This document shows positions 1 to 64,000 of a DNA stretch of 64,000 nucleotides, one piece after another. How positions within the stretch are numbered: position 1 is the stretch's first letter; every line of letters begins with the position of its first letter. The notes under the pieces are model-generated. The model ran no database searches and was not told where the DNA came from. It worked only from the letters and a program-made list of their open reading frames with translations. The DNA is from Muricoccus nepalensis (GTDB taxonomy: Bacteria > Pseudomonadota > Alphaproteobacteria > Acetobacterales > Acetobacteraceae). The position numbers and the translations under genes are program-made. Location of the stretch: contig NZ_RCZP01000026.1 of assembly GCF_006438825.1 (NCBI RefSeq), positions 1 through 64,000 on the forward strand, in the 5' to 3' direction.

Positions 1-582
1 GAGCACCGCGTCCGCGCCGTCCTGGCGGAGGGCGGCCTGCACGGCGGCGAAGCTCGTGAAGGCCGTGAAGCCGCCGCCGATGACGATCTTGTCGACGCCC
101 GGCTGGAAGTCGGTCACGACGTCGCGCCCGGCGCCGCGCTCGAAGAGGAAGCGGTCGGCGCCGGCGCCGCCGGTGAGGACGTCGTTGCCGGCGCCGCCGT
201 CCAGCGTCTGGCTGCCGTCGCCGCCGACGAGGAGGTTGTCGAGGCTGTTGCCGGTGCCGGCGGCGCCGTCCTTCTCGACGGACATGTTCTCGACGTTGTC
301 GGGCAGGCGGTAGACGCGGGCGGAGGAGGCGACGGTGTCGATGCCGGCGCCCGCGGCCTCGACGACGCGGTCGCTCGGGTCCCACCAGACGAAGTAGGTG
401 TCGTCGCCCGCGCCGCCGTAGAGGGTGGAGCCGCCGCCGCCGCTGTAGAGGTAGTCGTTCTGGCCGGTGCCGTAGACCTGACCCCCCGCCGTGCGGGAGC
501 CGTCGATCCAGTTCAGCGGCTGGCCGCTGGCGGCCAGCAGCCGCCCGAACGCGTTGAGCTGGGATGTGATGATAACGGCCAT
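1..582 (-). CDS. RTX-type calcium-binding secreted protein (3' end outside window)
   Basis: The reading frame is open from an ATG at 582 to the left edge (194 codons), so the C-terminus is missing. A GGAGGG ribosome binding site lies 7 nt upstream of the ATG. Residues about 35-65 carry short Gly/Asp repeats (YGTGQND, LYGGAGDD). Residues about 115-140 carry classical RTX nonapeptides (LDGGAGNDV, LTGGAGADR), followed by a DFQPGVDKI stretch typical of the segment after RTX repeats in type I secreted proteins. Calcium binding and export by a type I system are family knowledge. No catalytic domain is visible. The 583-845 gap upstream holds an AT-rich block at about 605-650 that probably contains the promoter. 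Confidence 0.85.
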   Translation of the reverse strand, partial: MAVIITSQLNAFGRLLAASGQPLNWIDGSRTAGGQVYGTGQNDYLYSGGGGSTLYGGAGDDTYFVWWDPSDRVVEAAGAGIDTVASSARVYRLPDNVENMSVEKDGAAGTGNSLDNLLVGGDGSQTLDGGAGNDVLTGGAGADRFLFERGAGRDVVTDFQPGVDKIVIGGGFTAFTSFAAVQAALRQDGADAVL

Positions 583-845
583 TTTAGCCCTCCGAGGGCA
601 GCGTGGCAGAAAAATTCGTTTTGAAAAGTAAACTAAAGATTGATCATGTTTCGCCGCGTGGCGTGCCCGTGAGGGCGTGATCACGGGGCCGGGCCGGCGC
701 GCGCGGCAGCCCCGCGGCGCGGCCGTGCCGTCGGTCGTTTCGGGTGTTCAGGACCGCGAGGATGGTCCGGCCTTGCTGCCGGCGGTGCTTCAGGCTCGGC
801 CGGATGCTGGTGGCGCGCGGGGCGTTGCCGCCGCCGCGGCGCGCG

Positions 846-1445
846 TCAGGATCCCGTCCGGGCGGGACCGTCGAGAGGGACCACGCGGCCCGCGCCGCGC
901 GCTTCCGGCAAGGAGGTCCCCGCCGGTGCCGTGCCCCGTGATGGGCGGAGCGCCTCGATGGCCTGGCGGGCCTGGGTCCGCTCGGCCGCGGGCAACCACA
1001 GGCTCAGGCTCTCGGCCGAGACTCCGGGTTCGGCGTCGAAGACAAGCCGAACGCCGACCTGGCCTGCCCCGGCGCCAGTCGGCCGGACACGGCCGAGGGC
1101 GCGCGCGAGGCGCCCGCCGTTCGCCGGCGGCGACCGCTCGAGAAGCTCGGCCTCGCGCAGCGCGTCCAGGCTCCGGTGGCGGAACAGGAGCTGCCCGTCC
1201 TCGCCCTCGACCAGGATCAGCACGCGCCCGCTGGCCGGCTCCCCGAAGAGGGCGAGCTTGCCGCCGAGGTCGACGAGGTGGAGCCGCCCGGGCCTGGGCG
1301 GCAGGCGCTGCACCCGGGCGCCCTGGGGGCCGCCCGGCGCCTTGCGCGCCGTGGCCGGCCGCAGCCGGGGAAGCACGACGACGGCGATGACCAGGGCGGC
1401 TGCCGCGAGCAGCAGGCTGTCGGCCGGGTTGCTTCCCGTGATCAT
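846..1445 (-). CDS. hypothetical protein with one N-terminal membrane anchor
   Basis: 199 aa. The ATG at 1445 is chosen because the protein then begins directly with a hydrophobic segment (residues about 9-28, Ala/Leu/Val rich), followed by a basic stretch, giving an N-terminal anchor with a soluble domain of about 165 residues. A longer frame back to 1598 adds only Arg/Gly/Pro-rich sequence typical of noncoding high-GC DNA. The soluble part has beta-strand-like sequence (LHLVDLGGKLALFG, RVLILVEG) but I recognise no family. It resembles the FliO layout (short anchor plus small basic domain), but no flagellar genes are nearby, so I do not call it that. Confidence 0.6.
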   Translation of the reverse strand: MITGSNPADSLLLAAAALVIAVVVLPRLRPATARKAPGGPQGARVQRLPPRPGRLHLVDLGGKLALFGEPASGRVLILVEGEDGQLLFRHRSLDALREAELLERSPPANGGRLARALGRVRPTGAGAGQVGVRLVFDAEPGVSAESLSLWLPAAERTQARQAIEALRPSRGTAPAGTSLPEARGAGRVVPLDGPARTGS

Positions 1446-1747
1446 GGCATCGTGCCCTCCGCTGGCCGCGCTTCGGCCCGGGGCCGGTCGTTCTCGCCGG
1501 GGGCGGGGATCGGCCGCCGCCCCCGGGCCCGGGGAGCGCCCCGTGCCCGATCGCGCGCGAGCCGCGCCAATCCTAGCAACATCCGGCGTCCGATCCATTC
1601 ACGGCATCGGAAGTGGGCCGGAGGCCCGGCACGGTTCCGCGATCAGCCAGCATTTTGCCCCAACCCCGACGACGCGGCCGCAGCATCGGCGGAATGGATT
1701 AAGGCGAGGTTTCGGGGCTGCCTCGGCGTCCGCGCTGCCGTCCGGCG
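1446..1747. other. intergenic stretch without a recognisable gene
   Basis: About 300 bases between two minus-strand genes. The frames through it encode low-complexity Arg/Pro/Gly-rich peptides. A small patch around 1645-1710 is less GC-rich and may hold the promoter of the downstream membrane-anchored hypothetical. I saw no clear hairpin or operator. Confidence 0.4.
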
Positions 1748-2986
1748 CTACTCGCCCGCGGTGCCCGGCGCGGCCAGGGGCGCCTCGGCCGCGCCCCGGC
1801 GGGGGCGGCCGGCGCGGCGCGCCGCGTCGCGCCGCATCCGGCGCCGGCCGAGGTAGAGCACCCAGCCCGTCACGCCGAAGAGGGGCATCGCGAGGCTGGC
1901 CACCATCATCAGCGCCGTCCCGATCGGCCCGAAATAGGACCCGCTGTGCAGCGCGAGCATGCTGCCCATCAGGCGGTGGCCGAGCGGCTGGTCGGCGTAG
2001 CGGCGGTGCTCCACCACCTCGCCGGCGGCGTTGACGGCCATGCTGCTGCGGGCGTCCTCGTGCGGCGCCCCGGCCTCGACATAGGTGACGCGGAGCGGCT
2101 GGCCCGGCGCGGGCGGGCGGATCTGGGCGGTGCTGAAGGCGGGCCCCTCCCGCCGGAAGACGGCCCAGGCCGCGTCGACGTCGAGCGGCGGGCCCCGCCG
2201 CGCCGCGCGGCCCTCGCCCTCCGCCCGCGGCGGACCGGCCTCGGCGCCGGGGCGGGGGGCGCCCGTCAGGTCGTAGAGGGCCGTGCGGTACCAGTCGAAG
2301 GACCAGGAGAGGCCCGTCAGCCCGGCCAGGAGGTAGAGCGGCAGCGCCCAGGTGCCGATCACCGCGTGCAGGCGCCACAGCAGGGCGCGGCCGCGCAGGC
2401 GGGTGTCGATGCGGAACCAGCTCCGCCAGCTCAGCACCCGGCGCGGCCAGCGGAGGTAGAGGCCGGTGAGGGAGAGGAGGACGAGGGCGATGGTCGAGAC
2501 GCCGACGACGATCCGCCCCTCCGCGCCGGCGAGCAGCCAGCGGTGGAGCTCCCGCGTGGTGCGGAAGAAGCCCTCGCCCACGGGGGTGCCGAGGAGGGTG
2601 CCGTCATGGGGGTCGGCATAGCGCAGCTCGCGCCGGGGGCGGGCGCCGGGCGGTGGCGTCTCGCGCGGGGTGAGGAAGGCGCGGACCGGGCGGTCGGGCG
2701 CGGCGGCGAGGCCGAGCGAGGTGACCCGCGCGCCCGAGGCCGCCTCGATCCGCCCGATCAGCTCAGCCGGGGAGAGGACCGGGCCGGGACGCGGCGTCAC
2801 GCGGAGGACGCCTGGGTTGAGGGCGCGCAGGATCTCGTCCTGGTAGGAGAGCAGCCCGCCGGTGACGCCGACGACCATCAGCACCAGCCCGGCGGTGATC
2901 CCGATGAACCAGTGGATCTGGAACCAGACGGTGGTCCAGGCGGGAAGCCGGAGGAGCGGCCGGGCGCCGCGCGCGGCCACGCTCAT
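1748..2986 (-). CDS. PepSY-associated transmembrane protein, iron-regulated type
   Basis: 412 aa from the ATG at 2986. A start 19 codons upstream would add only a Pro/Arg-rich peptide. Four hydrophobic segments fit the PepSY-TM (PF03929) layout: an N-terminal one ending before SYQDEIL, a pair around residues 175-250, and a C-terminal one before the basic tail. Conserved histidines sit in IHWFIG, ELHRWL and RLHAVIGTW. The periplasmic loop (about 50-150) has the LTPRE/DPHDG pattern of the family. Such proteins are usually linked to siderophore or haem uptake and are thought to act as inner-membrane ferric-siderophore reductases. A Fur-like box 91-111 nt upstream supports iron control. No TonB receptor gene is in view. 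Confidence 0.85.
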   Translation of the reverse strand: MSVAARGARPLLRLPAWTTVWFQIHWFIGITAGLVLMVVGVTGGLLSYQDEILRALNPGVLRVTPRPGPVLSPAELIGRIEAASGARVTSLGLAAAPDRPVRAFLTPRETPPPGARPRRELRYADPHDGTLLGTPVGEGFFRTTRELHRWLLAGAEGRIVVGVSTIALVLLSLTGLYLRWPRRVLSWRSWFRIDTRLRGRALLWRLHAVIGTWALPLYLLAGLTGLSWSFDWYRTALYDLTGAPRPGAEAGPPRAEGEGRAARRGPPLDVDAAWAVFRREGPAFSTAQIRPPAPGQPLRVTYVEAGAPHEDARSSMAVNAAGEVVEHRRYADQPLGHRLMGSMLALHSGSYFGPIGTALMMVASLAMPLFGVTGWVLYLGRRRMRRDAARRAGRPRRGAAEAPLAAPGTAGE

Positions 2987-3076
2987 CACGGGCGGTCCGC
3001 GGCGGGGCGGGGAAGGCGGTCGGTCACGGGGTCGGGCTCCCATCGGCCGCGGGGGCGGCGGTCCCTCCCCGGTTAA

Positions 3077-3097
3077 TGCGAATCGTTGTCATTAGCA
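3077..3097 (-). promoter_or_regulatory. Fur box within the PepSY-gene promoter
   Basis: On the minus strand the 21-mer TGCTAATGACAACGATTCGCA is an imperfect palindrome close to the classical Fur box (GATAATGATAATCATTATC). It lies between a -35-like TTGCTA (3099-3094) and a -10-like ATTAAC (3077-3072) separated by 16 nt, so a bound repressor would block the promoter. It is 91-111 nt upstream of the PepSY start. I infer iron-dependent repression. Confidence 0.7.
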
Positions 3098-3137
3098 AGG
3101 AAGGCCGGGAGCAAGGGCGGCGGGGGCGGCGCCGCGC

Positions 3138-3545
3138 TCAGCCGTCCAGGTGCGCGCTGAACTTCGCCATCCAGAAGTTCGCGACCGCGTTGTTGGGTCC
3201 CGACCGCAGGCGGATGGTCCAGAGCGGCTCGGCCGGGTTGGCGGTCTCGATGAGGAAGTTCCAGCCGACGCGCCGGTCCGCGCCGTTGTGGACCGGCTCG
3301 GCCTGCCACTTGCGGACCAGGGCGTAGGGAACGAGCCGCGTCACGCGGCGGGAGGCGATGCCGAGCATCTCGTCGGCCGGGCTGAAGAGAAGGGTGGTGT
3401 CGCGGCCCTCCAGCGCGTCCTCCAGCCCCGGGCACTCCGCGACGAGGGCCGCGACGGCCTTGCGGCGGGCGGCGCGGGCCCGGAAGGCCCATCCCGCGAC
3501 CAGCACCAGCAGCGCGACCGCGCCGAGAACCGCCAGCGTCACCAC
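3138..3545 (-). CDS. hypothetical membrane-anchored protein
   Basis: About 135 aa. The frame continues upstream over the start of the divergent EcsC gene, so the true start must be internal. Two consecutive GTG codons (3545 and 3542) precede a hydrophobic helix (residues about 3-20, LAVLGAVALLVL) followed by an Arg/Lys cluster, which gives a sensible N-anchored protein. The soluble part is tryptophan-containing and ends MAKFSAHLDG. No family recognised. It shares the promoter region with the divergent EcsC-family gene. The gene is likely, but the exact start is uncertain. Confidence 0.55.
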   Translation of the reverse strand: MVTLAVLGAVALLVLVAGWAFRARAARRKAVAALVAECPGLEDALEGRDTTLLFSPADEMLGIASRRVTRLVPYALVRKWQAEPVHNGADRRVGWNFLIETANPAEPLWTIRLRSGPNNAVANFWMAKFSAHLDG

Positions 3546-3665
3546 AACCGTCCCCGCCCCCGTGCGCTCCCGGCCGGCGGGATAGGGCCAAGGTGGCGCG
3601 GGATCAACGCGGGGCCGCAGGGGGGGCAGATGCAACCCGGCCCCCCGCCCGCCATTTGTTTCCGC

Positions 3666-4493
3666 ATGAGCACCACATCGTCCGAGGGGGCGTCGACGAC
3701 GCTGCCCGCCCTGCTGACCCTTCCCGAGGACGCCCAGCTCGGCCTCGCCAAGGCGGTCGCGACGCTGGAGGGCCCCTCCGTCGCCGCCCGCCTGGCCGCG
3801 ATCGCCGGCACCCCGATCGAGGCCCTGAAGGCGCGCCTGCCCGTCAACGTCCGGGACCAGGTGGACGGCGCGGTGCGCAAGGCGCTGGAGAAGGCCTGGT
3901 CCACCGCGGTCGGCACCGAGCCGCGGCGGACCCCCTTCGGCATCGACGTCGCCTGGTTCCACCGCGGGGTCGCGGCGGCGAGCGGCGCGGCGGGCGGGGC
4001 CTTCGGGCTGCTCGGCACGGTCGCAGAGCTGCCCTTCTCGACCACTGTCCTGCTCCGCCAGATTGCGGCCGAGGCCGCCGCCGCCGGCGAGGACCCGCGG
4101 GCGCCCGCGACCGCCGCGGAGTGCATGGCCGTCTTCGCCATCGGCAGCCCCGCGAACACCGAGGACGACATGGCCGAGACCGGCTACTTCGCCGCCCGCA
4201 TCGCGCTGGCGCAGATGCTGCCGAACGCGGCCAGCAGCCTGGTCTCGGGCCTCGTGCCGGGCTTCCTGGGCGCCATCGCGGCGCGCTTCACGGGCACGGT
4301 CGGGCTCAAGCTCTCGGCCCAGGCGGTGCCGGTGATCGGGGCCGCGGCCGGGGCGGCGATCAACCTTGCCTTCCTCGAGCACTTCCGCAGCGTGGCGGCG
4401 GCGCATTTCCTCGTCCGCCGGCTGGAGCGCACCTACGGGGCCGAGCGGGTCCGCGCGGCCTACGACGCGCTGCGGGACGGCAACACGGCCTGA
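3666..4493 (+). CDS. EcsC family protein
   Basis: 275 aa from the ATG at 3666 (MSTTSSEG). An ATG 12 codons upstream would add a Pro-rich peptide. The protein has the EcsC domain (PF12787): an N-terminal helical part, a conserved central block around WFHRG and AFGLLGTVAELPFSTTVLLR, and a Gly/Ala-rich hydrophobic C-terminal part (PVIGAAAGAAINLAFLEHF) able to associate with membrane. The family is named after the third gene of the Bacillus ecs locus, but this protein is not beside an ABC transporter and its biochemical role is unknown. It stands as a single gene, divergent from the 3138-3545 hypothetical. Confidence 0.85.
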   Translation: MSTTSSEGASTTLPALLTLPEDAQLGLAKAVATLEGPSVAARLAAIAGTPIEALKARLPVNVRDQVDGAVRKALEKAWSTAVGTEPRRTPFGIDVAWFHRGVAAASGAAGGAFGLLGTVAELPFSTTVLLRQIAAEAAAAGEDPRAPATAAECMAVFAIGSPANTEDDMAETGYFAARIALAQMLPNAASSLVSGLVPGFLGAIAARFTGTVGLKLSAQAVPVIGAAAGAAINLAFLEHFRSVAAAHFLVRRLERTYGAERVRAAYDALRDGNTA

Positions 4494-4686
4494 GCGGGCC
4501 GGGGCGCTTCCCGCGTCCCGGATGACGCGGCGGCCGGGCGGAATGGGTCCCGTCCGGCGCGACGCCGGGGCGGGCTGTCCCGCCCTTTGGGACGTCCAAA
4601 TCTTGGGATCGAACCCGTTACGAATTTCTGTTGAAGCAACGATTTAGTAATGTCCTGTTACGACTCCGAACCATAGGACGAGTCGT

Positions 4687-7600
4687 ATGCCTCCTGCCAT
4701 CCGCCCCATCCTCTCCGGCACTGCCGACGCCGAGGCGCTCCAGGCGATGCCGCTCGTGGAGCCGGGCAACGCCGGCACGGACCTCTACGGCCTCGGCGGC
4801 AACGACACCCTCTACGGCTCGGCCTCCGCCGAGCGCCTGGACGGCGGCGAGGGGAACGACGTGCTGTTCGGCGGCACGGGCGAGAACACGCTCGTGGGCG
4901 CCGAGGGCGCCGACACGATCTACGGCGAGGCGGACGCCGACCTCGTCTACGGCGACGGGACGGACGGCAGCGGCGGCGGCGACGACACGGTCTTCGCGGG
5001 CGAGGGCGACAACACCGTCGAGGCCGGCGGGGGCGCGAACCTCGTCTACGCGGGCGCCGGCGCGGACCGGATCACCGCCGGGGACGGCAACGACGCGATC
5101 TTCGCCGGGGAGGGCGACAACACGGTCTTCGCGGGCGGCGGCAACAACGCCGTCTACGCCGGCGCCGGGAACGACCTCGTCACCGCCGGCGACGGCGACG
5201 ACACGATCATCCTGGGCGACGGCGACAACACCGTCCTCGCGGGCGGCGGCCGCAACACGGTCTACACCGGCGCGGGCGCGGACAGCATCACCGCGGGCAG
5301 CGGCGACGACACGATCGGGGCCGGCGAGGGCGACAACACGGTGGACGCCGGGGCCGGCAACAACACCGTCATCGGCGGCGCCGGCGCCGACGGCATCACC
5401 ACCGGCGGCGGGGACGACACGGTCTACGCGGGCGAGGGCGTCAACACGATCCGCACCGGCGGCGGCAACGACACCATCGTCTCCGGCGAGAGCGGCGACC
5501 TGATCGAGGCCGGCGGGGGCAACAACACCGTCTACGCGGGCGGCGGCAGCGACCGGATCACGGCGGGCGACGGCGACGACGTCGTCGTGGCCGGGGAGGG
5601 CGACAACACCGTCCTCGTCGGCGGCGGGCGCAACACCGTCTACGCGGGCGCGGGCGCGGACGTCATCACCGCGGGCGAGGGCGACGACGTCGTCGTGGCG
5701 GGCGAGGGCGACAACGTGGTCTCGCTCGGCGGGGGGGCGAACACCCTCTACGCCGGCGGCGGCAACGACCGGGTCACGACCGGCGACGGCGACGACACGG
5801 TCTTCCTCGGCGAGGGCGACAACGCCGCGACCCTTGGCGAGGGCAACAACACCGTCTACGCGGGGTCGGGCGCCGACACCGTGCTGACGGGCGGCGGCAA
5901 CGACATCGTCGCGGTCGGCGACGGGGCCAACGTCATCGATGCCGGGGACGGGGCCAACCTCGTCTTCGCGGGGGCGGGGGACGACCGGATCACGACCGGC
6001 GCCGGCAACGACACGATCGTCGGCGGCGAAGGCAGCAACGTCATCCTCGCCGGCGCGGGCGACGACACGGTCTATACCGGCGCGGGCAACGACACGATCG
6101 ACCTCGGCGGCGGCGCCAACCTGGCGGATGCGGGCGCGGGGGACGACCTCGTGACGGTCACCCTCGCCGCGGCCGGCAGCCAGGTCTTCGGGGGCGCGGG
6201 CACGGACACGCTGCGGCTGGCGATGACGGGCGCCGAGTGGCTCAGCGCGGCGAACCAGGCCGAGCTCGCCCGCCTCGACGCCGCCCTGGCGAGCCCGGAG
6301 GCGCGCGGCGGGCAATCCGTCATCTCGGCGCTCTGGGGCCTGACGGTGCAGGGCTTCGAGGCGCTGTCGGTTTCCGTCGATGGCCGGGTCGTGCCGGCGG
6401 GCGGCTGGCCGGTGGAGATCGCGCCCGTGGTGGCCGTGGAGGACGCGGCGACGCTGGCCGAGGACGAGGACGCCGAGGGCAGCTTCGTCCTCAACGACAC
6501 CGTGCCGGACGGCCCCGCCTCGGTCACCCTTCTCTCGGCGCCCGCGCGCGGCGCGCTGGAGGCGACCGCGGAGGGCGGCTGGCGCTACGCGCCGGGCGGC
6601 GACTACGACTTCCTGCGCGCGGGCGAGACCGCGACCGAGACCGTCGCCTACCGCGTCACCAACGCGGGCGGCGCCCATGGCGACGCCGTGCTGACGCTGA
6701 CCATCCTCGGCCGGAACGACGAGGCGACCATCGCGGGCGACGCCACGGGCCGCGTGACCGAAGACGGCGCGGACCTCACCGCCGCGGGCACGCTGCTGGT
6801 CACCGACGCCGACGCGGGCGAGGCGGCGTTCCAGGCCGTGGCGCCGGCCGCGCTGGCGGGCCGCTACGGCAACTTCACCTTCGACGAGGCCACGGGTGCG
6901 TGGTCCTACGCCGTCGACAACCGCCTGGCCGCGACCCAGGCGCTGCGGGAGGGGCAGTCGGTCACCGAGACCCTGACGGTCGCCTCCCTCGACGGGGCCG
7001 CCAGCAAGGGGATCGTCGTGACGGTGAACGGCGCCAACGACGCGCCGGCGCTGACGGGCGTCACGGCCGCCGCCGCCGCCATGGCGGAGGGGACGAGCCG
7101 GGTGACCTTCCTCATCGAGGGCAAGGACGCCGACAGCGCCCTCGTCAGCGCGAGCGTGGACTGGGGCGACGGCAGCCCCGCCCAGACCTGGCTCCTCGCC
7201 GGCGACGGGGCGGGCGGCTTCGCGCGGAGCGTGACGCACGACTTCGCGGCGGGCGGCGCGACCGTGTCGGTGGTGCTGTCCGACGGCACGCTCACCTCCG
7301 CGGCGTCGGGCCTCTCCGTCCTGGTGGGGCAGCCGCAACCCGCCTTCGCCACCCCCGTGCTGGCCAGCGGCGCGGCGGGCGCCGCCGGGGACGGCCCGAG
7401 CGTCGCGCCCTCGCTCTCGGGGGACGGGACGAAGGTCGCCTTCGAGAGCGCGGCGAGCAACCTCGTCGCCGGCGACGCGAACGGCGTGAGCGACATCTTC
7501 GTCAAGGACCTCTCGACGGGGGCCGTGACGCTCGTCAGCGGCGTGGAGGCGAACGGCGCCAGCCACGGCCCGGTGCTCTCCGCGGACGGCACGAAGGTCG

Positions 7601-9060
7601 TGTTCCAGAGCGCGGCGAGCAACCTTGTGGCGGGCGACACGAACGGCACGAGCGACCTCTTCATCAAGGACCTCGCGACGGGCACGCTGACGCTGGTGAG
7701 CGGCGCCGGCGGCGTCGTGGGGAACGGCAGCAGCGACGCGCCCGTCCTCTCGGCGGACGGCACGAAGGTCGCCTTCCAGAGCTACGCGAGCAACCTCGCG
7801 GCGGGCGACGACAACGGCACGGCCGATCTCTTCGTGAAGGACCTCGCGACGGGGGTTGTGACGCTGGTCAGCGGCGCGGGCGGCGTGGTGGGGGATGGCT
7901 ACAGCTATGGCGCGGTCCTCTCGGCCGACGGCACGAAGGTCGCCTTCCAGAGCTACGCGAGCAACCTCGTGGCGGGGGACGACAACGGCACGGTTGACGT
8001 CTTCATGAAGGACCTTGCGACCGGCGCGATCACGCTGGTGAGCGGCGTGGGCGGCGCGGTGGCGGAGGGCTACAGCCACAGCGCCGCCATCTCCGCCGAC
8101 GGCACGACGGTCGCGTTCCAGAGCTCGGCGGGCAACCTCGTGGCGGGCGACACCAACGGCGCGGTCGACGTCTTCGTGAAGGACCTCGCCACGGGCGCGA
8201 TCACGCTGGTCAGCGACGCGGGTGGGGTGCTCGGGAACGACTACAGCCAGTTCCCGCTTCTCTCGGCGGACGGCACGAAGGTCGTGTTCCAGAGCTACGC
8301 CAGCAACCTCGCGGCGGGCGACACCAACGGCACGGACGACATCTTCGTCAAGGACCTCCTGACGGGCACCCTGACGCTGGTGAGCGGCGCGGACGGCGTC
8401 GTGGGGAACAGCTACAGCTTCGGCGCGGTCCTCTCGGCCAATGGCACGAAGGTCGCCTTCGAGAGCTACGCGAGCAACCTCGTCGCGGGCGACGACAACG
8501 GCACGGTCGACGTCTTCGTCAAGGACCTCGCGACGGGCGCGATCACGCTGGTGAGCGGCGCGGGCGGCGCGGCGGGCAACGGGACCAGCGCCGGCCCCGC
8601 GCTCTCGGCGGACGGCACGAGGGTCGCGTTCCACAGCGACGCCACCAACCTCGTGGCGGCCGACGGCAACGGCGCCGCCGACGTCTTCGTCCGCGGCCTC
8701 GGCGTCGGCGGCGTGAGCCTGGCCGGCACGGGCGGTGCCGACGTGCTGGTGGGCACGGCGGGCGCGGACGTGCTGTCGGGCGGCGCCGGGGCGGACGCGC
8801 TGCGCGGCGGGGCCGGGGCCGACGCCTTCGTCTTCGCCCCCGGCCACGGCGCCGACCGCGTGGAGGACTTCCGCCACGCCGAGGGCGACGTGCTGCGCCT
8901 GGTCGGCTTCGGCACGGGCCTCGACAGCCTCGCCGAGGTGCTCGCGGCCGCCGTCCAGTCGGGCGCGGACACGGTCATCGCCACCGGGGCGGGCGGCGCC
9001 ATCACCCTCGCGGGCGTCGAGAAGGCGGGGCTCGTCGCCTCGGACTTCCTCTTCGCCTGA
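4687..9060 (+). CDS. giant RTX/VCBS/beta-propeller-like secreted protein
   Basis: 1457 aa, preceded by an AT-rich promoter-like block (about 4605-4690) and an AGGACGA ribosome binding site. Domains in order: residues about 38-490, some 45 RTX-like nonapeptides; about 575-790, two cadherin-like/VCBS units (NDEATIAGDATGRV, ending NGANDAP); about 790-880, a PKD-like unit (VDWGDGSPAQTW); about 902-1343, eight PD40/TolB-like repeats of 57 residues; about 1346-1385, classical RTX repeats (LSGGAGADA); then a C-terminal tail ending ASDFLFA, a typical type I secretion signal. It is therefore a calcium-folded exported protein, perhaps an adhesin or matrix component. No catalytic residues are recognised, and no dedicated type I secretion genes are in the window. 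Confidence 0.9.
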   Translation: MPPAIRPILSGTADAEALQAMPLVEPGNAGTDLYGLGGNDTLYGSASAERLDGGEGNDVLFGGTGENTLVGAEGADTIYGEADADLVYGDGTDGSGGGDDTVFAGEGDNTVEAGGGANLVYAGAGADRITAGDGNDAIFAGEGDNTVFAGGGNNAVYAGAGNDLVTAGDGDDTIILGDGDNTVLAGGGRNTVYTGAGADSITAGSGDDTIGAGEGDNTVDAGAGNNTVIGGAGADGITTGGGDDTVYAGEGVNTIRTGGGNDTIVSGESGDLIEAGGGNNTVYAGGGSDRITAGDGDDVVVAGEGDNTVLVGGGRNTVYAGAGADVITAGEGDDVVVAGEGDNVVSLGGGANTLYAGGGNDRVTTGDGDDTVFLGEGDNAATLGEGNNTVYAGSGADTVLTGGGNDIVAVGDGANVIDAGDGANLVFAGAGDDRITTGAGNDTIVGGEGSNVILAGAGDDTVYTGAGNDTIDLGGGANLADAGAGDDLVTVTLAAAGSQVFGGAGTDTLRLAMTGAEWLSAANQAELARLDAALASPEARGGQSVISALWGLTVQGFEALSVSVDGRVVPAGGWPVEIAPVVAVEDAATLAEDEDAEGSFVLNDTVPDGPASVTLLSAPARGALEATAEGGWRYAPGGDYDFLRAGETATETVAYRVTNAGGAHGDAVLTLTILGRNDEATIAGDATGRVTEDGADLTAAGTLLVTDADAGEAAFQAVAPAALAGRYGNFTFDEATGAWSYAVDNRLAATQALREGQSVTETLTVASLDGAASKGIVVTVNGANDAPALTGVTAAAAAMAEGTSRVTFLIEGKDADSALVSASVDWGDGSPAQTWLLAGDGAGGFARSVTHDFAAGGATVSVVLSDGTLTSAASGLSVLVGQPQPAFATPVLASGAAGAAGDGPSVAPSLSGDGTKVAFESAASNLVAGDANGVSDIFVKDLSTGAVTLVSGVEANGASHGPVLSADGTKVVFQSAASNLVAGDTNGTSDLFIKDLATGTLTLVSGAGGVVGNGSSDAPVLSADGTKVAFQSYASNLAAGDDNGTADLFVKDLATGVVTLVSGAGGVVGDGYSYGAVLSADGTKVAFQSYASNLVAGDDNGTVDVFMKDLATGAITLVSGVGGAVAEGYSHSAAISADGTTVAFQSSAGNLVAGDTNGAVDVFVKDLATGAITLVSDAGGVLGNDYSQFPLLSADGTKVVFQSYASNLAAGDTNGTDDIFVKDLLTGTLTLVSGADGVVGNSYSFGAVLSANGTKVAFESYASNLVAGDDNGTVDVFVKDLATGAITLVSGAGGAAGNGTSAGPALSADGTRVAFHSDATNLVAADGNGAADVFVRGLGVGGVSLAGTGGADVLVGTAGADVLSGGAGADALRGGAGADAFVFAPGHGADRVEDFRHAEGDVLRLVGFGTGLDSLAEVLAAAVQSGADTVIATGAGGAITLAGVEKAGLVASDFLFA
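4798..6160 (+). repeat. RTX nonapeptide array with a 108-bp (36-residue) superperiod
   Basis: A continuous run of 27-bp units. In the middle, units follow a fixed four-step order: AGEGDNTVx, AGGGxNTVY, AGAGADxIT, AGDGDDTVx. The real period is therefore 108 bp. Many units replace the canonical Asp with Asn (GDNTV, GNNTV). The order breaks down at both ends of the array. Confidence 0.85.
7390..8718 (+). repeat. eight tandem 171-bp repeats encoding PD40/TolB-like blades
   Basis: Each 57-residue unit contains LSADGTKVAFxSxASNL, AGDxNG, VDxFVKDLATG and ITLVSG. Seven units are complete and the eighth is truncated at its end. Copies are very similar at both protein and DNA level, indicating recent tandem duplication. 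Eight blades would suit one or two beta-propellers. Confidence 0.85.
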
Positions 9061-9066
9061 GCCTCC

Positions 9067-9094
9067 CGCGCGCCCGGCACCCGCCGGGCGCGCG
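9067..9094. terminator. GC-rich hairpin between convergent genes
   Basis: 12-bp perfect arms (CGCGCGCCCGGC and its complement) with a 4-nt ACCC loop, placed in the 36-nt gap between the stops of the giant RTX gene and the asparaginase gene. It can serve both strands. There is no clear U-tract. Confidence 0.65.
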
Positions 9095-9096
9095 CC

Positions 9097-10092
9097 CTAG
9101 GCCAGCGGCAGCGCCACGACCTCGCCCACCACGCGGTTGTTGCTGTCCAGCACCGGCGCCTCCACCGCCCGGGCCAGCTCGGCCGCGCGGTCCGCGGGCA
9201 GGAGGCCGAGCCGTCCGAGAACCGTCGCGAAGAGCGCCATCTTCCCACGCGTCGCGCCGTCCGCGATCTTGACCGCGATGCCGAGGCCGCGCTCGGGCAC
9301 GAAGCCGAGCACGAAGCCCTCCGCCCCCTCCTTCAGCACCACGCGGCCCTCGGTCGCGGCGACGACCTGCTCGGTCGGCCGGCCGCGGCCCGAGAGGTGG
9401 CCGGGGTGCTCGCGCATGGCTTCCAGGATGCGCCGCACCGCGGCCTCGCGCCGGGCGTCGGGCAGGGCGAGGGCGGCGTAGCGGGCGGCGGCCTGGGCGG
9501 CCTCGGCGAGGGTCATGGCCAGGGCGGGCAGGCCGCAGCCATCCGTGCCGCGGGGCAGGGCCGAGGCCTCGCGCCCGATGAGGTCCGACAGGGCGGCCAT
9601 CCAGTGGCGCTGCGCCGGGTGGTCCGGGCTCTCGTAGCCCTCCGGCCGGCCGAAGGCGGCGGCGGCGGCGAGGAAGCCGCAATGCTTGCCCGAGCAGTTG
9701 TGGAAGGCCCGCCGCTTGCCCCCCGCGCGGGCGGCGTCGACGAGGTCGCCCTCGCCCATCGGGAAGGCGGGGCCGCAGACCAGCGCCGATTCCGGCCGGC
9801 CGAGCCGGGCGAGCCAGCCCTCGACCATGGCGACCTGGAAGGGCTCCGCCCGGTGGGAGGCGCAGGCGAGGGCGAGGTGGGCGGAATCCAGCCCCTCCGC
9901 CGCCCCGCTCTCCACGAGGGAGAGGGCCTGGAAGGGCTTCAGCGAGGAGCGGGGGAAGGTGAGCAGACCCGGGTCTCCCCAGGCGTGGAGGACCCGCCCT
10001 CCGGCGTCGGCCACCACGGCCACGCCGCGGTGGACGCTCTCGACCGTGCCGCCGCGGCGGACCTCAATCAGGGGGGAGGGGGCGTCGGTCAT
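9097..10092 (-). CDS. type II (Rhizobium AnsA-like) L-asparaginase
   Basis: 331 aa, full length for the Asparaginase_II family (PF06089), which hydrolyses asparagine to aspartate and ammonia and is unrelated to the E. coli enzymes. Visible family motifs: RSSLKPFQAL near residue 50, LALACASHRAEPFQV near 75, NCSGKHCGFL near 135 with two cysteines, and RGTDGCGLPALAM near 180. No signal peptide, so cytoplasmic. The ATG overlaps the stop of the upstream glycosyltransferase gene (ATGA), so it is the last gene of the acyltransferase-glycosyltransferase-asparaginase run. Asparagine synthase lies about 13 kb away on the other strand. Confidence 0.88.
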   Translation of the reverse strand: MTDAPSPLIEVRRGGTVESVHRGVAVVADAGGRVLHAWGDPGLLTFPRSSLKPFQALSLVESGAAEGLDSAHLALACASHRAEPFQVAMVEGWLARLGRPESALVCGPAFPMGEGDLVDAARAGGKRRAFHNCSGKHCGFLAAAAAFGRPEGYESPDHPAQRHWMAALSDLIGREASALPRGTDGCGLPALAMTLAEAAQAAARYAALALPDARREAAVRRILEAMREHPGHLSGRGRPTEQVVAATEGRVVLKEGAEGFVLGFVPERGLGIAVKIADGATRGKMALFATVLGRLGLLPADRAAELARAVEAPVLDSNNRVVGEVVALPLA

Positions 10093-10847
10093 GGTCGGCC
10101 TCGTCGCAGGAGAAGCGCCGGCAGGCGCAGGATGAAGCCGATCATCAGCCGGGTGTGCATGCCGGTGAGCAGCAGGTTGTCGCGCCCGTAGCGGAAGTGG
10201 GAGACCCCGCCCTCGGCGCGGTCGAGGTAGCGCACCTCGGCGGGGATGTTGAGGGCGGGCAGGCCGGCCCAGGCGAGCCGCACCACGGCCTCCGCGTCAA
10301 AGTCGTAGCGGCGCATCCAGCGGCTGCGGCGCATGACGGCGAGGAGCGGCGCGATGGGGTAGACGCGGAAGCCGAAGAGGCTGTCCCCGATCGGCTCGCC
10401 GCCCCGGGTGGACCAGAGCGTCTCGAGCCCCGCCCACCAGTTGGAGACGCGCCGGCCGCGCACGCGCAGCGCCGGCGCCTCGGGCCCGAAGACGGGGGTG
10501 CCGAGGACCATGGCCCGGGGATGCGCGTGGGAGGCGGCCATGAAGTCGGCGATGCGCCCGGCCGGGTGCTGGCCGTCGGCGTCCATGGTCAGGGCGTGGG
10601 TGAAGCCCTCGCGGGCGGCGGCCTCCAGCGCCTCGTGCAGGGCCGCGCCCTTGCCGCCGTTCACGGGGCGCTCGATCAGCCGGAAGCCGGGGTCCTCGAT
10701 GGCGCGCAGCGGCGCGGCCGAGCCGTCGGTGCTGCCGTCCACCACCACCCAGACGGTCGGCCAGGCGGCGCGGGCGCCGGCCACCGTCTCGGCCAGGCGC
10801 GGCCCGGTGTCGTAGCTCGGGATGATGACGAGGTGGGTGCGGCTCAA
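10089..10847 (-). CDS. family 2 glycosyltransferase
   Basis: About 252 aa. The first in-frame start that does not run into the upstream gene is a TTG at 10847 whose last two bases form part of the TGA stop of the acyltransferase gene, giving tight translational coupling. The protein begins directly with the GT2 fold: HLVIIPSYDTG, WVVVDGSTDGS, GKGAALHEA near residue 65, TMDADGQHP (the DxD nucleotide-sugar/metal motif) near 85, and a basic hydrophobic C-terminus (MIGFILRLPALLLRR) that may bind membrane. With an acyltransferase directly upstream it may build a glycolipid. Donor and acceptor are unknown. Confidence 0.82.
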   Translation of the reverse strand: MSRTHLVIIPSYDTGPRLAETVAGARAAWPTVWVVVDGSTDGSAAPLRAIEDPGFRLIERPVNGGKGAALHEALEAAAREGFTHALTMDADGQHPAGRIADFMAASHAHPRAMVLGTPVFGPEAPALRVRGRRVSNWWAGLETLWSTRGGEPIGDSLFGFRVYPIAPLLAVMRRSRWMRRYDFDAEAVVRLAWAGLPALNIPAEVRYLDRAEGGVSHFRYGRDNLLLTGMHTRLMIGFILRLPALLLRRGRP

Positions 10848-11650
10848 CGCGTCGTGGTCCCGAGGGCGGCGGCGTGGCGCTCGCGCAGGGCCTCCGCGAA
10901 ACCCGCGGCGGGCCCGCCCACCGCGACGCGCTCGCCGAGGCGGGCGCGGTAGCGGAGGGGGAAGGCCGGCTGCCGCCAGATCGGCCACCCCTTGCCGAGG
11001 TAGCGGCTGTTGCTCTCGATGAGAACCGTCTGCACCGGCGCCCCGGCGCGGCGGGCGATGAGGGCGAAGCCGGGGTGGAAGGGGCCGAGCGACCCGTCCG
11101 GCGAGCGCGTGCCCTCGGGGAAGACGAGGAGGTTGGCCCCCGCGCGCAGCGCCTCCGTCGCGCCCGCGATGACGTGGCGGGGGTCGCGGTTGGGGATGTA
11201 GCCGGCCAGCCGCCCGCCGCCGAGGGCGGGGTTCCGCTCCAGCCCCGCCTTCATGATGCAGACCGTGTCCGGCAGGCGCGAGACGACGAGCATGACGTCG
11301 AGCATGGCGAGGTGGTTGGGCGCGACCACGAGCCCGCGCGCCCCCCGCAGCGGCTCGATCCCCGCGAGGTCGAGCTCCACCAGGCCGAGGCGCTCCATGA
11401 GGCGGAGAAGGCCGCCGAAGCCCGCCGTGATGACCCGCCGGCCGAGCGGGCGCCCGAGGCGGGGCGGCAGGAGGAAGGAGAGGGGGTAGGCGACCAGCCC
11501 CCAGCCGAGGAAGCCGCCGCCGAGGATGGCGAGCATCGCGTAGAAGGCGAGGCCGTCGCGCAGGCCGCGCGCGCGCTCGGGGGGCGCCAGGGGTGGCGGG
11601 CGCGGGGAGGCCGTCGCCGCCGGGGCGGGATGGGGTGGCGGCGCTGGCAA
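10844..11650 (-). CDS. 1-acyl-sn-glycerol-3-phosphate acyltransferase-like protein
   Basis: 268 aa from a TTG at 11650, chosen because an AGGGGGA Shine-Dalgarno lies 6-7 nt upstream; no ATG or GTG start gives a reasonable protein. A hydrophobic segment (FYAMLAILGGGFLGWGLVAYPL) begins near residue 35. LPLAT catalytic motifs follow: NHLAMLD (NHx4D) and FPEGTRSPDG, the acyl-acceptor/glycerophosphate block. It transfers an acyl group at the membrane. LPLAT-GT2 pairs also occur in aryl polyene and glycolipid pathways, so the acceptor need not be lysophosphatidate. Confidence 0.82.
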   Translation of the reverse strand: MPAPPPHPAPAATASPRPPPLAPPERARGLRDGLAFYAMLAILGGGFLGWGLVAYPLSFLLPPRLGRPLGRRVITAGFGGLLRLMERLGLVELDLAGIEPLRGARGLVVAPNHLAMLDVMLVVSRLPDTVCIMKAGLERNPALGGGRLAGYIPNRDPRHVIAGATEALRAGANLLVFPEGTRSPDGSLGPFHPGFALIARRAGAPVQTVLIESNSRYLGKGWPIWRQPAFPLRYRARLGERVAVGGPAAGFAEALRERHAAALGTTTR

Positions 11651-11741
11651 TCGGTTCCCCCTGGTTGCGCTCCCGCGGCGGGGGAGCCGCCCGGCCCCCG
11701 CCCCGTTGCGCGGGAGGATACACGGGGAGGGCGCGCGCGCC

Positions 11742-12728
11742 CTACCCCTCCAGCGCGAGGACCGCGAAGGTCGCGAGCCAGTGCTCCCCCATGTAGTGGC
11801 CGGCGACATGGGGCAGGCCGGCCGCGAGGTGGTCCTCGGCCGCGGCGAGCAGGACGGGGCGGCGGGCGTCGCCCTCCGGCAGGGCGGCCGCGAGGCGGCG
11901 CCAGCACCAGGCGCGGGAGAGGTTGAGGCCGTCCAGGTGGGCGATCTTGCCGTCGGTGCGGTCCGAGACGGCGGCGGGCGCGAAGAGGGCGGCGGGCTCC
12001 CGCTCGGCCAGGCCGGGCAGGAAGGCGTCGAACCAGGGCAGGAACTCGCCCCGGGGAAGGAGGCGAGCCATCAGCGCCGCCTCGACGAGGGTGGGGGAGA
12101 GGAAGTCGTCCCCACCGGGCTCGCCCCAGGCCGGGCAGGCCCGGTCGGCGCCGTAGAGGCGGCGGGCGAAGGGCGCGATCTCCTCCCCCATCCGGCCGGC
12201 GGCGAGGAGGAGGGCGAAGGCGGTGTTGCCATGGCTTCCCGTTCGGACGGGGTAGGTGGCGAGCGGCAGGAAGCCCCGCAGGCGGGCCGCGAAGGCCTCG
12301 GCCAGGGGCTCCAGCCGGGCGGACCAGGGCTCCCCGGCGTGATGCGCCAGCTCCTCCGCGAGGGCGAGCAGCCAGCCCCAGCCATAGGGCCGCTCGAAGC
12401 CGCGCGCGGAGGGGCGGGCGAGGTAGGCGACCTCCGCCGCCACGGCCCCCTCCTTCAGGCGGCGGTGGAACAGGGCGCGGATCGCCGGCGCCGGCTCCAT
12501 GGCGGGGAAGCGGCGGAGAAGGCGGGCCAGCGTCCAGTGGGCGTGGACGCAGGAGTGCCAGTCGTAGCTGCCGAAGAAGACCGGGTGCTGGGCGGAGGGC
12601 GCGAGGAGGTCCCCCGGGCCGGCGAGGACATGGTCGGGCTTGTGGGGGTACTCGCGCTCCACATGGCCGAGGGCAAGGGCGGCCAGGCGGGCGGCGAGGG
12701 GCTCGGTGAGGCGGGGTCCGGGGAGCAT
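11742..12728 (-). CDS. DUF2891 domain-containing protein
   Basis: 328 aa from the ATG at 12728. The open frame continues upstream over the divergent YqaA-type gene but is not coding there. Motifs of the DUF2891 family: EYPHKPDHV near residue 25, HPVFFGSYDWHSCVHAHW near 48, YGWGWLLALAEEL near 118, TGSHGNTAFA near 165, FLSPTLVEA near 215 and HLDGLNLSRAWCW near 270. It is all-alpha-like and rich in His/Trp, resembling alpha/alpha-toroid glycoside-processing proteins. The function is not established. It is co-directional with the acyltransferase gene, 91 nt upstream of that gene's chosen start. Confidence 0.85.
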   Translation of the reverse strand: MLPGPRLTEPLAARLAALALGHVEREYPHKPDHVLAGPGDLLAPSAQHPVFFGSYDWHSCVHAHWTLARLLRRFPAMEPAPAIRALFHRRLKEGAVAAEVAYLARPSARGFERPYGWGWLLALAEELAHHAGEPWSARLEPLAEAFAARLRGFLPLATYPVRTGSHGNTAFALLLAAGRMGEEIAPFARRLYGADRACPAWGEPGGDDFLSPTLVEAALMARLLPRGEFLPWFDAFLPGLAEREPAALFAPAAVSDRTDGKIAHLDGLNLSRAWCWRRLAAALPEGDARRPVLLAAAEDHLAAGLPHVAGHYMGEHWLATFAVLALEG

Positions 12729-12854
12729 GCGGCGGGGCCTCGCGGGCAGGGACCCCCACCCATCGCCCCGGCGCGGCGCGGCGGCAAGCCGGCGCGGCCC
12801 TCGTTCCGCCCGCGCGGGCCCCGCCGGCCCTTGCCGCCCGCGCCCCCGCGTGGG

Positions 12855-13445
12855 ATGCCCGCCCGCATGTTGCGCGCCCTGTACGACCGGATCATCGCCC
12901 TGTCCGCCCATCCGCGGGCGCCGACGCTGCTCGGCGTCGTCTCCTTCGCGGAGAGCAGCGTCTTCCCGATCCCGCCCGACGCCATGCTCGTCCCGATGTG
13001 CCTCGCGCGTCCCGAGCGCGCCTACGGCTACGCGCTCATCTGCACGGTCGCCTCCGTCCTCGGCGGGCTGCTCGGCTACGCCATCGGGGCCCTCTTCTTC
13101 GAGGCGGTGGCGCTGCCCGTCCTCTCCGCCTACGGCCACGCGGACGCGCTGGCCACCTTCACCGGCTGGTTCGAGCGCTGGGGCGCGGCAGTCATTCTCA
13201 TCAAGGGTCTGACGCCCATCCCCTACAAGATCGTCACCATCGCCTCGGGGGCGGCGCATTTCTCGCTGGTCGTCTTCTTCGTCTGCAGCGTCATCACCCG
13301 CGGCGCCCGCTTCTTCCTCCTCGCCTTCCTGCTGCGCCGCTACGGTCCGCCGGCGCGGGAGTTCATCGAGCGGCGCCTGAACCTCATCGCGGGGCTGACG
13401 GCGCTGGCGGTCATCGGCGGCTTCCTGGCGCTGCGCTTCGTCTGA
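12855..13445 (+). CDS. YqaA/DedA family membrane protein
   Basis: 196 aa from the ATG at 12855 (another in-frame ATG follows four codons later). The sequence shows the SNARE-associated/DedA domain: SFAESSVFPIPPDAMLVPM near residue 30, a Gly-rich loop GGLLGYAIGALFFE near 70, FxRWGAAVILIKGLTPIPYKIVTI near 108 with the family G-x-x-P-x-P core, and RGARFFLLAFLLRRYG near 150. Four to five membrane helices. DedA-superfamily proteins are implicated in lipid scrambling and membrane homeostasis, while the YqaA subgroup is uncharacterised. It begins the plus-strand run with the RNA methyltransferase. Confidence 0.85.
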   Translation: MPARMLRALYDRIIALSAHPRAPTLLGVVSFAESSVFPIPPDAMLVPMCLARPERAYGYALICTVASVLGGLLGYAIGALFFEAVALPVLSAYGHADALATFTGWFERWGAAVILIKGLTPIPYKIVTIASGAAHFSLVVFFVCSVITRGARFFLLAFLLRRYGPPAREFIERRLNLIAGLTALAVIGGFLALRFV

Positions 13446-13457
13446 GGCGGTTCCCTT

Positions 13458-13494
13458 CCGGCAGGTGCCCGTGGAAGGGGCTTCCCCCTGCCGG
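13458..13494 (+). terminator. hairpin after the YqaA gene
   Basis: Arms CCGGCAGG (13458-13465) and CCTGCCGG (13487-13494) enclose a second small foldback (GGAAGG/CTTCC). There is no U-tract. It sits between the YqaA stop and the methyltransferase start, so it may attenuate rather than stop transcription. Confidence 0.35.
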
Positions 13495-13533
13495 CGGAAC
13501 GCGGCGCCCGGCCCATCCCTTCCCGAAGGTGAC

Positions 13534-14649
13534 ATGACCACCACCCCCGACTTCGAGATCTTCCTCACCGCCCCGCCCGGGCTCGAGGCCGCGCTGTTCG
13601 AGGAGATCCGCGGGAAGGGCTTCAAGCGGCCGCGCGCCGTACCGGGCGGGGTCGTGCTGCTCGGCGGCTGGCCGGAGGTCTGGCGCGCCAACCTCTGGGT
13701 GCGGGGGGCCGGGCGCGTGCTCGCCCGCCTCGACAGCTTCCGCGTGACCCACCTCGCCCAGCTCGACGCCCGCGCCCGGCGGGTGCCCTGGGCGGAGGTC
13801 CTGCGGCCGGACGTGTCCTTCCGCGTGGAAGCGACCTGCAGCGCCTCCCGCATCTACCACTCCGGCGCGGCCGCCGAGCGGATCGCGACGGCCATCCGGG
13901 AGACCCTGGGCGCGCCCCATTCCCCCGAGGGCGAGGTGCTGGTGCGGGCGCGCCTCGAGAACGACGTCTGCACCCTCAGCGTCGACACCTCCGGCGAGCC
14001 GCTGCACAAGCGCGGCTACAAGGAGGCCGTCAACGCGGCGCCCATGCGCGAGACCATGGCGTCGCTCTTCCTCCTCGAGTGCGGCTACACCGGGGCGGAG
14101 CCGGTGGTGGACCCGATGTGCGGCTCCGGCACCTTCGTGATCGAGGCCGCCGAGATCGCGGCCCGGCTCAACCCCGGCCGCGCGCGCTCCTTCGCCTTCG
14201 AGCGGCTCGCCACCTTCGACGCCGAGGCCTGGGAGCGGATGCGGGCGGTGCGGAGCGCCCGCCCCCCGCCGGCCCTCTGCCACGGCAGCGACCGCGACGC
14301 GGGCGCCGTCGCGATGAGCCTGGCGAACGCCGCGCGGGCGGGCGTGACGGAGGGCACCGCCTTCCGGCGGGCCACCATCAGCGAGCTGGTCCCGCCCGAG
14401 GGGCCGCCGGGCCTCGTCATCGCCAACCCGCCCTACGGCAACCGGCTCGGCGAGAGGGAGGGGCTGCTCCCCCTCTACCAGGCGCTCGGCGGGGTGCTGG
14501 CCGGCCGCTTCGCGGGCTGGCGCGTCGGGATCGTCGCGAGCGAGCCGCGCCTGGCCGGGGCCACCCGGCTGCCCTTCCTGCCGCCGGGCGCGCCGGTGCC
14601 GCACGGGGGGCTGCGCGTGTCGCTGTACCGGACGGCGCCCCTGCCCTGA
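13534..14649 (+). CDS. THUMP-domain class I SAM-dependent RNA methyltransferase
   Basis: 371 aa from the ATG at 13534 (MTTTPDFEIF), preceded by GAAGGTGA. The N-terminal 50 residues match the ferredoxin-like start of the RlmL family (LTAPPGLEAALFEEI). A THUMP domain spans about 50-165 (SFRVEATCSASRIYHSGA, HKRGYKEA). The C-terminal Rossmann fold has DPMCGSGTF near 192 and the amino-methyltransferase motif IANPPYGNR near 297. It corresponds to the N-terminal half of E. coli RlmKL, which makes m2G2445 in 23S rRNA. The substrate here is probably rRNA guanine N2, but TrmG10-type tRNA activity cannot be excluded. Confidence 0.88.
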   Translation: MTTTPDFEIFLTAPPGLEAALFEEIRGKGFKRPRAVPGGVVLLGGWPEVWRANLWVRGAGRVLARLDSFRVTHLAQLDARARRVPWAEVLRPDVSFRVEATCSASRIYHSGAAAERIATAIRETLGAPHSPEGEVLVRARLENDVCTLSVDTSGEPLHKRGYKEAVNAAPMRETMASLFLLECGYTGAEPVVDPMCGSGTFVIEAAEIAARLNPGRARSFAFERLATFDAEAWERMRAVRSARPPPALCHGSDRDAGAVAMSLANAARAGVTEGTAFRRATISELVPPEGPPGLVIANPPYGNRLGEREGLLPLYQALGGVLAGRFAGWRVGIVASEPRLAGATRLPFLPPGAPVPHGGLRVSLYRTAPLP

Positions 14650-14697
14650 GGGGCGGCGTCGGTGGCGCTGGTCCCGCATCGCCCCCACATCGCGGCC

Positions 14698-16566
14698 ATG
14701 CCCTTCCGCGCCCTCGAGACCTTCATCGACCCGATCGCCCCGCCGGGCGCCCGGGCCGCCCGGGCCTTCGGCGTGCCGGTGCCCGAGGCGCCGCCGCCCG
14801 CCACCCTGCTCGGCTTCTACTGGCACTTCGCCCGGCAGGCCCGGGCGCTCGTCATTGCCCTCTTCGCCACGGGCATGCTGGTCGCGGTGCTGGACAGCCT
14901 TATCCCCGTCTTCATCGGCCGGGTGATCGCCCTGCTGGGCGCCCACGCCCCGGACCGGCTGCTGGCGGAGGCCGGGGGCGGGCTGCTCCTCATGGGGGGC
15001 GTGCTGCTCGTGCTGCGGCCGGGGGCGATCCTCGCGCAGAACCTGGTCACCAACCAGGGCATCAACCCCGCCTTCACGAGCCTCATCCGCTGGCAGGCGC
15101 ACCGGCTCGTCTCGCGCCAGGGCTGGGCCTTCTTCCAGGAGGACTTCGCGGGGCGGATCGCAAACCGGGTGATGCAGGCGGGGCCAGCGCTGCGGGAATC
15201 CGTGGTCCAGGCGGTGACGGCGGTCTGGTACATCCTCGTCTACGGCTCGAGCGCCGTGCTCTGGCTGGGGGGCGCGGACTGGCGGCTGGCGATGCCCATC
15301 CTCGTCTGGTTCGTGGCCTACGCCGCCCTGCTGCGCTTCGTGGTGCCCCGGATGCGCGACCGCTCCCGCGCCGCCTCCGAGCAGCGGAGCCTGCTGACCG
15401 GGCGGATCGTGGACGCCTACACGAACATCCTCTCGATCAAGCTCTTCGCCCGGGCGGAGCGGGAGGATTCCTTCGTGCAGGAGGGGGTGCTGGGCCTGAC
15501 CGGGGCCTTCCAGCGGCAGTCCCGCATGGTGACGGCCAACGCGGCGATGCTCGCGACCCTGAACGCGGTGCTGCTGGTGGGGATGGCGGCGACGGCGATC
15601 GCGCTCTGGGCGCGGGGCGACATCGCGGTCGCCTCGGTCGCGACGGCGCTGCCCATGGCCTGGCAGATCGCCAACATGTCGGGCTGGGTGGCCTTCAACG
15701 TCGCCGGCATCTTCGAGAACATCGGGGTGGTGCAGGAGGCCATGCGGAGCATCGCGGCCGAGCCGACCGAGCCCGACCCGCCGATGGCCCGCCCGCTGCG
15801 GGTGACGCGCGGCGCCATCCGCTTCGAGGGGGTGCGCTTCGGCTACGGGCGCCGGGACGCGGCCGTGCTGGACGGCTTCGACCTCGACATCAAGCCCGGC
15901 GAGAGGGTGGGGCTGGTCGGCCAGTCCGGGGCGGGGAAGACGACGGCGATCAACCTTCTGCTGCGCTTCTTCCACCCCGAGCGGGGGCGGATCACCATCG
16001 ACGGCCAGGACATCGCGGGCGTGACGCAGGAGAGCCTGCGGGCCTCGGTCGGGCTGGTGACCCAGGACACGGCGCTGCTGCACCGCTCCATCCTCGACAA
16101 CATCCGCTTCGGCCGCCCCGACGCCACCCTGGCGGAGGTGGAGGGGGCCGCGCGGCGGGCGGAGGCGGCGGGCTTCATCGAGGCGCTGTCGGACTGGCGG
16201 GGGCGGCGCGGCTACGACGCCCATGCCGGCGAGCGCGGCGTGAAGCTCTCGGGCGGGCAGCGCCAGCGGGTCGCGATCGCCCGCGTGCTGCTGAAGGACG
16301 CGCCCATCCTCGTGCTCGACGAGGCGACGAGCGCCCTCGATTCGGAGGTGGAGGCCGCGATCCAGGAGCAGCTCTCGGCGCTGATGGCGGGCAAGACGGT
16401 GATCGCCATCGCCCACCGGCTGTCCACCATCGCGAGCCTCGACCGGCTGGTGGTGCTGGAGGCCGGGCGGATCGTGGAGACCGGGTCCCACGCCGCGCTG
16501 CTGGCCCGCGGCGGGGCCTATGCCCGGCTTTGGGCCCGGCAATCGGGCGGGTTCATCGGCGCCTGA
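14698..16566 (+). CDS. ABC exporter, fused permease and ATPase
   Basis: 622 aa from the ATG at 14698 (MPFRALETF); a GTG at 14662 is an alternative start. Residues about 50-330 form a six-helix exporter membrane domain. The nucleotide-binding domain has Walker A GQSGAGKT near 407, Q-loop VTQDTALLH, signature LSGGQRQRVA near 516, Walker B ILVLDEATSALD near 536 and the AIAHRLSTI switch. It works as a homodimer or with a distant partner. Lipid, peptide or drug cargo cannot be told from the sequence. There is no C39 peptidase-like domain and no adjacent membrane-fusion gene, so it is not an obvious RTX secretion ABC. It starts 48 nt after the methyltransferase gene. Confidence 0.9.
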   Translation: MPFRALETFIDPIAPPGARAARAFGVPVPEAPPPATLLGFYWHFARQARALVIALFATGMLVAVLDSLIPVFIGRVIALLGAHAPDRLLAEAGGGLLLMGGVLLVLRPGAILAQNLVTNQGINPAFTSLIRWQAHRLVSRQGWAFFQEDFAGRIANRVMQAGPALRESVVQAVTAVWYILVYGSSAVLWLGGADWRLAMPILVWFVAYAALLRFVVPRMRDRSRAASEQRSLLTGRIVDAYTNILSIKLFARAEREDSFVQEGVLGLTGAFQRQSRMVTANAAMLATLNAVLLVGMAATAIALWARGDIAVASVATALPMAWQIANMSGWVAFNVAGIFENIGVVQEAMRSIAAEPTEPDPPMARPLRVTRGAIRFEGVRFGYGRRDAAVLDGFDLDIKPGERVGLVGQSGAGKTTAINLLLRFFHPERGRITIDGQDIAGVTQESLRASVGLVTQDTALLHRSILDNIRFGRPDATLAEVEGAARRAEAAGFIEALSDWRGRRGYDAHAGERGVKLSGGQRQRVAIARVLLKDAPILVLDEATSALDSEVEAAIQEQLSALMAGKTVIAIAHRLSTIASLDRLVVLEAGRIVETGSHAALLARGGAYARLWARQSGGFIGA

Positions 16567-16598
16567 GGCCTTCGCGCCGGGGGCCGGGCCGCGCACTA

Positions 16599-16629
16599 TG
16601 CGGTGCGGGCCGGGCTTTGCCGCACCGCA
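16599..16629 (+). terminator. hairpin after the ABC exporter, upstream of the ATP synthase promoter
   Basis: Perfect 10-bp arms TGCGGTGCGG (16599-16608) and CCGCACCGCA (16620-16629) with an 11-nt loop, followed within 6 nt by the -35 of the next promoter. There is no U-run. It probably separates the two transcription units. Confidence 0.5.
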
Positions 16630-16634
16630 CGCGC

Positions 16635-16663
16635 TTGACACCACATGGACCGCAATTTAGGGA
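16635..16663 (+). promoter_or_regulatory. sigma-70-type promoter of the F0 operon
   Basis: A perfect TTGACA (16635-16640), within the alphaproteobacterial CTTGAC context, followed after 15-17 nt by TTTAGG/TAGGGA as a weak -10. It lies 20-48 nt upstream of the atpI ATG. The -35 is convincing and the -10 is less so. Confidence 0.6.
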
Positions 16664-16682
16664 CCCCCTGCCTTTCGGGGGG

Positions 16683-16997
16683 ATGCCTCGGGAGAGCAAG
16701 GTGGAACACCGGGACGGCTTCGACGACCGACTTCGGCAGGCCAGGGCCAAGCAGGGCCTGGACCCCGACCCCGCGAAGGCGGGAGGGGGGCTGCCGACGG
16801 GACCGTGGGGAATTGGCTTCCGCGCGGGGGTCGAGGTCGTGGCGGCGCTGGTCGCGGGTGCGGGTCTGGGCTTCCTGCTCGACCGCTGGCTCGGAACCTT
16901 CCCCTGGCTCTTCCTGGTCTTCTTCCTCGTGGGTGGCGCCGCCGGGGTGCTGAACGTCTATCGGCTGTTCAAGCCCCGCCCGAACGCCAAGCCTTGA
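16683..16997 (+). CDS. atpI: F0F1 ATP synthase assembly protein subunit I
   Basis: 104 aa. The N-terminal half is polar (DDRLRQARAKQGLD). Two membrane helices follow: GVEVVAALVAGAGLGFLLD and PWLFLVFFLVGGAAGVLNVY, ending FKPRPNAKP. This is the AtpI/AtpZ layout seen first in alphaproteobacterial F0 operons, where the protein helps assemble the c-ring. The ATG at 16683 follows a G-run. A GTG at 16701 with GGGAG upstream is an alternative. First gene of the I-a-c-b'-b operon. Confidence 0.88.
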   Translation: MPRESKVEHRDGFDDRLRQARAKQGLDPDPAKAGGGLPTGPWGIGFRAGVEVVAALVAGAGLGFLLDRWLGTFPWLFLVFFLVGGAAGVLNVYRLFKPRPNAKP

Positions 16998-17036
16998 TGC
17001 CGTAACGCATCGCCGCTGCAACACAGGGACCGACAC

Positions 17037-17792
17037 GTGGCCGCCGAAGGCAAGACGATCGACGCGCTGAGCCAGTTCGAGCTGGTCCCGGTCCTCGGGC
17101 CCATCGGCCGGGCCGTGGGCTTCTCCCAGTCCAACGCGCACATGCTGCTGGCCGTGGGGCTGATCACGCTCCTGTTCATGGTGGGTATGCGCCACCGCGC
17201 CGTGGTGCCGGGCCGGCTCCAGGCCGCGGCCGAGATGCTCTACGAGTTCGTGGAGGGCGTGCTGATCGGCCAGGTCGGCCACGAGGGGCGCCGCTACTTC
17301 CCCTTCGTCTTCGCGCTCTTCATGTTCGTGCTGTTCGGCAACATGCTGGGCCTGCTGCCCTACGCCTTCACCTACACCTCGCACATCGCGGTGACCCTGG
17401 GCCTCGCGGTGCTGGTGTTCCTGGTAACGACGATCGTGGCGCTGGCGATCCACGGCAAGAAGTTCTTCGGCTACTTCTTCCCCGAGGGCGCGCCGCTCTG
17501 GCTCGCGCCCATCATCATCCCGGTCGAGGTCGTGTCCTACATCTCCCGGCCGATCTCCCTCTCCATCCGTCTCTTCGCGAACATGGTCGCGGGACACGTG
17601 ATGCTGAAGGTCTTTGCGACCTTCATCGTGCTGATCGGCTCGCTGGGCGCCGTCGGCTTCCTGGGCGCCGCCCTGCCGCTCGCGGTGAACGTGGCCCTGA
17701 TCGGCTTCGAGATCCTCGTCGCCTTCCTTCAGGCCTACGTCTTCGCGATCCTCACCAGCATCTACCTGCACGACGCCGTGCACCTGCACTAA
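17037..17792 (+). CDS. atpB: F0F1 ATP synthase subunit a
   Basis: 251 aa from a GTG at 17037 preceded by CAGGGAC. Five to six membrane helices. The essential half-channel arginine is Arg178 in SIRLFANMVAGH, with the family FGNMLGLLPY motif near residue 100 and a helix-ending SIYLHDAVHLH tail. It forms the proton path against the c-ring in the inner membrane. It sits 40 nt after atpI and 60 nt before atpE. Confidence 0.97.
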   Translation: MAAEGKTIDALSQFELVPVLGPIGRAVGFSQSNAHMLLAVGLITLLFMVGMRHRAVVPGRLQAAAEMLYEFVEGVLIGQVGHEGRRYFPFVFALFMFVLFGNMLGLLPYAFTYTSHIAVTLGLAVLVFLVTTIVALAIHGKKFFGYFFPEGAPLWLAPIIIPVEVVSYISRPISLSIRLFANMVAGHVMLKVFATFIVLIGSLGAVGFLGAALPLAVNVALIGFEILVAFLQAYVFAILTSIYLHDAVHLH

Positions 17793-17852
17793 ACAGCAGG
17801 GCACCAAGCGCCGCGCTGGACCGAACACTCTTCCAGACAAGGAAAAGCTCAG

Positions 17853-18092
17853 ATGAACGACCCCGCCGCCTATCTCGGCGCCTACAAGGCGCTCGGTGCC
17901 GGCCTCGCCGTGATCGCGCTGTTCGGCGTGGGCCTCGGCATCGGCAACATCTTCTCCTCGCTGATCAACAGCGTGGCCCGCAACCCGTCCGCCCGCGACG
18001 CCGTCTTCCCGATCGGCATCCTGGGCTTCGCCCTGACGGAGGCGGTGGCCCTCTTCGCGCTGCTGATCGCCTTCCTCATCCTCTTCGCCTGA
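17853..18092 (+). CDS. atpE: F0F1 ATP synthase subunit c
   Basis: 79 aa hairpin of two helices: a Gly-rich first helix ([17 protein letters not shown]), the polar loop ARNPSA (Arg43-Asn44-Pro45), and a second helix with the proton-carrying Glu63 in LTEAVALFA. The Na+-type Gln and Glu-Ser/Thr signature is absent, so the ring should be proton-driven. The start follows AAGGAAAAG. A long stable hairpin lies just after the stop, which may help raise c-subunit output over the downstream b genes. Confidence 0.97.
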
Positions 18093-18102
18093 TTGCCGGC
18101 GC

Positions 18103-18146
18103 GCAGCGGCCGGCCACGCCCTCTGGAGGCGTGGCCGGCCTGCTGC
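18103..18146 (+). promoter_or_regulatory. strong intercistronic hairpin downstream of atpE
   Basis: 13-bp perfect arms GGCCGGCCACGCC (18108-18120) and GGCGTGGCCGGCC (18128-18140) with a 7-nt loop. After a one-base bulge the stem extends by GCAGC/GCTGC, giving 18 bp. No U-tract follows. Its position inside a continuous operon suggests an mRNA-stabilising or partially terminating element. Confidence 0.7.
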
Positions 18147-18178
18147 CGAAGGCTCGTCCGCGGACGAACGGAGACATG

Positions 18179-18967
18179 ATGCCCCGCCTGCCCCACGGTT
18201 CGCTCCTGCGTCTCGCGGCGATCGGCCTGCTGCTCGCGCAGGCGCCCAGCTTCGTCGGATCGGCCGCCCTCGCCCAGCACGTCACCGCGCCCGCGCCGAC
18301 CGGCCCGGTCCGCACCGACGAGCCCCTTCCCGGCCAGCGCCCGCCGAGCCCGCCCGTGCAGGCGGACAGCGACCGCGCCCTCGCGATCCGGGAGGCCAAC
18401 CGCACCGCGGCCGAGTACAACGCCGCCGCGCACGAGGCCGCCGACACGGGCGGCATGCCGCAGCTCGACTTCGGCAACCCGCTGACCATCGCCCAGGTGG
18501 TCTGGCTCTTCGTCATCTTCGGGCTGCTCGTCTACGTCGCCTCCCGCTACCTGCTGCCCCCCGTGGCCGAGGTGCTGGAGGGCCGCCGCGCCCGCATCGG
18601 CGCCGACCTGGACGCGGCGCGCGACGCCCGCGCCGAGGCCGAGGCCGCCGAGGCCGGCCAGCGCGACAGCACCGCCCGGGCCCGCGCGGAGGCCCAGGCC
18701 TCCGTAGCCGCCGCCGCGTCCGCCGCCCAGGCCGATGCCGCCAAGCGCGGCGAGGCGCTGGCCGAGAAGCTCAACGCCCAGATCGCCGAGGCCGAGGCGC
18801 GCATCGCCGCCGCCCGCGACGGGGCCATGGCCGCGCTGCGCGAGGCCGCGACGGACGCGACCGAGGCGCTGGTGAAGCGCCTCTCGGGCCTGGACGACAA
18901 GGCGGCGGTCGAAGCCGCCGTGGATCGCGAGCTCGCGGCCCGCAACATCAGCCAGGGAGCGGCGTGA
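18179..18967 (+). CDS. F0F1 ATP synthase subunit b' with N-terminal export-signal-like extension
   Basis: 262 aa from the second of two adjacent ATGs, which has GGAG at a 5-nt spacing. Starts further upstream fall inside the hairpin. Unusually for subunit b (about 160 aa), residues 1-33 look like a signal peptide (hydrophobic core AAIGLLLA, AALA|Q cleavage-like site). A Pro-rich linker follows, then the usual single membrane helix (about 104-124, QVVWLFVIFGLLVYVASRY) and a long Ala/Glu/Arg coiled coil forming the peripheral stalk. It pairs with the downstream b, whose ATG overlaps this stop by one base. Confidence 0.88.
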   Translation: MPRLPHGSLLRLAAIGLLLAQAPSFVGSAALAQHVTAPAPTGPVRTDEPLPGQRPPSPPVQADSDRALAIREANRTAAEYNAAAHEAADTGGMPQLDFGNPLTIAQVVWLFVIFGLLVYVASRYLLPPVAEVLEGRRARIGADLDAARDARAEAEAAEAGQRDSTARARAEAQASVAAAASAAQADAAKRGEALAEKLNAQIAEAEARIAAARDGAMAALREAATDATEALVKRLSGLDDKAAVEAAVDRELAARNISQGAA

Positions 18968-19473
18968 TGCACCATTACGAGCATTTCTGGCTCGACCCGA
19001 AGTTCTGGGTCGCCGTCTCCTTCGTCATCTTCCTGCTCCTGCTGGGCCGGACGATCTGGTCGAAGGCGATGCACGCGCTCGATGCCCGCGCCGAGGGCGT
19101 GCGGAACGAGCTGGCCGAGGCCACGCGGCTTCGCGCCGAGGCGGAGGCCATGCGCAAGCAGGCCGAGGCCGACCGCGCCGCCGCCCTGGCCGAGGCCGAG
19201 GCGATGATCACCCGTGCCCGCGCTGAGGCCGACCGCGTGGCCGCCGCCGCGACGGCCGAGGCCGAGGCCAGCGCCGCCCGGCGCGAGCGGATGGCCATGG
19301 ACCGCATCGCCGCGGCCGAGGCGAGCGCCATCAGCGACGTCCGCCAGGCCGCCGCCGAGATCGCGGCTGCCGCCGCCCGCTCCGTCATCGCGGAGAAGCT
19401 GACGGCCGAGGCCGATGCCGGCATGATCGACAAGGCCGTGGCCGACCTGCCGCGGGCGCTCCGCGCCGCCTGA
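18967..19473 (+). CDS. atpF: F0F1 ATP synthase subunit b
   Basis: 168 aa. The ATG at 18967 shares its A with the TGA of the b' gene (TGATG). One N-terminal membrane helix (FWVAVSFVIFLLLLGRTIW, residues about 13-31) precedes a heptad-like Ala/Glu/Arg coiled coil that forms half of the peripheral stalk, reaching F1 at the C-terminus. Last gene of the operon, followed by a hairpin terminator. The F1 genes are not in the window, as is usual in Alphaproteobacteria, where F0 and F1 operons are separate. Confidence 0.93.
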   Translation: MHHYEHFWLDPKFWVAVSFVIFLLLLGRTIWSKAMHALDARAEGVRNELAEATRLRAEAEAMRKQAEADRAAALAEAEAMITRARAEADRVAAAATAEAEASAARRERMAMDRIAAAEASAISDVRQAAAEIAAAAARSVIAEKLTAEADAGMIDKAVADLPRALRAA

Positions 19474-19498
19474 GGCGCCCTCTCCGGACGTTGGATCG

Positions 19499-19530
19499 AC
19501 GGGGGCCTCGCGGCCCCCGTTCGCGTTTCT
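19499..19530 (+). terminator. Rho-independent terminator of the F0 operon
   Basis: 9-bp arms ACGGGGGCC (19499-19507) and GGCCCCCGT (19512-19520) with a TCGC loop, followed by a T-containing tail (TCGCGTTTCT). It lies 26 nt after the atpF stop. Confidence 0.8.
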
Positions 19531-19631
19531 GCGATCGAGGCGCTTGGGGAACGTTGTATCCCGCGGCACCCGTTTGCATTTCGGCCGGGCCCGACTAGCC
19601 TCCCCGGGAATCCGACAAGGGAGTCCGAGGG

Positions 19632-21209
19632 ATGCGACGTTACCTTCTGGCCGGCGCCGCGGCGCTGGTGCTCTGCGCCGGCCTTGGCGCCGCCGATGCC
19701 GCCACCTTCCGCTGGGCCAATGACGGCGACGTCAACTCGATGGACCCCTACGCGCGGAACGAGACCTTCCTCCTCTCCTTCACCGCGAACATCTACGAGC
19801 CGCTGGTCCGCCGGAACCGCGAGCTGAAGATCGAGCCCGCCCTCGCGACCTCCTGGGCGCAGACCTCGCCCACCGTCTGGCGGCTCAATCTCCGCCAGGG
19901 CGTGAAGTTCCACGACGGCACGCCCTTCACGGCGGACGACGTCCTCTTCAGCGCGGCGCGCGTGCGCGGCCAGGGGTCCAACCTCACCTCGGTGCTGTCC
20001 TCGGTGAAGGACATCCGCAAAATCGACGACTTCACCGTCGAGTTCGAGACGATCAACCCCGACCCGATCTTCCTCGAGGAGATCACCACCTGGACGATGA
20101 TGTCCAAGCGCTGGGCGGAGGCGAACAACGCCACCAACGCCGTGGACCTGACGACGGGGCAGGAGAACTTCGCGACCCGCAACACGAACGGCACCGGGCC
20201 CTTCGTGCTGATCAGCCGCGAGCCCGACCGCCGCACGGTGCTGCGCCCGAACCCGAACTGGTGGGACAAGCCCGAGCACAACCTCGACGAGGTCGTCTTC
20301 AACGTCATCGGCAACGACGCGACGCGCATCGCCGCCCTGCTCTCGGGCGAGGTGGACATGGTCTACACCGTGCCGCCCCAGGACACGGACCGGCTGAGCC
20401 GCTCGCCCGGCGTGCGCGTCCACCAGGGGCCGGAGCTGCGCACCGTCTTCCTCGGCATGGACCAGACGCGCGACGAGCTGCTGAAGTCCGACGTGCGCGG
20501 GCGCAACCCCTTCCGCGACGTTCGCGTGCGCCGCGCCATGCAGCAGGCGATCGACCTCGAGGCGATCAAGACGCGCATCATGCGCGGGCAGTCGCGCCCC
20601 ACCTCGCTCATGATCGGCCCGGGCGTAAACGGCTTCGTGGAGGCGGAGGACCGCGTCGTGCGGCCGAACATCGACGCCGCCAAGCGCCTGCTGGCGGAGG
20701 CCGGCTACCCCAACGGCTTCGGCGTGACGATGGACTGCCCGAACGACCGCTACGTGAACGACGAGGCGATCTGCACGGCGGTCGTGTCCATGCTGGCGCG
20801 CATCGGCGTCCGCGTGACGCTGAACGCCCAGACCCGCGCGCGCTACTTCGCCGAGATCCTGGCGCCGCGCTACAACACGAGCTTCTACATGCTCGGCTGG
20901 ACGCCCACGACCTACGACGCGCACAACACCTTCTACAACATCATGGCCAGCCGCGGCGGCACGCGGGGCGTGTTCAACTCGGGCGGCTGGAGCAACGCGC
21001 GCTTCGACGAGCTGACGGACCAGATCGCGGTGGAGCTCGACCCCGCGAAGCGGCAGCAGCTCATCAACGAGGCGACGAAGATCCACGTGGACGAGGTCGG
21101 GCATATCCCGGTCCACCAGCAGGTGGTGGTCTGGGCGGCGCGGCAGAACATCTCGCTGCAGCTCATGGCCGACAACTACTTCCCGCTGCGCTACGTGCGG
21201 GTGCAGTAG
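19632..21209 (+). CDS. family 5 ABC transporter solute-binding protein (peptide/opine/nickel type)
   Basis: 525 aa. A Sec signal peptide spans residues 1-23 (LLAGAAALVLCAGLGAADA). SBP_bac_5 features: NSMDPYARNETF, LRQGVKFHDGTPFTADDV near residue 90, GTGPFVL near 190, and the lobe II motif NPFRDVRVRRAM near 293. It binds small peptides or similar ligands in the periplasm and delivers them to a permease. No permease or ATPase genes adjoin it, so its partner is encoded elsewhere. The upstream 158 nt hold the F0 terminator and presumably its own promoter. An AGGGAG-type ribosome binding site is present. Confidence 0.9.
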   Translation: MRRYLLAGAAALVLCAGLGAADAATFRWANDGDVNSMDPYARNETFLLSFTANIYEPLVRRNRELKIEPALATSWAQTSPTVWRLNLRQGVKFHDGTPFTADDVLFSAARVRGQGSNLTSVLSSVKDIRKIDDFTVEFETINPDPIFLEEITTWTMMSKRWAEANNATNAVDLTTGQENFATRNTNGTGPFVLISREPDRRTVLRPNPNWWDKPEHNLDEVVFNVIGNDATRIAALLSGEVDMVYTVPPQDTDRLSRSPGVRVHQGPELRTVFLGMDQTRDELLKSDVRGRNPFRDVRVRRAMQQAIDLEAIKTRIMRGQSRPTSLMIGPGVNGFVEAEDRVVRPNIDAAKRLLAEAGYPNGFGVTMDCPNDRYVNDEAICTAVVSMLARIGVRVTLNAQTRARYFAEILAPRYNTSFYMLGWTPTTYDAHNTFYNIMASRGGTRGVFNSGGWSNARFDELTDQIAVELDPAKRQQLINEATKIHVDEVGHIPVHQQVVVWAARQNISLQLMADNYFPLRYVRVQ

Positions 21210-21232
21210 CGCGAACCGCGCGGCAGCCCCCG

Positions 21233-22192
21233 CTAGAGAAGCACGGGCTGCCGGTCCGCGGCGGGCAGGGCCGCGCCCGCCTGCGCGCCGTCCAGGCCCA
21301 GGCGGGGCAGCGCGGCAGCGAAGCGGCGGGCCAGCGCCTCGGCGGCGGTGTCCACCCCGAGGGGGCGCAGCCCGGGGCGGGCGTCCTGGGGGCGCCCGGC
21401 TCGGTTTCCCCGAATCAGCGCCAGCACGCGCGCGGCGCGGTCGGGCATCTGGGCGTTGAGCCAGGCCTCGACGGCACGGCGAAGATCGGGCGCCAGGCGC
21501 AGGAGGACGTAGGCCGCCGCGCGGGCGCCGTGGGCCTGGGCCGCCTCGAGCACCTTCTCCATCTCGGCGTCATTCACGCCCGGGATCATCGGGCCCGCGA
21601 CGACGGCGACGGGGATGCCGTGGCGGGAGAGCTCGTGCATCACGGCCAGGCGGCGCAGCGGCGTGGGCGCGCGGGGCTCTAGGAGTCGGGCGAGGCGGTG
21701 GTCGAGAGTGGCGACGGGGAAGCAGACCCGCAGGAGCCCCCGGCCCGCCAGGCGCCCCAGGATGTCCAGGTCGCGCAGCACGCTCGTGGACTTCGTGACG
21801 AGGGTCACGGGATGGCCGAGCCGGTCCAGCACCTCGAGCGCGGCGCGCGTCACCCCGAGGATGCGCTCGACCGGCTGGTAGGGATCGGTGCCGGCGCCGA
21901 GCAGGACGGGGCGCGACGCGTCGCCCCTCTCGCCGATCTTACGCTCCAGCCGGGCGGGAAAGTCCGGCGTGAAGGGCAGGGGCGCCCCCAGGTCGAGCCC
22001 GGGGGAGGTGCCGGTCCAGGCGGGTGGCGCCTCCTCGGCCGTGGCGCCGGGGAGCGCCTGGGGGAAAAGGCCGCCCGTCTCCATGAGCGAGAGCACCGCC
22101 GAGAGCCGCGCGTCCCGGGCCGGGGCATCGCCGCCGCTGGCCTGGGAGAGGTAGCTTGGCCGGGCGGGCGTGATGGCGGACAGGTGGGTCAT
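21233..22192 (-). CDS. PA0069/SPL-family radical-SAM-like protein lacking the Fe-S cysteines
   Basis: 319 aa. Residues from about 65 match PA0069-type radical SAM proteins, which are related to spore photoproduct lyase: SPGLDLG, LLGAGTDPYQPVER near 98, VTLVTKSTSVLRDLDIL near 128, a PVATLDHRLARLLEPR block near 155, PMIPGVNDAEMEKVLEAA near 200 and AAAYVLLRLAPDLR. The family's NPYRGCEHGCxYC cluster motif should lie just before SPGLDLG, but here it is replaced by an Ala/Pro/Gly-rich stretch with no cysteine. The only Cys is near 152. Neither alternative frame restores CxxxCxxC. A LexA-type box lies 60-75 nt upstream. It may be a pseudoenzyme or have lost radical chemistry. Confidence 0.8.
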   Translation of the reverse strand: MTHLSAITPARPSYLSQASGGDAPARDARLSAVLSLMETGGLFPQALPGATAEEAPPAWTGTSPGLDLGAPLPFTPDFPARLERKIGERGDASRPVLLGAGTDPYQPVERILGVTRAALEVLDRLGHPVTLVTKSTSVLRDLDILGRLAGRGLLRVCFPVATLDHRLARLLEPRAPTPLRRLAVMHELSRHGIPVAVVAGPMIPGVNDAEMEKVLEAAQAHGARAAAYVLLRLAPDLRRAVEAWLNAQMPDRAARVLALIRGNRAGRPQDARPGLRPLGVDTAAEALARRFAAALPRLGLDGAQAGAALPAADRQPVLL

Positions 22193-22901
22193 GGGATCTC
22201 GTGCCTTCCCTTCGCGCGCTGCGCCTGTTCGCTTGGATCGACCGGCGTTGTGTTCTTCTAATGTTCTATTTGGCAGTCGCCCTGGCCAGCGACAAGCCTC
22301 GTTCGCCGCTCACAGTCCTGATTTGCCGAGTCTCACCGGCTCTTGAGCGAGGCTAGCGAACAGGTTCGGCGGCGTCATGGCCGGGCGCGAACCGCCGAGT
22401 CGAAAGAGGAAGGTTGCAGAAGGCATTCGGCCTAACGCACGGGTGGTGCAGAGCCCCGCGGAATACCCGCAATACAACCGATTGCAGCAGAATATATTCA
22501 CGCAAAAGTGAGTGATGGTTTTTGCATGACTTCGCAACGGCACTTTGGTCGACGGACGGTCCATCTCCCCACAATTTTATCCTTCCTAATGTTTCAGCCC
22601 GCTGTATTGTTGCTAAGCCTTACATTGCCGAAAGGAAATTTGCTCAGCGCCGCCTCTCGGGAGGTGCCCCGCTCGGCGGAGGACCGGGCCGTGTAACCGG
22701 AGTGCCTTCCTATTTCGTGGGCCGTGATGCTGCAGGGGGAGTGGGTTCGGTTGGTTGAGCGGCAGAGTTCTCCGGACGCGACGACAGGCATGACGCCATG
22801 ATGCCCTCTCCGTCGGCGTGCCGACCCCGGAGCAGCATGGTTCCCGCCTCCTCCCGGAACGGCGGTCTTCAGAAGCAGGTCAGGACAAGGAAGCGAACGC
22901 G
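22193..22901. other. 709-bp divergent intergenic region, AT-richer than surroundings
   Basis: It lies between the minus-strand radical-SAM-like gene and plus-strand asparagine synthase. It holds the LexA-type box (22252-22266) and small inverted repeats such as TCAC-N6-GTGA near 22499 and TTGC-N8-GCAA near 22529. Composition is clearly less GC-rich at about 22240-22640. The short reading frames here show no family features or convincing ribosome binding sites. It probably carries both promoters and a long leader for asnB. Confidence 0.5.
22252..22266 (-). promoter_or_regulatory. candidate LexA (SOS) box, alphaproteobacterial type
   Basis: GTTC-N7-GTTC on the plus strand (GAAC-N7-GAAC on the minus strand) is the exact alphaproteobacterial LexA consensus. 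It lies 60-75 nt upstream of the radical-SAM-like gene start in an AT-richer promoter region. The consensus is short, so chance occurrence remains possible. Confidence 0.55.
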
Positions 22902-24911
22902 ATGTGCGGTTTGACCGGCTTCTGGTCGCCGGCGCACCGCGCCAGCGAGGAAGCTTCCCTCCGGATCATCCGGGGCATGCGCGACCGCCTGACGCACCGC
23001 GGCCCTGACGACCACGGGACCTGGACGGATACGTGCCAGGGGGTCGCCTTCGGCTTCCGCCGGCTCTCCATCATCGACCTGTCGCCGGCCGGCCACCAGC
23101 CGATGATCTCCGCCGACGGCCGCTACATCGTCATGATGAACGGCGAGATCTACAACTTCGCCGCGCTGCGCGCGGAGATCGATGCCGCGCGGGGTGGCCA
23201 CGCCTGGCGCGGGCACTCCGACACGGAGGTGCTCGTCGAGGCGATCGACGAGTGGGGGCTGGAGCGCGCGCTGCAGCGCGCCAACGGGATGTTCGCCGTC
23301 GCCGTCTGGGACCGGCTCGACCGGACGCTGTCGCTCGCCCGCGACCGGATCGGCAAGAAGCCGATGTACTACGGCTGGATGGGTGGCCACTTCCTCTTCG
23401 GCTCGGAGCTGAAGGCCCTGCAGGCGCATCCCGCCTTCGACGGGCGCCTCTCGGCCGAGGCGGTTTCGGGCTTCCTGCAGATTGGCTACATCGCCGGGCG
23501 GCAGACGATCTTCGCGGGCATCTCGAAGCTGCCCGGCGGCCATATCCTGCGCCTCGACGCCCGGGTCGCGTCGCAGCAGATCCTGCCGGAGCCGGTTCCC
23601 TACTGGGACGTGCGCGGCATGGTCATGGAGGGGCTCGAGGCCCAGGCGTCCGGCCGCGCGGCGCGGCAGGACGAGTTCGAGGCGCTGGTGGAGGACGCGG
23701 TCGCGCTCCGGATGGTGGCGGACGTGCCCGTCGGCTCCTTCCTCTCGGGCGGTATCGATTCAAGCCTCGTGACGGCGGTGATGACGAAGGTCTCGCCGAG
23801 CGCCGTCCACAGCTTCGCCATCGGCTTCCGGGCGAAGGAGTGGGACGAGGCGCCGCACGCGCGCGCCGTCGCGACGCATCTCGGCACGCGGCACGAGGAA
23901 TCCTACCTTGCCGCGGCGGACATCCAGGACATGATCCGGGACGTTGCCGAGATCAGCGACGAGCCCCTCGCCGACGACTCGATCGTCCCGACGACGCTGC
24001 TGTGCCGGCTGGCGCGGCGCCACGTGAAGGTGGCCCTTTCGGGCGACGGCGGCGACGAGTTGCTGGCGGGCTACACGCGCTACGCGGCGGTGGACGACTG
24101 GCTGCTGCGGCGCCAGGGACTGCCAGGGGCGGCGCGCGCGCTGGCCGGCGCGGTTTCCAACAGCCTGGCGCCCGCCGCGGAGCGCCTCGGGCAGGTCCGG
24201 ATGGCGCGCCGGCTGCGGCTTCTCGCGCGCGTCATGACCTCGGGCGACGCCGACCAGGTGCACCGCATGCTGGTGTCGCAGACGCTCAACGTCGACTCCC
24301 TGCTCGCCGACCCGACCCTCGTCCCGAACCCGCTGGAGAACCCGCAGTTCCTGCTCGGCCAGTCGACACCGATCGACCGCATGAGCTTCATGGACATGAC
24401 GAGCTACCTGATCGACGACATCCTGGCGAAGGTGGACCGTGCCAGCATGTCCACCTCGCTCGAGGTGCGCTGCCCGCTGCTCGACTACCGCGTGATCGAG
24501 ATGTCCTGGCGCTTCCCGACCTCGGAGAAGTACAGCGCGGGGCAGGGGAAGCTGCCGCTCCGGAAGATGCTCTACAAGCAGGTGCCGCAGAAGCTGCTGG
24601 ACCGGCCCAAGCGCGGCTTCGGCGCGCCGGTGGAGATCTGGCTCAAGGACGAGCTGCGCGACTGGGCGGAGGGGCTGATGAGCCCGGCCGCGCTGGCGGC
24701 GCACGGGCTGCTCAACGTGCGCGCGTGCCGCGCCCTCTGGGAGGCCTTCCTCTACCGCGGCCACTCCTTCAACCGGGTGATCTGGAACCTTCTCATCTTC
24801 CAGGCCTGGTACGCGTCCTTCAGCCAGGCCTCGAAGGTCGCGGCCCCGGAGATGGAGGAGTGGATCCCCTCCCTGCCGGAGGTGCGGGCCGCCCGCTTCG
24901 TCCCGCACTGA
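22902..24911 (+). CDS. asnB: asparagine synthase (glutamine-hydrolysing)
   Basis: 669 aa from the ATG at 22902, fixed by the MCGLTGF start that exposes catalytic Cys2 of the N-terminal glutaminase domain. That domain shows RHRGPD-like THRGPDD near residue 36, NGEIYNF near 80 and GHSDTEV near 103. The synthetase domain has the PPi loop SGGIDSS near 281 and ALSGDGGDELLAGY near 378. Residues about 500-580 carry DDILAKVDRASMS and RPKRGFGAPVEIW. This long asnB type with the PKRGF motif is common in exopolysaccharide and O-antigen loci, where it can amidate sugar acids. It stands about 4 kb before the glycan island here. Free asparagine synthesis is equally possible. Confidence 0.92.
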   Translation: MCGLTGFWSPAHRASEEASLRIIRGMRDRLTHRGPDDHGTWTDTCQGVAFGFRRLSIIDLSPAGHQPMISADGRYIVMMNGEIYNFAALRAEIDAARGGHAWRGHSDTEVLVEAIDEWGLERALQRANGMFAVAVWDRLDRTLSLARDRIGKKPMYYGWMGGHFLFGSELKALQAHPAFDGRLSAEAVSGFLQIGYIAGRQTIFAGISKLPGGHILRLDARVASQQILPEPVPYWDVRGMVMEGLEAQASGRAARQDEFEALVEDAVALRMVADVPVGSFLSGGIDSSLVTAVMTKVSPSAVHSFAIGFRAKEWDEAPHARAVATHLGTRHEESYLAAADIQDMIRDVAEISDEPLADDSIVPTTLLCRLARRHVKVALSGDGGDELLAGYTRYAAVDDWLLRRQGLPGAARALAGAVSNSLAPAAERLGQVRMARRLRLLARVMTSGDADQVHRMLVSQTLNVDSLLADPTLVPNPLENPQFLLGQSTPIDRMSFMDMTSYLIDDILAKVDRASMSTSLEVRCPLLDYRVIEMSWRFPTSEKYSAGQGKLPLRKMLYKQVPQKLLDRPKRGFGAPVEIWLKDELRDWAEGLMSPAALAAHGLLNVRACRALWEAFLYRGHSFNRVIWNLLIFQAWYASFSQASKVAAPEMEEWIPSLPEVRAARFVPH

Positions 24912-24916
24912 GGGCG

Positions 24917-24949
24917 CGCGCCCCGTGGCCGGGCTCGGCCCGGGGCGCG
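24917..24949. terminator. hairpin after asparagine synthase
   Basis: Arms CGCGCCCCG (24917-24925) and CGGGGCGCG (24941-24949). An inner GGCC/GGCC pair extends the stem to 13 bp with one bulged base. It sits 6 nt after the asnB stop and ahead of the convergent tRNA gene. No U-tract. Confidence 0.6.
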
Positions 24950-24986
24950 GGGGCTGACGTGTCGGATGGGATCGTTTTCCGGGCCT

Positions 24987-25061
<75 letters not shown>

Positions 25062-25151
25062 TCGCCCGGGCTTGCCGGCCGGCCGGAAGATGTCCTCCGC
25101 GGCGCCGCGCGTAAACCCCTTCGCGGCACCTTTCCGCGGTCTTCCCGGCCG

Positions 25152-26003
25152 TCAGTCTCCAGTCCGCGCCGCGCCGCCCCAGCGCCACCAGGCGGCGGGG
25201 AGGAGCGCCGCGGCGCGGGCGGCGGCGGCGGCGTCGCGGAAGAGGGCGAAGCAGGTCGCGCCCGACCCGCTCATGCGCGCGAGCAGGGTCCCGGGCAGGG
25301 CGTCGAGCGCGTCCAGCACCGCGGCGACGGGCGGGCAGAGGGCGATGGCCGGGGGCTCCAGGTCGTTCCGCAGCCCTCGCAGCCCCTCGGCCAGGGACGC
25401 GGCGTCGGGCCAGGAGGCCGGGAGGGAGGCGGGCGGGGAGAAGGCGCCCTGGCGCCCCGCGAAGACGGCGGGGGTCGGCAGCGCCACGCGCGGGTTGGCG
25501 AGCACCATCCCGAAGGCCGGCAGGCGCGGCGCCGGCGACAGCACCTCCCCGACGCCGCCCATGAGGGCGGGGCGGGAGGCGAGGCAGACCGGCACGTCCG
25601 CCCCCAGCCCGAGCGCGATCCCCTCCAGCCGGGCGGCGCCGAGGCCGAGGCCCCAGAAGCGGTCCAGCGCCCGCAGCGCGGCCGCGGCGTCGGCCGAGCC
25701 GCCGCCGATCCCGGAGGCCACCGGCAGGCGCTTCTCGAGGTGGAGCGCGGCGCCAGGCAGGGGGCGGCCTGCCGCCTCGGCCAGCCGCCGCGCCGCGCGC
25801 AGCACGAGGTTGTCGGGCTCGGCCGCCAGCGCGCCGCCCTCGGGCCCGCCGAGGCCGAGCGTCACGCCCTCCCCAGGGCCGACGCGGAGGCTGTCCGAGG
25901 CGCCGGCGAAGACCACCAGGCTGTCCAGCCGATGGTAGCCGTCGGCCCGGCGCCCGGTGACGTGCAGGTGCAGGTTCACCTTGGCCGGCGCGTCCTCGAT
26001 CAC
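25152..26003 (-). CDS. ispE: 4-diphosphocytidyl-2-C-methyl-D-erythritol kinase
   Basis: 283 aa from a GTG at 26003, chosen because the upstream gene ends at 26020, CAGGA lies just upstream, and the frame then begins with the family N-terminus (PAKVNLHLHVTGRRADGYH). The GHMP-kinase ATP loop PVASGIGGGSADAAAAL is near residue 92 and the C-terminal MSGSGATCFALF near 245. It phosphorylates CDP-methylerythritol in the MEP isoprenoid pathway in the cytoplasm. It is 16 nt downstream of the TPR lipoprotein gene and probably co-transcribed with it. Confidence 0.95.
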   Translation of the reverse strand: MIEDAPAKVNLHLHVTGRRADGYHRLDSLVVFAGASDSLRVGPGEGVTLGLGGPEGGALAAEPDNLVLRAARRLAEAAGRPLPGAALHLEKRLPVASGIGGGSADAAAALRALDRFWGLGLGAARLEGIALGLGADVPVCLASRPALMGGVGEVLSPAPRLPAFGMVLANPRVALPTPAVFAGRQGAFSPPASLPASWPDAASLAEGLRGLRNDLEPPAIALCPPVAAVLDALDALPGTLLARMSGSGATCFALFRDAAAAARAAALLPAAWWRWGGAARTGD

Positions 26004-26019
26004 GTGCGGTCCTGCCCGT

Positions 26020-27816
26020 TCAGCGCAGCGCGGTGGCGGCCGGAAGACCGTCGCGCAGCTTCGCCTCCACGCGTGCCGCCTCGGCGGGGTCCAACGCAAG
26101 CCCGAGGGCGCGGCGCCACTGGAAGCGCGCCTCCGCCCAGCGCCCGGCGGCCCAGTAGGCGTCGCCGAGATGGTCGTTGATGACGCCGCTGCGCGATTCC
26201 AGTTCCGCGGCGCGCTCCAGCCAGCGGATCGCGCCCGCCGCGTCGCCGCTGCGGAACAGCGCCCAGCCGAGGCTGTCGGCGATGTTGCCGTCCTGTGGGC
26301 GGGCGGCCACCGCGCGCTCGAGCATCCCGCGCGCCTCCTCCAGCCGCTCCCCGCGCTCCACCCAGGCGTAGGCGAGGTGGTTCAGGACGGAGGGCTGCTC
26401 GGGCGAGAGGAGGAGCGCCTGGCGGAGGTCGGCCTCGGCGCCCGGCCAGTCCCCCGCCCCCTCGCGCGCGACGGCCCGGGCGTAGAAGAGGGGCCAGTCG
26501 GCCGCGCCGGGCTGGGCGAGGCGGTCGATCGCCGTGCCGTAGGCGGCGGCGGCCTCCGCGTGGCGCCCCTCGCCCCGCAGCACGTCGCCCATGGCGACCA
26601 CGGGCTGGGGGGCGCCGGGAAAGGCCTCGGCGGTGCGCCGGAGGAGCGCGAGGGAGTCGTCCGCCCGCCCGAGGCGGTTCAGCAGGGAGGCGCGGCGAAG
26701 GCTGGCCAGGGGGGCCATCGGGTCCTCCGCCGGCACGCTCGCCAGTACCGCCAGCGCGGCGTCGACGTGGCGCTCGTCCGCCAGGCTTTCGGCGGCGAGG
26801 ATCAGCGCGGGCGCAAAGCCGGGGCGCAGGCGCAGGGAGAGGCGGGCGAGGATGAGGGAGAGCTCCGGCGCGCCCTGCCGCCGCAGCGAGGCGCCGAGAG
26901 CCACCTGCGCCTCCGCCATTCCCTCCACCGGCGAGGCCACGGCCCGCCCGGCGAGCGCCGCGCGCCGCGCCGCCGGGCCGGCGGTCAGCGCGATGTCGTC
27001 CGAGCCCACGGACATGGCGTCGAACAGCCGCGCGCCGTCCGCCTCGCGCCCCGCGCGGGCGAGGATGCCGGCGGCGATGGTGGTCAGGCGAAGGTTCGGC
27101 TCCCCGGATTCCGCCACGGCGACGCGGATCAGCCGCTCCGCCTCGCGCGCGCGGCCGGCGAGGTCGGCGATCATCGCGCCGTGCAGCGCGGCCACGGCGC
27201 GGAGCGCCCCCGCTTCCACGAAGGGCCGGAGGGTGGCCAGCGCGGCGTCGGGGTTGCCGCGCCCGGCCTGCGCCCAGGCGAGCAGCAGCGGCTGGAGGAT
27301 CTGGGCGCTTCCCTGGCGCGGCAGGCCGCGGATGCGCGCCTCGGCCCGCTCCCACCGGCCGCCCTGGGCGTCGGAGCCGGCGAGCAGGAGGGCCGCGAGC
27401 TGGCTGTCGGGCAGGCGGCGGGCGAGGCGCACGGCGTCGGGCCGGCCGTCCATGACGGCGGCGCTGAAGGCGCGGGTGAGGATCTCCGGCTCGTCCGGGT
27501 CGGCGGCGAGGGCGGCGAGCAGCGCCTCGGCCGCGGCCGCGGCGTCGCTCTCGTTCGCGGCGAGGCGGCCGGCGAGGTAGGCGCCGTAGACGCCGGAGGG
27601 CGCGGGGACGGCGCGGCGGGGGGCCGCGACGGGGGCAGGCGGCGGGGGCTCCGCGAGCTCGGCCTCGGTGGCGGCCAAGCCGCGTTCCCCGGCGGCGCAG
27701 CCCGCCAGCAGGGCGGCCGCGAGCAGGAGGGCCTGCCCACGCCGCCGCGCGCCGCTGGCCCGGCGCGGCATCGGCGAGGAGGAGGGAAAGCGCGGGGTGG
27801 CCTCGGGCGGCATCAT
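26020..27816 (-). CDS. tetratricopeptide-repeat lipoprotein
   Basis: 598 aa from the ATG at 27816; the next ATG (27813) and one 15 codons later (27771) are alternatives. A basic N-terminus and hydrophobic core end in a lipobox (LLAGC, Cys near residue 40), so it is likely an outer-membrane lipoprotein facing the periplasm. An Ala/Pro linker follows, then about a dozen TPR-like helix pairs through the C-terminus (SVLNHLAYAWVERGERLEEA, NIADSLGWALFRSGDAAGAI, GVINDHLGDAYWAAGRWAEA). This gene order, TPR lipoprotein before ispE, is familiar in Rhodospirillales. Role probably scaffolding; no partner is evident. Confidence 0.85.
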   Translation of the reverse strand: MMPPEATPRFPSSSPMPRRASGARRRGQALLLAAALLAGCAAGERGLAATEAELAEPPPPAPVAAPRRAVPAPSGVYGAYLAGRLAANESDAAAAAEALLAALAADPDEPEILTRAFSAAVMDGRPDAVRLARRLPDSQLAALLLAGSDAQGGRWERAEARIRGLPRQGSAQILQPLLLAWAQAGRGNPDAALATLRPFVEAGALRAVAALHGAMIADLAGRAREAERLIRVAVAESGEPNLRLTTIAAGILARAGREADGARLFDAMSVGSDDIALTAGPAARRAALAGRAVASPVEGMAEAQVALGASLRRQGAPELSLILARLSLRLRPGFAPALILAAESLADERHVDAALAVLASVPAEDPMAPLASLRRASLLNRLGRADDSLALLRRTAEAFPGAPQPVVAMGDVLRGEGRHAEAAAAYGTAIDRLAQPGAADWPLFYARAVAREGAGDWPGAEADLRQALLLSPEQPSVLNHLAYAWVERGERLEEARGMLERAVAARPQDGNIADSLGWALFRSGDAAGAIRWLERAAELESRSGVINDHLGDAYWAAGRWAEARFQWRRALGLALDPAEAARVEAKLRDGLPAATALR

Positions 27817-28005
27817 GCGATGCAGCGTAGGATCACCGGCCCGTGAGACGCCAGCGCCGGCTTGGGGACGCCCGCCGAGGCGCAAGCAGTGTGGCAATCT
27901 TGTGCCAGGTCGCCGCCGGTTGCGGAAAGTTTCCTCACGAAGACGCGACTTCTTCTCTACCAGAAGCTGTGTTTCGATGCGTAACGATCTCTTGAGGAGG
28001 TAACG

Positions 28006-28644
28006 ATGCGTGCCCTGATCGTGGCGCTCGCCCTGCTGGCGGGCCTGGCCGCCGCGCCGGCGGAGGCGCAGAACCGGTTCTGGCTGGTCAACAACACCGG
28101 CGACACCATCCAGACTGCGCAGGTCTCGGCGTCGCGGCTGTCGAACTGGGGGCCGGACATCCTCGGCAGCGGGGTGCTGCCCGCGGGCAACCGGGTCTAC
28201 GTGACGCCGAATTTTGGCGACTGCATGCTGGACGTGCGCGTCACCTACGCCAGCGGGCGGGAGGAGACCCGGATGGGCCTGAACGCCTGCTCGATCAACA
28301 CCATCGCCTTCGGGGGGGCGGGCGCGGGTGCCGGGGCGAGCGTCAGCATGGGCGCGGGAGCGGGCGCGTCGGTGGCGGCGCCGCGCGGCGGCGACCCGTC
28401 CTTCAACTTCGTCAACCGCTCGGGCCAGGTCATCCGCGAGCTCTACATCTCCCTCTCGTCGCAATCGAGCTGGGGCTCGGACCGGCTTGGGACCAGCGTC
28501 ATGGAGCCGGGCCAGTCCCTCTACGTGCGCCTGCCGGGCGGCAGCAGCTGCGCCGCCGATATCCGCGTCGTCTACAACAACGGGGCGACCGCGGAGCGGC
28601 GCGGGGTGGAAACCTGCAGCCGGACAGACGTGGTCTGGCGCTGA
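28006..28644 (+). CDS. secreted protein with internally duplicated domain, unknown function
   Basis: 212 aa with an ideal GAGGAGG ribosome binding site. The signal peptide is residues 1-22 (ALALLAGLAAAPAEA|Q). Two homologous domains of about 80 residues follow, at about 23-105 and 127-212. Each has an FxxVNxxG start, a WGxDxLGxxV central motif, an RVYV/SLYVRL strand, a Cys and a C-terminal Cys (one pair per domain, probably a disulfide). They are joined by a Gly/Ala linker. Tryptophans and cysteines are conserved between copies. I recognise no named family. It stands alone and is followed by a double hairpin. Confidence 0.8.
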   Translation: MRALIVALALLAGLAAAPAEAQNRFWLVNNTGDTIQTAQVSASRLSNWGPDILGSGVLPAGNRVYVTPNFGDCMLDVRVTYASGREETRMGLNACSINTIAFGGAGAGAGASVSMGAGAGASVAAPRGGDPSFNFVNRSGQVIRELYISLSSQSSWGSDRLGTSVMEPGQSLYVRLPGGSSCAADIRVVYNNGATAERRGVETCSRTDVVWR

Positions 28645-28689
28645 TAGCTGGCGCAGGGCTTGCAGCGGGGCTTGCAAGCGGTCCGCCCA

Positions 28690-28736
28690 CCCGCGCGTCC
28701 TCGCCGGGGACGCGCGGGCGCACCAGCCCGGCTGGT
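28690..28736 (+). terminator. double hairpin ending the secreted-protein gene
   Basis: First hairpin: 11-bp perfect arms CCCGCGCGTCC (28690-28700) and GGACGCGCGGG (28708-28718), 7-nt loop. Second: ACCAGC (28722-28727), CCG loop, GCTGGT (28731-28736), followed by TTAAAC. The second with its T-rich tail resembles an intrinsic terminator. The strong GC/AT composition break lies right after it. Confidence 0.65.
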
Positions 28737-28758
28737 TTAAACCTCAAAAGACAGATGG

Positions 28759-28770
28759 ATGAAGCTTCAT
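28759..28770. promoter_or_regulatory. 12-bp perfect palindrome upstream of rfbF, repeated at its start codon
   Basis: ATGAAGCTTCAT is a perfect palindrome. Its core TGAAGCTTC recurs at 28887-28895, overlapping the GTG start of the cytidylyltransferase gene. The two copies are 127 bp apart and flank the inverted repeat at 28836-28867, so a looping operator pair is possible. Evidence is positional only. Confidence 0.35.
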
Positions 28771-28835
28771 AATCTTCTCAGAAAGGTGTCGTGTTGACGC
28801 CTCCCGGCCGTGCAAGCATCCTTGCGCTGTGCTTA

Positions 28836-28867
28836 AAATTGTTTGACGTTACGCGATCAAACAATTT
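28836..28867. promoter_or_regulatory. 11-bp inverted repeat (operator or 5'-leader hairpin) before rfbF
   Basis: AAATTGTTTGA (28836-28846) and TCAAACAATTT (28857-28867) are perfect complements separated by 10 bp. The centre-to-centre distance is 21 bp, two helical turns, which suits a dimeric regulator. The left arm overlaps a TTGACG hexamer (28843-28848) that could be a -35. It lies 19 nt before the GTG start, so in RNA it would form a hairpin next to the ribosome site. Confidence 0.55.
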
Positions 28868-28885
28868 AGCAACGGTGATTCGCTC

Positions 28886-29662
28886 GTGAAGCTTCGCAAA
28901 GCCGTGATTCTCGCCGGTGGCTACGGAACCCGGCTGATGGAGGAAACCGAGGCCCGTCCCAAGCCCATGGTGGAAATTGGCGGGCGGCCCATCCTCTGGC
29001 ATATTATGAAGATATATGCCGCCAATGGAATTACCGAGTTTGTGCTGCCCCTCGGTTATAAGGGGCACATGATCAAGGCGTTTTTCGCCGATTACCACCT
29101 TCAGGCGGCGGACGTGACGATCGACCTCGCCCGCAACACCGTCACGCTACACCGCCACACGGCCGAGCCGTGGAAGGTCACGCTGGTGGACACGGGCCTC
29201 GAGACGATGACCGGCGGCCGGCTGGCCCGCCTGCGCGAGCATCTCGACGACGAGCCCTTCTGCATGACCTACGGCGACGGCGTGACCGCGCTGGACCTGC
29301 AGAAGATCGCCGACTTCCACGAGGCGCACGGGCGCATCGCCACGGTGACGGCGGTCCGGCCGCCGTCGCGCTTCGGTTCCCTCGCGATCGAGAACGGGCG
29401 GGTGACGAGCTTCGACGAGAAGCCGCTCGGTGGCGAGATCTGGATCAACGGCGGCTTCTTCGTGCTGTCGCCGAAGATCTTCGACTACATCGCCGGCGAC
29501 TCGACGGTGTTCGAGCGCGAGCCGCTCGAGGCGCTCGCGCGGGAGGGGGAGTTGATGGCCCATCCCTTCGAGGGCTTCTGGTACTCGATGGACACGCTTC
29601 GCGACCGCAAGCACCTCGAGGAGCTGTGGGCGGCCGGCAAGGCGCCCTGGAAGATCTGGTAG
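28886..29662 (+). CDS. rfbF: glucose-1-phosphate cytidylyltransferase
   Basis: 258 aa from a GTG at 28886. Nucleotidyltransferase signature AVILAGGYGTRL with catalytic Lys in ARPKPM near residue 26, GGRPILWHIMKIYA near 35, TYGDGVT (metal-binding Asp) near 130 and the C-terminal FWYSMDTLRDRKHLEELW. It makes CDP-glucose from glucose-1-phosphate and CTP, the entry to CDP-3,6-dideoxyhexoses and CDP-branched sugars. The expected CDP-glucose 4,6-dehydratase is not in the island. About the first 75 codons use visibly more A/T-ending codons (for example ATA, TAT, GGT) than the rest, a compositional break inside the gene. Confidence 0.92.
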   Translation: MKLRKAVILAGGYGTRLMEETEARPKPMVEIGGRPILWHIMKIYAANGITEFVLPLGYKGHMIKAFFADYHLQAADVTIDLARNTVTLHRHTAEPWKVTLVDTGLETMTGGRLARLREHLDDEPFCMTYGDGVTALDLQKIADFHEAHGRIATVTAVRPPSRFGSLAIENGRVTSFDEKPLGGEIWINGGFFVLSPKIFDYIAGDSTVFEREPLEALAREGELMAHPFEGFWYSMDTLRDRKHLEELWAAGKAPWKIW

Positions 29663-29921
29663 GGGCCTTCGCCGGCCCGTTGGCGCTTGTCTTCCCGGGG
29701 GTGCGGCTTGGCGCTCCCCGGGCGCCGGGAGAGGCGCGGCCCGTCCTGGGGCCACGCCACGGCAGCCCGGCCCGTCTGAACCCCATTCGCAACGAAAGGT
29801 GATCGGCGCGGCGGCGTCATCACGTTGTGCTGAATTTCAGAAAGCAACGTTTTTCGGCATTAAACGTCGATGGTGGACATTCCGCGCCGCATGCTAGGTC
29901 CGGCGAGGTTCCGGATTGGAG

Positions 29922-30887
29922 ATGAGGGTGGACATCTTGGCCGACGAAAAAGCTGCCCATTCTCCCGCTTTGACGGCCCTGGTTTTTCAGTCGCACCTGA
30001 TTACCCCGGGCATTTTGCGGCAATTCCGGAAACTGCAGCAGGCCTGCCCTGCGCATTACCGGGTGTTTTTCCTCATGCATGTTCCGCCGGGAACGCCGAA
30101 GCCCGAGGCGCTGAAGGAACTGCCGCATCATTTCGTCACCACGCCCGAGATCCGCACGCCCGAATACCCCGGCAAATCGGCGGGTGGGTCGGACTGGTCG
30201 ATCTGGGGCGGCGGGCACACGGACCTGCCGGGCATGCACTTCTACCGGCATCACCCCGGCTTCGAGCGCTACTGGTTCATGGAGTACGACGTTCGCTGGA
30301 GCGGCCGGTGGGAGCGCTTCTTCGCCAGCTTCGAGAACAGCCAGGCAGACCTCCTCGCAACAACCATGCGGACGGCGGAGACGCAGCCCAACTGGTGGAT
30401 GTGGGCGCTGTTCGGCGCGCCCGAGGGGCCGAGCGCCGTTCTGCCCAACTTCCGCTGGGAGGACCGCGTGGGCTGCCTGATGCCCCTGTTCCGGGCCAGC
30501 GCGCGCGCGATGAAGGTCATGGACAGCGCCTATCGCGAGGGATGGACGGGGCATTGCGAGGTCACCTGGCCGACGCTCCTTCGGAACGCCGGGCTGCGGC
30601 TGGAGGACATCGGGGGGCTGGGCGAGTTCGTCGCGCCGGAGAACCGCGGTCGCTTCTACAGGAACTCGCTCGTCAGCGGGACGCATTGCCCCGGAACCTT
30701 CGTCTTCCGTCCGGCCAAGCTGCCCCTGCCGCGGCTGCGCCGGAACATGCTCTGGCATCCGATTAAGCCGCTCGACGTCACGCTGGGGATCACCGGGCGC
30801 GAGCACTACTGGGAATTTCACCGTCGCCTGCGGAGCTTCCTGCAGTCCCGGAAGGCGGCCTGGGGAACCTCGCGACGCGATGCCTGA
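29922..30887 (+). CDS. glycosyltransferase-like protein (DUF3405-like)
   Basis: About 321 aa. TTG (29916), ATG (29922) and GTG (29928) are all possible starts and the ribosome binding site does not decide. The protein begins with VFQSHLITPGILRQF and VFFLMHVPPG, a GT-A-like alternation of strands and helices. The central WFMEYDVRWSGRWERFF (near residue 115) resembles the metal/nucleotide-binding core of DUF3405 proteins, considered glycosyltransferase-like. A C-terminal basic stretch (RLRRNMLWHPIKP) follows. Soluble, no signal peptide. Its position between a nucleotide-sugar enzyme and export-type genes suggests a role in polymer assembly. The donor is unknown. Confidence 0.6.
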   Translation: MRVDILADEKAAHSPALTALVFQSHLITPGILRQFRKLQQACPAHYRVFFLMHVPPGTPKPEALKELPHHFVTTPEIRTPEYPGKSAGGSDWSIWGGGHTDLPGMHFYRHHPGFERYWFMEYDVRWSGRWERFFASFENSQADLLATTMRTAETQPNWWMWALFGAPEGPSAVLPNFRWEDRVGCLMPLFRASARAMKVMDSAYREGWTGHCEVTWPTLLRNAGLRLEDIGGLGEFVAPENRGRFYRNSLVSGTHCPGTFVFRPAKLPLPRLRRNMLWHPIKPLDVTLGITGREHYWEFHRRLRSFLQSRKAAWGTSRRDA

Positions 30888-30940
30888 GGGAAACGGCAGC
30901 AGCCCGTTTAACATAGGACGATGCGCGGCCTTGATTCGAA

Positions 30941-32044
30941 ATGGTGCTGTCCTTGGATGATGCGGATCGCATGCTTCGCGAAGGACCTGATTCGGTAATG
31001 GCGGCTGGACTTCCGGGCGATGGCTCCGAACGGCCGGCGGACGACTTGCCGGCGCGTGCGCGCGGGCCCTGGGCCCGGTACATCGCGACCGTGGCGGCGA
31101 CGTTCAGCGCCCTCTTCGTCGGCTACATGGCGACGATCGTGGCGCTGGACAAAGCGGGTCTCCTGCCCCCGCCCGCCCTCGTCAACGAGATCTGCGCCGA
31201 CGAGAAGCTCACTTGGCTGCGCAACAACCCGCCCGAGGCGCCGAACCTCCTCATCGTCGGCTCCTCGCTCGCCTGGCGGGGCATCGACAGCCAGCAGTTC
31301 GTCCAGCGGGTTCCGGCGGCCCGCCCGCTGAACGGCGGCGTCTGCCACGCGGGCATCGACCAGTCGACCTGGGTGGCGCGCTACCTTATCCGCCACTTCC
31401 CGTCGGTGCAGAGCGCGCTTCTCGTGGTGGCGCCGCAGGACTTCACGAGCTGCGCCCAGAAGCCGGATCAGCTCTTCGATCCCGGGACGGTCGACGCCTA
31501 CGTCTTCGACCGGCGCTGGCTCTACCCCTTCTACATTACCCAGTTCGACCCCGTGTCGCTCGCCCGCAACGCCGGGCACATCGCCGATCTCCGGGCGGCG
31601 CACGGCGAAGTCGAATCCCTCATCATGACGCGCTTCGGGGACGGGCCGCTGAACGCCCCGGGTAACCGCGGGCTTCTCTACGGTCCCGTGAAGCGGCTGG
31701 ACGCCTCCTGCTTCACGGCGCTGCGGAGCTTCGCCCTCTCGCTCGCGGAGGGCGGGCGGCATCTCTTCGTGACCACCGCGCCGCTGCATCCCGGCTGGCG
31801 GGAGCGCTACGATCCCTCGGGCGAGCTGCACCAGGCCTTCGTGGCGGGGGTGCGTGCGGCGCTCGCCGAGGTGGGGACGACCTCCTTCTGGGACGGGGCG
31901 ACGGTGTTCGGGGGCGAGGCGTCGGAGTTCACCGACGCCATCCACGTCAACTGGCCGGCGGCTCAGCGCTTCACCGCGGAGCTGGTGCGGGCCTTCCGGG
32001 ACTACCGCGCCTCCTCCGGCGCACGCCCCCTGAGCCAGCTCTAG
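30941..32044 (+). CDS. membrane-anchored SGNH/AlgJ-DltD-like protein, partner of MBOAT
   Basis: 367 aa. One membrane segment (residues about 46-66, YIATVAATFSALFVGYMATIVAL) places the rest outside. The domain has an SGNH-like serine in LLIVGSSLAWRGID (Gly107-Ser108-Ser109) and a catalytic-type Asp/His pair in TDAIHVN (Asp332, His335). This gives the Ser-Asp-His set of SGNH hydrolases and of AlgJ/AlgX and DltD. It is 16 nt upstream of an MBOAT gene, the classical pairing in which MBOAT passes an acyl group across the membrane and the SGNH protein places it on a polymer. The start is the first of several possible; an internal ATG at 30998 is an alternative. Confidence 0.72.
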   Translation: MVLSLDDADRMLREGPDSVMAAGLPGDGSERPADDLPARARGPWARYIATVAATFSALFVGYMATIVALDKAGLLPPPALVNEICADEKLTWLRNNPPEAPNLLIVGSSLAWRGIDSQQFVQRVPAARPLNGGVCHAGIDQSTWVARYLIRHFPSVQSALLVVAPQDFTSCAQKPDQLFDPGTVDAYVFDRRWLYPFYITQFDPVSLARNAGHIADLRAAHGEVESLIMTRFGDGPLNAPGNRGLLYGPVKRLDASCFTALRSFALSLAEGGRHLFVTTAPLHPGWRERYDPSGELHQAFVAGVRAALAEVGTTSFWDGATVFGGEASEFTDAIHVNWPAAQRFTAELVRAFRDYRASSGARPLSQL

Positions 32045-32060
32045 GAGGGATCTGAGGGGC

Positions 32061-33662
32061 ATGCTGTTCAACTCGGCCGCCTTCATCCTCGGCTTCCTGC
32101 CCGTCGCCTGGGTGGTCTTCTTCGCCCTTGGCACGCGGGGCTACTTCCGCGCCGCCGTCGTCTGGCTCACGGCGGCCTCGCTGTTCTTCTACGGGTGGTG
32201 GAACCCGCTCTACGTCCCGCTGCTCATGAGCTCCATGGCGGCGAACTACGCGCTTGGCCGGCGCCTCTCGCGCCACCAGAGCCGGCCGCTGCTCCTGGCG
32301 GGCATCGCGGGCAACCTCCTGCTGCTGGGCTACTACAAATACGCGGGCTTCCTCGTGCAGACAGCGAACGACGTGTCGGGCGCGGCCTTCCCCATCCCCG
32401 AGATCGCGCTGCCGCTCGCGATGTCCTTCTTCACGTTCCAGCAGATCGCCTTCCTGATCGACGCCTATGACGGCGTGGCGGAGGAGACGAACTTCGCCAA
32501 CTACGGCATGTTCATCACCTTCTTCCCGCACCTGATCGCGGGGCCCATCACCCATCACAAGGAGATGCTGCCGCAGTTCGACGACAGCCGCATCTTCCGC
32601 CCGCAGCCGTCGATGATCGCGCTCGGCCTCACGCTCTTCATCATCGGGTTGTGCAAGAAGGTCCTCCTGGCGGACACCGCCTCGCACTGGGTGTCGCCCG
32701 TCTTCGAGGGGGCCGCCGGGGGCGTGCCGCCCGTGCTGACCGACGCCTGGCTCGGCGCGCTCTCCTACGCCCTGCAGATTTACTTCGACTTCTCCGGCTA
32801 CACCGACATGGCGATCGGCGTGGGGATGCTGTTCGGCATCCGCCTGCCGCGCAACTTCAACTCGCCCTACAAGGCGCGAAACATCATCGAGTTCTGGTCG
32901 CGCTGGCACATGACGCTGACGCGCTTCCTGACGGCTTACCTCTACAACCCCCTGGCGCTGCACCTGACGCGCGCGCGGCTGCAGAAGGGCAAGCCCGGGC
33001 TCAAGCGGGGCAAGACCTCGCCGGCCGCCTTCCTGCAGCTCGTGGCCGTGCCCACCGTGCTCACGATGTTCCTGGCGGGGCTCTGGCACGGGGCGGGCTG
33101 GCAGTTCATCGCCTTCGGCGTGCTCCACGGCCTGTACCTCACGGTCAACCACGCCTGGCGCACCTTCAAGGCCTCGCGCGGCTGGACGATGGACAGCCCG
33201 CGCGCCTTCCCGCGCGCCGTGGCCGTGCTCACCACCTTCCTCTGCGTGATCGTCGCGCTCGTCTTCTTCCGGGCGGCGAGCGTGCCGGCGGCGGTCAGCA
33301 TCCTCTCGGGCATGCTCGGGCAGAACGGCGCGGTTCTGCCTGATATCCTCGCGAAGCTGCCGGGCGTCTGGCGCACCGCCACGGCGCTCGGCTTCGAGTT
33401 CGCGCCGGGGCCGCCGCTGAGCCAAGCCCTGCTCCTCGTTGCATTCCTGCTGATCGTCTGGACGCTGCCGAACTCCCAGGAATGGCTCGGCCGCTTCGAG
33501 ACGGCCTTCGGAAGCTCGGTGAAGGACGCGGCGCGGCGGCGCGGGCTGCTCTCCTGGCAGCCGACGATGGCGTTTGGCGTCATCGTCGGCGTGGCGGGGT
33601 TCTTCGCCATCCTGCGGGCCCTCTCCGCCGCGCCGACCGAATTTCTTTACTTCCAGTTCTGA
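32061..33662 (+). CDS. MBOAT family membrane O-acyltransferase (AlgI/DltB type)
   Basis: 533 aa, about 11-12 membrane helices, with GAGGGATCTGAGGGG upstream. Family motifs: the N-terminal LFNSAAFILGFLPVAW; SFFTFQQIAFLIDAY near residue 125; FFPHLIAGPITHHKEMLPQF near 155; YFDFSGYTDMAIGVGMLFGI near 240; FWSRWHMTLTRFL with His283; and the invariant active-site His343 in GLWHGAGWQF. MBOATs of this branch transfer acyl groups from a cytoplasmic carrier to extracellular polysaccharide or teichoic acid. An SGNH partner lies upstream and an ACP downstream, so the acyl donor here is probably that ACP. Confidence 0.92.
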   Translation: MLFNSAAFILGFLPVAWVVFFALGTRGYFRAAVVWLTAASLFFYGWWNPLYVPLLMSSMAANYALGRRLSRHQSRPLLLAGIAGNLLLLGYYKYAGFLVQTANDVSGAAFPIPEIALPLAMSFFTFQQIAFLIDAYDGVAEETNFANYGMFITFFPHLIAGPITHHKEMLPQFDDSRIFRPQPSMIALGLTLFIIGLCKKVLLADTASHWVSPVFEGAAGGVPPVLTDAWLGALSYALQIYFDFSGYTDMAIGVGMLFGIRLPRNFNSPYKARNIIEFWSRWHMTLTRFLTAYLYNPLALHLTRARLQKGKPGLKRGKTSPAAFLQLVAVPTVLTMFLAGLWHGAGWQFIAFGVLHGLYLTVNHAWRTFKASRGWTMDSPRAFPRAVAVLTTFLCVIVALVFFRAASVPAAVSILSGMLGQNGAVLPDILAKLPGVWRTATALGFEFAPGPPLSQALLLVAFLLIVWTLPNSQEWLGRFETAFGSSVKDAARRRGLLSWQPTMAFGVIVGVAGFFAILRALSAAPTEFLYFQF

Positions 33663-33675
33663 GGGGACGACGGCC

Positions 33676-35631
33676 TTGGATCAGCAGAGCGTCCAGCCTC
33701 CCCAGGCCCCGGAGGAGGCCGATCTCGCCTGGCTGCCGGCGCATCCCGACCTGTCGGCGGCCCTCGCGGCCGCGCGCCGCCTGCCGCAGCCGGCGGAGCG
33801 GGTGCGGGCGGCGGCCGAGCTCGCCGGCTACCGCCACAACTTCCTCGCCGCGGGGCGGATCGACCGGCTGGCCTCCCTCGACGCCGTGCCGCCGGCGGAG
33901 CTGCGCGGCCTCGGCCTCTTCCCCCTTCGGCTCGCGATTCTCGCCTCTCACACCGTGGACCACCTCTTCCCGGCGCTGCGGGTGGCGGGGCTCGGGCGGC
34001 GGCTGGCGCTCGACCTGCGCGTCGCGCCCTACGGGCAGTACCGCCAGGTGCTGCTCGGGCCGCCCACGGAGCTCGACGAGTTCTCGCCCCAGCTCGTGCT
34101 GCTCGCCCTCGACGAGGCGGAGTTCCAGCTCGGCCTGCCGCTCGAGGCGGGCGAGGCGGAGGTCGAGGAGGCGGTGGCGCGCCGCGTCGAGGAGGTGCGG
34201 CACCTCTGGCGCCGGGCGCGGGAGCGCTACGGCGCGACGGTCGTGCAGCAGACGATCGTCAACACCGCGCCGCCGCTGTTCGGCAACTTCGAGGGCCTCG
34301 TCGCCGCCGCGCCCGGGGCGCTGGTGGAGCGGCTGAACGCCGGTCTGCGGCGCGCGGCCCGGGAGGAGGGCGTGCTGCTGCTCGACCTCGCCTGGCAGGT
34401 GGCGCGGGACGGGGCGGCGCGGTGGCTGGACCCCGTCCGCTGGCACCAGGCGAAGCAGCTCGTCAGCCTGCGGAGCGCGCCGCTCTACGGGGACCTCCTG
34501 GCGCGGGTAGCGGCGGCCGTCGCCGGCCTCTCCCGCAAGTGCCTCGTGCTGGACCTCGACAACACGCTCTGGGGCGGGGTGATCGGGGATGACGGGCTGG
34601 GCGGGATCGTGCTCGGCCAGGGCAGCGCGGCCGGGGAGGCCTATGCGGGCTTCCAGCGCTACTGCGGCCTGCTGGGCGCGCGCGGCGTCATCCTCGCGGT
34701 CTGCTCGAAGAACGACGAGGCGAACGCCGTCGAGGCCTTCGACAAGCACCCGGAGATGGTTCTCCGCCGCGACCAGATCGCAGCCTTCGTCGCCAACTGG
34801 ACGGACAAGGCCGCGAACCTGCGGGACATCGCGGCGACGCTGAACATCGGCATCGACAGCCTCGTCTTCGTCGACGACAACCCGGCGGAGCGGGCGATCG
34901 TGCGGCGGGAGCTGCCCATGGTGGCGGTGCCGGAGCTGCCCGAGGACGTCGCGGGCTACGCCGCCCGCTTGGCGGAGGCCGGCTACTTCGAGGCGGCGGC
35001 CTTCACGGCCGACGACGCGCAGCGCGGCCGGCAATACGCCCTGAACGCCGAGCGGCAGAGGGCCAGCCAGACCTCCTCGACGGACATGGAAGGGTTCCTG
35101 CGCAGTCTCGAGATGGTGATGGACGCGGCCCCGATCGCGCCCGTCGACCTCGCGCGGGTCACGCAGCTCACCAACAAGACGAACCAGTTCAACCTGACGA
35201 CGCGCCGCTACACGGAAGCCGAGATCGCGCAGGTGATGGAGGACCCCTCCTCCGTCACCCTCCGCGTGCGGCTGGCCGATCGCTTCGGCGACAACGGGCT
35301 GATCGCGGTGGTGCTCGCGCGCCCCGCGGGGGAGGGCGCGCTCGCGATCGACACCTGGCTGATGAGCTGCCGCGTCCTCGGGCGGGGCGTCGAGCGGGCG
35401 ATGCTGCAGAGCCTCGTCCGCGCGGCGTCCGCCCGGGGGGCGAGGGCGCTGATCGGCGTCTACCGGCCGACCGCGAAGAACGGCATGGTGAGCGACCACT
35501 ACGCGAAGCTGGGCTTCGAGCCGATGCCCCCGCCGCCGGGCGCAGAGGACGGCGCCACCTTCTGGCGGCTGGAGCTCGACCGCTTCGTGGCGCCGGAGCA
35601 CTTCATCTCCATCATGGAAGGGGTTGCATGA
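33676..35631 (+). CDS. HAD-IIIC phosphatase-like / FkbH-type acyl-ACP forming enzyme
   Basis: 651 aa from a TTG at 33676, 13 nt after the MBOAT stop, with GAGGGG upstream. Three parts: an N-terminal SGNH-like region (about 1-280, with QQTIVNTAPP); a HAD-IIIC domain with nucleophile motif VLDLDNTLWGGVIGDDG near 290, VCSKND near 343 and VFVDDNPAER near 397; and a C-terminal GNAT-like region (about 470-640, NKTNQFNLTTRRY, WLMSCRVLGRGVERAML). FkbH proteins take 1,3-bisphosphoglycerate, dephosphorylate it and load glyceryl onto an ACP. The next gene is an ACP overlapping by 4 nt. No polyketide synthase is present, so the product must have another use. Confidence 0.88.
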   Translation: MDQQSVQPPQAPEEADLAWLPAHPDLSAALAAARRLPQPAERVRAAAELAGYRHNFLAAGRIDRLASLDAVPPAELRGLGLFPLRLAILASHTVDHLFPALRVAGLGRRLALDLRVAPYGQYRQVLLGPPTELDEFSPQLVLLALDEAEFQLGLPLEAGEAEVEEAVARRVEEVRHLWRRARERYGATVVQQTIVNTAPPLFGNFEGLVAAAPGALVERLNAGLRRAAREEGVLLLDLAWQVARDGAARWLDPVRWHQAKQLVSLRSAPLYGDLLARVAAAVAGLSRKCLVLDLDNTLWGGVIGDDGLGGIVLGQGSAAGEAYAGFQRYCGLLGARGVILAVCSKNDEANAVEAFDKHPEMVLRRDQIAAFVANWTDKAANLRDIAATLNIGIDSLVFVDDNPAERAIVRRELPMVAVPELPEDVAGYAARLAEAGYFEAAAFTADDAQRGRQYALNAERQRASQTSSTDMEGFLRSLEMVMDAAPIAPVDLARVTQLTNKTNQFNLTTRRYTEAEIAQVMEDPSSVTLRVRLADRFGDNGLIAVVLARPAGEGALAIDTWLMSCRVLGRGVERAMLQSLVRAASARGARALIGVYRPTAKNGMVSDHYAKLGFEPMPPPPGAEDGATFWRLELDRFVAPEHFISIMEGVA

Positions 35632-35870
35632 CCCGGGACGCGATCATGGCCGCGCTGACGGAGGTTTTCCACGAGGTCTTCGACGACGACTCGATCACCC
35701 TGGCCGACACGACGACCGCGGAGGACATCGCGGAATGGGACAGCCAGACGCACATCAACCTCATCCTGGCGGCGGAGATGCGCTTCGGGGTGCGTTTCCG
35801 CACATCGGAGCTGGACGGGCTGAAGAACGTCGGCGACTTCGTGTCGGTGATCGAGCGGAAGCTCGCCTAG
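35628..35870 (+). CDS. acyl carrier protein
   Basis: 80 aa. Its ATG overlaps the TGA of the FkbH-type gene (ATGA). It is acidic and helical, with the phosphopantetheine attachment serine in EWDSQTHINLI (Ser39). This DSxxHI form is typical of stand-alone ACPs paired with FkbH enzymes rather than of fatty-acid AcpP (DSLD). The hydrophobic face of helix II/III (LILAAEMRFGVRF, LDGLKNVGDFV) is intact. I infer that it is loaded by the upstream enzyme and read by the MBOAT. Confidence 0.9.
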   Translation: MTRDAIMAALTEVFHEVFDDDSITLADTTTAEDIAEWDSQTHINLILAAEMRFGVRFRTSELDGLKNVGDFVSVIERKLA

Positions 35871-35893
35871 GCCGCGATTGCGGCGGCGCGGCC
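35870..35893 (+). terminator. weak hairpin after the ACP gene
   Basis: GGCCGCG (35870-35876) and CGCGGCC (35887-35893) around a 10-nt loop. The left arm includes the last base of the ACP stop codon. No U-tract. It may end or attenuate the SGNH-to-ACP transcript before the epimerase gene. Confidence 0.35.
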
Positions 35894-36028
35894 TGACGAA
35901 CCCGCGATTGTGAAAAGCGCGCGGGCCGAAGCGAGTTGCGGGCCTGCCGTGCGCGGATTAATGCCCTACTGCAACGTCGTGATCGGTGGCCGCGCGTCCA
36001 CCAGGCCGGAATCAAGGAGCGCTCATCG

Positions 36029-36616
36029 GTGAAGTTCCAGCGCGGAACGGTTGAGGGTGCCTGCGTGGTGGCGATGGACCGCCGCGGCGACGACCGCGGC
36101 TTCTTCGGCCGCCTTTTCTGCGAGCAGGAGTTCGGGGGCGCGGGCCTCGAGACCCGCTTCGTCCAGGTGAACAACTCGCTGACCGGCCGGCGCGGCACGC
36201 TGCGGGGGATGCACTACCAGCTGCCGCCCGCGGCCGAGGTGAAGGTGGTGCGCTGCATCCGCGGCTCGATCTACGACGTCGTCGCGGATCTGCGGCCGGA
36301 TTCGCCGACCTACGGCCGGTGGTTCGGGGCCGAGCTGAGCGCCGAGAACCGGGACATGATGTACGTGCCGCGCGGCTGCGCGCACGGCTTCATCACGCTG
36401 ACGGACGACGCCGAGGCGCTCTACCTCGTCAGCGCCTTCTACGCGCCCGAGAGGGAACGTGGCCTGCGCCACGACGATCCCTGGCTCGGCATTGAGTGGC
36501 CGATCGAGCCGGTGGAGCTCTCGGAGAAGGACCGGTCCTGGCCCGACTTCGATCCCGAGTACCATGGGGTCGGGCTGATGACCGGCCTGGTGCCCGCGAA
36601 GGAGAAGACGGCGTGA
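36029..36616 (+). CDS. rfbC: dTDP-4-dehydrorhamnose 3,5-epimerase family protein
   Basis: 195 aa from a GTG at 36029 with AAGGAG upstream. RmlC cupin fold with catalytic His62 in LRGMHYQ, Lys72 in EVKVVRC, the VPRGCAHGF motif near 114 and Tyr132 in ALYLVSAFYAPE, all aligned to the family's active-site set. The ending (PDFDPEYHGVG) differs from standard RmlC. No dTDP-sugar genes (rmlA, B or D) are nearby; instead a CDP-glucose synthetase is. The substrate is therefore probably a CDP-4-keto-6-deoxyhexose. Its stop overlaps the GTG of the next gene. Confidence 0.88.
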   Translation: MKFQRGTVEGACVVAMDRRGDDRGFFGRLFCEQEFGGAGLETRFVQVNNSLTGRRGTLRGMHYQLPPAAEVKVVRCIRGSIYDVVADLRPDSPTYGRWFGAELSAENRDMMYVPRGCAHGFITLTDDAEALYLVSAFYAPERERGLRHDDPWLGIEWPIEPVELSEKDRSWPDFDPEYHGVGLMTGLVPAKEKTA

Positions 36617-37965
36617 TCATCGTCGATACGGCGCTCGCGAAGCGCGCGGCCGAGGGAAGGCCCGTCACCGTCGGCATGGTCGGCGCTGGCTTCATGGCGC
36701 GCGGCATCGCCAACCAGATCGTCAACTCGGTGCCCGGCATGCGGCTGGTCGCCATCGCCAACCGGACGATCGGCAACGCGCGCCGCGCCTTCGCCGAGGC
36801 GGGCTGCGAGGAGGTGGAGGAGGCGGCGACGCTCTCCACCCTCGAGGACTGCATCCGCCGCGGCGTGCCCGCCGTGACCGAGGACGCCTTCCTGCTCTGC
36901 GACGCCGCGGGGATCGACTGCCTCATCGACGCGACGGGGGCGGTGGAGCACGGGGCGCAGGTGACGCTGCGCGCGATCGAGCGCGGACGGGACGTCGTCT
37001 CGATGAACGCGGAGCTGGACGGGACCGTCGGCCCCATCCTGCGCCGGCGCGCGGAGGCAGCCGGGGTGCTGCTGACGGGCTGCGACGGCGACCAGCCGGG
37101 CGTGCAGATGAATCTCTGGCGCTTCGTGCGCTCCATCGGGCTGACGCCGGTGATGTGCGGCAACATCAAGGGGCTGCAGGACCCCTACCGGACGCCGGCG
37201 ACCCAGGCCGCCTTCGCCGCGAAGTGGGGCCAGAACCCCGCGATGGTGACGAGCTTCGCCGACGGCACGAAGATCAGCTTCGAGCAGGCCATCGTCGCGA
37301 ACGCGACGGGGATGACGGTGTCGAAGCGCGGCATGACGGGGCTGGACCACGCGGGGCACGTGGACGACCTCACGCGCGTCTACGACGCCGAGGAGCTGAA
37401 GCGGCTGGGCGGCGTCGTGGACTACGTCGTCGGCGCCAAGCCGGGCCCCGGCGTCTACGTGCTGGCCACACATGACGACCCCAAGCAGCGCCACTACCTG
37501 AACCTGTACAAGCTGGGGGAGGGGCCGCTCTACAGCTTCTACACGCCCTATCACCTCTGCCATTTCGAGGTTCCGCTCTCGGTCGCGCGCGCCGTGCTGT
37601 TCCGCGACGCCGTGCTGCAGCCCATCGCGGGCCCGCGCGTGGACGTGGTGGCGACGGCCAAGACGGACCTGCCCGCGGGGCAGGTCATCGACGGGCTGGG
37701 CGGGTTCCACACCTACGGGCAGTGCGAGGCCTACGAGGTCTCCGCGGCGGAGAGGCTGCTGCCGATGGGCCTGGCCGAGGGGTGCCGCCTGCGCCGCGCC
37801 GTGCGGAAGGACCACGTGCTGACCTACGACGACGTCGAGATCCCGGCAGGGCGCGTGGTCGACCGCCTCCGCGCGGAGCAGGATGAGGCCTTCCCCGCCG
37901 CCAGCGCCCCCGTGGCGCGCGAGCTGGCGCCGGCCGGCGCGGAACTTGCCGGCCCCGCCGGCTGA
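36613..37965 (+). CDS. NAD(P)-dependent homoserine-dehydrogenase-like oxidoreductase with SAF domain
   Basis: 450 aa from a GTG at 36613 that overlaps the rfbC stop (GTGA). The Rossmann fold begins VTVGMVGAGFMARGIANQI (glycine motif near residue 20). A mid-domain TGCDGDQPGVQMNLWRFV and GNIKGLQDPYRTP are characteristic of this uncharacterised group. The C-terminal part (about 335-440) resembles a SAF domain (ARAVLFRDAVLQPI through KDHVLTYDDVEIPAGRVV), as in sialic-acid synthase and altronate dehydratase. Such proteins recur in CDP-sugar/O-antigen loci with rfbF and rfbC, where a branched or deoxy-sugar modification is suspected. The reaction is not established. Confidence 0.75.
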   Translation: MIIVDTALAKRAAEGRPVTVGMVGAGFMARGIANQIVNSVPGMRLVAIANRTIGNARRAFAEAGCEEVEEAATLSTLEDCIRRGVPAVTEDAFLLCDAAGIDCLIDATGAVEHGAQVTLRAIERGRDVVSMNAELDGTVGPILRRRAEAAGVLLTGCDGDQPGVQMNLWRFVRSIGLTPVMCGNIKGLQDPYRTPATQAAFAAKWGQNPAMVTSFADGTKISFEQAIVANATGMTVSKRGMTGLDHAGHVDDLTRVYDAEELKRLGGVVDYVVGAKPGPGVYVLATHDDPKQRHYLNLYKLGEGPLYSFYTPYHLCHFEVPLSVARAVLFRDAVLQPIAGPRVDVVATAKTDLPAGQVIDGLGGFHTYGQCEAYEVSAAERLLPMGLAEGCRLRRAVRKDHVLTYDDVEIPAGRVVDRLRAEQDEAFPAASAPVARELAPAGAELAGPAG

Positions 37966-37975
37966 CAGAGGAGCG

Positions 37976-39055
37976 ATGACGCGCATGCGTATCCTGATCA
38001 CCGGGAACATGGGTTATGTCGGACCCGTCCTGGTGCGCCACCTGAGGCAGCGCTTCCCCGATGCCACGCTCCTCGGCTTCGACAGCGGCCTCTTCGCGCA
38101 TTGCCTCACCATGCCCGCCGGGACGGGGCCAGTGCCCGAGACGCTGCTGGACGCGCAGCACTTCGGCGACGTCCGGAACGTGCCGGACGCGGTCTTCGAG
38201 GGCGTGGACGCCGTCGTGCACCTCGCGGCGGTCTCGAACGACCCGATGGGGAACCGCTTCGAGGCCGTGACCGAGGCCATCAACCAGGAGGCGAGCCTGC
38301 GCGTGGCGGAGCAGGCGCATCGCGCGGGCGTGCGCGCCTTCGTCTTCGCCTCGAGCTGCAGCGTCTACGGATTCGCGGAGGGAGGGGCGCGGCGCGAGAC
38401 CGACGCCGTGAACCCGCTCACGGCCTATGCCCGCTCCAAGATCGGCACGGAGGAGGGGCTGCGCCAGCGCGACCTCCCGGGCATGGCCGTGACCTGCCTT
38501 CGCTTCGCCACCGCCTGCGGCATGTCGGACCGCCTGCGCCTCGACCTCGTGCTGAACGACTTCGTCGCCGGCGCGCTGGGCAGCGGGACGGTGTCGGTGC
38601 TCAGCGACGGCACGCCCTGGCGGCCGCTGATCGACGTGCGCGACATGGCGCGCGCGATCGAGTGGGCGATCCAGCGCCGGCCCGAGGACGAGGGCGGCCC
38701 CTTCCTCGTCGTGAACGCGGGCTCGGACGAGCGCAACCACACGGTGCGCGAGCTGGCGGAGGCCGTTGCCGGCGCGATCCCGGGGACCGAGGTGAGCATC
38801 AACAAGGACGCGCCGCCGGACAAGCGCTCCTACCAGGTCGACTTCTCGCTCTTCCGCAAGCTGGCGCCAGAGCACCAGCCGCAGGAAACGCTGGACCGCT
38901 CCATCGCCGGGCTGCTGGCGGGGCTGCGCGGCATGGGCTTCGCCGACCCGAACTTTCGGGAGTCGCCGTTCATCCGGCTGAAGACCCTCGCCGCGCTGCT
39001 CGAGAGCGGGCGCCTCGGCACGGACCTGACCTGGGTGCCCGATCGCGCGGCGTGA
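37976..39055 (+). CDS. NAD-dependent epimerase/dehydratase (extended SDR)
   Basis: 359 aa from an ATG with a strong AGAGGAG site. N-terminal NAD fold ILITGNMGYVGPVLV (GxxGxxG near residue 10), HLAAVSNDPMG near 85, and the SDR catalytic set SSCSVYG (Ser) plus TAYARSKIGTEEGL (Tyr and Lys near 152-156). The C-terminus binds the sugar nucleotide (RPLIDVRDMARAIEWA). It could be the missing 4,6-dehydratase or a later epimerase/reductase of a CDP-sugar, but the typical dehydratase active-site Asp-Glu pair is not obvious. Its TGA overlaps the GTG of the kinase gene. Confidence 0.88.
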   Translation: MTRMRILITGNMGYVGPVLVRHLRQRFPDATLLGFDSGLFAHCLTMPAGTGPVPETLLDAQHFGDVRNVPDAVFEGVDAVVHLAAVSNDPMGNRFEAVTEAINQEASLRVAEQAHRAGVRAFVFASSCSVYGFAEGGARRETDAVNPLTAYARSKIGTEEGLRQRDLPGMAVTCLRFATACGMSDRLRLDLVLNDFVAGALGSGTVSVLSDGTPWRPLIDVRDMARAIEWAIQRRPEDEGGPFLVVNAGSDERNHTVRELAEAVAGAIPGTEVSINKDAPPDKRSYQVDFSLFRKLAPEHQPQETLDRSIAGLLAGLRGMGFADPNFRESPFIRLKTLAALLESGRLGTDLTWVPDRAA

Positions 39056-39975
39056 TCCTCGTCTTCGGTTCGGTCAACCTCGATCTCGTCGCCCGGGTCC
39101 CGCGCATCCCGCGGCCGGGCGAGACGGTTCTCGCGCCCGGCTACCGCCTGCTCCACGGCGGGAAGGGGGCGAACCAGGCGGTGGCCGCGGCCCGGGCGCG
39201 CCGGGACCCGGCGATGCCCGTCCGCTTCGCCGGCGCCGTGGGCGCGGATAACTTCGGCCGCGCGGCGCGGGAGAACCTGCGTCGGAACGGCGTGCTGGTG
39301 GAGGCGCTGCGGGAGGTTGCGGCGCCGACGGGCTGCGCCTTCATCACCGTCGACGAGGCCGGGGAGAACGCGATCACCGTCGCGAGCGGGGCGAACCTCT
39401 CGGCCTCGGCCGCCGATCTTCCCGACGCGGCGCTCGAGGGCCTGCGCGTGCTGGTGCTGCAGGCCGAGGTGCCGCTGCGCGAGAGCGCGGCCGTCGCGCG
39501 GCGCGCGCGCGAGGCGGGCGCCCAGGTGGTGCTGAACCTCGCCCCCACGCCGGGCGCGGGCGACGCGGCGCTCCTGCCCGATCTCCTCGCCGCCAGCACG
39601 GTGCTCGTCGCGAACGAGCAGGAGGCCCTCGCCGCGCTGGCGCTGCTCGGCGAGGCGGCGGGGGATGCGCCGGGCGCGATGCGGCGGCTGGTGGAAGTCA
39701 CGGGGCGGGCCGGCATCGTCACGCTGGGGGCGGAGGGCGCGCGCGGCTTCGGGCTGGGCGGCGCCGCCTGGCACGCGCCTGCCCTGCCGGTGCGGCCGGT
39801 GGACACGACGGGGGCGGGAGACACCTTCGTGGGCGTGCTCGCCGCCGGGCTGGCGGAGGGGCTGGCGCTGCCCGAGGCCGCGGCGCGGGCCTGCCGGGCC
39901 GGCTCCCTCGCCTGCCTCTCCCACGGCGCGCAGGACGGCATGCCCGGGCCCGAGCGGATCGACTCGGCGGCGTAG
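39052..39975 (+). CDS. ribokinase-like PfkB family carbohydrate kinase
   Basis: 307 aa from a GTG at 39052 overlapping the previous stop. PfkB signature 1 is LLHGGKGANQAVAAARA near residue 37 and signature 2 VDTTGAGDTFVGVLAAGLA near 248, the latter with the catalytic Asp and anion hole. ILVFGSVNLDLVARVPR opens the fold and VLNLAPTPG matches ribokinase. It phosphorylates a sugar using ATP in the cytoplasm. As the last gene of the sugar run it might make a sugar phosphate for the pathway, or simply salvage ribose. Substrate not determined. Confidence 0.85.
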   Translation: MILVFGSVNLDLVARVPRIPRPGETVLAPGYRLLHGGKGANQAVAAARARRDPAMPVRFAGAVGADNFGRAARENLRRNGVLVEALREVAAPTGCAFITVDEAGENAITVASGANLSASAADLPDAALEGLRVLVLQAEVPLRESAAVARRAREAGAQVVLNLAPTPGAGDAALLPDLLAASTVLVANEQEALAALALLGEAAGDAPGAMRRLVEVTGRAGIVTLGAEGARGFGLGGAAWHAPALPVRPVDTTGAGDTFVGVLAAGLAEGLALPEAAARACRAGSLACLSHGAQDGMPGPERIDSAA

Positions 39976-39979
39976 GGGG

Positions 39980-40010
39980 CCGCCGCCCGGACGGCGAGGC
40001 CGGGCGGCGG
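39980..40010. terminator. hairpin between convergent kinase and transporter genes
   Basis: Perfect 11-bp arms CCGCCGCCCGG (39980-39990) and CCGGGCGGCGG (40000-40010) with a 9-nt loop, in the 42-nt gap between converging genes. It can act on both strands. No U-tract. Confidence 0.6.
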
Positions 40011-40017
40011 GGCGGGG

Positions 40018-41322
40018 CTACTCGGCGGGCGCCTGGGCCGGGGCGACGAGGTCGTTCCGGTGCCGCGGCAGCAGGACGTGGATCAGCAGGGTCGCCACGA
40101 CATAGGCCGCCGCCCCCACGAAGAAGATGAGGGTGTAGTTGTTCCCGGTCGCGTCCAGCAGGCGTCCGACGACCTTGGCGGAGAAGCCGCTCAGGACCGA
40201 GCTGATGCCGCCGCCGAGCCCGACCGCGCCGGCCACCGCGTTCTTCGGCATGGTGTCGGAGACGAGCGTGAACAGGTTCGCCGAGAAGCCCTGGTGCGCC
40301 GCCATGGCGAGGCCGATGAGCAGCACGGCCGTCCAGATGCCCTCCACCCGCGGCGCCAGGAAGACGGGCACGGTGCAGGCCGCGCAGGTCAGCAGGGCCG
40401 CCTTGCGCGCGTTGAACACGCCCATCCCCGCGCGGATGAACCGTCCCGAGAGCCAGCCGCCGCCGACCGAGCCCACGTCGGTCATGAGGTAGATCACGAC
40501 GAGCGGCAGGCCGAGGGCCATGAGGTTGATGTTGAACTTCGAGAAGAGAAAGCTCGGCACCCAGTTGTTGTAGAACCACCAGACGGGGTTCGTGAGGACG
40601 CCGCCGACGATGTAGACCCAGGTGCCGGGGTAGCGGAACAGCTCCACCCAGGGCACCCGCTTCAGCGGCACGTCCGGGTCGCTCTGGATGTAGGCGAGCT
40701 CGGCCGCGGAAACCTTCGGGTGCTCCTCCGGCGCGCGGTAGGCGACGAGCCAGAACACGACCCAGAGGATCCCGACGAAGCCCGTCACGTAGAAGGCCGC
40801 CTGCCAGCCGAAATGCGCGGTGACGAAGGCGGCGATCAGCGGCGCGAGGAGGCCGCCGATGTTGCTGCCCGAGTTGAACACGCCGGTCGCCAGCGCCCGG
40901 TCGCGCACCGGGAACCAGGTGGCGACCGCCTTGATGCAGGTGGGGAAGTTCCCGCCCTCGCCGAGGCCGAGCAGGATGCGGGCGAGGGTGAAGCCTGCGA
41001 CGGTGGTGACGAGGCCGTGGGCGCTGGAGGCGACCGACCAGATGACGGCGGCCACCGCCAGGCCCAGCCGAATGCCGACCCGGTCGGTGAAGGCGCCCAT
41101 GCTGGCGTAGCCTGCTGCGTAGGCCATGCTGAAGGCGAAGACGATGTCGCCGTAGTCACTCTCGCTGAAGTGCATCTCGCCCTGGATCGTCGGCTTGAGC
41201 ACGCCCAGCAGGTTGCGGTCCATGTAGTTGACCGTGGTGATGAAGAACAGCAGCGCGACAATGACCCAGCGGTAATGCCCCGCTGGCCCGACCCCGGGCG
41301 CTCCACGACCTGATTCGTTCAT
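40018..41322 (-). CDS. MFS transporter, anion:cation symporter (ExuT/hexuronate-like)
   Basis: 434 aa with 12 predicted membrane helices. ACS-family marks are strong: NYMDRNLLGVLKPTI after helix 1, DRVGIRLGL loop motif, RILLGLGEGGNFPTCIKAVATWFP in helices 4-5, and NSGSNIGGLLAPL. The EEHPKVSAAELAYI segment in the central loop is typical of hexuronate/galactonate/glucarate transporters. It should take up a sugar acid with protons. It is transcribed away from the regulator's 3' end, with two operator-like sites 335-385 nt upstream of its start, so regulation by the adjacent GntR protein is likely. Confidence 0.9.
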   Translation of the reverse strand: MNESGRGAPGVGPAGHYRWVIVALLFFITTVNYMDRNLLGVLKPTIQGEMHFSESDYGDIVFAFSMAYAAGYASMGAFTDRVGIRLGLAVAAVIWSVASSAHGLVTTVAGFTLARILLGLGEGGNFPTCIKAVATWFPVRDRALATGVFNSGSNIGGLLAPLIAAFVTAHFGWQAAFYVTGFVGILWVVFWLVAYRAPEEHPKVSAAELAYIQSDPDVPLKRVPWVELFRYPGTWVYIVGGVLTNPVWWFYNNWVPSFLFSKFNINLMALGLPLVVIYLMTDVGSVGGGWLSGRFIRAGMGVFNARKAALLTCAACTVPVFLAPRVEGIWTAVLLIGLAMAAHQGFSANLFTLVSDTMPKNAVAGAVGLGGGISSVLSGFSAKVVGRLLDATGNNYTLIFFVGAAAYVVATLLIHVLLPRHRNDLVAPAQAPAE

Positions 41323-41735
41323 GATGACCTTCTCGCGGCTTCGTTGCGTCGTCGCCCCGCGCGGGACCGCGCCGGCGGCGGGCGACGTGCCCTTGGTCCC
41401 TGGCGCCAGGGACGGGGCGCGGGGTGGCTAGGCGCCGCGCGCCGCTTCCGGCCGGGGGAGGTTTCGGGGGCGCGGCGACGGGCATGGGCCGCCGCCCAGG
41501 CGTGCGATGGATGTCATCTCGTTTCCTTCCCTCCGGCCGGCGTTGCGGCGGCCTGCCGTCCCCTCCGCCCTCCTGGCGGGGGCGGGCCGGACCTTGCGGG
41601 GACGCGGAAGCGGCAGCGCCAGCCCGGTCCCGCAAGGCCGCGGGGACGGGGACAGCCTGTCAGACAGATCATGAAAGCGCAGGTTAAAACGCGAACATGT
41701 CTGGCAGGTGCCGGGGTGCCCCGTGGGCGAGGGGC
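41323..41735. other. 413-bp intergenic region with two operator-like sites
   Basis: It lies between the transporter start and the regulator's stop. It holds CTGTCAGACAG (41657-41667) and the related ATGTCTGGCAG (41697-41707) within an AT-richer patch (41660-41700) that probably contains the transporter promoter. The 41340-41650 part looks like an untranslated leader. No gene seen. Confidence 0.5.
41657..41667. promoter_or_regulatory. operator-like palindrome for the FCD-GntR regulator
   Basis: CTGTC-A-GACAG is a perfect 5+1+5 palindrome. Related copies occur at 41697-41707 (9 of 11 matches on the minus strand) and 42489-42499 (9 of 11). All three are in noncoding DNA flanking the regulator gene. 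The size and symmetry suit FadR-type operators. Confidence 0.55.
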
Positions 41736-42452
41736 CTAGAGGTCGCGCTGGCCGTCCGTGACGCGCTGGCGGGAGCGGTTCAGGTGGTAGCGCATGGCCA
41801 GCCCCGCGGCCTCGGCATCGCCCGCCTCGATGGCCTCCGCGATGGCCTCGTGCTCCTCGATCACGCGCCGGGCGCGCTCCTTCGAGCCGGCGCGGGTGAG
41901 GCCGAGCGCGACGCCCATGGCGCCCTGGATCGGGCCGCTCAGCATCTCCAGCAGCTCGGCGAAGAAGGCGTTGCCGCTCGCCTTCGCGACGGCGCGGTGG
42001 AACGCGTAGTCGGCCAGGGCGGGCACCGCCTCGTCGGTGAAGCTCGCCCGCAGCGTGGCCAGCGCCTCGAGGATCCGTTCCATCTCCGGCACGCTCCGGC
42101 GCTGGGCGGCGAGGGACGCGGCCTGCCCCTCGAGCCCGATGCGGACCTCGAGGCAGCGCAGCATCCCCGCGATGTCCGAGACGCTGACGAGGCGGGTGAG
42201 CTGGTCGGAGGGGCGCTTCTTCACGAAGGTTCCGGAGCCCTGGCGGGTCGTCACCAGCCCGTCGGCGTGCAGGCGCATCAGGGCCTCCCGGACCGTCGGG
42301 CGGGAGACGGAGAAGGCCTGGCAGATCTGGTTCTCCGAGGGCAGCTTGTCGCCCTCGCGCAGCTCGCCGGCGATGATCCTCTCCAGGATCTGGCCGTAGA
42401 GCTGGTCGCCGAGCCTCTCCCGCTGCCGGCGGACCAGCTTCAACTCGCCCAT
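41736..42452 (-). CDS. GntR family regulator with FCD domain (FadR type)
   Basis: 238 aa. The N-terminal winged helix (residues about 15-77) shows LPSENQICQAFSVSRPTVREAL and a DGLVTTRQGSGTFV wing. The C-terminal all-helical FCD domain (about 95-225) has the metal/ligand residues Asp-x3-His in ADYAFHRAV, His in EEHEAIAEAI and His in MRYHLNRS. FCD regulators of sugar-acid loci are usually repressors relieved by a pathway acid. It lies between the transporter gene and the divergent catabolic operon, with similar palindromes on both sides, so it probably controls both and itself. Confidence 0.9.
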   Translation of the reverse strand: MGELKLVRRQRERLGDQLYGQILERIIAGELREGDKLPSENQICQAFSVSRPTVREALMRLHADGLVTTRQGSGTFVKKRPSDQLTRLVSVSDIAGMLRCLEVRIGLEGQAASLAAQRRSVPEMERILEALATLRASFTDEAVPALADYAFHRAVAKASGNAFFAELLEMLSGPIQGAMGVALGLTRAGSKERARRVIEEHEAIAEAIEAGDAEAAGLAMRYHLNRSRQRVTDGQRDL

Positions 42453-42488
42453 GACGGCCTCCCCTGGACTCGAAATCTCCCATCCATC

Positions 42489-42499
42489 TTGTCAGGCAG
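42489..42499. promoter_or_regulatory. operator-like site in the regulator/catabolic-operon divergent region
   Basis: TTGTCAGGCAG matches CTGTCAGACAG (41657) at 9 of 11 bases. It lies 37 nt upstream of the regulator start and about 190 nt before the dehydratase gene, a position suited to autoregulation and control of the divergent operon. Confidence 0.5.
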
Positions 42500-42689
42500 G
42501 TTGACGGGAAGCCAGTGTCGATGACAGGTTCCGGCCGGGCGCCCCGGCCGAGGCCGCGGCGGCCCGCGAGGGGGAACCCAGCCGGTCGTGGACGGGAGGC
42601 GGGGGCGCAGGGGTGCCCGGCGCCTCCGGCCGGGCCCGCGGGGCGCCGGCCCTCCTCGACGACGCCGCGCCTCCCTGACGAAGGACATG

Positions 42690-43619
42690 ATGGTGACCTC
42701 GCCGACCCCCAACTTCCTCTCCGCCCTGCCGGGCATCTCCGGCATCCTCGTCACGCCCTTCGACGGCGAGGACCGGATCGCGCCGCAGCTCCTGCGCCCG
42801 GTCATCGACCGCGCGGTGTCGGCGGGCGTGCACATCCTCACCGCCAACGGCAACACCGGCGAGTTCTACGGCCTGACGACGGCCGAGGCGGAGCGCATGG
42901 TGCACGCGGTGGCCGAGATGGTCAGCGGGCGCGTGCCGGTGATCGGCGGCGTCGGGCGCAGCATCGGCGACGCGGTGGCGCTCGCCCGCGCCTCGAAGGC
43001 CGCCGGCGCCTCCGCGCTGATGGTGCACCAGCCGCCCGACCCCTTCGTCGCGCCGCGCGGCGTGGTCTCCTACGTGAAGCGCGTGGCCGAGGCGGGGCAG
43101 GGGCTGCCCATCGTGCTCTACCTCCGCAACGACGGCATCGGGCTCGACGCGATCGAGCAGCTCTGCGCCATCCCCGGCGTCGTCGGCGTGAAGTGGGCCT
43201 CGCCCGCGCCGCTACGCCTGGCCGAGGCGATCCGCCGGGCCGACCCGAAGACCGTCTGGGTCGGCGGGCTGGCGGAGGTCTGGGCGCCGCCGCTGACCGC
43301 GGTCGGCGCGCGCGGCTTCACCTCGGGCCTCATCAACGTCTGGCCGGAGCAGTCCGTCGCGATCCACGCCGCGCTGGCCGCCGGGGACTACCCGAAGGCG
43401 AACGCGCTGATCGCCACGATGAGCGCCTTCGAGGAGCTGCGCGCCGAGGAGGGGAACGGCACCAACGTCTCCGTCGTGAAGGCCGCGCTGAAGCTCATGG
43501 GCAACGACTGCGGCCATGTCCGCCCGCCCGGCGCCTGGCCGCTGACCGACCGCCAGGCGACCCGCCTGGCCGAGAGCCTGGCCAAATGGGGGCTTGCCGC
43601 GGCCCGCAAGGCGGCCTGA
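42690..43619 (+). CDS. dihydrodipicolinate synthase family protein, probable 2-keto-3-deoxy-sugar-acid dehydratase
   Basis: 309 aa. ATG 42687, ATG 42690 and GTG 42693 are all usable; 42690 gives AAGGA a 4-nt spacing. DHDPS/NAL TIM-barrel marks: GILVTPFDGEDRI, TANGNTGEFYGLT near residue 50, Tyr144 in IVLYLRNDG and the Schiff-base Lys168 in VVGVKWAS. Neighbouring IlvD dehydratase and ketoglutarate-semialdehyde dehydrogenase point to a 2-keto-3-deoxypentonate (or 5-keto-4-deoxyglucarate) dehydratase making alpha-ketoglutarate semialdehyde, rather than lysine-pathway DapA. First gene of the catabolic operon. Confidence 0.88.
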   Translation: MVTSPTPNFLSALPGISGILVTPFDGEDRIAPQLLRPVIDRAVSAGVHILTANGNTGEFYGLTTAEAERMVHAVAEMVSGRVPVIGGVGRSIGDAVALARASKAAGASALMVHQPPDPFVAPRGVVSYVKRVAEAGQGLPIVLYLRNDGIGLDAIEQLCAIPGVVGVKWASPAPLRLAEAIRRADPKTVWVGGLAEVWAPPLTAVGARGFTSGLINVWPEQSVAIHAALAAGDYPKANALIATMSAFEELRAEEGNGTNVSVVKAALKLMGNDCGHVRPPGAWPLTDRQATRLAESLAKWGLAAARKAA

Positions 43620-43633
43620 TACCGGGCGAGGGG

Positions 43634-43666
43634 CGCGCGGCCCGGGACGGAGAGCCCGGCCGCGCG
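43634..43666 (+). terminator. intercistronic hairpin after the DHDPS-family gene
   Basis: A 12-bp stem with one bulged C (43643): left arm 43634-43646, right arm 43655-43666, 8-nt loop. No U-tract, and the operon appears to continue. More likely an mRNA-stabilising or attenuating element than a full stop. Confidence 0.4.
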
Positions 43667-43707
43667 TCCGGACACAGCGATCAACAAAGCGAAGGGGAAC
43701 GACGGGA

Positions 43708-44799
43708 ATGAGCACGACGAGGCGCAGCATCCTGCGGATGGCCGGCGGCATGGCGGGCGCGGCCGCGCTGGCCCGCGGCGCCGGGGCGCAGTCCTTTCCC
43801 TTCGCGCCGAACCAGCGCTACCCCGACCCGGCGGTCCAGATCCTGGATCCGTCCTTCGCGAAGTACCGGCTCTACAGCAGCACGGTCGAGCAGCTCGCGA
43901 CCGGCATGCGCTGGGCGGAGGGGCCCGCCTACTTCCCGGACGGCGGCTACCTCCTCGTCAGCGACATCCCCAACAACCGCATCATGAAGTACGACGAGAA
44001 GGACGGCAGCTTCACCGTCTTCCGCCAGCCCGCGAACTACGCGAACGGCAACGCCCGCGACCGCCAGGGCCGGCTGGTGACCTGCGAGCACTCCGTCACC
44101 CGCCGCGTGACGCGCACCGAGAAGGACGGCTCCATCACCGTCCTCGCGGACCGCTTCGAGGGCAAGCGCCTCAACGCGCCCAACGACATCGTGGTGAAGT
44201 CCGACGACAGCATCTGGTTCACCGATCCCACCTTCGGCATCCTCGGCGAGTGGGAGGGCAGCCGCGCGACGCCGGAGCAGGCCACCACCAACGTCTACCG
44301 CCTGACGCCCGACGGGAAGCTCGACGCCGTCATCACCGACCTCGTCCTGCCCAACGGCCTCGCCTTCTCGCCCGACGAGAAGAAGCTCTACGTCGTCGGC
44401 CGCAACCCCGCGCCCGCCCGTTCCATCTTCTCCTACGACGTCGGCGCGGATGGCAGCCTCTCCAACCGCGTCAAGCTCATCGACGCCACCGATTCCGCGG
44501 CCCTCGACGGCTTCCGCGTCGATCGCGACGGCAATCTCTGGTGCGGCTACGGCAGCGACGGCAACCTCGAGGCCGAGCCCACGCGCGTCGGCGGCCGGAT
44601 GGTCTACGCTCCGCGCGGCAAGCCCGAGGAGCTCGACGGCGTGATGGTCTTCAACCCGCAGGGCAAGCCGATCGCCCATATCCGCCTGCCCGAGCGCTGC
44701 GCCAACCTCTGCTTCGGCGGCCCCAAGGGCAACCGCCTCTACATGACGAGCTCGCACTCCCTCTACGCGCTCTATGTCGAGGCCCACGGCGCGGTCTGA
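43708..44799 (+). CDS. Tat-exported SMP-30/gluconolactonase family lactonase
   Basis: 363 aa from the ATG at 43708, which puts a twin-arginine signal at the very N-terminus (STTRRSILRMAGG, then a hydrophobic core ending GAGAQ). The mature part is a six-bladed propeller: GMRWAEGPAYFPDGGYLLVSD (metal-binding Glu), LNAPNDIVVKSDDSIWFTDP, LPNGLAFSPDEKKLYV and an FRVDRDGNLWCGYG blade with a catalytic-type Asp. It opens sugar lactones in the periplasm, giving the aldonate imported or used by the rest of the locus. A second, cytoplasmic paralogue sits at 53535-54491. Confidence 0.9.
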   Translation: MSTTRRSILRMAGGMAGAAALARGAGAQSFPFAPNQRYPDPAVQILDPSFAKYRLYSSTVEQLATGMRWAEGPAYFPDGGYLLVSDIPNNRIMKYDEKDGSFTVFRQPANYANGNARDRQGRLVTCEHSVTRRVTRTEKDGSITVLADRFEGKRLNAPNDIVVKSDDSIWFTDPTFGILGEWEGSRATPEQATTNVYRLTPDGKLDAVITDLVLPNGLAFSPDEKKLYVVGRNPAPARSIFSYDVGADGSLSNRVKLIDATDSAALDGFRVDRDGNLWCGYGSDGNLEAEPTRVGGRMVYAPRGKPEELDGVMVFNPQGKPIAHIRLPERCANLCFGGPKGNRLYMTSSHSLYALYVEAHGAV

Positions 44800-44848
44800 G
44801 CCGCGCCCCACGCGTTCGCGGCGACGCCGCACAGGAAGGAAACCGCCC

Positions 44849-45820
44849 ATGCTCGCTCACGGCCGCCGCCTCGCCGCCGCCGCGCTGCTCACGCTCGCCG
44901 CGGGGCCCGCCCTCGCCCAGGGCCGCCCCTACCCGAACCAGCCGATCCGGGTGATCGTGCCCTTCAGCGCCGGGACCTCGGACACGGTGGCGCGGCTCGT
45001 CAGCACCGAGATGTCGAAGGCCATGGGCCAGCCGATGGTGGTGGAGAGCCGCCCGGGCGCCGGCGGCAACCTCGGCAGCGAGGCCTGCGCGCGGGCGGCG
45101 CCGGACGGCTACACCATCTGCCTCGGCACGATCAGCAGCCACGCCATCAACCCCGCGATCTACCCGCGCCTGCCCTACAACAACCTGCGCGACTTCGCGC
45201 CGATCACGCAGCTCGCCTCGCAGCCGAACGCGCTGGCCGTCTCCGACAACTTCGGGCCCCGCACCATCCCGGAGCTGATCGCCTACCTCAAGGCCCGCCC
45301 GGGCGAGGTGAACTACGGCTCCTCGGGCGTCGGCACCTCGGTCCACCTGGCCGGCACGCTCTTCGCGCAGCTCACGGGCACGACGATCGAGCACGTGCCT
45401 TATCGCGGCAGCGGGCAGATCACCACGGCGCTGCTCGGGGGCGAGCTGCCGATGGCCTTCGACAACTTCTCCTCCGTCTGGCCCTTCGCGCGGGAGGGCA
45501 AGATGCGCGTCCTCGGCGTCACCTCGCTCCAGCGCAGCCCCACCGCACCCGACGTGCCCGCGATCGCGGAGACGGTTCCCGGCTTCGAGAGCCTCTCGTG
45601 GCACGGCTTCTTCACCCAGTCCCGCGTGCCGCCCGAGATCGTCGCCCGCCTGAACGCCGAGGCCCGCGCGGCGCTGGCCACCCCTCTCGTCCAGGGCCGC
45701 TTCGCCGATCTCGGCATCACGCCGGTCGGCAACTCGCCGGAGGAGTTCCGCGCCTTCGTCGCGAGCGAGACGCAGCGCTGGGGCGAGGTCGCGAAGCGCG
45801 CGAACATCAGCCTCGACTAG
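44849..45820 (+). CDS. tripartite tricarboxylate transporter (TctC/Bug) substrate-binding protein
   Basis: 323 aa from the ATG at 44849, with a Sec signal peptide ([16 protein letters not shown]). Bug-family marks: [42 protein letters not shown], an Asp/Tyr pair in [10 protein letters not shown], and [22 protein letters not shown]. It binds a carboxylate in the periplasm. The TctA/TctB membrane subunits are absent here, as for most Bug proteins. With the lactonase before it and the catabolic enzymes after it, an aldonate ligand is likely. Confidence 0.92.
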
Positions 45821-45827
45821 GGCCGGT

Positions 45828-45849
45828 GGCCGGGGATCGCGCCCCGGCC
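45828..45849 (+). terminator. hairpin after the Bug protein gene
   Basis: Arms GGCCGGGG (45828-45835) and CCCCGGCC (45842-45849) with a 6-nt loop, in the 106-nt gap before the dehydrogenase gene. No U-tract. Probably attenuating. Confidence 0.4.
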
Positions 45850-45926
45850 CCCGTCTCCCCGCCCCGTCTCCCGACACCGGGCGACGGCACGCACGCGCCG
45901 CGGACGCGGCAGCAGGAGTTCAGAGC

Positions 45927-47510
45927 ATGACCACCATCACGGGCGAGATGCTGATCGGGGCCACCGCGCTCCGCGGCGGCGACAAGCCGGTCCGCGCCGT
46001 CGAGGCGGCGACCGGGCAGCCCATGGAGCCGGCCTTCGGCGGCGGCACCGCGGCCGACGTGGACCGCGCCTGCGCGCTGGCCTGGGCCGCCTTCGACACC
46101 TACCGCGAGACGACGCCCGAGGCCCGCGCCGCCTTCCTCGAGGCCTGCGCCGCGAACATCCTCGCGATCGGCGACGAGCTGATCACCCGTGCCATGGCCG
46201 AGAGCGGCCTGCCCCGCGGCCGGCTGGAGGGCGAGCGCGGCCGCACGGTCGGCCAGCTTCGCCTCTTCGCCGCGGAGCTGCGGGACGGCACCTTCCTCTC
46301 CGCGCGCATCGACCCCGCCCTGCCCGACCGCACGCCGCTGCCGCGGCCGGACCTGCGGGTGCGGATGATCGCGCTTGGCCCCGTCGCGGTCTTCGGCGCG
46401 TCGAACTTCCCGCTCGCCTTCTCGGTCGGCGGCGGCGACACGGCCTCGGCGCTAGCCGCCGGCTGCCCCGTGGTGGTGAAGGCCCATTCCGCGCATCCCG
46501 GCACCTCCGAGCTCGTCGGGCGCGCCATCCAGGCGGCGGTCGCCTCCTCCGGCCTGCCCGAGGGCGTCTTCTCCATGCTGTTCGGCTCGGGCCAGGTGGT
46601 CGGGCAGGGGCTGGTGTCGGACCCGCGCATCAAGGCCGTGGGCTTCACGGGCTCGCGCGCCGGCGGCACCGCGTTGATGAAGACCGCGGCGGCGCGGGCC
46701 GAGCCGATCCCGGTCTACGCGGAGATGAGCAGCATCAACCCGGTCTTCCTGCTGCCCCAGGCCATGGCGAAGCGCGCCGCGGCCATCGGCAAGGCCTTCG
46801 TCGGCTCGCTGACGCTCGGCGCCGGGCAGTTTTGCACCAACCCAGGCCTCGTCCTGGCCGTGGAAGGCCCGGAGCTCGACGCCTTCCTTGCCTCCGCCAC
46901 GGAAGCGCTTGGCGGGGCGCCGGCGCAGACGATGCTGACGCCGGGCATCCTCAAGGCCTACCAGGCGGGCGTCGCGCACCTCGCGGGCAACAACCGCGTG
47001 CGCAAGGTCGCCTCGGGCCAGGTCGCGAGCGCCGGCACGCAGGGCGAGGCCGCGCTGTTCGAGACCACGGCGGCCCATTTCATGGACGACCCCGCGCTGG
47101 CCGAGGAGGTCTTCGGCGCGGCCTCCCTCGTCATCCGCTGCCCGGACGTGGAAACTATGCTGCGGCTCGCGGAGGGGCTGGAGGGCCAGCTCACCGCGAC
47201 GATCCAGATGGAAGACGGCGACGTGGAGATGGCGCGCGCGCTGCTGCCCGTGCTCGAGCGCCGGGTGGGGCGCATCCTCGTCAACGGCTACCCGACGGGG
47301 GTGGAGGTGAGCCACGCGATGGTGCATGGCGGGCCCTACCCCTCGACGTCCGACGGGCGGTCCACCTCGGTCGGCACGCTGGCCGTGGCCCGCTTCCTCC
47401 GCCCGGTGTGCTACCAGGACATGCCGGACGCGCTGCTGCCGCCGGCGCTGCGGGACGGTAACCCCATGGGGCTCTGGCGCCGCATCGACGGCAAGCTGGC
47501 CCAGGCGTGA
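45927..47510 (+). CDS. alpha-ketoglutarate semialdehyde dehydrogenase (NADP-type aldehyde dehydrogenase)
   Basis: 527 aa, the length of the KGSADH subgroup of aldehyde dehydrogenases. NAD(P)-binding [33 protein letters not shown] near residue 245, catalytic Glu in [11 protein letters not shown] near 268 and nucleophile Cys303 in [10 protein letters not shown]. The C-terminal [17 protein letters not shown] is characteristic of KGSADH. It oxidises alpha-ketoglutarate semialdehyde to alpha-ketoglutarate, the last step of oxidative pentose and hexarate catabolism. Its TGA overlaps a GTG of the next frame, so translation may be coupled. Confidence 0.92.
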
Positions 47511-47527
47511 GCGAGAGGATGACGACG

Positions 47528-49318
47528 ATGCCCGATCCCGATTTGCCGCCGGTTGAGCTCGAGGCCGAACCCGGCACCGCGAGGCCGGCGCGCAAGACCG
47601 CGGCGGAGCTGCGCTCGGCCCGCTGGTTCGGCCCGGCGGACCTGCGCAGCTTCGGCCACCGCTCGCGCGCCATGCAGATGGGCTACAGCCCGGAGGAGTG
47701 GACAGGCAAGCCGATCATCGCGATCCTGAACACCTGGTCCGACCTCAACCCCTGCCACGTCCACTTCAAGCAGCGGGTGGAGGACGTGAAGCGCGGCATC
47801 CTGATGGCGGGCGGCTTCCCGGTGGAGCTGCCGGCGATCTCGGTGTCCGAGAGCTACGTCAAGCCGACGACGATGATGTACCGCAACTTCCTCGCCATGG
47901 AGGCGGAGGAGCTGCTGCGCAGCCATCCCGTGGACGGCGCGGTGCTGATGGGCGGCTGCGACAAGACGACGCCGGGGCTGCTGCTCGGCGCGACGTCGAT
48001 GAACATCCCCGCGATCTTCCTGCCGGCGGGGCCCATGCTGCGCGGCAACTGGCAGGGCAAGGTGCTCGGCTCGGGCTCGGATTCCTGGAAGTACTGGGAC
48101 GAGCTGCGCGCGGGCAAGATCACCGACCAGGACTGGCTGGGCGTGGAGGGCGGCATCGCGCGCTCCTACGGCACCTGCATGACCATGGGCACGGCGAGCA
48201 CGATGACCGCCATCGCCGAGGCCGTGGGCATGGTGCTGCCGGGCGGCTCCTCCGTGCCCGCGGCCGATGCCGGGCACATCCGCCTGGCGAGCGAGAGCGG
48301 GCGGCGGATCGTGGAGATGGTCTGGGAGGACCTGACGCCGCAGCGCATCCAGACGAAGGCGGCCTTCGAGAACGCCATTGCCGTCGCCATGGCCATGGGC
48401 TGCTCGACCAACGCCATCATCCACCTCATCGCCATGGCGCGGCGCGCGGGGCAGGAGATCGGGCTCGAGGACTTCGAGCGCTACTCGCGCAAGGTGCCCG
48501 TCATCGGCAACGTGCGGCCCTCGGGCAACGCCTACCTGATGGAGGACTTCTTCTACGCCGGCGGGATCCGCGGGCTGATGGGGCGCATCCGCGAGCACCT
48601 CGACCTCTCCTGCCTGACCGTCTCCGGGCAGACGCTCGGCGAGAACATCGAGGGCGCGAAGGTCTTCAACGACGACGTCATCCGAACGACCGCGAACCCG
48701 ATCTACGGCGAGGGGTCGCTCGCGGTGCTCAAGGGCAACCTCGCGCCCGACGGCTGCGTCATCAAGCCGGCGGCGATGGACCAGCGCTTCCTGAAGCATT
48801 CCGGCCCGGCGGTGGTGTTCGACGACTACCCCTCCATGAAGAAGGCGGTGGACGACGAGGCCTATCCCTTCACCCCCGACACGGTGATGGTGCTGCGCAA
48901 CGCGGGACCGCAGGGCGGGCCGGGGATGCCCGAATGGGGCATGCTGCCCATGCCCAAGCGGCTGCTGCGGGAGGGGCACCGCGACATGCTGCGGATGTCG
49001 GACGCGCGGATGTCCGGCACCTCCTACGGCGCCTGCGTGCTGCACGTCGCGCCGGAATCCTACATCGGCGGGCCGCTCGCCCTGCTGAAGACCGGCGACA
49101 TCGTGACGCTCGACGTCGACGCGCGCACCATCAACATGGAGGTGCCCGAGGAGGAGCTGGCGCGCCGCCGCGCCGCCTGGGTCGCGCCCGAGCCGCGCTT
49201 CGAGCGGGGCTACGGCTACATGTTCAGCAAGCACATCCAGCAGGCGAACGAGGGGTGCGACTTCGACTTCCTGCGCACCGAATTCGGCGCCCCCGTCCCC
49301 GAACCCGTCATCTACTGA
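47528..49318 (+). CDS. IlvD/Edd family dehydratase, probable aldonate dehydratase
   Basis: 596 aa from the ATG at 47528, which has GAGAGGA at an 8-nt spacing; GTG 47507 and ATG 47519 are alternatives. The Fe-S cysteines are in LNPCHVHF, GGCDKTTPG near residue 145 and YGTCMTMGTASTM near 210. The C-terminal catalytic segment has MLRMSDARMSGTSYG. The pattern fits the L-arabinonate/D-xylonate dehydratase branch better than branched-chain IlvD. It should convert a pentonate (or related sugar acid) to the 2-keto-3-deoxy acid used by the DHDPS-family enzyme. The exact sugar cannot be read from the sequence. Confidence 0.9.
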   Translation: MPDPDLPPVELEAEPGTARPARKTAAELRSARWFGPADLRSFGHRSRAMQMGYSPEEWTGKPIIAILNTWSDLNPCHVHFKQRVEDVKRGILMAGGFPVELPAISVSESYVKPTTMMYRNFLAMEAEELLRSHPVDGAVLMGGCDKTTPGLLLGATSMNIPAIFLPAGPMLRGNWQGKVLGSGSDSWKYWDELRAGKITDQDWLGVEGGIARSYGTCMTMGTASTMTAIAEAVGMVLPGGSSVPAADAGHIRLASESGRRIVEMVWEDLTPQRIQTKAAFENAIAVAMAMGCSTNAIIHLIAMARRAGQEIGLEDFERYSRKVPVIGNVRPSGNAYLMEDFFYAGGIRGLMGRIREHLDLSCLTVSGQTLGENIEGAKVFNDDVIRTTANPIYGEGSLAVLKGNLAPDGCVIKPAAMDQRFLKHSGPAVVFDDYPSMKKAVDDEAYPFTPDTVMVLRNAGPQGGPGMPEWGMLPMPKRLLREGHRDMLRMSDARMSGTSYGACVLHVAPESYIGGPLALLKTGDIVTLDVDARTINMEVPEEELARRRAAWVAPEPRFERGYGYMFSKHIQQANEGCDFDFLRTEFGAPVPEPVIY

Positions 49319-49328
49319 GAGAACGCCC

Positions 49329-50045
49329 ATGGCCCTGTCCGACGAGACGCGCGCGAGGCTGAAGACCGTCAGCACCGCGACCGTCGCCACCATCCTCTTC
49401 AAGCGCGGCCTGCGCAGCCAGTTCATCCAGAACGTCCAGCCGCTGCGCGTGCGCGCCGAGAGCATGGTCGGCGAGGCCTTCACGCTGCGCTACATCCCCG
49501 CGCGCGAGGACCTCAACGGCATCGAAGTCTTCAAGGACCCGAGCCACCCGCAGCGCAAGGGGGTCGAGACCTGCCCGCCCGGCGCCGTCATGGTGATGGA
49601 CAGCCGCAAGGACGCGCGCGCGGCCTCCGCGGGCTCCATCCTCGTGACGCGGCTGATGGTCCGCGGCGTCGCCGGCGTGGTCACCGACGGCGGCTTCCGG
49701 GACGCCGCCGAGATCGCGCAGATGGACATCCCCGCCTATCACCAGCGCCCCTCCGCCCCCACCAACCTGACGCTGAACCACGCGATCGACACCAACGTGC
49801 CGATCGGCTGCGGCGACGCGCCGGTCTTCCCGGGCGACGTCATCCTCGGCGACGGGGACGGCGTGATCGTCATCCCCGCCGCCATCGCCGACGAGGTCGC
49901 GGCCGAGGCGGTGGAGATGACGGCCTACGAGGACTTCGCGACCGAGCGGGTCCGGCAGGGCCAGGCCCTTCCGGGCCTGTACCCCGCCACCGACCCGAAG
50001 AACCTCGAGGCCTTCAAGCAGTGGCGGCAGGAGAAGGGCCGCTAA
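49329..50045 (+). CDS. RraA family protein (4-hydroxy-4-methyl-2-oxoglutarate aldolase-like)
   Basis: 238 aa, 10 nt after the dehydratase gene. RraA/HMG-aldolase fold: STATVATILFKRGLRSQF, GEAFTLRYIPAREDL, VMVMDSRKDARAASAGSIL, and VAGVVTDGGFRDAAEI with the substrate/metal Arg-Asp pair. PGDVILGDGDGVIVIP closes the active site. Members include class II pyruvate aldolases, and the RNase E inhibitor RraA that gives the family its name. In a sugar-acid operon an aldolase or decarboxylase role is more likely. Last gene before a hairpin terminator. Confidence 0.87.
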   Translation: MALSDETRARLKTVSTATVATILFKRGLRSQFIQNVQPLRVRAESMVGEAFTLRYIPAREDLNGIEVFKDPSHPQRKGVETCPPGAVMVMDSRKDARAASAGSILVTRLMVRGVAGVVTDGGFRDAAEIAQMDIPAYHQRPSAPTNLTLNHAIDTNVPIGCGDAPVFPGDVILGDGDGVIVIPAAIADEVAAEAVEMTAYEDFATERVRQGQALPGLYPATDPKNLEAFKQWRQEKGR

Positions 50046-50088
50046 GGGAGCGACCGCGCCCCCGCGTCGTGCCCGGGCGGCACGGCGC

Positions 50089-50129
50089 GGAAGGCCGCCC
50101 CGCATCCGGCTGACGGCGGCGGGCCTTCC
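50089..50129 (+). terminator. terminator hairpin of the sugar-acid operon
   Basis: Outer arms GGAAGGCC (50089-50096) and GGCCTTCC (50122-50129) with an inner GCC/GGC pairing, followed by GTTCC. It lies 44 nt after the RraA-like stop. Confidence 0.6.
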
Positions 50130-50219
50130 GTTCCGCCCCGTGGCCCGGCGCGGGGCCTGACGACGATCGCGCCGCCGCCGCGTTCCTTCCCTCATCAGGA
50201 CGGACGAGGTGGACGGGTC

Positions 50220-52232
50220 ATGGGTACAACGATGCTGCCGGAGCCGCGCCCGCCGGTCCAGGTCCAGCCGCCGCCCAGTCCCGAGCTCTCCCACCTGCTC
50301 ACCGTCATCGTGGGCGTGGTCATCGTCGCCGCCCTCTACCTCGCGCGCGAGGTCCTCATCCCGATCACGCTGGCGATCCTGCTCTCCTTCGTGCTCGCCC
50401 CGGTGGTCGCCCTCTTCCGCCGCCTGCGGCTGCCGCGCGTGGCGGCGGTGCTGCTCTCCGTGGTCCTGGCGCTCGGCCTACTCTCCCTCATCGGCAGCAT
50501 CATCGGCGTGCAGATCGCGGGGCTGGCCAGCAACGCGCCGCGCTACCAGACGGCCATCCAGCAGAAGGTGGAGTCGGCGCAGGAGGCGGTCTTCGGGCGC
50601 ATCAACGACCTGTCGCGCCGCCTGAACAACGAGGCCAAGCCGCTTCCCCCGCATGACGGGCCGCCCGGCGCCCCGGCGCCCGCCCCCGAGGCGGCGCCCG
50701 CCGCGCCCTCCCTGCCGGGCCTCGGCGGAGGGAGCGACCGGCGGCCGGTGCCCGTCGAGATCCAGCAGGGCGGCTCCTCGGCGCTCGAGCTCGCCCGCAA
50801 GTTCCTCTCGCCGGTGGTCGGGCCGCTGGAGACGACGCTCATCGTCTTCATCGTGGCCGTCTTCGTGCTCCTCCAGCAGGCGGACCTGCGGGACCGGCTG
50901 ATCCGGCTCTTCGGGTCGGACGACCTGCACCGGACGACCGACGCGCTGGACGAGGCGGGGCGGCGGCTGAGCAAGTACTTCCTCGCCCAGCTCATGCTCA
51001 ACAGCGCCTTCGGGGTGATCATCACCGTCGGGCTCTTCGCCATCGGCGTGCCCAGCCCCATCGTCTGGGGCATCCTGGCGGCGCTCTTCCGCTTCGTGCC
51101 CTATGTCGGCGCGATCCTGGCCGCGGCGCTGCCCCTGGTGCTGGCGGCGGGGACGGAGCCCGGGTGGTCCATGGTGCTGTGGACGGCCGCGCTCTTCCTC
51201 ATCGCCGAGCCGGTGATGGGGCAGGTGGTGGAGCCCTTGGTCTACGGCCACAGCACGGGTCTCTCGCCCATCTCGGTTATCATCGCCGCGATCTTCTGGA
51301 CCTGGCTCTGGGGACCCATCGGCCTGATCCTGGCCACCCCCCTTACGCTCTGCCTCGTCGTGCTCGGCCGGCACGTGGAGCGCCTCGCCTTCCTCGACGT
51401 GATGCTGGGCGACCGGCCGGCGCTCACCCCGGTGGAGAATTTCTACCAGCGCATGCTGGCCGGCGACACGGACGAGGCGCTCTCCCAGGCGGAGACGATG
51501 CTGAAGGACCGTTCCCTCACCTCCTACTACGACGAGGTGGCGCTGCAGGGGCTGCGGCTCGCCGCCAACGACGCCTCGCGCGGGGTGCTGCCGCAGGACC
51601 GGCTGGAGCGGCTGCGCAACGCGGCCTACGCCCTCGTGAACGACCTCTCGGGCATGGCGGACGAGGATCCGCCGCCCCGGCCGGCGCCCACCACCGCCAA
51701 CGCCGAGGCGGCCGAGCCGCCGGCGCCCGGGGAGCGCGCGCCCGATGTGCCCCTGCCGCCGCGCGCGGAGCGACCGGGCGCCTGGGCCACGGAGCGGCCG
51801 GTCCTCTGCCTGGCCGGTCGGGGGCCGCTGGACGAGGCCGCCTCGGCCATGCTGTCACAGCTTCTCGAGAAGCACGGGGTCGGCGCGCGGGTGGTGCCGC
51901 ACGAGGCGAGCTCGCGCGAGCAGGTCGGCCAGCTCGACCCGACCGGGGTGGCCATGGTCTGCATCTCCTACCTCGACATCTCCGGCAACCCCGCGCATCT
52001 CCGCTACCTCCTGCGCCGCCTGCGGCAGCGCCTGCCCGGCGTGCCGCTGCTGGTCGGCCTCTGGCCCGAGGGGGAGGCGGTCCTGACGGACAAGGCCCAG
52101 GCCAAGGCGGTGGGGGCGGACTACTTCACGGCCTCCCTGCACGACGCCGTCACCCAGTGCCTGAAGGTCGCCGCGTCGGGCGCCCCGGCGGCGGAGGCCA
52201 GGCCGGTGCCCGAGAGGGTCCTGCCGGGCTGA
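50220..52232 (+). CDS. AI-2E family transporter with extra C-terminal domain
   Basis: 670 aa. The membrane part is PF01594: helices at residues about 24-90, a large cytoplasmic insert with a Pro/Ala-rich linker (about 140-185), then helices at about 200-380 with AEPVMGQVVEPLVYGHSTGLSPISV and the PIGLILATPLTLCLVVLG motif. Beyond about residue 400 a helical part (FYQRMLAGDTDEALSQAE) and a Pro-rich linker lead to a flavodoxin/B12-binding-like alpha-beta domain (about 528-650: RPVLCLAGRGPLDEAA, VAMVCISYLDI, LLVGLWPEGE). The family includes exporters and Na+/H+ antiporters. The tail suggests sensing or regulation. Single gene. Confidence 0.85.
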   Translation: MGTTMLPEPRPPVQVQPPPSPELSHLLTVIVGVVIVAALYLAREVLIPITLAILLSFVLAPVVALFRRLRLPRVAAVLLSVVLALGLLSLIGSIIGVQIAGLASNAPRYQTAIQQKVESAQEAVFGRINDLSRRLNNEAKPLPPHDGPPGAPAPAPEAAPAAPSLPGLGGGSDRRPVPVEIQQGGSSALELARKFLSPVVGPLETTLIVFIVAVFVLLQQADLRDRLIRLFGSDDLHRTTDALDEAGRRLSKYFLAQLMLNSAFGVIITVGLFAIGVPSPIVWGILAALFRFVPYVGAILAAALPLVLAAGTEPGWSMVLWTAALFLIAEPVMGQVVEPLVYGHSTGLSPISVIIAAIFWTWLWGPIGLILATPLTLCLVVLGRHVERLAFLDVMLGDRPALTPVENFYQRMLAGDTDEALSQAETMLKDRSLTSYYDEVALQGLRLAANDASRGVLPQDRLERLRNAAYALVNDLSGMADEDPPPRPAPTTANAEAAEPPAPGERAPDVPLPPRAERPGAWATERPVLCLAGRGPLDEAASAMLSQLLEKHGVGARVVPHEASSREQVGQLDPTGVAMVCISYLDISGNPAHLRYLLRRLRQRLPGVPLLVGLWPEGEAVLTDKAQAKAVGADYFTASLHDAVTQCLKVAASGAPAAEARPVPERVLPG

Positions 52233-52312
52233 CCGCGGGGGGCGCGGCGTTAGCCTCCCGTTAGGGTCTCGCCCCTATTCCCTCGGCTCTCTGACCGGAC
52301 CGGGGGAGCCGC

Positions 52313-53524
52313 ATGGGATCGCCGGGGGCTCTCGCCCCTTTCCAGCAGGTGGGCCATGCCGCGGCCGCCATGGCCGCGCCGCGGGGGGGCGTCGTCCCGC
52401 CGGCGGAGGGCGACTTCCTCTCGGAGAGCGACGCCGCCGGCCGCCAGCAGGTGCGGTTCTGGATCCGTACGACGCTCGGCATGAGCTTCGTCTTCCTCGC
52501 CCTCGACCTCAGCGTCCTTCCCGGTCCCGGGGTGCGGGAAGCGGCCCTCCTCGGGCGCCTCGGCCTGGTCGTGCCCCTCTGCGCGATCGCCCTGTGGTGG
52601 ATGAGGCGACCCCGGCGCCGGCGCCTGGAGGCCACGGCGGCGGCGGCGCTCTACACGCTTTCGATGACCACCACGCTCGTGCTCCTCGCGGGGTGCACGC
52701 CCTTCAACCCCGCGCGGTCCCTCAACGTCTTCGCCTTCGGCACGATCATCGGGCACTTCTTCATGCCCAACGGCTTCCGCCTGCCCATCGCCTACACCGC
52801 GGTCTCCCTCCTCCTCGGCGAGGTGCTGACCTTCGGCCCGGCCCTCGGGGACCCAACCCTGGGCGTGCCGGCCGAGGACATCGTGGGGTCGCACACGGCC
52901 GTGGTGCTCTCCATGCTCGCCAAGCTGCGCGCGGGGCGGGAGGCGCGGCGCAGCTTCCTCCTCGGCCTGCGCCTGCACGAACGGGCGGTGGCGCTCACGC
53001 GATCGAACGAGCAGCTTCGCGCCCTGTCTGACACGGACGCGCTGACCGGCCTCGCCAACCGCCGCTTCTTCGACGCCGCGCTCGCCCGGGCTTGGCAGGG
53101 CAGGGGGGAGGTGGGGCTGATGATGATCGACGTGGACCACTTCAAGCTGTTCAACGACACGGCCGGCCATCCCGAGGGGGACCGATGCCTCGCGACCGTG
53201 GCGCGCGCGGTCTCCGGCCATGTGCGGGGACACCGCGACATCCCCGCGCGCTTCGGGGGCGAGGAGTTCGTCGTCCTGCTGCCCAACACGGGCCTGGAGG
53301 AGGCCGCCGAGATCGCCGAGCGCATCCGGACCGCCATTGCCGCCCTCCGCGTTTTCCACCCGGGCCGGGTGGGGGAGGGCTTCGTGAGCGTCAGCATCGG
53401 CGTCGCGGCGATGCGCCCCTCCGCCGCCACCCCGCCCTCCGCCCTGGTCCGCGCGGCGGACCAGGCCCTCTACGCGGCCAAGGCGGCCGGGCGGAACCGC
53501 GTGGTGCCCGCCGGCGGCGGCTAG
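52313..53524 (+). CDS. membrane-bound diguanylate cyclase (GGDEF)
   Basis: 403 aa. The N-terminal half carries about six hydrophobic segments (from about residue 50 to 200) forming a membrane sensor. The GGDEF domain (about 235-400) has LTGLANRRFF, MMIDVDHFKLFNDTAGHPEGD and the active-site loop RFGGEEFVVLLP, intact for making cyclic di-GMP. The allosteric I-site RxxD is not evident before the GGEEF loop. No EAL domain. It is a single gene, convergent with the lactonase-like gene 10 nt later. The signal it senses is unknown. Confidence 0.92.
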   Translation: MGSPGALAPFQQVGHAAAAMAAPRGGVVPPAEGDFLSESDAAGRQQVRFWIRTTLGMSFVFLALDLSVLPGPGVREAALLGRLGLVVPLCAIALWWMRRPRRRRLEATAAAALYTLSMTTTLVLLAGCTPFNPARSLNVFAFGTIIGHFFMPNGFRLPIAYTAVSLLLGEVLTFGPALGDPTLGVPAEDIVGSHTAVVLSMLAKLRAGREARRSFLLGLRLHERAVALTRSNEQLRALSDTDALTGLANRRFFDAALARAWQGRGEVGLMMIDVDHFKLFNDTAGHPEGDRCLATVARAVSGHVRGHRDIPARFGGEEFVVLLPNTGLEEAAEIAERIRTAIAALRVFHPGRVGEGFVSVSIGVAAMRPSAATPPSALVRAADQALYAAKAAGRNRVVPAGGG

Positions 53525-53534
53525 GCGGGCGCGC

Positions 53535-54491
53535 TCACCCGGCCAGCGCGAGGCCCGGCTCCGGCCAGGGCAGCGCCAGCAGCCGCCCCGTGCTGGAGAG
53601 GGTGACGTAGGCGGTGCGCCGGTCCTCGCCGCCGAAGCAGATGTTGGTCGGCATCCGCTCGTCGCAGCGCAGGACGTCCAGGACCTCGCCGTCCGGCGAG
53701 ACCGTGGTGATCTCGCCCTCGACGAGGGTCGCGACGCAGATGTTGCCGGCGGCGGTCACGGCCAGGCTGTCCAGCCGGCGGAATCCCGGTGTCTGGAGAA
53801 GCAGGCGGCCCCCATGCGGGCTCGGCCAGGGGTCCTTCCGCAGCGACCCCGGGCCGAGGATGTCGAAGGCCCAGAGCCGGCCGGTCTCGGTCTCCGCGAC
53901 GTAGAGGGTCCGCCCGTCCGGGGAGAGGCCGATGCCGTTGGCGCCGCCGGGGACGGGATGCGCCGCCTCGACGATCCGGCTGCCGTCGAGCGCGGCCCAG
54001 AGGACGCTGCCGTGGTCGCGGTCGCGCGCGCGCACCTTGCCGAGGTCGGTGAACCACATCCCGCCCTGGCCATCCAGGACGAGGTCGTTTGGCCCGCGCA
54101 GGGGGCGCCCGTCGCAGGCGTCGTAGAGGCGCGTGACGGCGCCCGAGGCGGGGTCGATCCGCTCGATCCGCCCGCCCGCGTAGTCGGGCGGCTGGCCATG
54201 GGGGCGCAGGACGCCGCCGCCCTCGATCCACTCGAAGCCGCCGTTGTTGCAGAGGTAGAGCATCCCGTCCGGCCCGCGCGCGAGGCCGTTGGGGCCGCCG
54301 CCGGGCGTCGCGATCACCGACTTGGTGCCGTCGGCCCCCACCGCGGTGACGCGCCCCGCCGCGATCTCCACGAGCGCGAGGCGGCCGTCCGGCAGGACGA
54401 CCGGCCCCTCCGGGAAGCGCAGCCCCTCCGCCAGGACGCGGGCGCCCGTGACGGCCATCGCGTCCCGCCCCGCCGGGTTCATCGTTGTCAT
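53535..54491 (-). CDS. SMP-30/gluconolactonase/LRE family protein, cytoplasmic
   Basis: 318 aa from the ATG at 54491 with a GGAGGAGGAAGG site. No signal peptide. Propeller marks: GLRFPEGPVVLPDGRLALVEI with the metal Glu, TPGGGPNGLARGPDGMLYL, LRGPNDLVLDGQGGMWFTDLG and GANGIGLSPDGRTLYVAET. It probably hydrolyses a lactone. It is 13 nt downstream of the phosphotransferase gene and is the last gene of the minus-strand acid-catabolism run, so its substrate could be a gamma-lactone yielding a 4-hydroxy acid for the enzymes upstream. Confidence 0.88.
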   Translation of the reverse strand: MTTMNPAGRDAMAVTGARVLAEGLRFPEGPVVLPDGRLALVEIAAGRVTAVGADGTKSVIATPGGGPNGLARGPDGMLYLCNNGGFEWIEGGGVLRPHGQPPDYAGGRIERIDPASGAVTRLYDACDGRPLRGPNDLVLDGQGGMWFTDLGKVRARDRDHGSVLWAALDGSRIVEAAHPVPGGANGIGLSPDGRTLYVAETETGRLWAFDILGPGSLRKDPWPSPHGGRLLLQTPGFRRLDSLAVTAAGNICVATLVEGEITTVSPDGEVLDVLRCDERMPTNICFGGEDRRTAYVTLSSTGRLLALPWPEPGLALAG

Positions 54492-54504
54492 GCCTTCCTC
54501 CTCC

Positions 54505-55590
54505 TCACGCGCCCACCCTCTCCGCGATGGCCCAGGCCGCCTCCGCCATGCCGCGGTAGCGCTCCCGGTAGCCGATGGCGCGCGGGTCCGCCGCGTTGCC
54601 GTCCAGCGCCCGCCGCCACACGCCCGCGACGATGGAGGCGAGGCGGAACATCGAGAAGACGAGGAAGACGTCGAGGTCCTCCGGCACCGGGCGGCCGGCC
54701 GCGCGGCAATAGACGGCGACGAACTCGTCCTGCGAGGGCAGGCCGGGCGGAACATCCGCGCCCAGCACGCCCGTGAGGCCGGTCGGCCCCGGGGGCAGGT
54801 GGTAGGTCAGGCAGGCATAGGCGAGGTCGGCCAGTGGGTGGCCGAGCGTGGCCAGCTCCCAGTCGAGCACGGCGACGATCCGCGGCTCGGTCGGGTGGAG
54901 GATGACGTTGCCCAGGCGGTAGTCGCCGTGCGCGATGGCTGTCTCCTCCGCCGTGCCGGGATGCGCGGCCAGCCAGGCGGCGACGCGGTCCATGGCCGGC
55001 ATCTCCTCGACCTTCGCGGCCTCCCACTGCGCGGTCCAGCGCGCGATCTGCCGGGTCATGTAGCCCTCGGCGCGCCCGAAGTCGCCGAGCCCCGCCACGC
55101 GCCAGTCCACGCCGTGCAGAGCGGCCAGCACGCGGGCGAGGTCGTCGTAGACCGCGCGCCGCTCCGCCGCGTCGCCCTCCCGCATCACGCGGTCGGCGAA
55201 GATGCGGCCGGGGACGTGGTCCATGACGAAGAAGGGGGTGCCGATGACCGAGGCGTCCTCGCAGAGAAGGCGCATCCGGGGCACCGGAACGCCGCTGCCC
55301 TCAAGCGCCGCCATGACGCGGAACTCGCGCTCCACCGCGTGGGCGGAGGGCAGGAGGCGGCCGGGCGGCTTCTTGCGCAGCACGTAGCCGCCGGCGGGCG
55401 TGCCGAGATGGAAGGTGGGGTTCGACTGCCCCCCCTGGAACTGCCGCACCACCAGCCCTGCCCCGTCGAAGCCCGGCAGGCGGCCCGCGAGGTAGCGCGC
55501 GAGCGCCGCCTCGTCGAAGCGGTGGTTGTCGAGGACGGGGACGAGCACCGGCGCGCCGGCCGCGGAGGGTTCCGCCACGGCGTCAGTCAT
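54505..55590 (-). CDS. phosphotransferase family protein (ACAD10/11-N, LvaA-like kinase)
   Basis: 361 aa from the ATG at 55590 (MTDAVAEP), whose start overlaps the end of the SDR gene by 8 nt. Aminoglycoside-phosphotransferase/choline-kinase fold: FQGGQSNPTFHLG nucleotide loop near residue 50, YVLRKKPPG (catalytic Lys), the catalytic loop IAHGDYRLGNVIL near 217 and the metal-binding DWELATLG near 238. This subgroup is fused to an acyl-CoA dehydrogenase in vertebrate ACAD10/11 and is separate in bacteria (Pseudomonas LvaA), where it phosphorylates 4-hydroxyacyl-CoA. The adjacent ACAD supports that role. Confidence 0.88.
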   Translation of the reverse strand: MTDAVAEPSAAGAPVLVPVLDNHRFDEAALARYLAGRLPGFDGAGLVVRQFQGGQSNPTFHLGTPAGGYVLRKKPPGRLLPSAHAVEREFRVMAALEGSGVPVPRMRLLCEDASVIGTPFFVMDHVPGRIFADRVMREGDAAERRAVYDDLARVLAALHGVDWRVAGLGDFGRAEGYMTRQIARWTAQWEAAKVEEMPAMDRVAAWLAAHPGTAEETAIAHGDYRLGNVILHPTEPRIVAVLDWELATLGHPLADLAYACLTYHLPPGPTGLTGVLGADVPPGLPSQDEFVAVYCRAAGRPVPEDLDVFLVFSMFRLASIVAGVWRRALDGNAADPRAIGYRERYRGMAEAAWAIAERVGA

Positions 55591-56377
55591 CGCCCATGGA
55601 GGGCGATCCCGCGAGCACGCCGCCGTCAATGACGATCGTCTGCCCCGTCATGAAGCGGCCGGCGGCGGAGGCGAGGAAGACCGCGGCGCCCGCGATCTCG
55701 TCGGGCTCGCCGATGCGCTGCAGCGGCGTGTCGCGCGTGCGCTTGCGCAGGATGTCCGGGTTCTCCCAGAGCGCGCGCGCGAAGTCCGTGCGGACGAGCC
55801 CGGGCGCGATGCAGTTCGCGCGGATGTTGCGCGGCCCCCATTCCACCGCGAGGTTGCGGGCGAGCTGCATGTCGGCTGCCTTCGAGATGCCGTAGGCGCC
55901 GAGCACGGGCGAGCCGCGCAGCCCGCCGATCGAGGAGACGATGACGATCGCGCCGCCGCCCCGCTCCGCCATGCCCGGGGCGACCATGTTCGCGAGCCAG
56001 AGGTTGGAGCGCACGTTGGAGGCCATGATCTTGTCGAAGGCCTCGTCCGGCAGCCCGGCCATGGGGCCGAAATGCGGGTTCACCGCCGCGTTGCAGATCG
56101 CGGCGTCGATTCGCCCCCAGCGCGACAGGGCCGCGTTCACCAGCGCCTGCAGGTCCTCCTTGCGGCCGATGTTGCAGGCCTGGGCGAAGGCCTCGCCGCC
56201 AGCGGCCGCGATCTCCTCGACCACGAGCTGGCAGGCCTCCGCCTTGCGCGACGACACGACGACGCGCGCCCCGTGCTGGGCCAGGCGCAGCGCGATGGCC
56301 CGGCCGATCCCGCGCGAGGCGCCGGTGACGACCGCGACCTGGCCCGCGAGGTCGAAGAGGGAGGGCGCCCCGCTCAC
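55583..56377 (-). CDS. short-chain dehydrogenase/reductase
   Basis: 264 aa from a GTG at 56377 that overlaps the acyl-CoA dehydrogenase stop (GTGA). Classical [16 protein letters not shown] near residue 19, a [11 protein letters not shown] segment near 95, Ser in [10 protein letters not shown] near 148 and the catalytic [10 protein letters not shown] near 161. The C-terminal [14 protein letters not shown] is intact. Cytoplasmic. It probably interconverts a hydroxy- and keto-acyl-CoA or acid in the same pathway as its neighbours. Confidence 0.92.
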
Positions 56378-57615
56378 GCCGCCGCCCCCGCCTGGGAGTT
56401 GCGGGGCGGGCGGTGCTTGTTCAGCTCCATGCGGCCGAGCTGGAACTTGTGCACCTCGTCCGGCCCGTCGACGATGCGGAGCGTGCGCGCGATCTTGTAC
56501 ATGTAGGCAAGGCCGAAATCCTCGGTCACGCCGGCACCGCCATGGGCCTGGATGGCCCAGTCGATCACCTGGCAGGCCATGTCGGGCGCGGCCACCTTGA
56601 TCTCGGCGATCTCGGTGCGCGCCACCTTGTTGCCGACCGTGTCCATCCGCCAGGCCGCGTGCAGCGTGAGCAGGCGGCACTGGTCGATGAGGATGCGGGA
56701 CTGGGCGATGCGGTCCACGATCACGCCCTGGTCGGCCAGCGGCTTGCCGAAGGGGCGGCGCTCCAGCGCGCGGCGGCACATCATCTCGAGCGCGCGCTCG
56801 GCGAGGCCGATGGCGCGCATGCAGTGGTGGATGCGCCCCGGCCCGAGGCGCCCCTGCGCGATCTCGAAGCCGCGTCCCTCGCCGAGAAGGATGTTCTCCG
56901 CGGGAACGCGCACGTTCTCGAACAGCAGCTCCGCGTGGCCGTGCGGCGCGTCGTCGAAGCCGAAGACGGGGAGCATGCGCTTGATCGTCAGGCCCGGCGT
57001 GTCGCGGGGCACGAGGATCATCGACTGCTGCCGGTGCTTGTCGGCCCCGTCCGGGTCGGTCTTGCCCATGACGATGAAGACCGCGCAGCGCGGGTCGCCC
57101 GCGCCGGAGGACCACCACTTGCGGCCGTTGATGACGTAGTCGCCGCCCTGGCGCTCGATCCGCGTCTGGATGTTGGTGGCGTCGGAGGAGGCGACGTCGG
57201 GCTCGGTCATCGCGAAGCAGGAGCGGATCTCGCCGGCGAGCAGCGGCTTCAGCCAGCGCTCCTTCTGCGCCTCCGTGCCGTAGCGCTCGATCGTCTCCAT
57301 GTTGCCGGTGTCCGGCGCGGAGCAGTTGAAGACCTCGCTCGACCAGGGAATGCGGCCCATGATCTCGGCCAGCGGCGCGTATTCAAGGTTCGTCAGCCCC
57401 GCGCCGTGGCCGGAGGCGGGAAGGAAGAGGTTCCACAGCCCCGCCTCGCGCGCGCGCGGCTTCAGGGCTTCCGTGATCGGCACGGGCTGCCAGCGGTCGG
57501 TCATCGCGGCCTGCTGCTCGTGGTGCAGGCGGTCGTTCGGGATGATGTGCTCGTCCATGAAGGCCTGCAGCCAGGCGCGGAGATCCTGCACCTTTGGCGA
57601 GAAGTCAAAATTCAT
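56374..57615 (-). CDS. acyl-CoA dehydrogenase (ACAD10/11, LvaC-like)
   Basis: 413 aa. FAD and substrate motifs: [19 protein letters not shown] near residue 133, [21 protein letters not shown] near 157, [20 protein letters not shown] near 257 and the C-terminal [33 protein letters not shown] near 360. The GPDEVH ending (rather than YEGTxEI) is typical of the ACAD10/11 group that processes 4-phospho-acyl-CoA. First gene of the ACAD-SDR-kinase-lactonase run. Divergent from the quinone-oxidoreductase gene with a 107-nt shared promoter region. Confidence 0.93.
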
Positions 57616-57722
57616 CGGGCGTCTCCGTTGGGTGCCTGCTTCGGTCTTGTGCCGGTATCCGTGCCACGGCCAGATGCCATGATTGATCCGCCGCGCGAAG
57701 CCGCAAGGGGAAGGAACGCATC

Positions 57723-58715
57723 ATGAAGGCCGTCATCTGCCGCGAGCTGGGACCGCCCTCGGCGCTGCGCGTCGAGGAGGTGCCCGATCCCAGGCCGCTC
57801 GCCGGCCAGGTTCTCGTGCGCGTCGAGGCGGCGGGCGTGAACTTCCCGGACACGCTCATCATCCAGGGCCGCTACCAGCACAAGCCCGCGCTTCCCTTCA
57901 CCCCCGGCGCCGAGGTCTGCGGAGTGGTGGAGGCGTTGGGCGAGGGCGTCGAGGGGCTCGCCGTCGGCACGCGGGTCGCGGCCGCGATCACCCATGGCGG
58001 CTTCGCCGAGCGCGTGGCCTTCGACGCCACCAAGGCCGTGGCGGTGCCGGACGGCGTCTCGTCGGAGGACGCGGCCGCGCTCTGCCTCGCCTACGGCACG
58101 GTGCTGCACGGGCTGGAGGACCGCGGCGCGCTGCGGGCGGGGGAGACGCTGCTCGTGCTCGGCGCGTCCGGCGGCGTGGGCATGGCTGCGATCCAGATCG
58201 GCAAGCTGGTGGGTGCCCGCGTCCTCGCCGCCGCGTCCTCCGCGGAGAAGCTGGAGGCCTGCCGGGAGGCGGGGGCGGACGGCCTGATCGACTATTCCGC
58301 GGAGGGATGGCGCGAGACGGTGCGGGCGCTGACCGAAGGGCGCGGCCCCGACGTGGTCTTCGACCCCGTGGGCGGCCCCTACACCGAGCCGGCGCTGCGC
58401 TCCATCGGCTGGCGCGGGCGCTACCTCGTGGTCGGCTTCGCGGCGGGGGAGATCCCGCGCATCCCCCTCAACCTCGTGCTGCTGAAGAACTGCGCGGTCA
58501 CCGGCGTGCTCTACGGCGAGTTTACGCGGCGCGAGCCGGAGGCCAACCGCGCGATGCTCGCCCGGCTCTTCGGCTGGGTGGCGTCGGGGCGGCTGCAGCC
58601 GGCGGTGTCGCAGCGCTTCCCGCTCGAGCGCGCGGCGGAGGCGCTGGAGGTGCTCGGCGCGCGCCGCGCCACGGGCAAGCTCGTGCTGGTCACCCATGCG
58701 GGGGCGCCGGGCTGA
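57723..58715 (+). CDS. NADPH:quinone oxidoreductase-like MDR family protein
   Basis: 330 aa. Medium-chain reductase without zinc ligands: N-terminal GroES-like part with VRVEAAGVNFPDTLIIQGRYQ, TPGAEVCGVVEALGEG near residue 62, and the nucleotide loop LVLGASGGVGMAAIQIGKLVGA near 143. FDPVGGPYTEPALR and a C-terminal RATGKLVLVT follow. It reduces a quinone or an enoyl/enone substrate with NADPH in the cytoplasm. It lies inside an otherwise minus-strand acid-catabolism region, divergent from the ACAD gene and convergent with the synthetase gene, overlapping its 3' end by 26 nt. Confidence 0.92.
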   Translation: MKAVICRELGPPSALRVEEVPDPRPLAGQVLVRVEAAGVNFPDTLIIQGRYQHKPALPFTPGAEVCGVVEALGEGVEGLAVGTRVAAAITHGGFAERVAFDATKAVAVPDGVSSEDAAALCLAYGTVLHGLEDRGALRAGETLLVLGASGGVGMAAIQIGKLVGARVLAAASSAEKLEACREAGADGLIDYSAEGWRETVRALTEGRGPDVVFDPVGGPYTEPALRSIGWRGRYLVVGFAAGEIPRIPLNLVLLKNCAVTGVLYGEFTRREPEANRAMLARLFGWVASGRLQPAVSQRFPLERAAEALEVLGARRATGKLVLVTHAGAPG

Positions 58716-60855
58716 GGCCGATCAGCGCGTCCACCGCGACGAGGCGCGCGCCCGCGGCGATCACGGGGTTCACATCGATCTCGGCGATGCGGCCCGCGTG
58801 GTCGGCGGCGAGCTCCGAGACGCGCTGGACAACGCCGGCGAGAGCGTCCAGGTCCACCGCCGGCAGGTTGCGGAAGCCCGACAGCAGCCGCGCCCCGCGC
58901 AGCCCCGCCAGCATCGCCCGCGCCTCGCCGTGGCTCACCGGCGCCAGCGCCACGGCCGTGTCCCGCAGCAGCTCCACGAGGATGCCACCCATGCCCACCA
59001 GCACCGTCGGGCCGAAGAGCGGGTCGCGGCGCGCGCCGACCACCACCTCGATCCCGGCGGGCACCATCGGCTGCACCAGCACGCCGTGGATGGGCGCGCC
59101 CGGCGCGGCGCGGCGCGCGTTGGCCATCACCTCCGCGAAGGCCGCGCGCACCGCTTCCGGCCCCGCGAGGCCGAGGCGGATGACGCCGGCCTCGGTCTTG
59201 TGCGGCAAGGCGGGGCTCTCGACCTTCAGCACGACCGGGTAGCCCGCCGCGTCCGCCGCGGCGACGGCCTCCTCCGCCCCGGTCGCCAGCGTCTCGGCCA
59301 CCACCGGCACGCCGTAGGCGGCGAGCACGGCCTTGGCCTCGCGCTCCGTCAGCACCGCGCCGCTGGCTTGGTCGAGAAGGCGCGCGGCCGCCTCCCTCGC
59401 GCCGGGCGGGGCGAGGCGCGTGGCCATGACGGGGCCGGCGCATCGCCGCTCGTGCCGCGCCTGCCAGGCGGCGATGGCGGCCATGCAGCGGTCCATGGAG
59501 CGGAAGAGCGCCACCCTCTCCTCGCCCTCGGCCTCGCGCGCGCCGGGGCCTTCCAGCCACTGCGTGGTCCAGACGACGCAGGCGACCTTGCCGTACCGGG
59601 CCGCCAACTCGCCCATCATGCGGAAGCGCGGCGTTGCCACGTCGTAGGCGAAGCCGTTGGGGACGACGAGGGTGCCGTAGGCCGGGTCGCCCAGCAGCGC
59701 GCCGATGCAGTCCTGCAGCGATCCCGGGTCGTTCAGCACCTGCGCCGTCACGTCGCAGGGGTTGCGCGCGGAGCCGAACTCCGGGATGCGCGCGGAAAGC
59801 ACGGCCTGCGCCTCCGGCCCCGGCTGCGGCAGCGCCACGCCGCGCGCCTCCGCCCGGTCCGCGGCCATGATCGCGGCGCCGCCGGAGGTGGACACCACCG
59901 CCACCCCCGCGGCGCGTGGGGCCGGCGCCTTGGCGAGGAAGCTCGCGAGCTCGAGCAGCCCCTCGAAGCTCTCGGACAGGACCATGCCGGCGCGCTGGAA
60001 GGCCGCACGGTAGACCGCCTCCGATCCCGCGAGCGATCCCGTGTGGGACATCGCCGCCGCCGCCCCCTGCTCCCCCGTCCCGAGCTTGTGGACGACGATC
60101 GGCTTGTCGTGCTCCCACGCGATCGCGGCCGCCTCGAGCAGCCGGGCGGGATCGGCCATGCCTTCGAACAGGAGGGCGATGGCGGAGCAGGCGGGGTCCT
60201 CCGCCAGCGCCGCGACGAGGTCCGCCACGTCGACGTCGCCCGAGTTGCCGCAGGTAAGGACGCGCCCGACCTGCGCGCCGGCCTCGACGGCCTGGGCGAG
60301 CGCGAAGCCGAGGTTGCCGGACTGGCTGACGATGCCCAGCGCCGGCCGGACGGGGGGCGAGGCGGGGCGCGGCAGGGCGACGAAGCTGATCTCCGCCCGG
60401 CGGACGTAGTCCACCACCCCGATGCAGTTCGGCCCGAGTAGCCGGAGGCCGCCCTCCCGCGCCATGGCCACCAGCCGGTGCTGCAGCGCCACGCGCTCCG
60501 GCCGGCCGGTCTCGGCAAAGCCCGCGGCGTAGAGGATGAGGCCGCGCACGCCGGCGGCGACGCAGTCGCGCACCACGCCCTCGCAGGCCTCCATGGGCGT
60601 TGCCGCCACCACGAGGTCCGGCACCTCCGGCAGCGCGGCGAGGGAGGGGTGGCAGGGCTGGTCGCCGATCCCGTCGTAGCGGGGGTTCACGAGGTGCAGC
60701 CGCCCGGCGAAGCCCGAGAGGTTGCGCGCCGTGCGCTCCCCGAAGGACCCGCCGCGCGCGGAGGCGCCGACGATGGCGATCACCGCGGGGTCGAGCAGGG
60801 CGCGGAGGTCCTCCCGCCGGTAGACGGGGCGCGGGGCGGGGAGGTGGGGCGTCAT
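58690..60855 (-). CDS. ADP-forming acyl-CoA synthetase (acetate-CoA ligase family)
   Basis: 721 aa, alpha and beta parts fused. CoA-binding Rossmann (about 10-140: VIAIVGASARGGSFG); succinyl-CoA-ligase-like domains (about 150-450) with LGIVSQSGNLGFA, GNSGDVDVADLV and the phosphohistidine motif MSHTGSLAGSEAVY near 270; ATP-grasp domain (about 490-700) with YPVVLKVESPALPHKTEAG and EIDVNPV. It activates a carboxylic acid to its CoA thioester. Start ATG overlaps the LivM stop (ATGA), so it is translated with the Liv transporter, suggesting that it activates the imported substrate. Confidence 0.93.
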   Translation of the reverse strand: MTPHLPAPRPVYRREDLRALLDPAVIAIVGASARGGSFGERTARNLSGFAGRLHLVNPRYDGIGDQPCHPSLAALPEVPDLVVAATPMEACEGVVRDCVAAGVRGLILYAAGFAETGRPERVALQHRLVAMAREGGLRLLGPNCIGVVDYVRRAEISFVALPRPASPPVRPALGIVSQSGNLGFALAQAVEAGAQVGRVLTCGNSGDVDVADLVAALAEDPACSAIALLFEGMADPARLLEAAAIAWEHDKPIVVHKLGTGEQGAAAAMSHTGSLAGSEAVYRAAFQRAGMVLSESFEGLLELASFLAKAPAPRAAGVAVVSTSGGAAIMAADRAEARGVALPQPGPEAQAVLSARIPEFGSARNPCDVTAQVLNDPGSLQDCIGALLGDPAYGTLVVPNGFAYDVATPRFRMMGELAARYGKVACVVWTTQWLEGPGAREAEGEERVALFRSMDRCMAAIAAWQARHERRCAGPVMATRLAPPGAREAAARLLDQASGAVLTEREAKAVLAAYGVPVVAETLATGAEEAVAAADAAGYPVVLKVESPALPHKTEAGVIRLGLAGPEAVRAAFAEVMANARRAAPGAPIHGVLVQPMVPAGIEVVVGARRDPLFGPTVLVGMGGILVELLRDTAVALAPVSHGEARAMLAGLRGARLLSGFRNLPAVDLDALAGVVQRVSELAADHAGRIAEIDVNPVIAAGARLVAVDALIGLSPAPPHG

Positions 60856-61832
60856 GGCTGCGGGAGGGGCTCTCTCTCGGCGGTGGGCCGCGGGGCCGGG
60901 CGCGCGAACAGGCGGCGCAGCGTCCCGTCCAGGCCGCCCGGCAGGATGGCGAGCGCCGTGACCAGCGCGCCGCCGAGGATGATCGCGTTGACGTCCCCGC
61001 CGAAGGACAGGAAGCGTTCCTGCCCGACGATGAGCGCCGTGCCGATGAGCGGGGCCAGCAGGCGCCGCCGTCCCACCAGGACCACGGCGGTGAGCATCAG
61101 CACGAGGAAGTAGGTCTCGAAGAGGTCCGGGCCGACATAGGCGCGCTGGTAGGCGTAGAGCCAGCCCGCCGCCGCGCTGAACAGCGAGGAGAGCACGAAG
61201 ACGAGGAGCCGCACCCGCCCGACGTCGATGCCGGACATGGTTGCGAGGCGCGGGTTGAGGTGCACCATCATCGCCATGGCGCCGAGCCGCGAGCGGCGGA
61301 ACTGCCGGACGGCGTAGAGCGTGAGGAGAAGCAGCACGAGGGCGTAGGGCCAGAGCTGCGCGTCGTTCCCCGCCGCCAGCCGCAGCGGCCCCACCGAGAG
61401 GTCGAGCGTCGGGATCGCCGAGACGCCGTCCGACCCGCCGAGAAGCGGCCAGTTGTGCGCCACCGCCGCCGCGACGACGGTGGCCGCGTAGGTGACGAGC
61501 GAGAAGACGAACTCGCGCAGCCGCAGCGTGACCAGCCCGAGCGCGGCGGCGAGGAGGGCGCCCGCCGTGAGCGCCGCCGCAAGCGTGGCCCAGGACCCCG
61601 CGCCGAGCCGAGTGGAGAGCAGGGCCGTCGCGTAGGCTCCCGCCGCGAAGAAGACCGTGTGCGCCAGGCTGACCTCGCCGAGGTCGGAGACGACGATGTC
61701 GAGCCCGTAGGCTGCCACGGCCATGATGGCGATCACGGCGAAGGCGCCGTGCAGCCCGCCCGCCCAGCCCGGCAGCAGGAGCAGCGCCGCGGCCGCGACG
61801 GCGGCGAGGAGGGCACGCAGCGGCCCCCTCAC
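60852..61832 (-). CDS. livM: branched-chain amino acid-type ABC transporter permease LivM
   Basis: 326 aa from a GTG at 61832 overlapping the LivH stop (GTGA). About 9-10 membrane helices. LivM features: AAYGLDIVVSDLGEVSLAHTVFFAAGAYATALL near residue 40, the EAA-like coupling segment SRLGAMAMMVHLNPRLATMSGIDVGRVRLLVFVLSS near 195-230 and GDVNAIILGGALV near 290. Forms the inner-membrane channel with LivH. The linkage to acyl-CoA genes suggests that the cargo is an organic acid rather than a branched-chain amino acid. No binding-protein gene is in the window; it may lie beyond the right edge. Confidence 0.92.
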   Translation of the reverse strand: MRGPLRALLAAVAAAALLLLPGWAGGLHGAFAVIAIMAVAAYGLDIVVSDLGEVSLAHTVFFAAGAYATALLSTRLGAGSWATLAAALTAGALLAAALGLVTLRLREFVFSLVTYAATVVAAAVAHNWPLLGGSDGVSAIPTLDLSVGPLRLAAGNDAQLWPYALVLLLLTLYAVRQFRRSRLGAMAMMVHLNPRLATMSGIDVGRVRLLVFVLSSLFSAAAGWLYAYQRAYVGPDLFETYFLVLMLTAVVLVGRRRLLAPLIGTALIVGQERFLSFGGDVNAIILGGALVTALAILPGGLDGTLRRLFARPAPRPTAEREPLPQP

Positions 61833-62698
61833 CGGCCGGCCCTCCCGCCCAGCGAGAGTCCGCCCGGGCGCAGCACGAGGACGACGATCAGCACGGCGAA
61901 GGCCGCCGTCGTCGCGTAGGCCGGCGAGACGAAGCCGCCGAAGAGCGCCGTGAAGACGCCGAGGCCGAGGCCCGCGACGTAGCTTCCCGCCACGGAGCCG
62001 ATGCCGCCGAGGACGACGACCACGAAGGTCACGATCACCTCCTCGAAGCCGATGCTCGTCAGGATGGGCGTGCGCGGCGCGACCAGGGCGGCCGCCAGCG
62101 CCACCGCCGCGCCCTCGAAGGCGAAGACGGCGAAGTAGACGCGCCGCACGTCGATGCCGGCGAGCTGCGCGAGCTTGGGGTCCTCCGCCACCATCCGCGC
62201 GGTGCGGCCGAGCGAGCCGCGCTCCAGCCCGTAGTGCAGCAGCACGAAGACGAGGATGCCGGCCGCGACGATCAGCAGGTCCTGCCCCGTCACCCAGGCC
62301 CCCGCCAGCTCGAAGTCCACGAGGCTCAGCGGCGTCTCCAGCACCTGCGGGTTGCCGCCGAAGACCAGCCCCGCGACCCCGCGCATGAGGTGACCGAAGC
62401 CGAGCGTCACGATCATGATGGAGACGAGGTCCTGCGCGAAGGTGAGGCGCAGCATGGCCGCCTGCATCACCAGCCCGACCAGCACGCCCGCGCCCATCGC
62501 CAGCAGGATGGCGAGCGGGTAGGGCAGGCCGAGCGACGCCGTGGCCCACCAGGTGACGAAGGCCGCGAGCATGTAGATCTGCCCGTGCCCGAAGTTCACC
62601 AGCCGCGCGACGCCGAGCAGGACCGTCCAGCCGATCGCGATCAGCGCGTAGGCGTGGCCGAGCACCACGCCGTTGATGAGCTGCTGCACGAGGTTCAC
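61829..62698 (-). CDS. livH: branched-chain amino acid-type ABC transporter permease LivH
   Basis: 289 aa, about 8 membrane helices. N-terminal QQLINGVVLGHAYALIAIGWTVLLGVARLVNFGHGQIYMLAA is the LivH signature. The EAA-like loop reads GRTARMVAEDPKLAQLAGIDVRRVYFAVFAFEG near residue 185, and GGIGSVAGSYVAGLGLG is near 232. Partner of LivM. The ATG overlaps the LivF stop (ATGA). Confidence 0.94.
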   Translation of the reverse strand: MNLVQQLINGVVLGHAYALIAIGWTVLLGVARLVNFGHGQIYMLAAFVTWWATASLGLPYPLAILLAMGAGVLVGLVMQAAMLRLTFAQDLVSIMIVTLGFGHLMRGVAGLVFGGNPQVLETPLSLVDFELAGAWVTGQDLLIVAAGILVFVLLHYGLERGSLGRTARMVAEDPKLAQLAGIDVRRVYFAVFAFEGAAVALAAALVAPRTPILTSIGFEEVIVTFVVVVLGGIGSVAGSYVAGLGLGVFTALFGGFVSPAYATTAAFAVLIVVLVLRPGGLSLGGRAGR

Positions 62699-63426
62699 GC
62701 CACGGCCTCCCCGAGATAGGCCGCGAGGATGCGGGGATCGTCGCGCATGGCGGCCGCGGGACCCTCCGCCAGGATTCGGCCCCGCTCCAGCAGGACGAGG
62801 CGGTCCACCACCTCGATGGCGGCGCGCACGTTCTGCTCGACCAGCAGGACGGAGAGGTTCGGCCCCACCAGGCCCCGCACCGTCCGCAGCACCTCCGACA
62901 CGAGGCGCGGGGCGAGGCCGATCGAGGGCTCGTCCAGCAGCAGCACGCGCGGGCCGAGGCGCAGGGCGCGCGCGATCGCCAGCATCTGCCGCTCCCCGCC
63001 CGAGAGGGCGGAGCCCGCGTGGTGCAGACGCTCCTGCAGGCGGGGGAAGAGGGCGTAGACCTCCTCCTCGTCGTAGCCGCGCCGCCCGCTTCCCCGTGGA
63101 ACGTTGGCGGCGGCGAGGTTGTCGGCCACCGAGAGGCGGAGGAAGACCGCGCCGCCCTCCGGCACGAGGGCGAGGCCCCGCGCGACGCGCGCGTGCGGCG
63201 GCCGCGCGCCGATCTCCTCCCCGTCCAGCCGCACGCTGCCCGAGACCGAGGGCGCGCCGCGCGACCAGCCGAGCAGCGCGTTCACCAGCGTGGACTTCCC
63301 GGCCCCATTCGCGCCGACGACGCCCACCAGCTCGCCCGGCGCGACCGCGAGGCGCGGGATGTCGAGCGCGACGTTGCCGCCGTAGGCAACGCGCAGGTCG
63401 CGCGCCTCCAGCACCGGCCGCGTCAT
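62695..63426 (-). CDS. livF: branched-chain amino acid-type ABC transporter ATPase LivF
   Basis: 243 aa, full length. Walker A GANGAGKST (residues 38-46), a Q-loop region around LVPEGGAVFLRLSV, signature LSGGERQMLAIARAL near 140, Walker B VLLLDEPSIGLAP near 160, switch His replaced in context by VEQNVR as usual for LivF. Powers the Liv complex with LivG. The start overlaps the LivG stop. Confidence 0.95.
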   Translation of the reverse strand: MTRPVLEARDLRVAYGGNVALDIPRLAVAPGELVGVVGANGAGKSTLVNALLGWSRGAPSVSGSVRLDGEEIGARPPHARVARGLALVPEGGAVFLRLSVADNLAAANVPRGSGRRGYDEEEVYALFPRLQERLHHAGSALSGGERQMLAIARALRLGPRVLLLDEPSIGLAPRLVSEVLRTVRGLVGPNLSVLLVEQNVRAAIEVVDRLVLLERGRILAEGPAAAMRDDPRILAAYLGEAVA

Positions 63427-64000
63427 GCCGCCTGCCCCAGATAGGCCTCGAGCACCCGCGGGTCGCGCTGGATCTCGGCGGGGGTGCCCGTCGCCAGCGG
63501 GCGGCCCTGCTCCAGCACCAGGATGCGGTCGGCGACCGACATGATGAGGTCCATGTGGTGCTCGATCACCACCACCGCGACGCCCTCCTCCCGCAGCCCG
63601 CGCAGCACCGCGGCCAGGGCGGCCATGTCGGCGCCGCCCAGTCCCGCGGCCGGCTCGTCCAGCATCAGCACGCGCGCCCCGCGCCCGAAGGCGAGGGCGA
63701 TGGAGAGCATCCGCTGGCTGCCGTAGGGGGTGCTGCCCGGCGGCAGGGCGTGCAGGGCGCGGGGCACGCCGAAGCGTTCCAGCAGGGCGGCCGCCTCCTC
63801 CTCCAGGGCTCGGCGCCGCGCCGCCTCCCGCCAGGGCAGCAGGAGGCTCGCCAGCAGCCCCGTCCCGGCCTCGCGCGCCAGCACCGCCACCATGTTGTCG
63901 AGCACGCTGAGCGAGGCGAAGAAGGCGTTCTGCTGGAAGGCGCGCTTAAGCCCGAGCGCGGCCAGGCCGTGCGGCGGCCGGGTCGTCACCTCCTGGCCCA
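63423..64000 (-). CDS. livG: branched-chain amino acid-type ABC transporter ATPase LivG (5' end outside window)
   Basis: The frame stays open to the right edge. An internal GTG at 63989 is not a credible start because the upstream residues (GQEV before TTRPPHGLAALGLKRAFQ) continue the LivG pattern. The Walker A region therefore lies outside. Visible: Q-loop AFQQN, a helical insert (about 25 to 85 from the edge), signature-like TPYGSQRMLSIALAF, Walker B VLMLDEPAAGLGGAD and VVVIEHHMDLIMSVADRILVL. C-terminal TPAEIQRDPRVLEAYLG is typical. First gene in view of the livGFHM-synthetase operon. Confidence 0.93.
   Translation of the reverse strand, partial: GQEVTTRPPHGLAALGLKRAFQQNAFFASLSVLDNMVAVLAREAGTGLLASLLLPWREAARRRALEEEAAALLERFGVPRALHALPPGSTPYGSQRMLSIALAFGRGARVLMLDEPAAGLGGADMAALAAVLRGLREEGVAVVVIEHHMDLIMSVADRILVLEQGRPLATGTPAEIQRDPRVLEAYLGQAA

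What the first reader, a model, noticed from the sequence alone, without database searches (positions are those of the whole stretch)
30941..35870. Dlt-like acyl-transfer module with an FkbH enzyme in place of the adenylating enzyme
Four adjacent genes encode an SGNH/AlgJ-DltD-like anchored protein (Ser108-Asp332-His335), an MBOAT with His343, an FkbH-type HAD-IIIC enzyme and a stand-alone ACP. Gaps are 16 nt and 13 nt, then a 4-nt overlap. In the Dlt system DltA loads D-Ala on DltC, DltB (MBOAT) takes it across the membrane and DltD (SGNH-like) places it on the polymer. Here the loader is FkbH, which in polyketide pathways makes glyceryl-S-ACP from 1,3-bisphosphoglycerate. No polyketide or peptide synthetase is present, so glyceryl (or a derivative) may be the group transferred to the exported glycan made by the neighbouring genes. 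MBOAT-SGNH pairs are known; this donor system is my inference.
Basis: partly seen in the sequence, partly recalled or inferred. Interest (0 to 1): 0.85.

Follow-up and report, generated by a model that had tools for sequence, protein, structure and literature searches.

The report
Carrier-protein-fed surface sugar acylation cassette
Four neighbouring genes look like a machine that loads a small acid, probably glycerate, onto a carrier protein and passes it across the membrane onto a surface sugar polymer; the same gene set recurs in many bacteria, so the idea can be tested in laboratory strains.

Summary
The four genes are as described, except that the SGNH nucleophile is more likely Ser109 than Ser108. 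Two missed features strengthen the case. (1) The MBOAT ends in FLYFQF, the FxYxxF acyl-shuttle peptide of DltX and PatA. (2) Its catalytic His283-His343 spacing is 59 residues, against 39-40 in nearly all ordinary MBOATs measured and 46 in DltB; the extra residues lengthen helix HC, where DltC docks on DltB. Of 166 FkbH loci examined, 77 (75 distinct) have an MBOAT within 6 kb, 76 of them with an ACP and 76 on one strand; none of the 77 shows an adenylation-domain motif or a clear ketosynthase. They are mostly Proteobacteria, with single loci in three other phyla. On an MBOAT tree one split (SH-aLRT 99) separates 77 long-spacing from 36 short-spacing proteins. Of six long-spacing MBOATs outside FkbH cassettes, four have an ACP next door; none of 36 short ones has one within 1.5 kb. 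Best reading: a Dlt-like, carrier-fed MBOAT-SGNH pathway with FkbH as loader and glyceryl as likeliest acyl group. Donor chemistry and acceptor polymer are inferred, not shown. New variant of a known kind.

The parts
30941..32044 (+). SGNH-fold protein with N-terminal membrane helix; likely catalytic Ser109, Asp332, His335; proposed final acyl transferase to the glycan
32061..33662 (+). MBOAT of the long-spacing clade; catalytic His343; proposed membrane acyl transfer
   Evidence: PF03062; DltB best solved relative; clade
33642..33659 (+). C-terminal FLYFQF acyl-shuttle hexapeptide, Tyr530
   Evidence: F528, Y530, F533 invariant in 54 MBOATs; FxYxxF shuttle described in PMC12148441
32958..33044 (+). 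MBOAT residues 300-328: lengthened helix HC and loop (300-303 and 313-328 absent from ordinary MBOATs), proposed ACP docking element
   Evidence: DltC docking on DltB HC in PMC11035591
33676..35631 (+). FkbH-type HAD-IIIC protein (TTG start), proposed loader of the ACP
   Evidence: TIGR01686 over cut-off; active-site residues shared with FkbHs of polyketide loci
35628..35870 (+). Stand-alone acyl carrier protein, phosphopantetheine site Ser39 (WDSQTH)
   Evidence: Ser39 invariant in 6; nearest solved chain 2lml, E 6.8e-24

Best explanation
A carrier-protein-fed MBOAT-SGNH pathway that acylates an envelope or exported glycan. Step 1 (inferred from the family): FkbH takes D-1,3-bisphosphoglycerate, removes phosphate and loads a D-glyceryl group on the phosphopantetheine of the ACP (Ser39). 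Step 2 (inferred from DltB-DltC and the clade-specific helix): glyceryl-ACP docks on the lengthened HC helix of the MBOAT, and His343 helps pass the group through the membrane funnel to Tyr530 in the C-terminal FLYFQF peptide. Step 3 (inferred from PatAB and Dlt): the acyl-Tyr peptide hands the group to the SGNH serine (Ser109), which moves it to a sugar hydroxyl outside the inner membrane. Shown here: the parts, their conserved linkage, the hexapeptide, the helix difference and the SGNH fold. Inferred: acyl identity, direction of transfer and acceptor.
For: MBOAT within 6 kb of FkbH in 77 of 166 loci, with ACP in 76, same strand in 76 of 77 and in several gene orders. FxYxxF ends in 74 of 77. 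FkbH-linked MBOATs plus one other form one clade. Long spacing in 71 of 71 clade rows with both His against 34-40 in 34 ordinary rows and 46 in DltB, in the helix on which DltC docks. Four of six long MBOATs outside FkbH cassettes have an ACP next door, 0 of 36 short ones do. FkbH active-site residues match polyketide-locus FkbHs. No A-domain motif in 77.
Against: No biochemistry. The SGNH partner was recognised by profile in only 38 of 77 cassettes; elsewhere it rests on motifs or was not sought. FkbH-ACP occurs without MBOAT in 53 of 166 loci, so the pair has other uses. Two long-spacing MBOATs (L245, L272) have neither FkbH nor ACP within about 9 kb. L053, counted among the 77, lacks the hexapeptide. 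No acceptor is identified; many neighbours are unrelated to polysaccharide. The docking-helix argument rests on a single evolutionary split. The hexapeptide is equally present in ordinary MBOATs.
Confidence: 0.62

Rival explanations
1. Carrier-fed MBOAT-SGNH acylation as above, but the group is not plain glyceryl: a processed form, or another acyl group that this FkbH makes from a different acyl phosphate.
For: In known pathways glyceryl-ACP can be oxidised and methylated further (PMC7489565, passages). Two plasmid cassette-like loci have a methyltransferase close by (L210) or a VOC protein (L209).
Against: Active-site residues match FkbHs of polyketide loci, and the window has no obvious processing enzyme between the four genes.
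Confidence: 0.22
2. The MBOAT-SGNH pair is an ordinary acetyl-CoA-dependent O-acetylase, and FkbH-ACP does an unrelated job nearby, such as acylating a nucleotide sugar in the cytoplasm.
For: FkbH-ACP pairs occur without MBOAT in 53 of 166 loci, seven of them with a WcbI-type protein. Ordinary MBOATs carry the same hexapeptide.
Against: The MBOATs near FkbH form one clade with a DltB-like longer helix, and four of six of its members outside cassettes still sit beside an ACP.
Confidence: 0.08
3. The cassette acylates a small molecule, a lipid or a protein rather than a polysaccharide.
For: Some natural-product clusters combine FkbH domains and an MBOAT (PMC10143770, passages). Many cassettes are not inside large polysaccharide loci.
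Against: No ketosynthase better than 1e-4 and no A-domain motif in 77 cassettes; the shuttle peptide is tied to hand-over to SGNH partners acting on polymers.
Confidence: 0.08

Closest known systems
Dlt D-alanylation system (DltA, DltB, DltC, DltD, DltX)
   Same: Carrier protein, MBOAT and SGNH protein; DltB is the nearest solved MBOAT by sequence and fold; long HC helix; FxYxxF shuttle
   Different: FkbH in place of an adenylating enzyme; shuttle peptide fused to the MBOAT; MBOAT far below the DltB family cut-off
PatA-PatB / AlgI type MBOAT-SGNH O-acetylation
   Same: Fused C-terminal FxYxxF hexapeptide and SGNH partner
   Different: A carrier protein and loader are encoded alongside; longer His-His segment. 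PMC12148441 says non-Dlt MBOAT/SGNH pathways lack a carrier protein (passage)
FkbH glyceryl-ACP loaders of tetronate and methoxymalonyl pathways
   Same: TIGR01686 domain, stand-alone ACP, shared active-site residues
   Different: No ketosynthase or FabH-like partner; the ACP is paired with MBOAT and SGNH
2lml, a putative ACP (recalled, not from a call, as GmACP3 of Geobacter metallireducens)
   Same: Nearest solved ACP; a paper on GmACP3 proposes in its title a role in lipopolysaccharide synthesis (reference line seen)
   Different: That paper is not held, so its neighbourhood was not compared

Membership tests
Dlt system | Adenylating enzyme (DltA) loads the carrier | tested here: not met
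   No A-domain motif in any of 77 cassettes, window included (motif scan of the held stretches only); FkbH stands there instead
Dlt system | MBOAT over the DltB family cut-off | tested here: not met
   184.9 bits against 375 for TIGR04091
Dlt system | Stand-alone carrier protein next to the MBOAT | tested here: met
   ACP 35628-35870; ACP in 76 of 77 cassettes
Dlt system | Separate DltX microprotein with the shuttle peptide | not tested
   Not searched for; the peptide is fused to the MBOAT here
MBOAT-SGNH acyl-CoA pathways (PatAB type) | FxYxxF fused to the MBOAT C-terminus | tested here: met
   FLYFQF; positions invariant in 54
MBOAT-SGNH acyl-CoA pathways (PatAB type) | No carrier protein; acyl-CoA donor | tested here: inconclusive
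   A carrier protein is encoded alongside, unlike that type, but the donor itself was not assayed
FkbH family | FkbH domain over the curated cut-off | tested here: met
   314.5 bits against 146.65
FkbH family | Glyceryl transfer from 1,3-bisphosphoglycerate to ACP | not testable with these tools
   Needs an intact-mass assay; residues agree
SGNH hydrolase fold | SGNH alpha/beta fold with Ser and a C-terminal DxxH | tested here: met
AlgJ or DltD proper | Recognisable as an AlgJ or DltD relative | tested here: inconclusive
   No Pfam, NCBIfam or PDB-sequence match; neither name is among the 50 entries listed, which excludes nothing

The most novel reading that the evidence does not exclude
A broad clade of MBOATs has a DltB-like carrier-protein docking helix and works from acyl-ACP: a third class of envelope acylation beside Dlt (adenylated amino acid, separate DltX) and PatA/AlgI (acyl-CoA). 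Its main loader is FkbH, so bacteria decorate exported glycans with D-glyceryl drawn straight from glycolysis, and other loaders may feed the same MBOAT-SGNH module.
Probability: 0.55. Interest if true: 0.85.

Novelty: new variant of a known kind. Interest (0 to 1): 0.78.

Why it matters
[quoted passage not shown] This cassette looks like a counter-example that recurs across proteobacteria. If glyceryl is the group, it is a route from a glycolytic intermediate to surface-polymer decoration. Glyceric acid is a known acyl group on a bacterial gum: native gellan carries L-glycerate (PMC9104527, passage); FkbH should give the D form (established chemistry of 1,3-bisphosphoglycerate, not tested), so gellan need not use this route. 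A homologous cassette lies on pSymB of Sinorhizobium meliloti about 4 kb before capsule-type export genes, in a genetically tractable species, so the idea is directly testable.

Tried and rejected
Rejected: a polyketide cluster. Ketosynthase queries (own FabF and PKS) gave three hits in the 166 loci: L051 (2.7e-40, no MBOAT) and two marginal ones in MBOAT loci, L188 (3.4e-4) and L099 (4.1e-4). The A-domain motif was seen in 3 of 89 MBOAT-less loci and 0 of 77 MBOAT loci.

Rejected: the hexapeptide as a mark of carrier use; 36 of 37 unlinked MBOATs have an FxYxxF end too. Rejected: my regex measure of His-His spacing, which called five short MBOATs (L205, L227, L229, L232, L234) long; the alignment gives 39. 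L272's 59 was counted by eye, since the regex failed there.

Weak or empty: profile comparison of the window's SGNH family with the partner family of Gemmatimonadales-type cassettes (probability 0.4%) and with sphingomonad partners (E 7e-4, C-terminal 82 columns only); Pfam on ten candidate partners (best a DltD hit at E 0.32). Gellan papers looked at in passages gave no glyceryl transferase gene.

Literature: searches (open-licence PMC only). One paper holds FkbH, MBOAT and acyl carrier protein together, a review of aeruginosins, where they serve peptide synthesis. The last search listed four papers, all on other subjects by title.

The query for B and C was built from six MBOAT-linked FkbHs, which favours cassettes; set A used the neutral family model. 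Of 30 MBOAT-less loci in B, 14 end within 3 kb of FkbH, so some may be cut. L114, L053, L210 and L235 were dropped before spacing and the second tree. Trees were quick or FastTree searches with long-branch warnings.
Full report

TWO FEATURES NOT IN THE FINDING. First, the MBOAT ends in FLYFQF. FxYxxF is the acyl shuttle of DltX and, fused to the MBOAT, of PatA; PatA acetylates its own Tyr there and the group goes on to the SGNH protein PatB (PMC12148441, abstract and passages). F528, Y530 and F533 are invariant in 54 aligned MBOATs of cassettes. Second, the segment between the two conserved histidines is long: 59 residues in the window. In the cassette clade it is 59 (54 rows) or 52 (17 rows) of 71 rows with both His; in ordinary MBOATs 39 (29), 40 (4) or 34 (1) of 34; in DltB 46. 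Residues 300-303 and 313-328 are absent from the ordinary ones. They lie at and after the end of the helix that in DltB is HC, on which DltC docks through Met302, Val305, Ile306, Met309 and Lys312, with Arg317 of TMH8 (PMC11035591, passages); placing them there is by sequence alignment. The MBOAT model (52 rows, pLDDT 92.5) is closest to DltB among solved structures (E 1.6e-13, TM 0.72 by target length).

CO-OCCURRENCE. FkbH loci were gathered without looking at MBOATs: 60 regions from 200 genomes of the window's order, found with the family model; the 80 nearest relatives in a collection of 84,980 species; 20 regions from 397 genomes of one sphingomonad family; 5 plasmid records. The queries for the second and third sets came from MBOAT-linked FkbHs, so those sets lean towards cassettes; the first does not. 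An MBOAT lies within 6 kb in 6 of 60, 50 of 80, 17 of 20 and 3 of 5, plus the window: 77 of 166. An ACP is near in 76 of the 77 and MBOAT and FkbH share a strand in 76. Gene orders: 32 MBOAT-FkbH-ACP-SGNH, 21 FkbH-ACP-MBOAT, 12 ACP-FkbH-MBOAT, 5 FkbH-ACP-MBOAT-SGNH, 4 MBOAT-ACP-FkbH and 3 singles, one of them the window. FxYxxF ends 74 of the 77; of the rest L122 is split between frames, L153 is cut by a contig end and L053 lacks it. In the order at large 25 of 80 genomes have any MBOAT, so by my rough estimate about 0.1 of 60 FkbH loci would have one by chance, against 6 (5 with the hexapeptide). Of the 50 in the second set, 47 are Pseudomonadota and one each Acidobacteriota, Gemmatimonadota and Binatota. 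Two loci are duplicates, so 75 are distinct.

A DEDICATED MBOAT CLADE. On a tree of 111 MBOATs, the 74 FkbH-linked ones and one other form one clade (SH-aLRT 100); linkage needs 2 changes against a shuffled mean of 31.2, none of 500 as low. On the FkbH tree, MBOAT linkage needs 8 changes among ACP-bearing rows, 11 among all: the FkbH-ACP pair serves several systems, while the MBOAT clade goes with the pair. Then a test that could have failed: of six further MBOAT regions fetched, five proved long-spacing (56 or 59) and one short (39). None has FkbH within the stretch held. Four of the five long ones (L268, L269, L270, L271) have an ACP next door; L269 reads glycosyltransferase, ACP, MBOAT and a protein with GDS and DxxH motifs. 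L272 has none, nor has L245, seen in L264, whose genome holds two MBOAT-less FkbH-ACP pairs elsewhere. So 4 of 6. None of 36 short-spacing loci has an ACP in its flanks of about 1.5 kb (with five loci re-sorted). One split with SH-aLRT 99 separates 77 long from 36 short MBOATs.

DONOR. [quoted passage not shown] D293, D295, T297, S344, K378, D400, D401, C565 and R566 are shared with three FkbHs of polyketide loci, one of them beside an ACP and a 3-oxoacyl-ACP synthase III. No adenylation motif was seen in the 77 cassettes and no ketosynthase better than 1e-4, with two marginal hits; in the own genome the PF00109 hits lie on other contigs. The donor is therefore probably D-glyceryl, by family inference. 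The nearest solved relative of FkbH covers only its N-terminal and HAD parts (3slr).

ACCEPTOR. In the window the module sits between a glucose-1-phosphate cytidylyltransferase and RmlC-, DRL- and SDR-type genes, a set partly repeated beside L093, L119, L125 and L157. No polymerase or flippase was recognised among 30 window proteins scanned. Among 128 neighbour proteins from 23 of 30 chosen cassettes (the list was cut at a size limit), the commonest families are glycosyltransferase 2 (6), epimerase (4), DRL (4) and a methyltransferase (4), out of 184 families. In S. meliloti pSymB the cassette is followed about 4 kb on by capsule-type genes, and the gene annotated there as TonB-dependent receptor has the GGST and DxxH motifs expected of the SGNH partner. 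The acceptor is an extracytoplasmic glycan by analogy only.

AGAINST. FkbH-ACP without MBOAT makes up 53 of 166 loci; eight MBOAT-less loci, seven of them with an ACP, hold a WcbI-type protein. The window-type SGNH profile found the partner in 38 of 77 cassettes; for others only motifs in some loci support one. The helix argument rests on one split. Nothing biochemical was tested.

COMPARISON. It works like Dlt (carrier, MBOAT, shuttle Tyr, SGNH) but is not filed as a Dlt system: no adenylating enzyme was seen and the MBOAT is below the DltB cut-off. It has the PatA-type fused hexapeptide but, unlike PatAB, a carrier protein. Best called a carrier-fed MBOAT-SGNH cassette. Ten searches of the open-licence library listed no paper that describes it; closed papers were not searchable.

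Noticed in passing
L268 8376-10060, L269 5087-9494, L270 8241-10027, L271 8487-10406: Long-spacing MBOATs beside an ACP but without FkbH within the stretch held; the loader is unknown or lies elsewhere (both genomes have FkbH-ACP pairs on other contigs).
   Followed up: partly
L208 7911-12391; also L051, L060, L061, L073, L132, L144, L151: FkbH loci with a WcbI-type polysaccharide protein instead of an MBOAT: perhaps a second use of the FkbH-ACP donor.
   Followed up: no
L207 8699-13734 (Sinorhizobium meliloti pSymB): The gene annotated TonB-dependent receptor looks like the anchored SGNH partner (GGST, DPGH); MBOAT, ACP and HAD genes flank it.
   Followed up: partly
window 28886-29662 and 35936-39055: Glucose-1-phosphate cytidylyltransferase, RmlC-like, DRL/SAF oxidoreductase and SDR genes, partly repeated beside other cassettes; they may make an unusual CDP-sugar.
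   Followed up: no
window 29916-30887: Protein without any Pfam or NCBIfam match; a relative lies near the cassette of Acetobacter garciniae (L119).
   Followed up: no
L033 7908-10085 (own genome, contig C61): Second FkbH of the genome, without an adjacent ACP and with changed residues (A at 304 and 306, M at 570): a different FkbH subfamily.
   Followed up: partly
window 4687-9060: 1457-residue protein with RTX calcium-binding repeats and cadherin-like domains.
   Followed up: no
window 42588-50045: Sugar-acid catabolic gene group: DHDPS-type aldolase, gluconolactonase, TctC receptor, aldehyde dehydrogenase and L-arabinonate dehydratase.
   Followed up: no
window 26020-28677 (-): TPR protein with a match to the exopolysaccharide-linked PrsT family far below its cut-off (93 bits against 312).
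   Followed up: no
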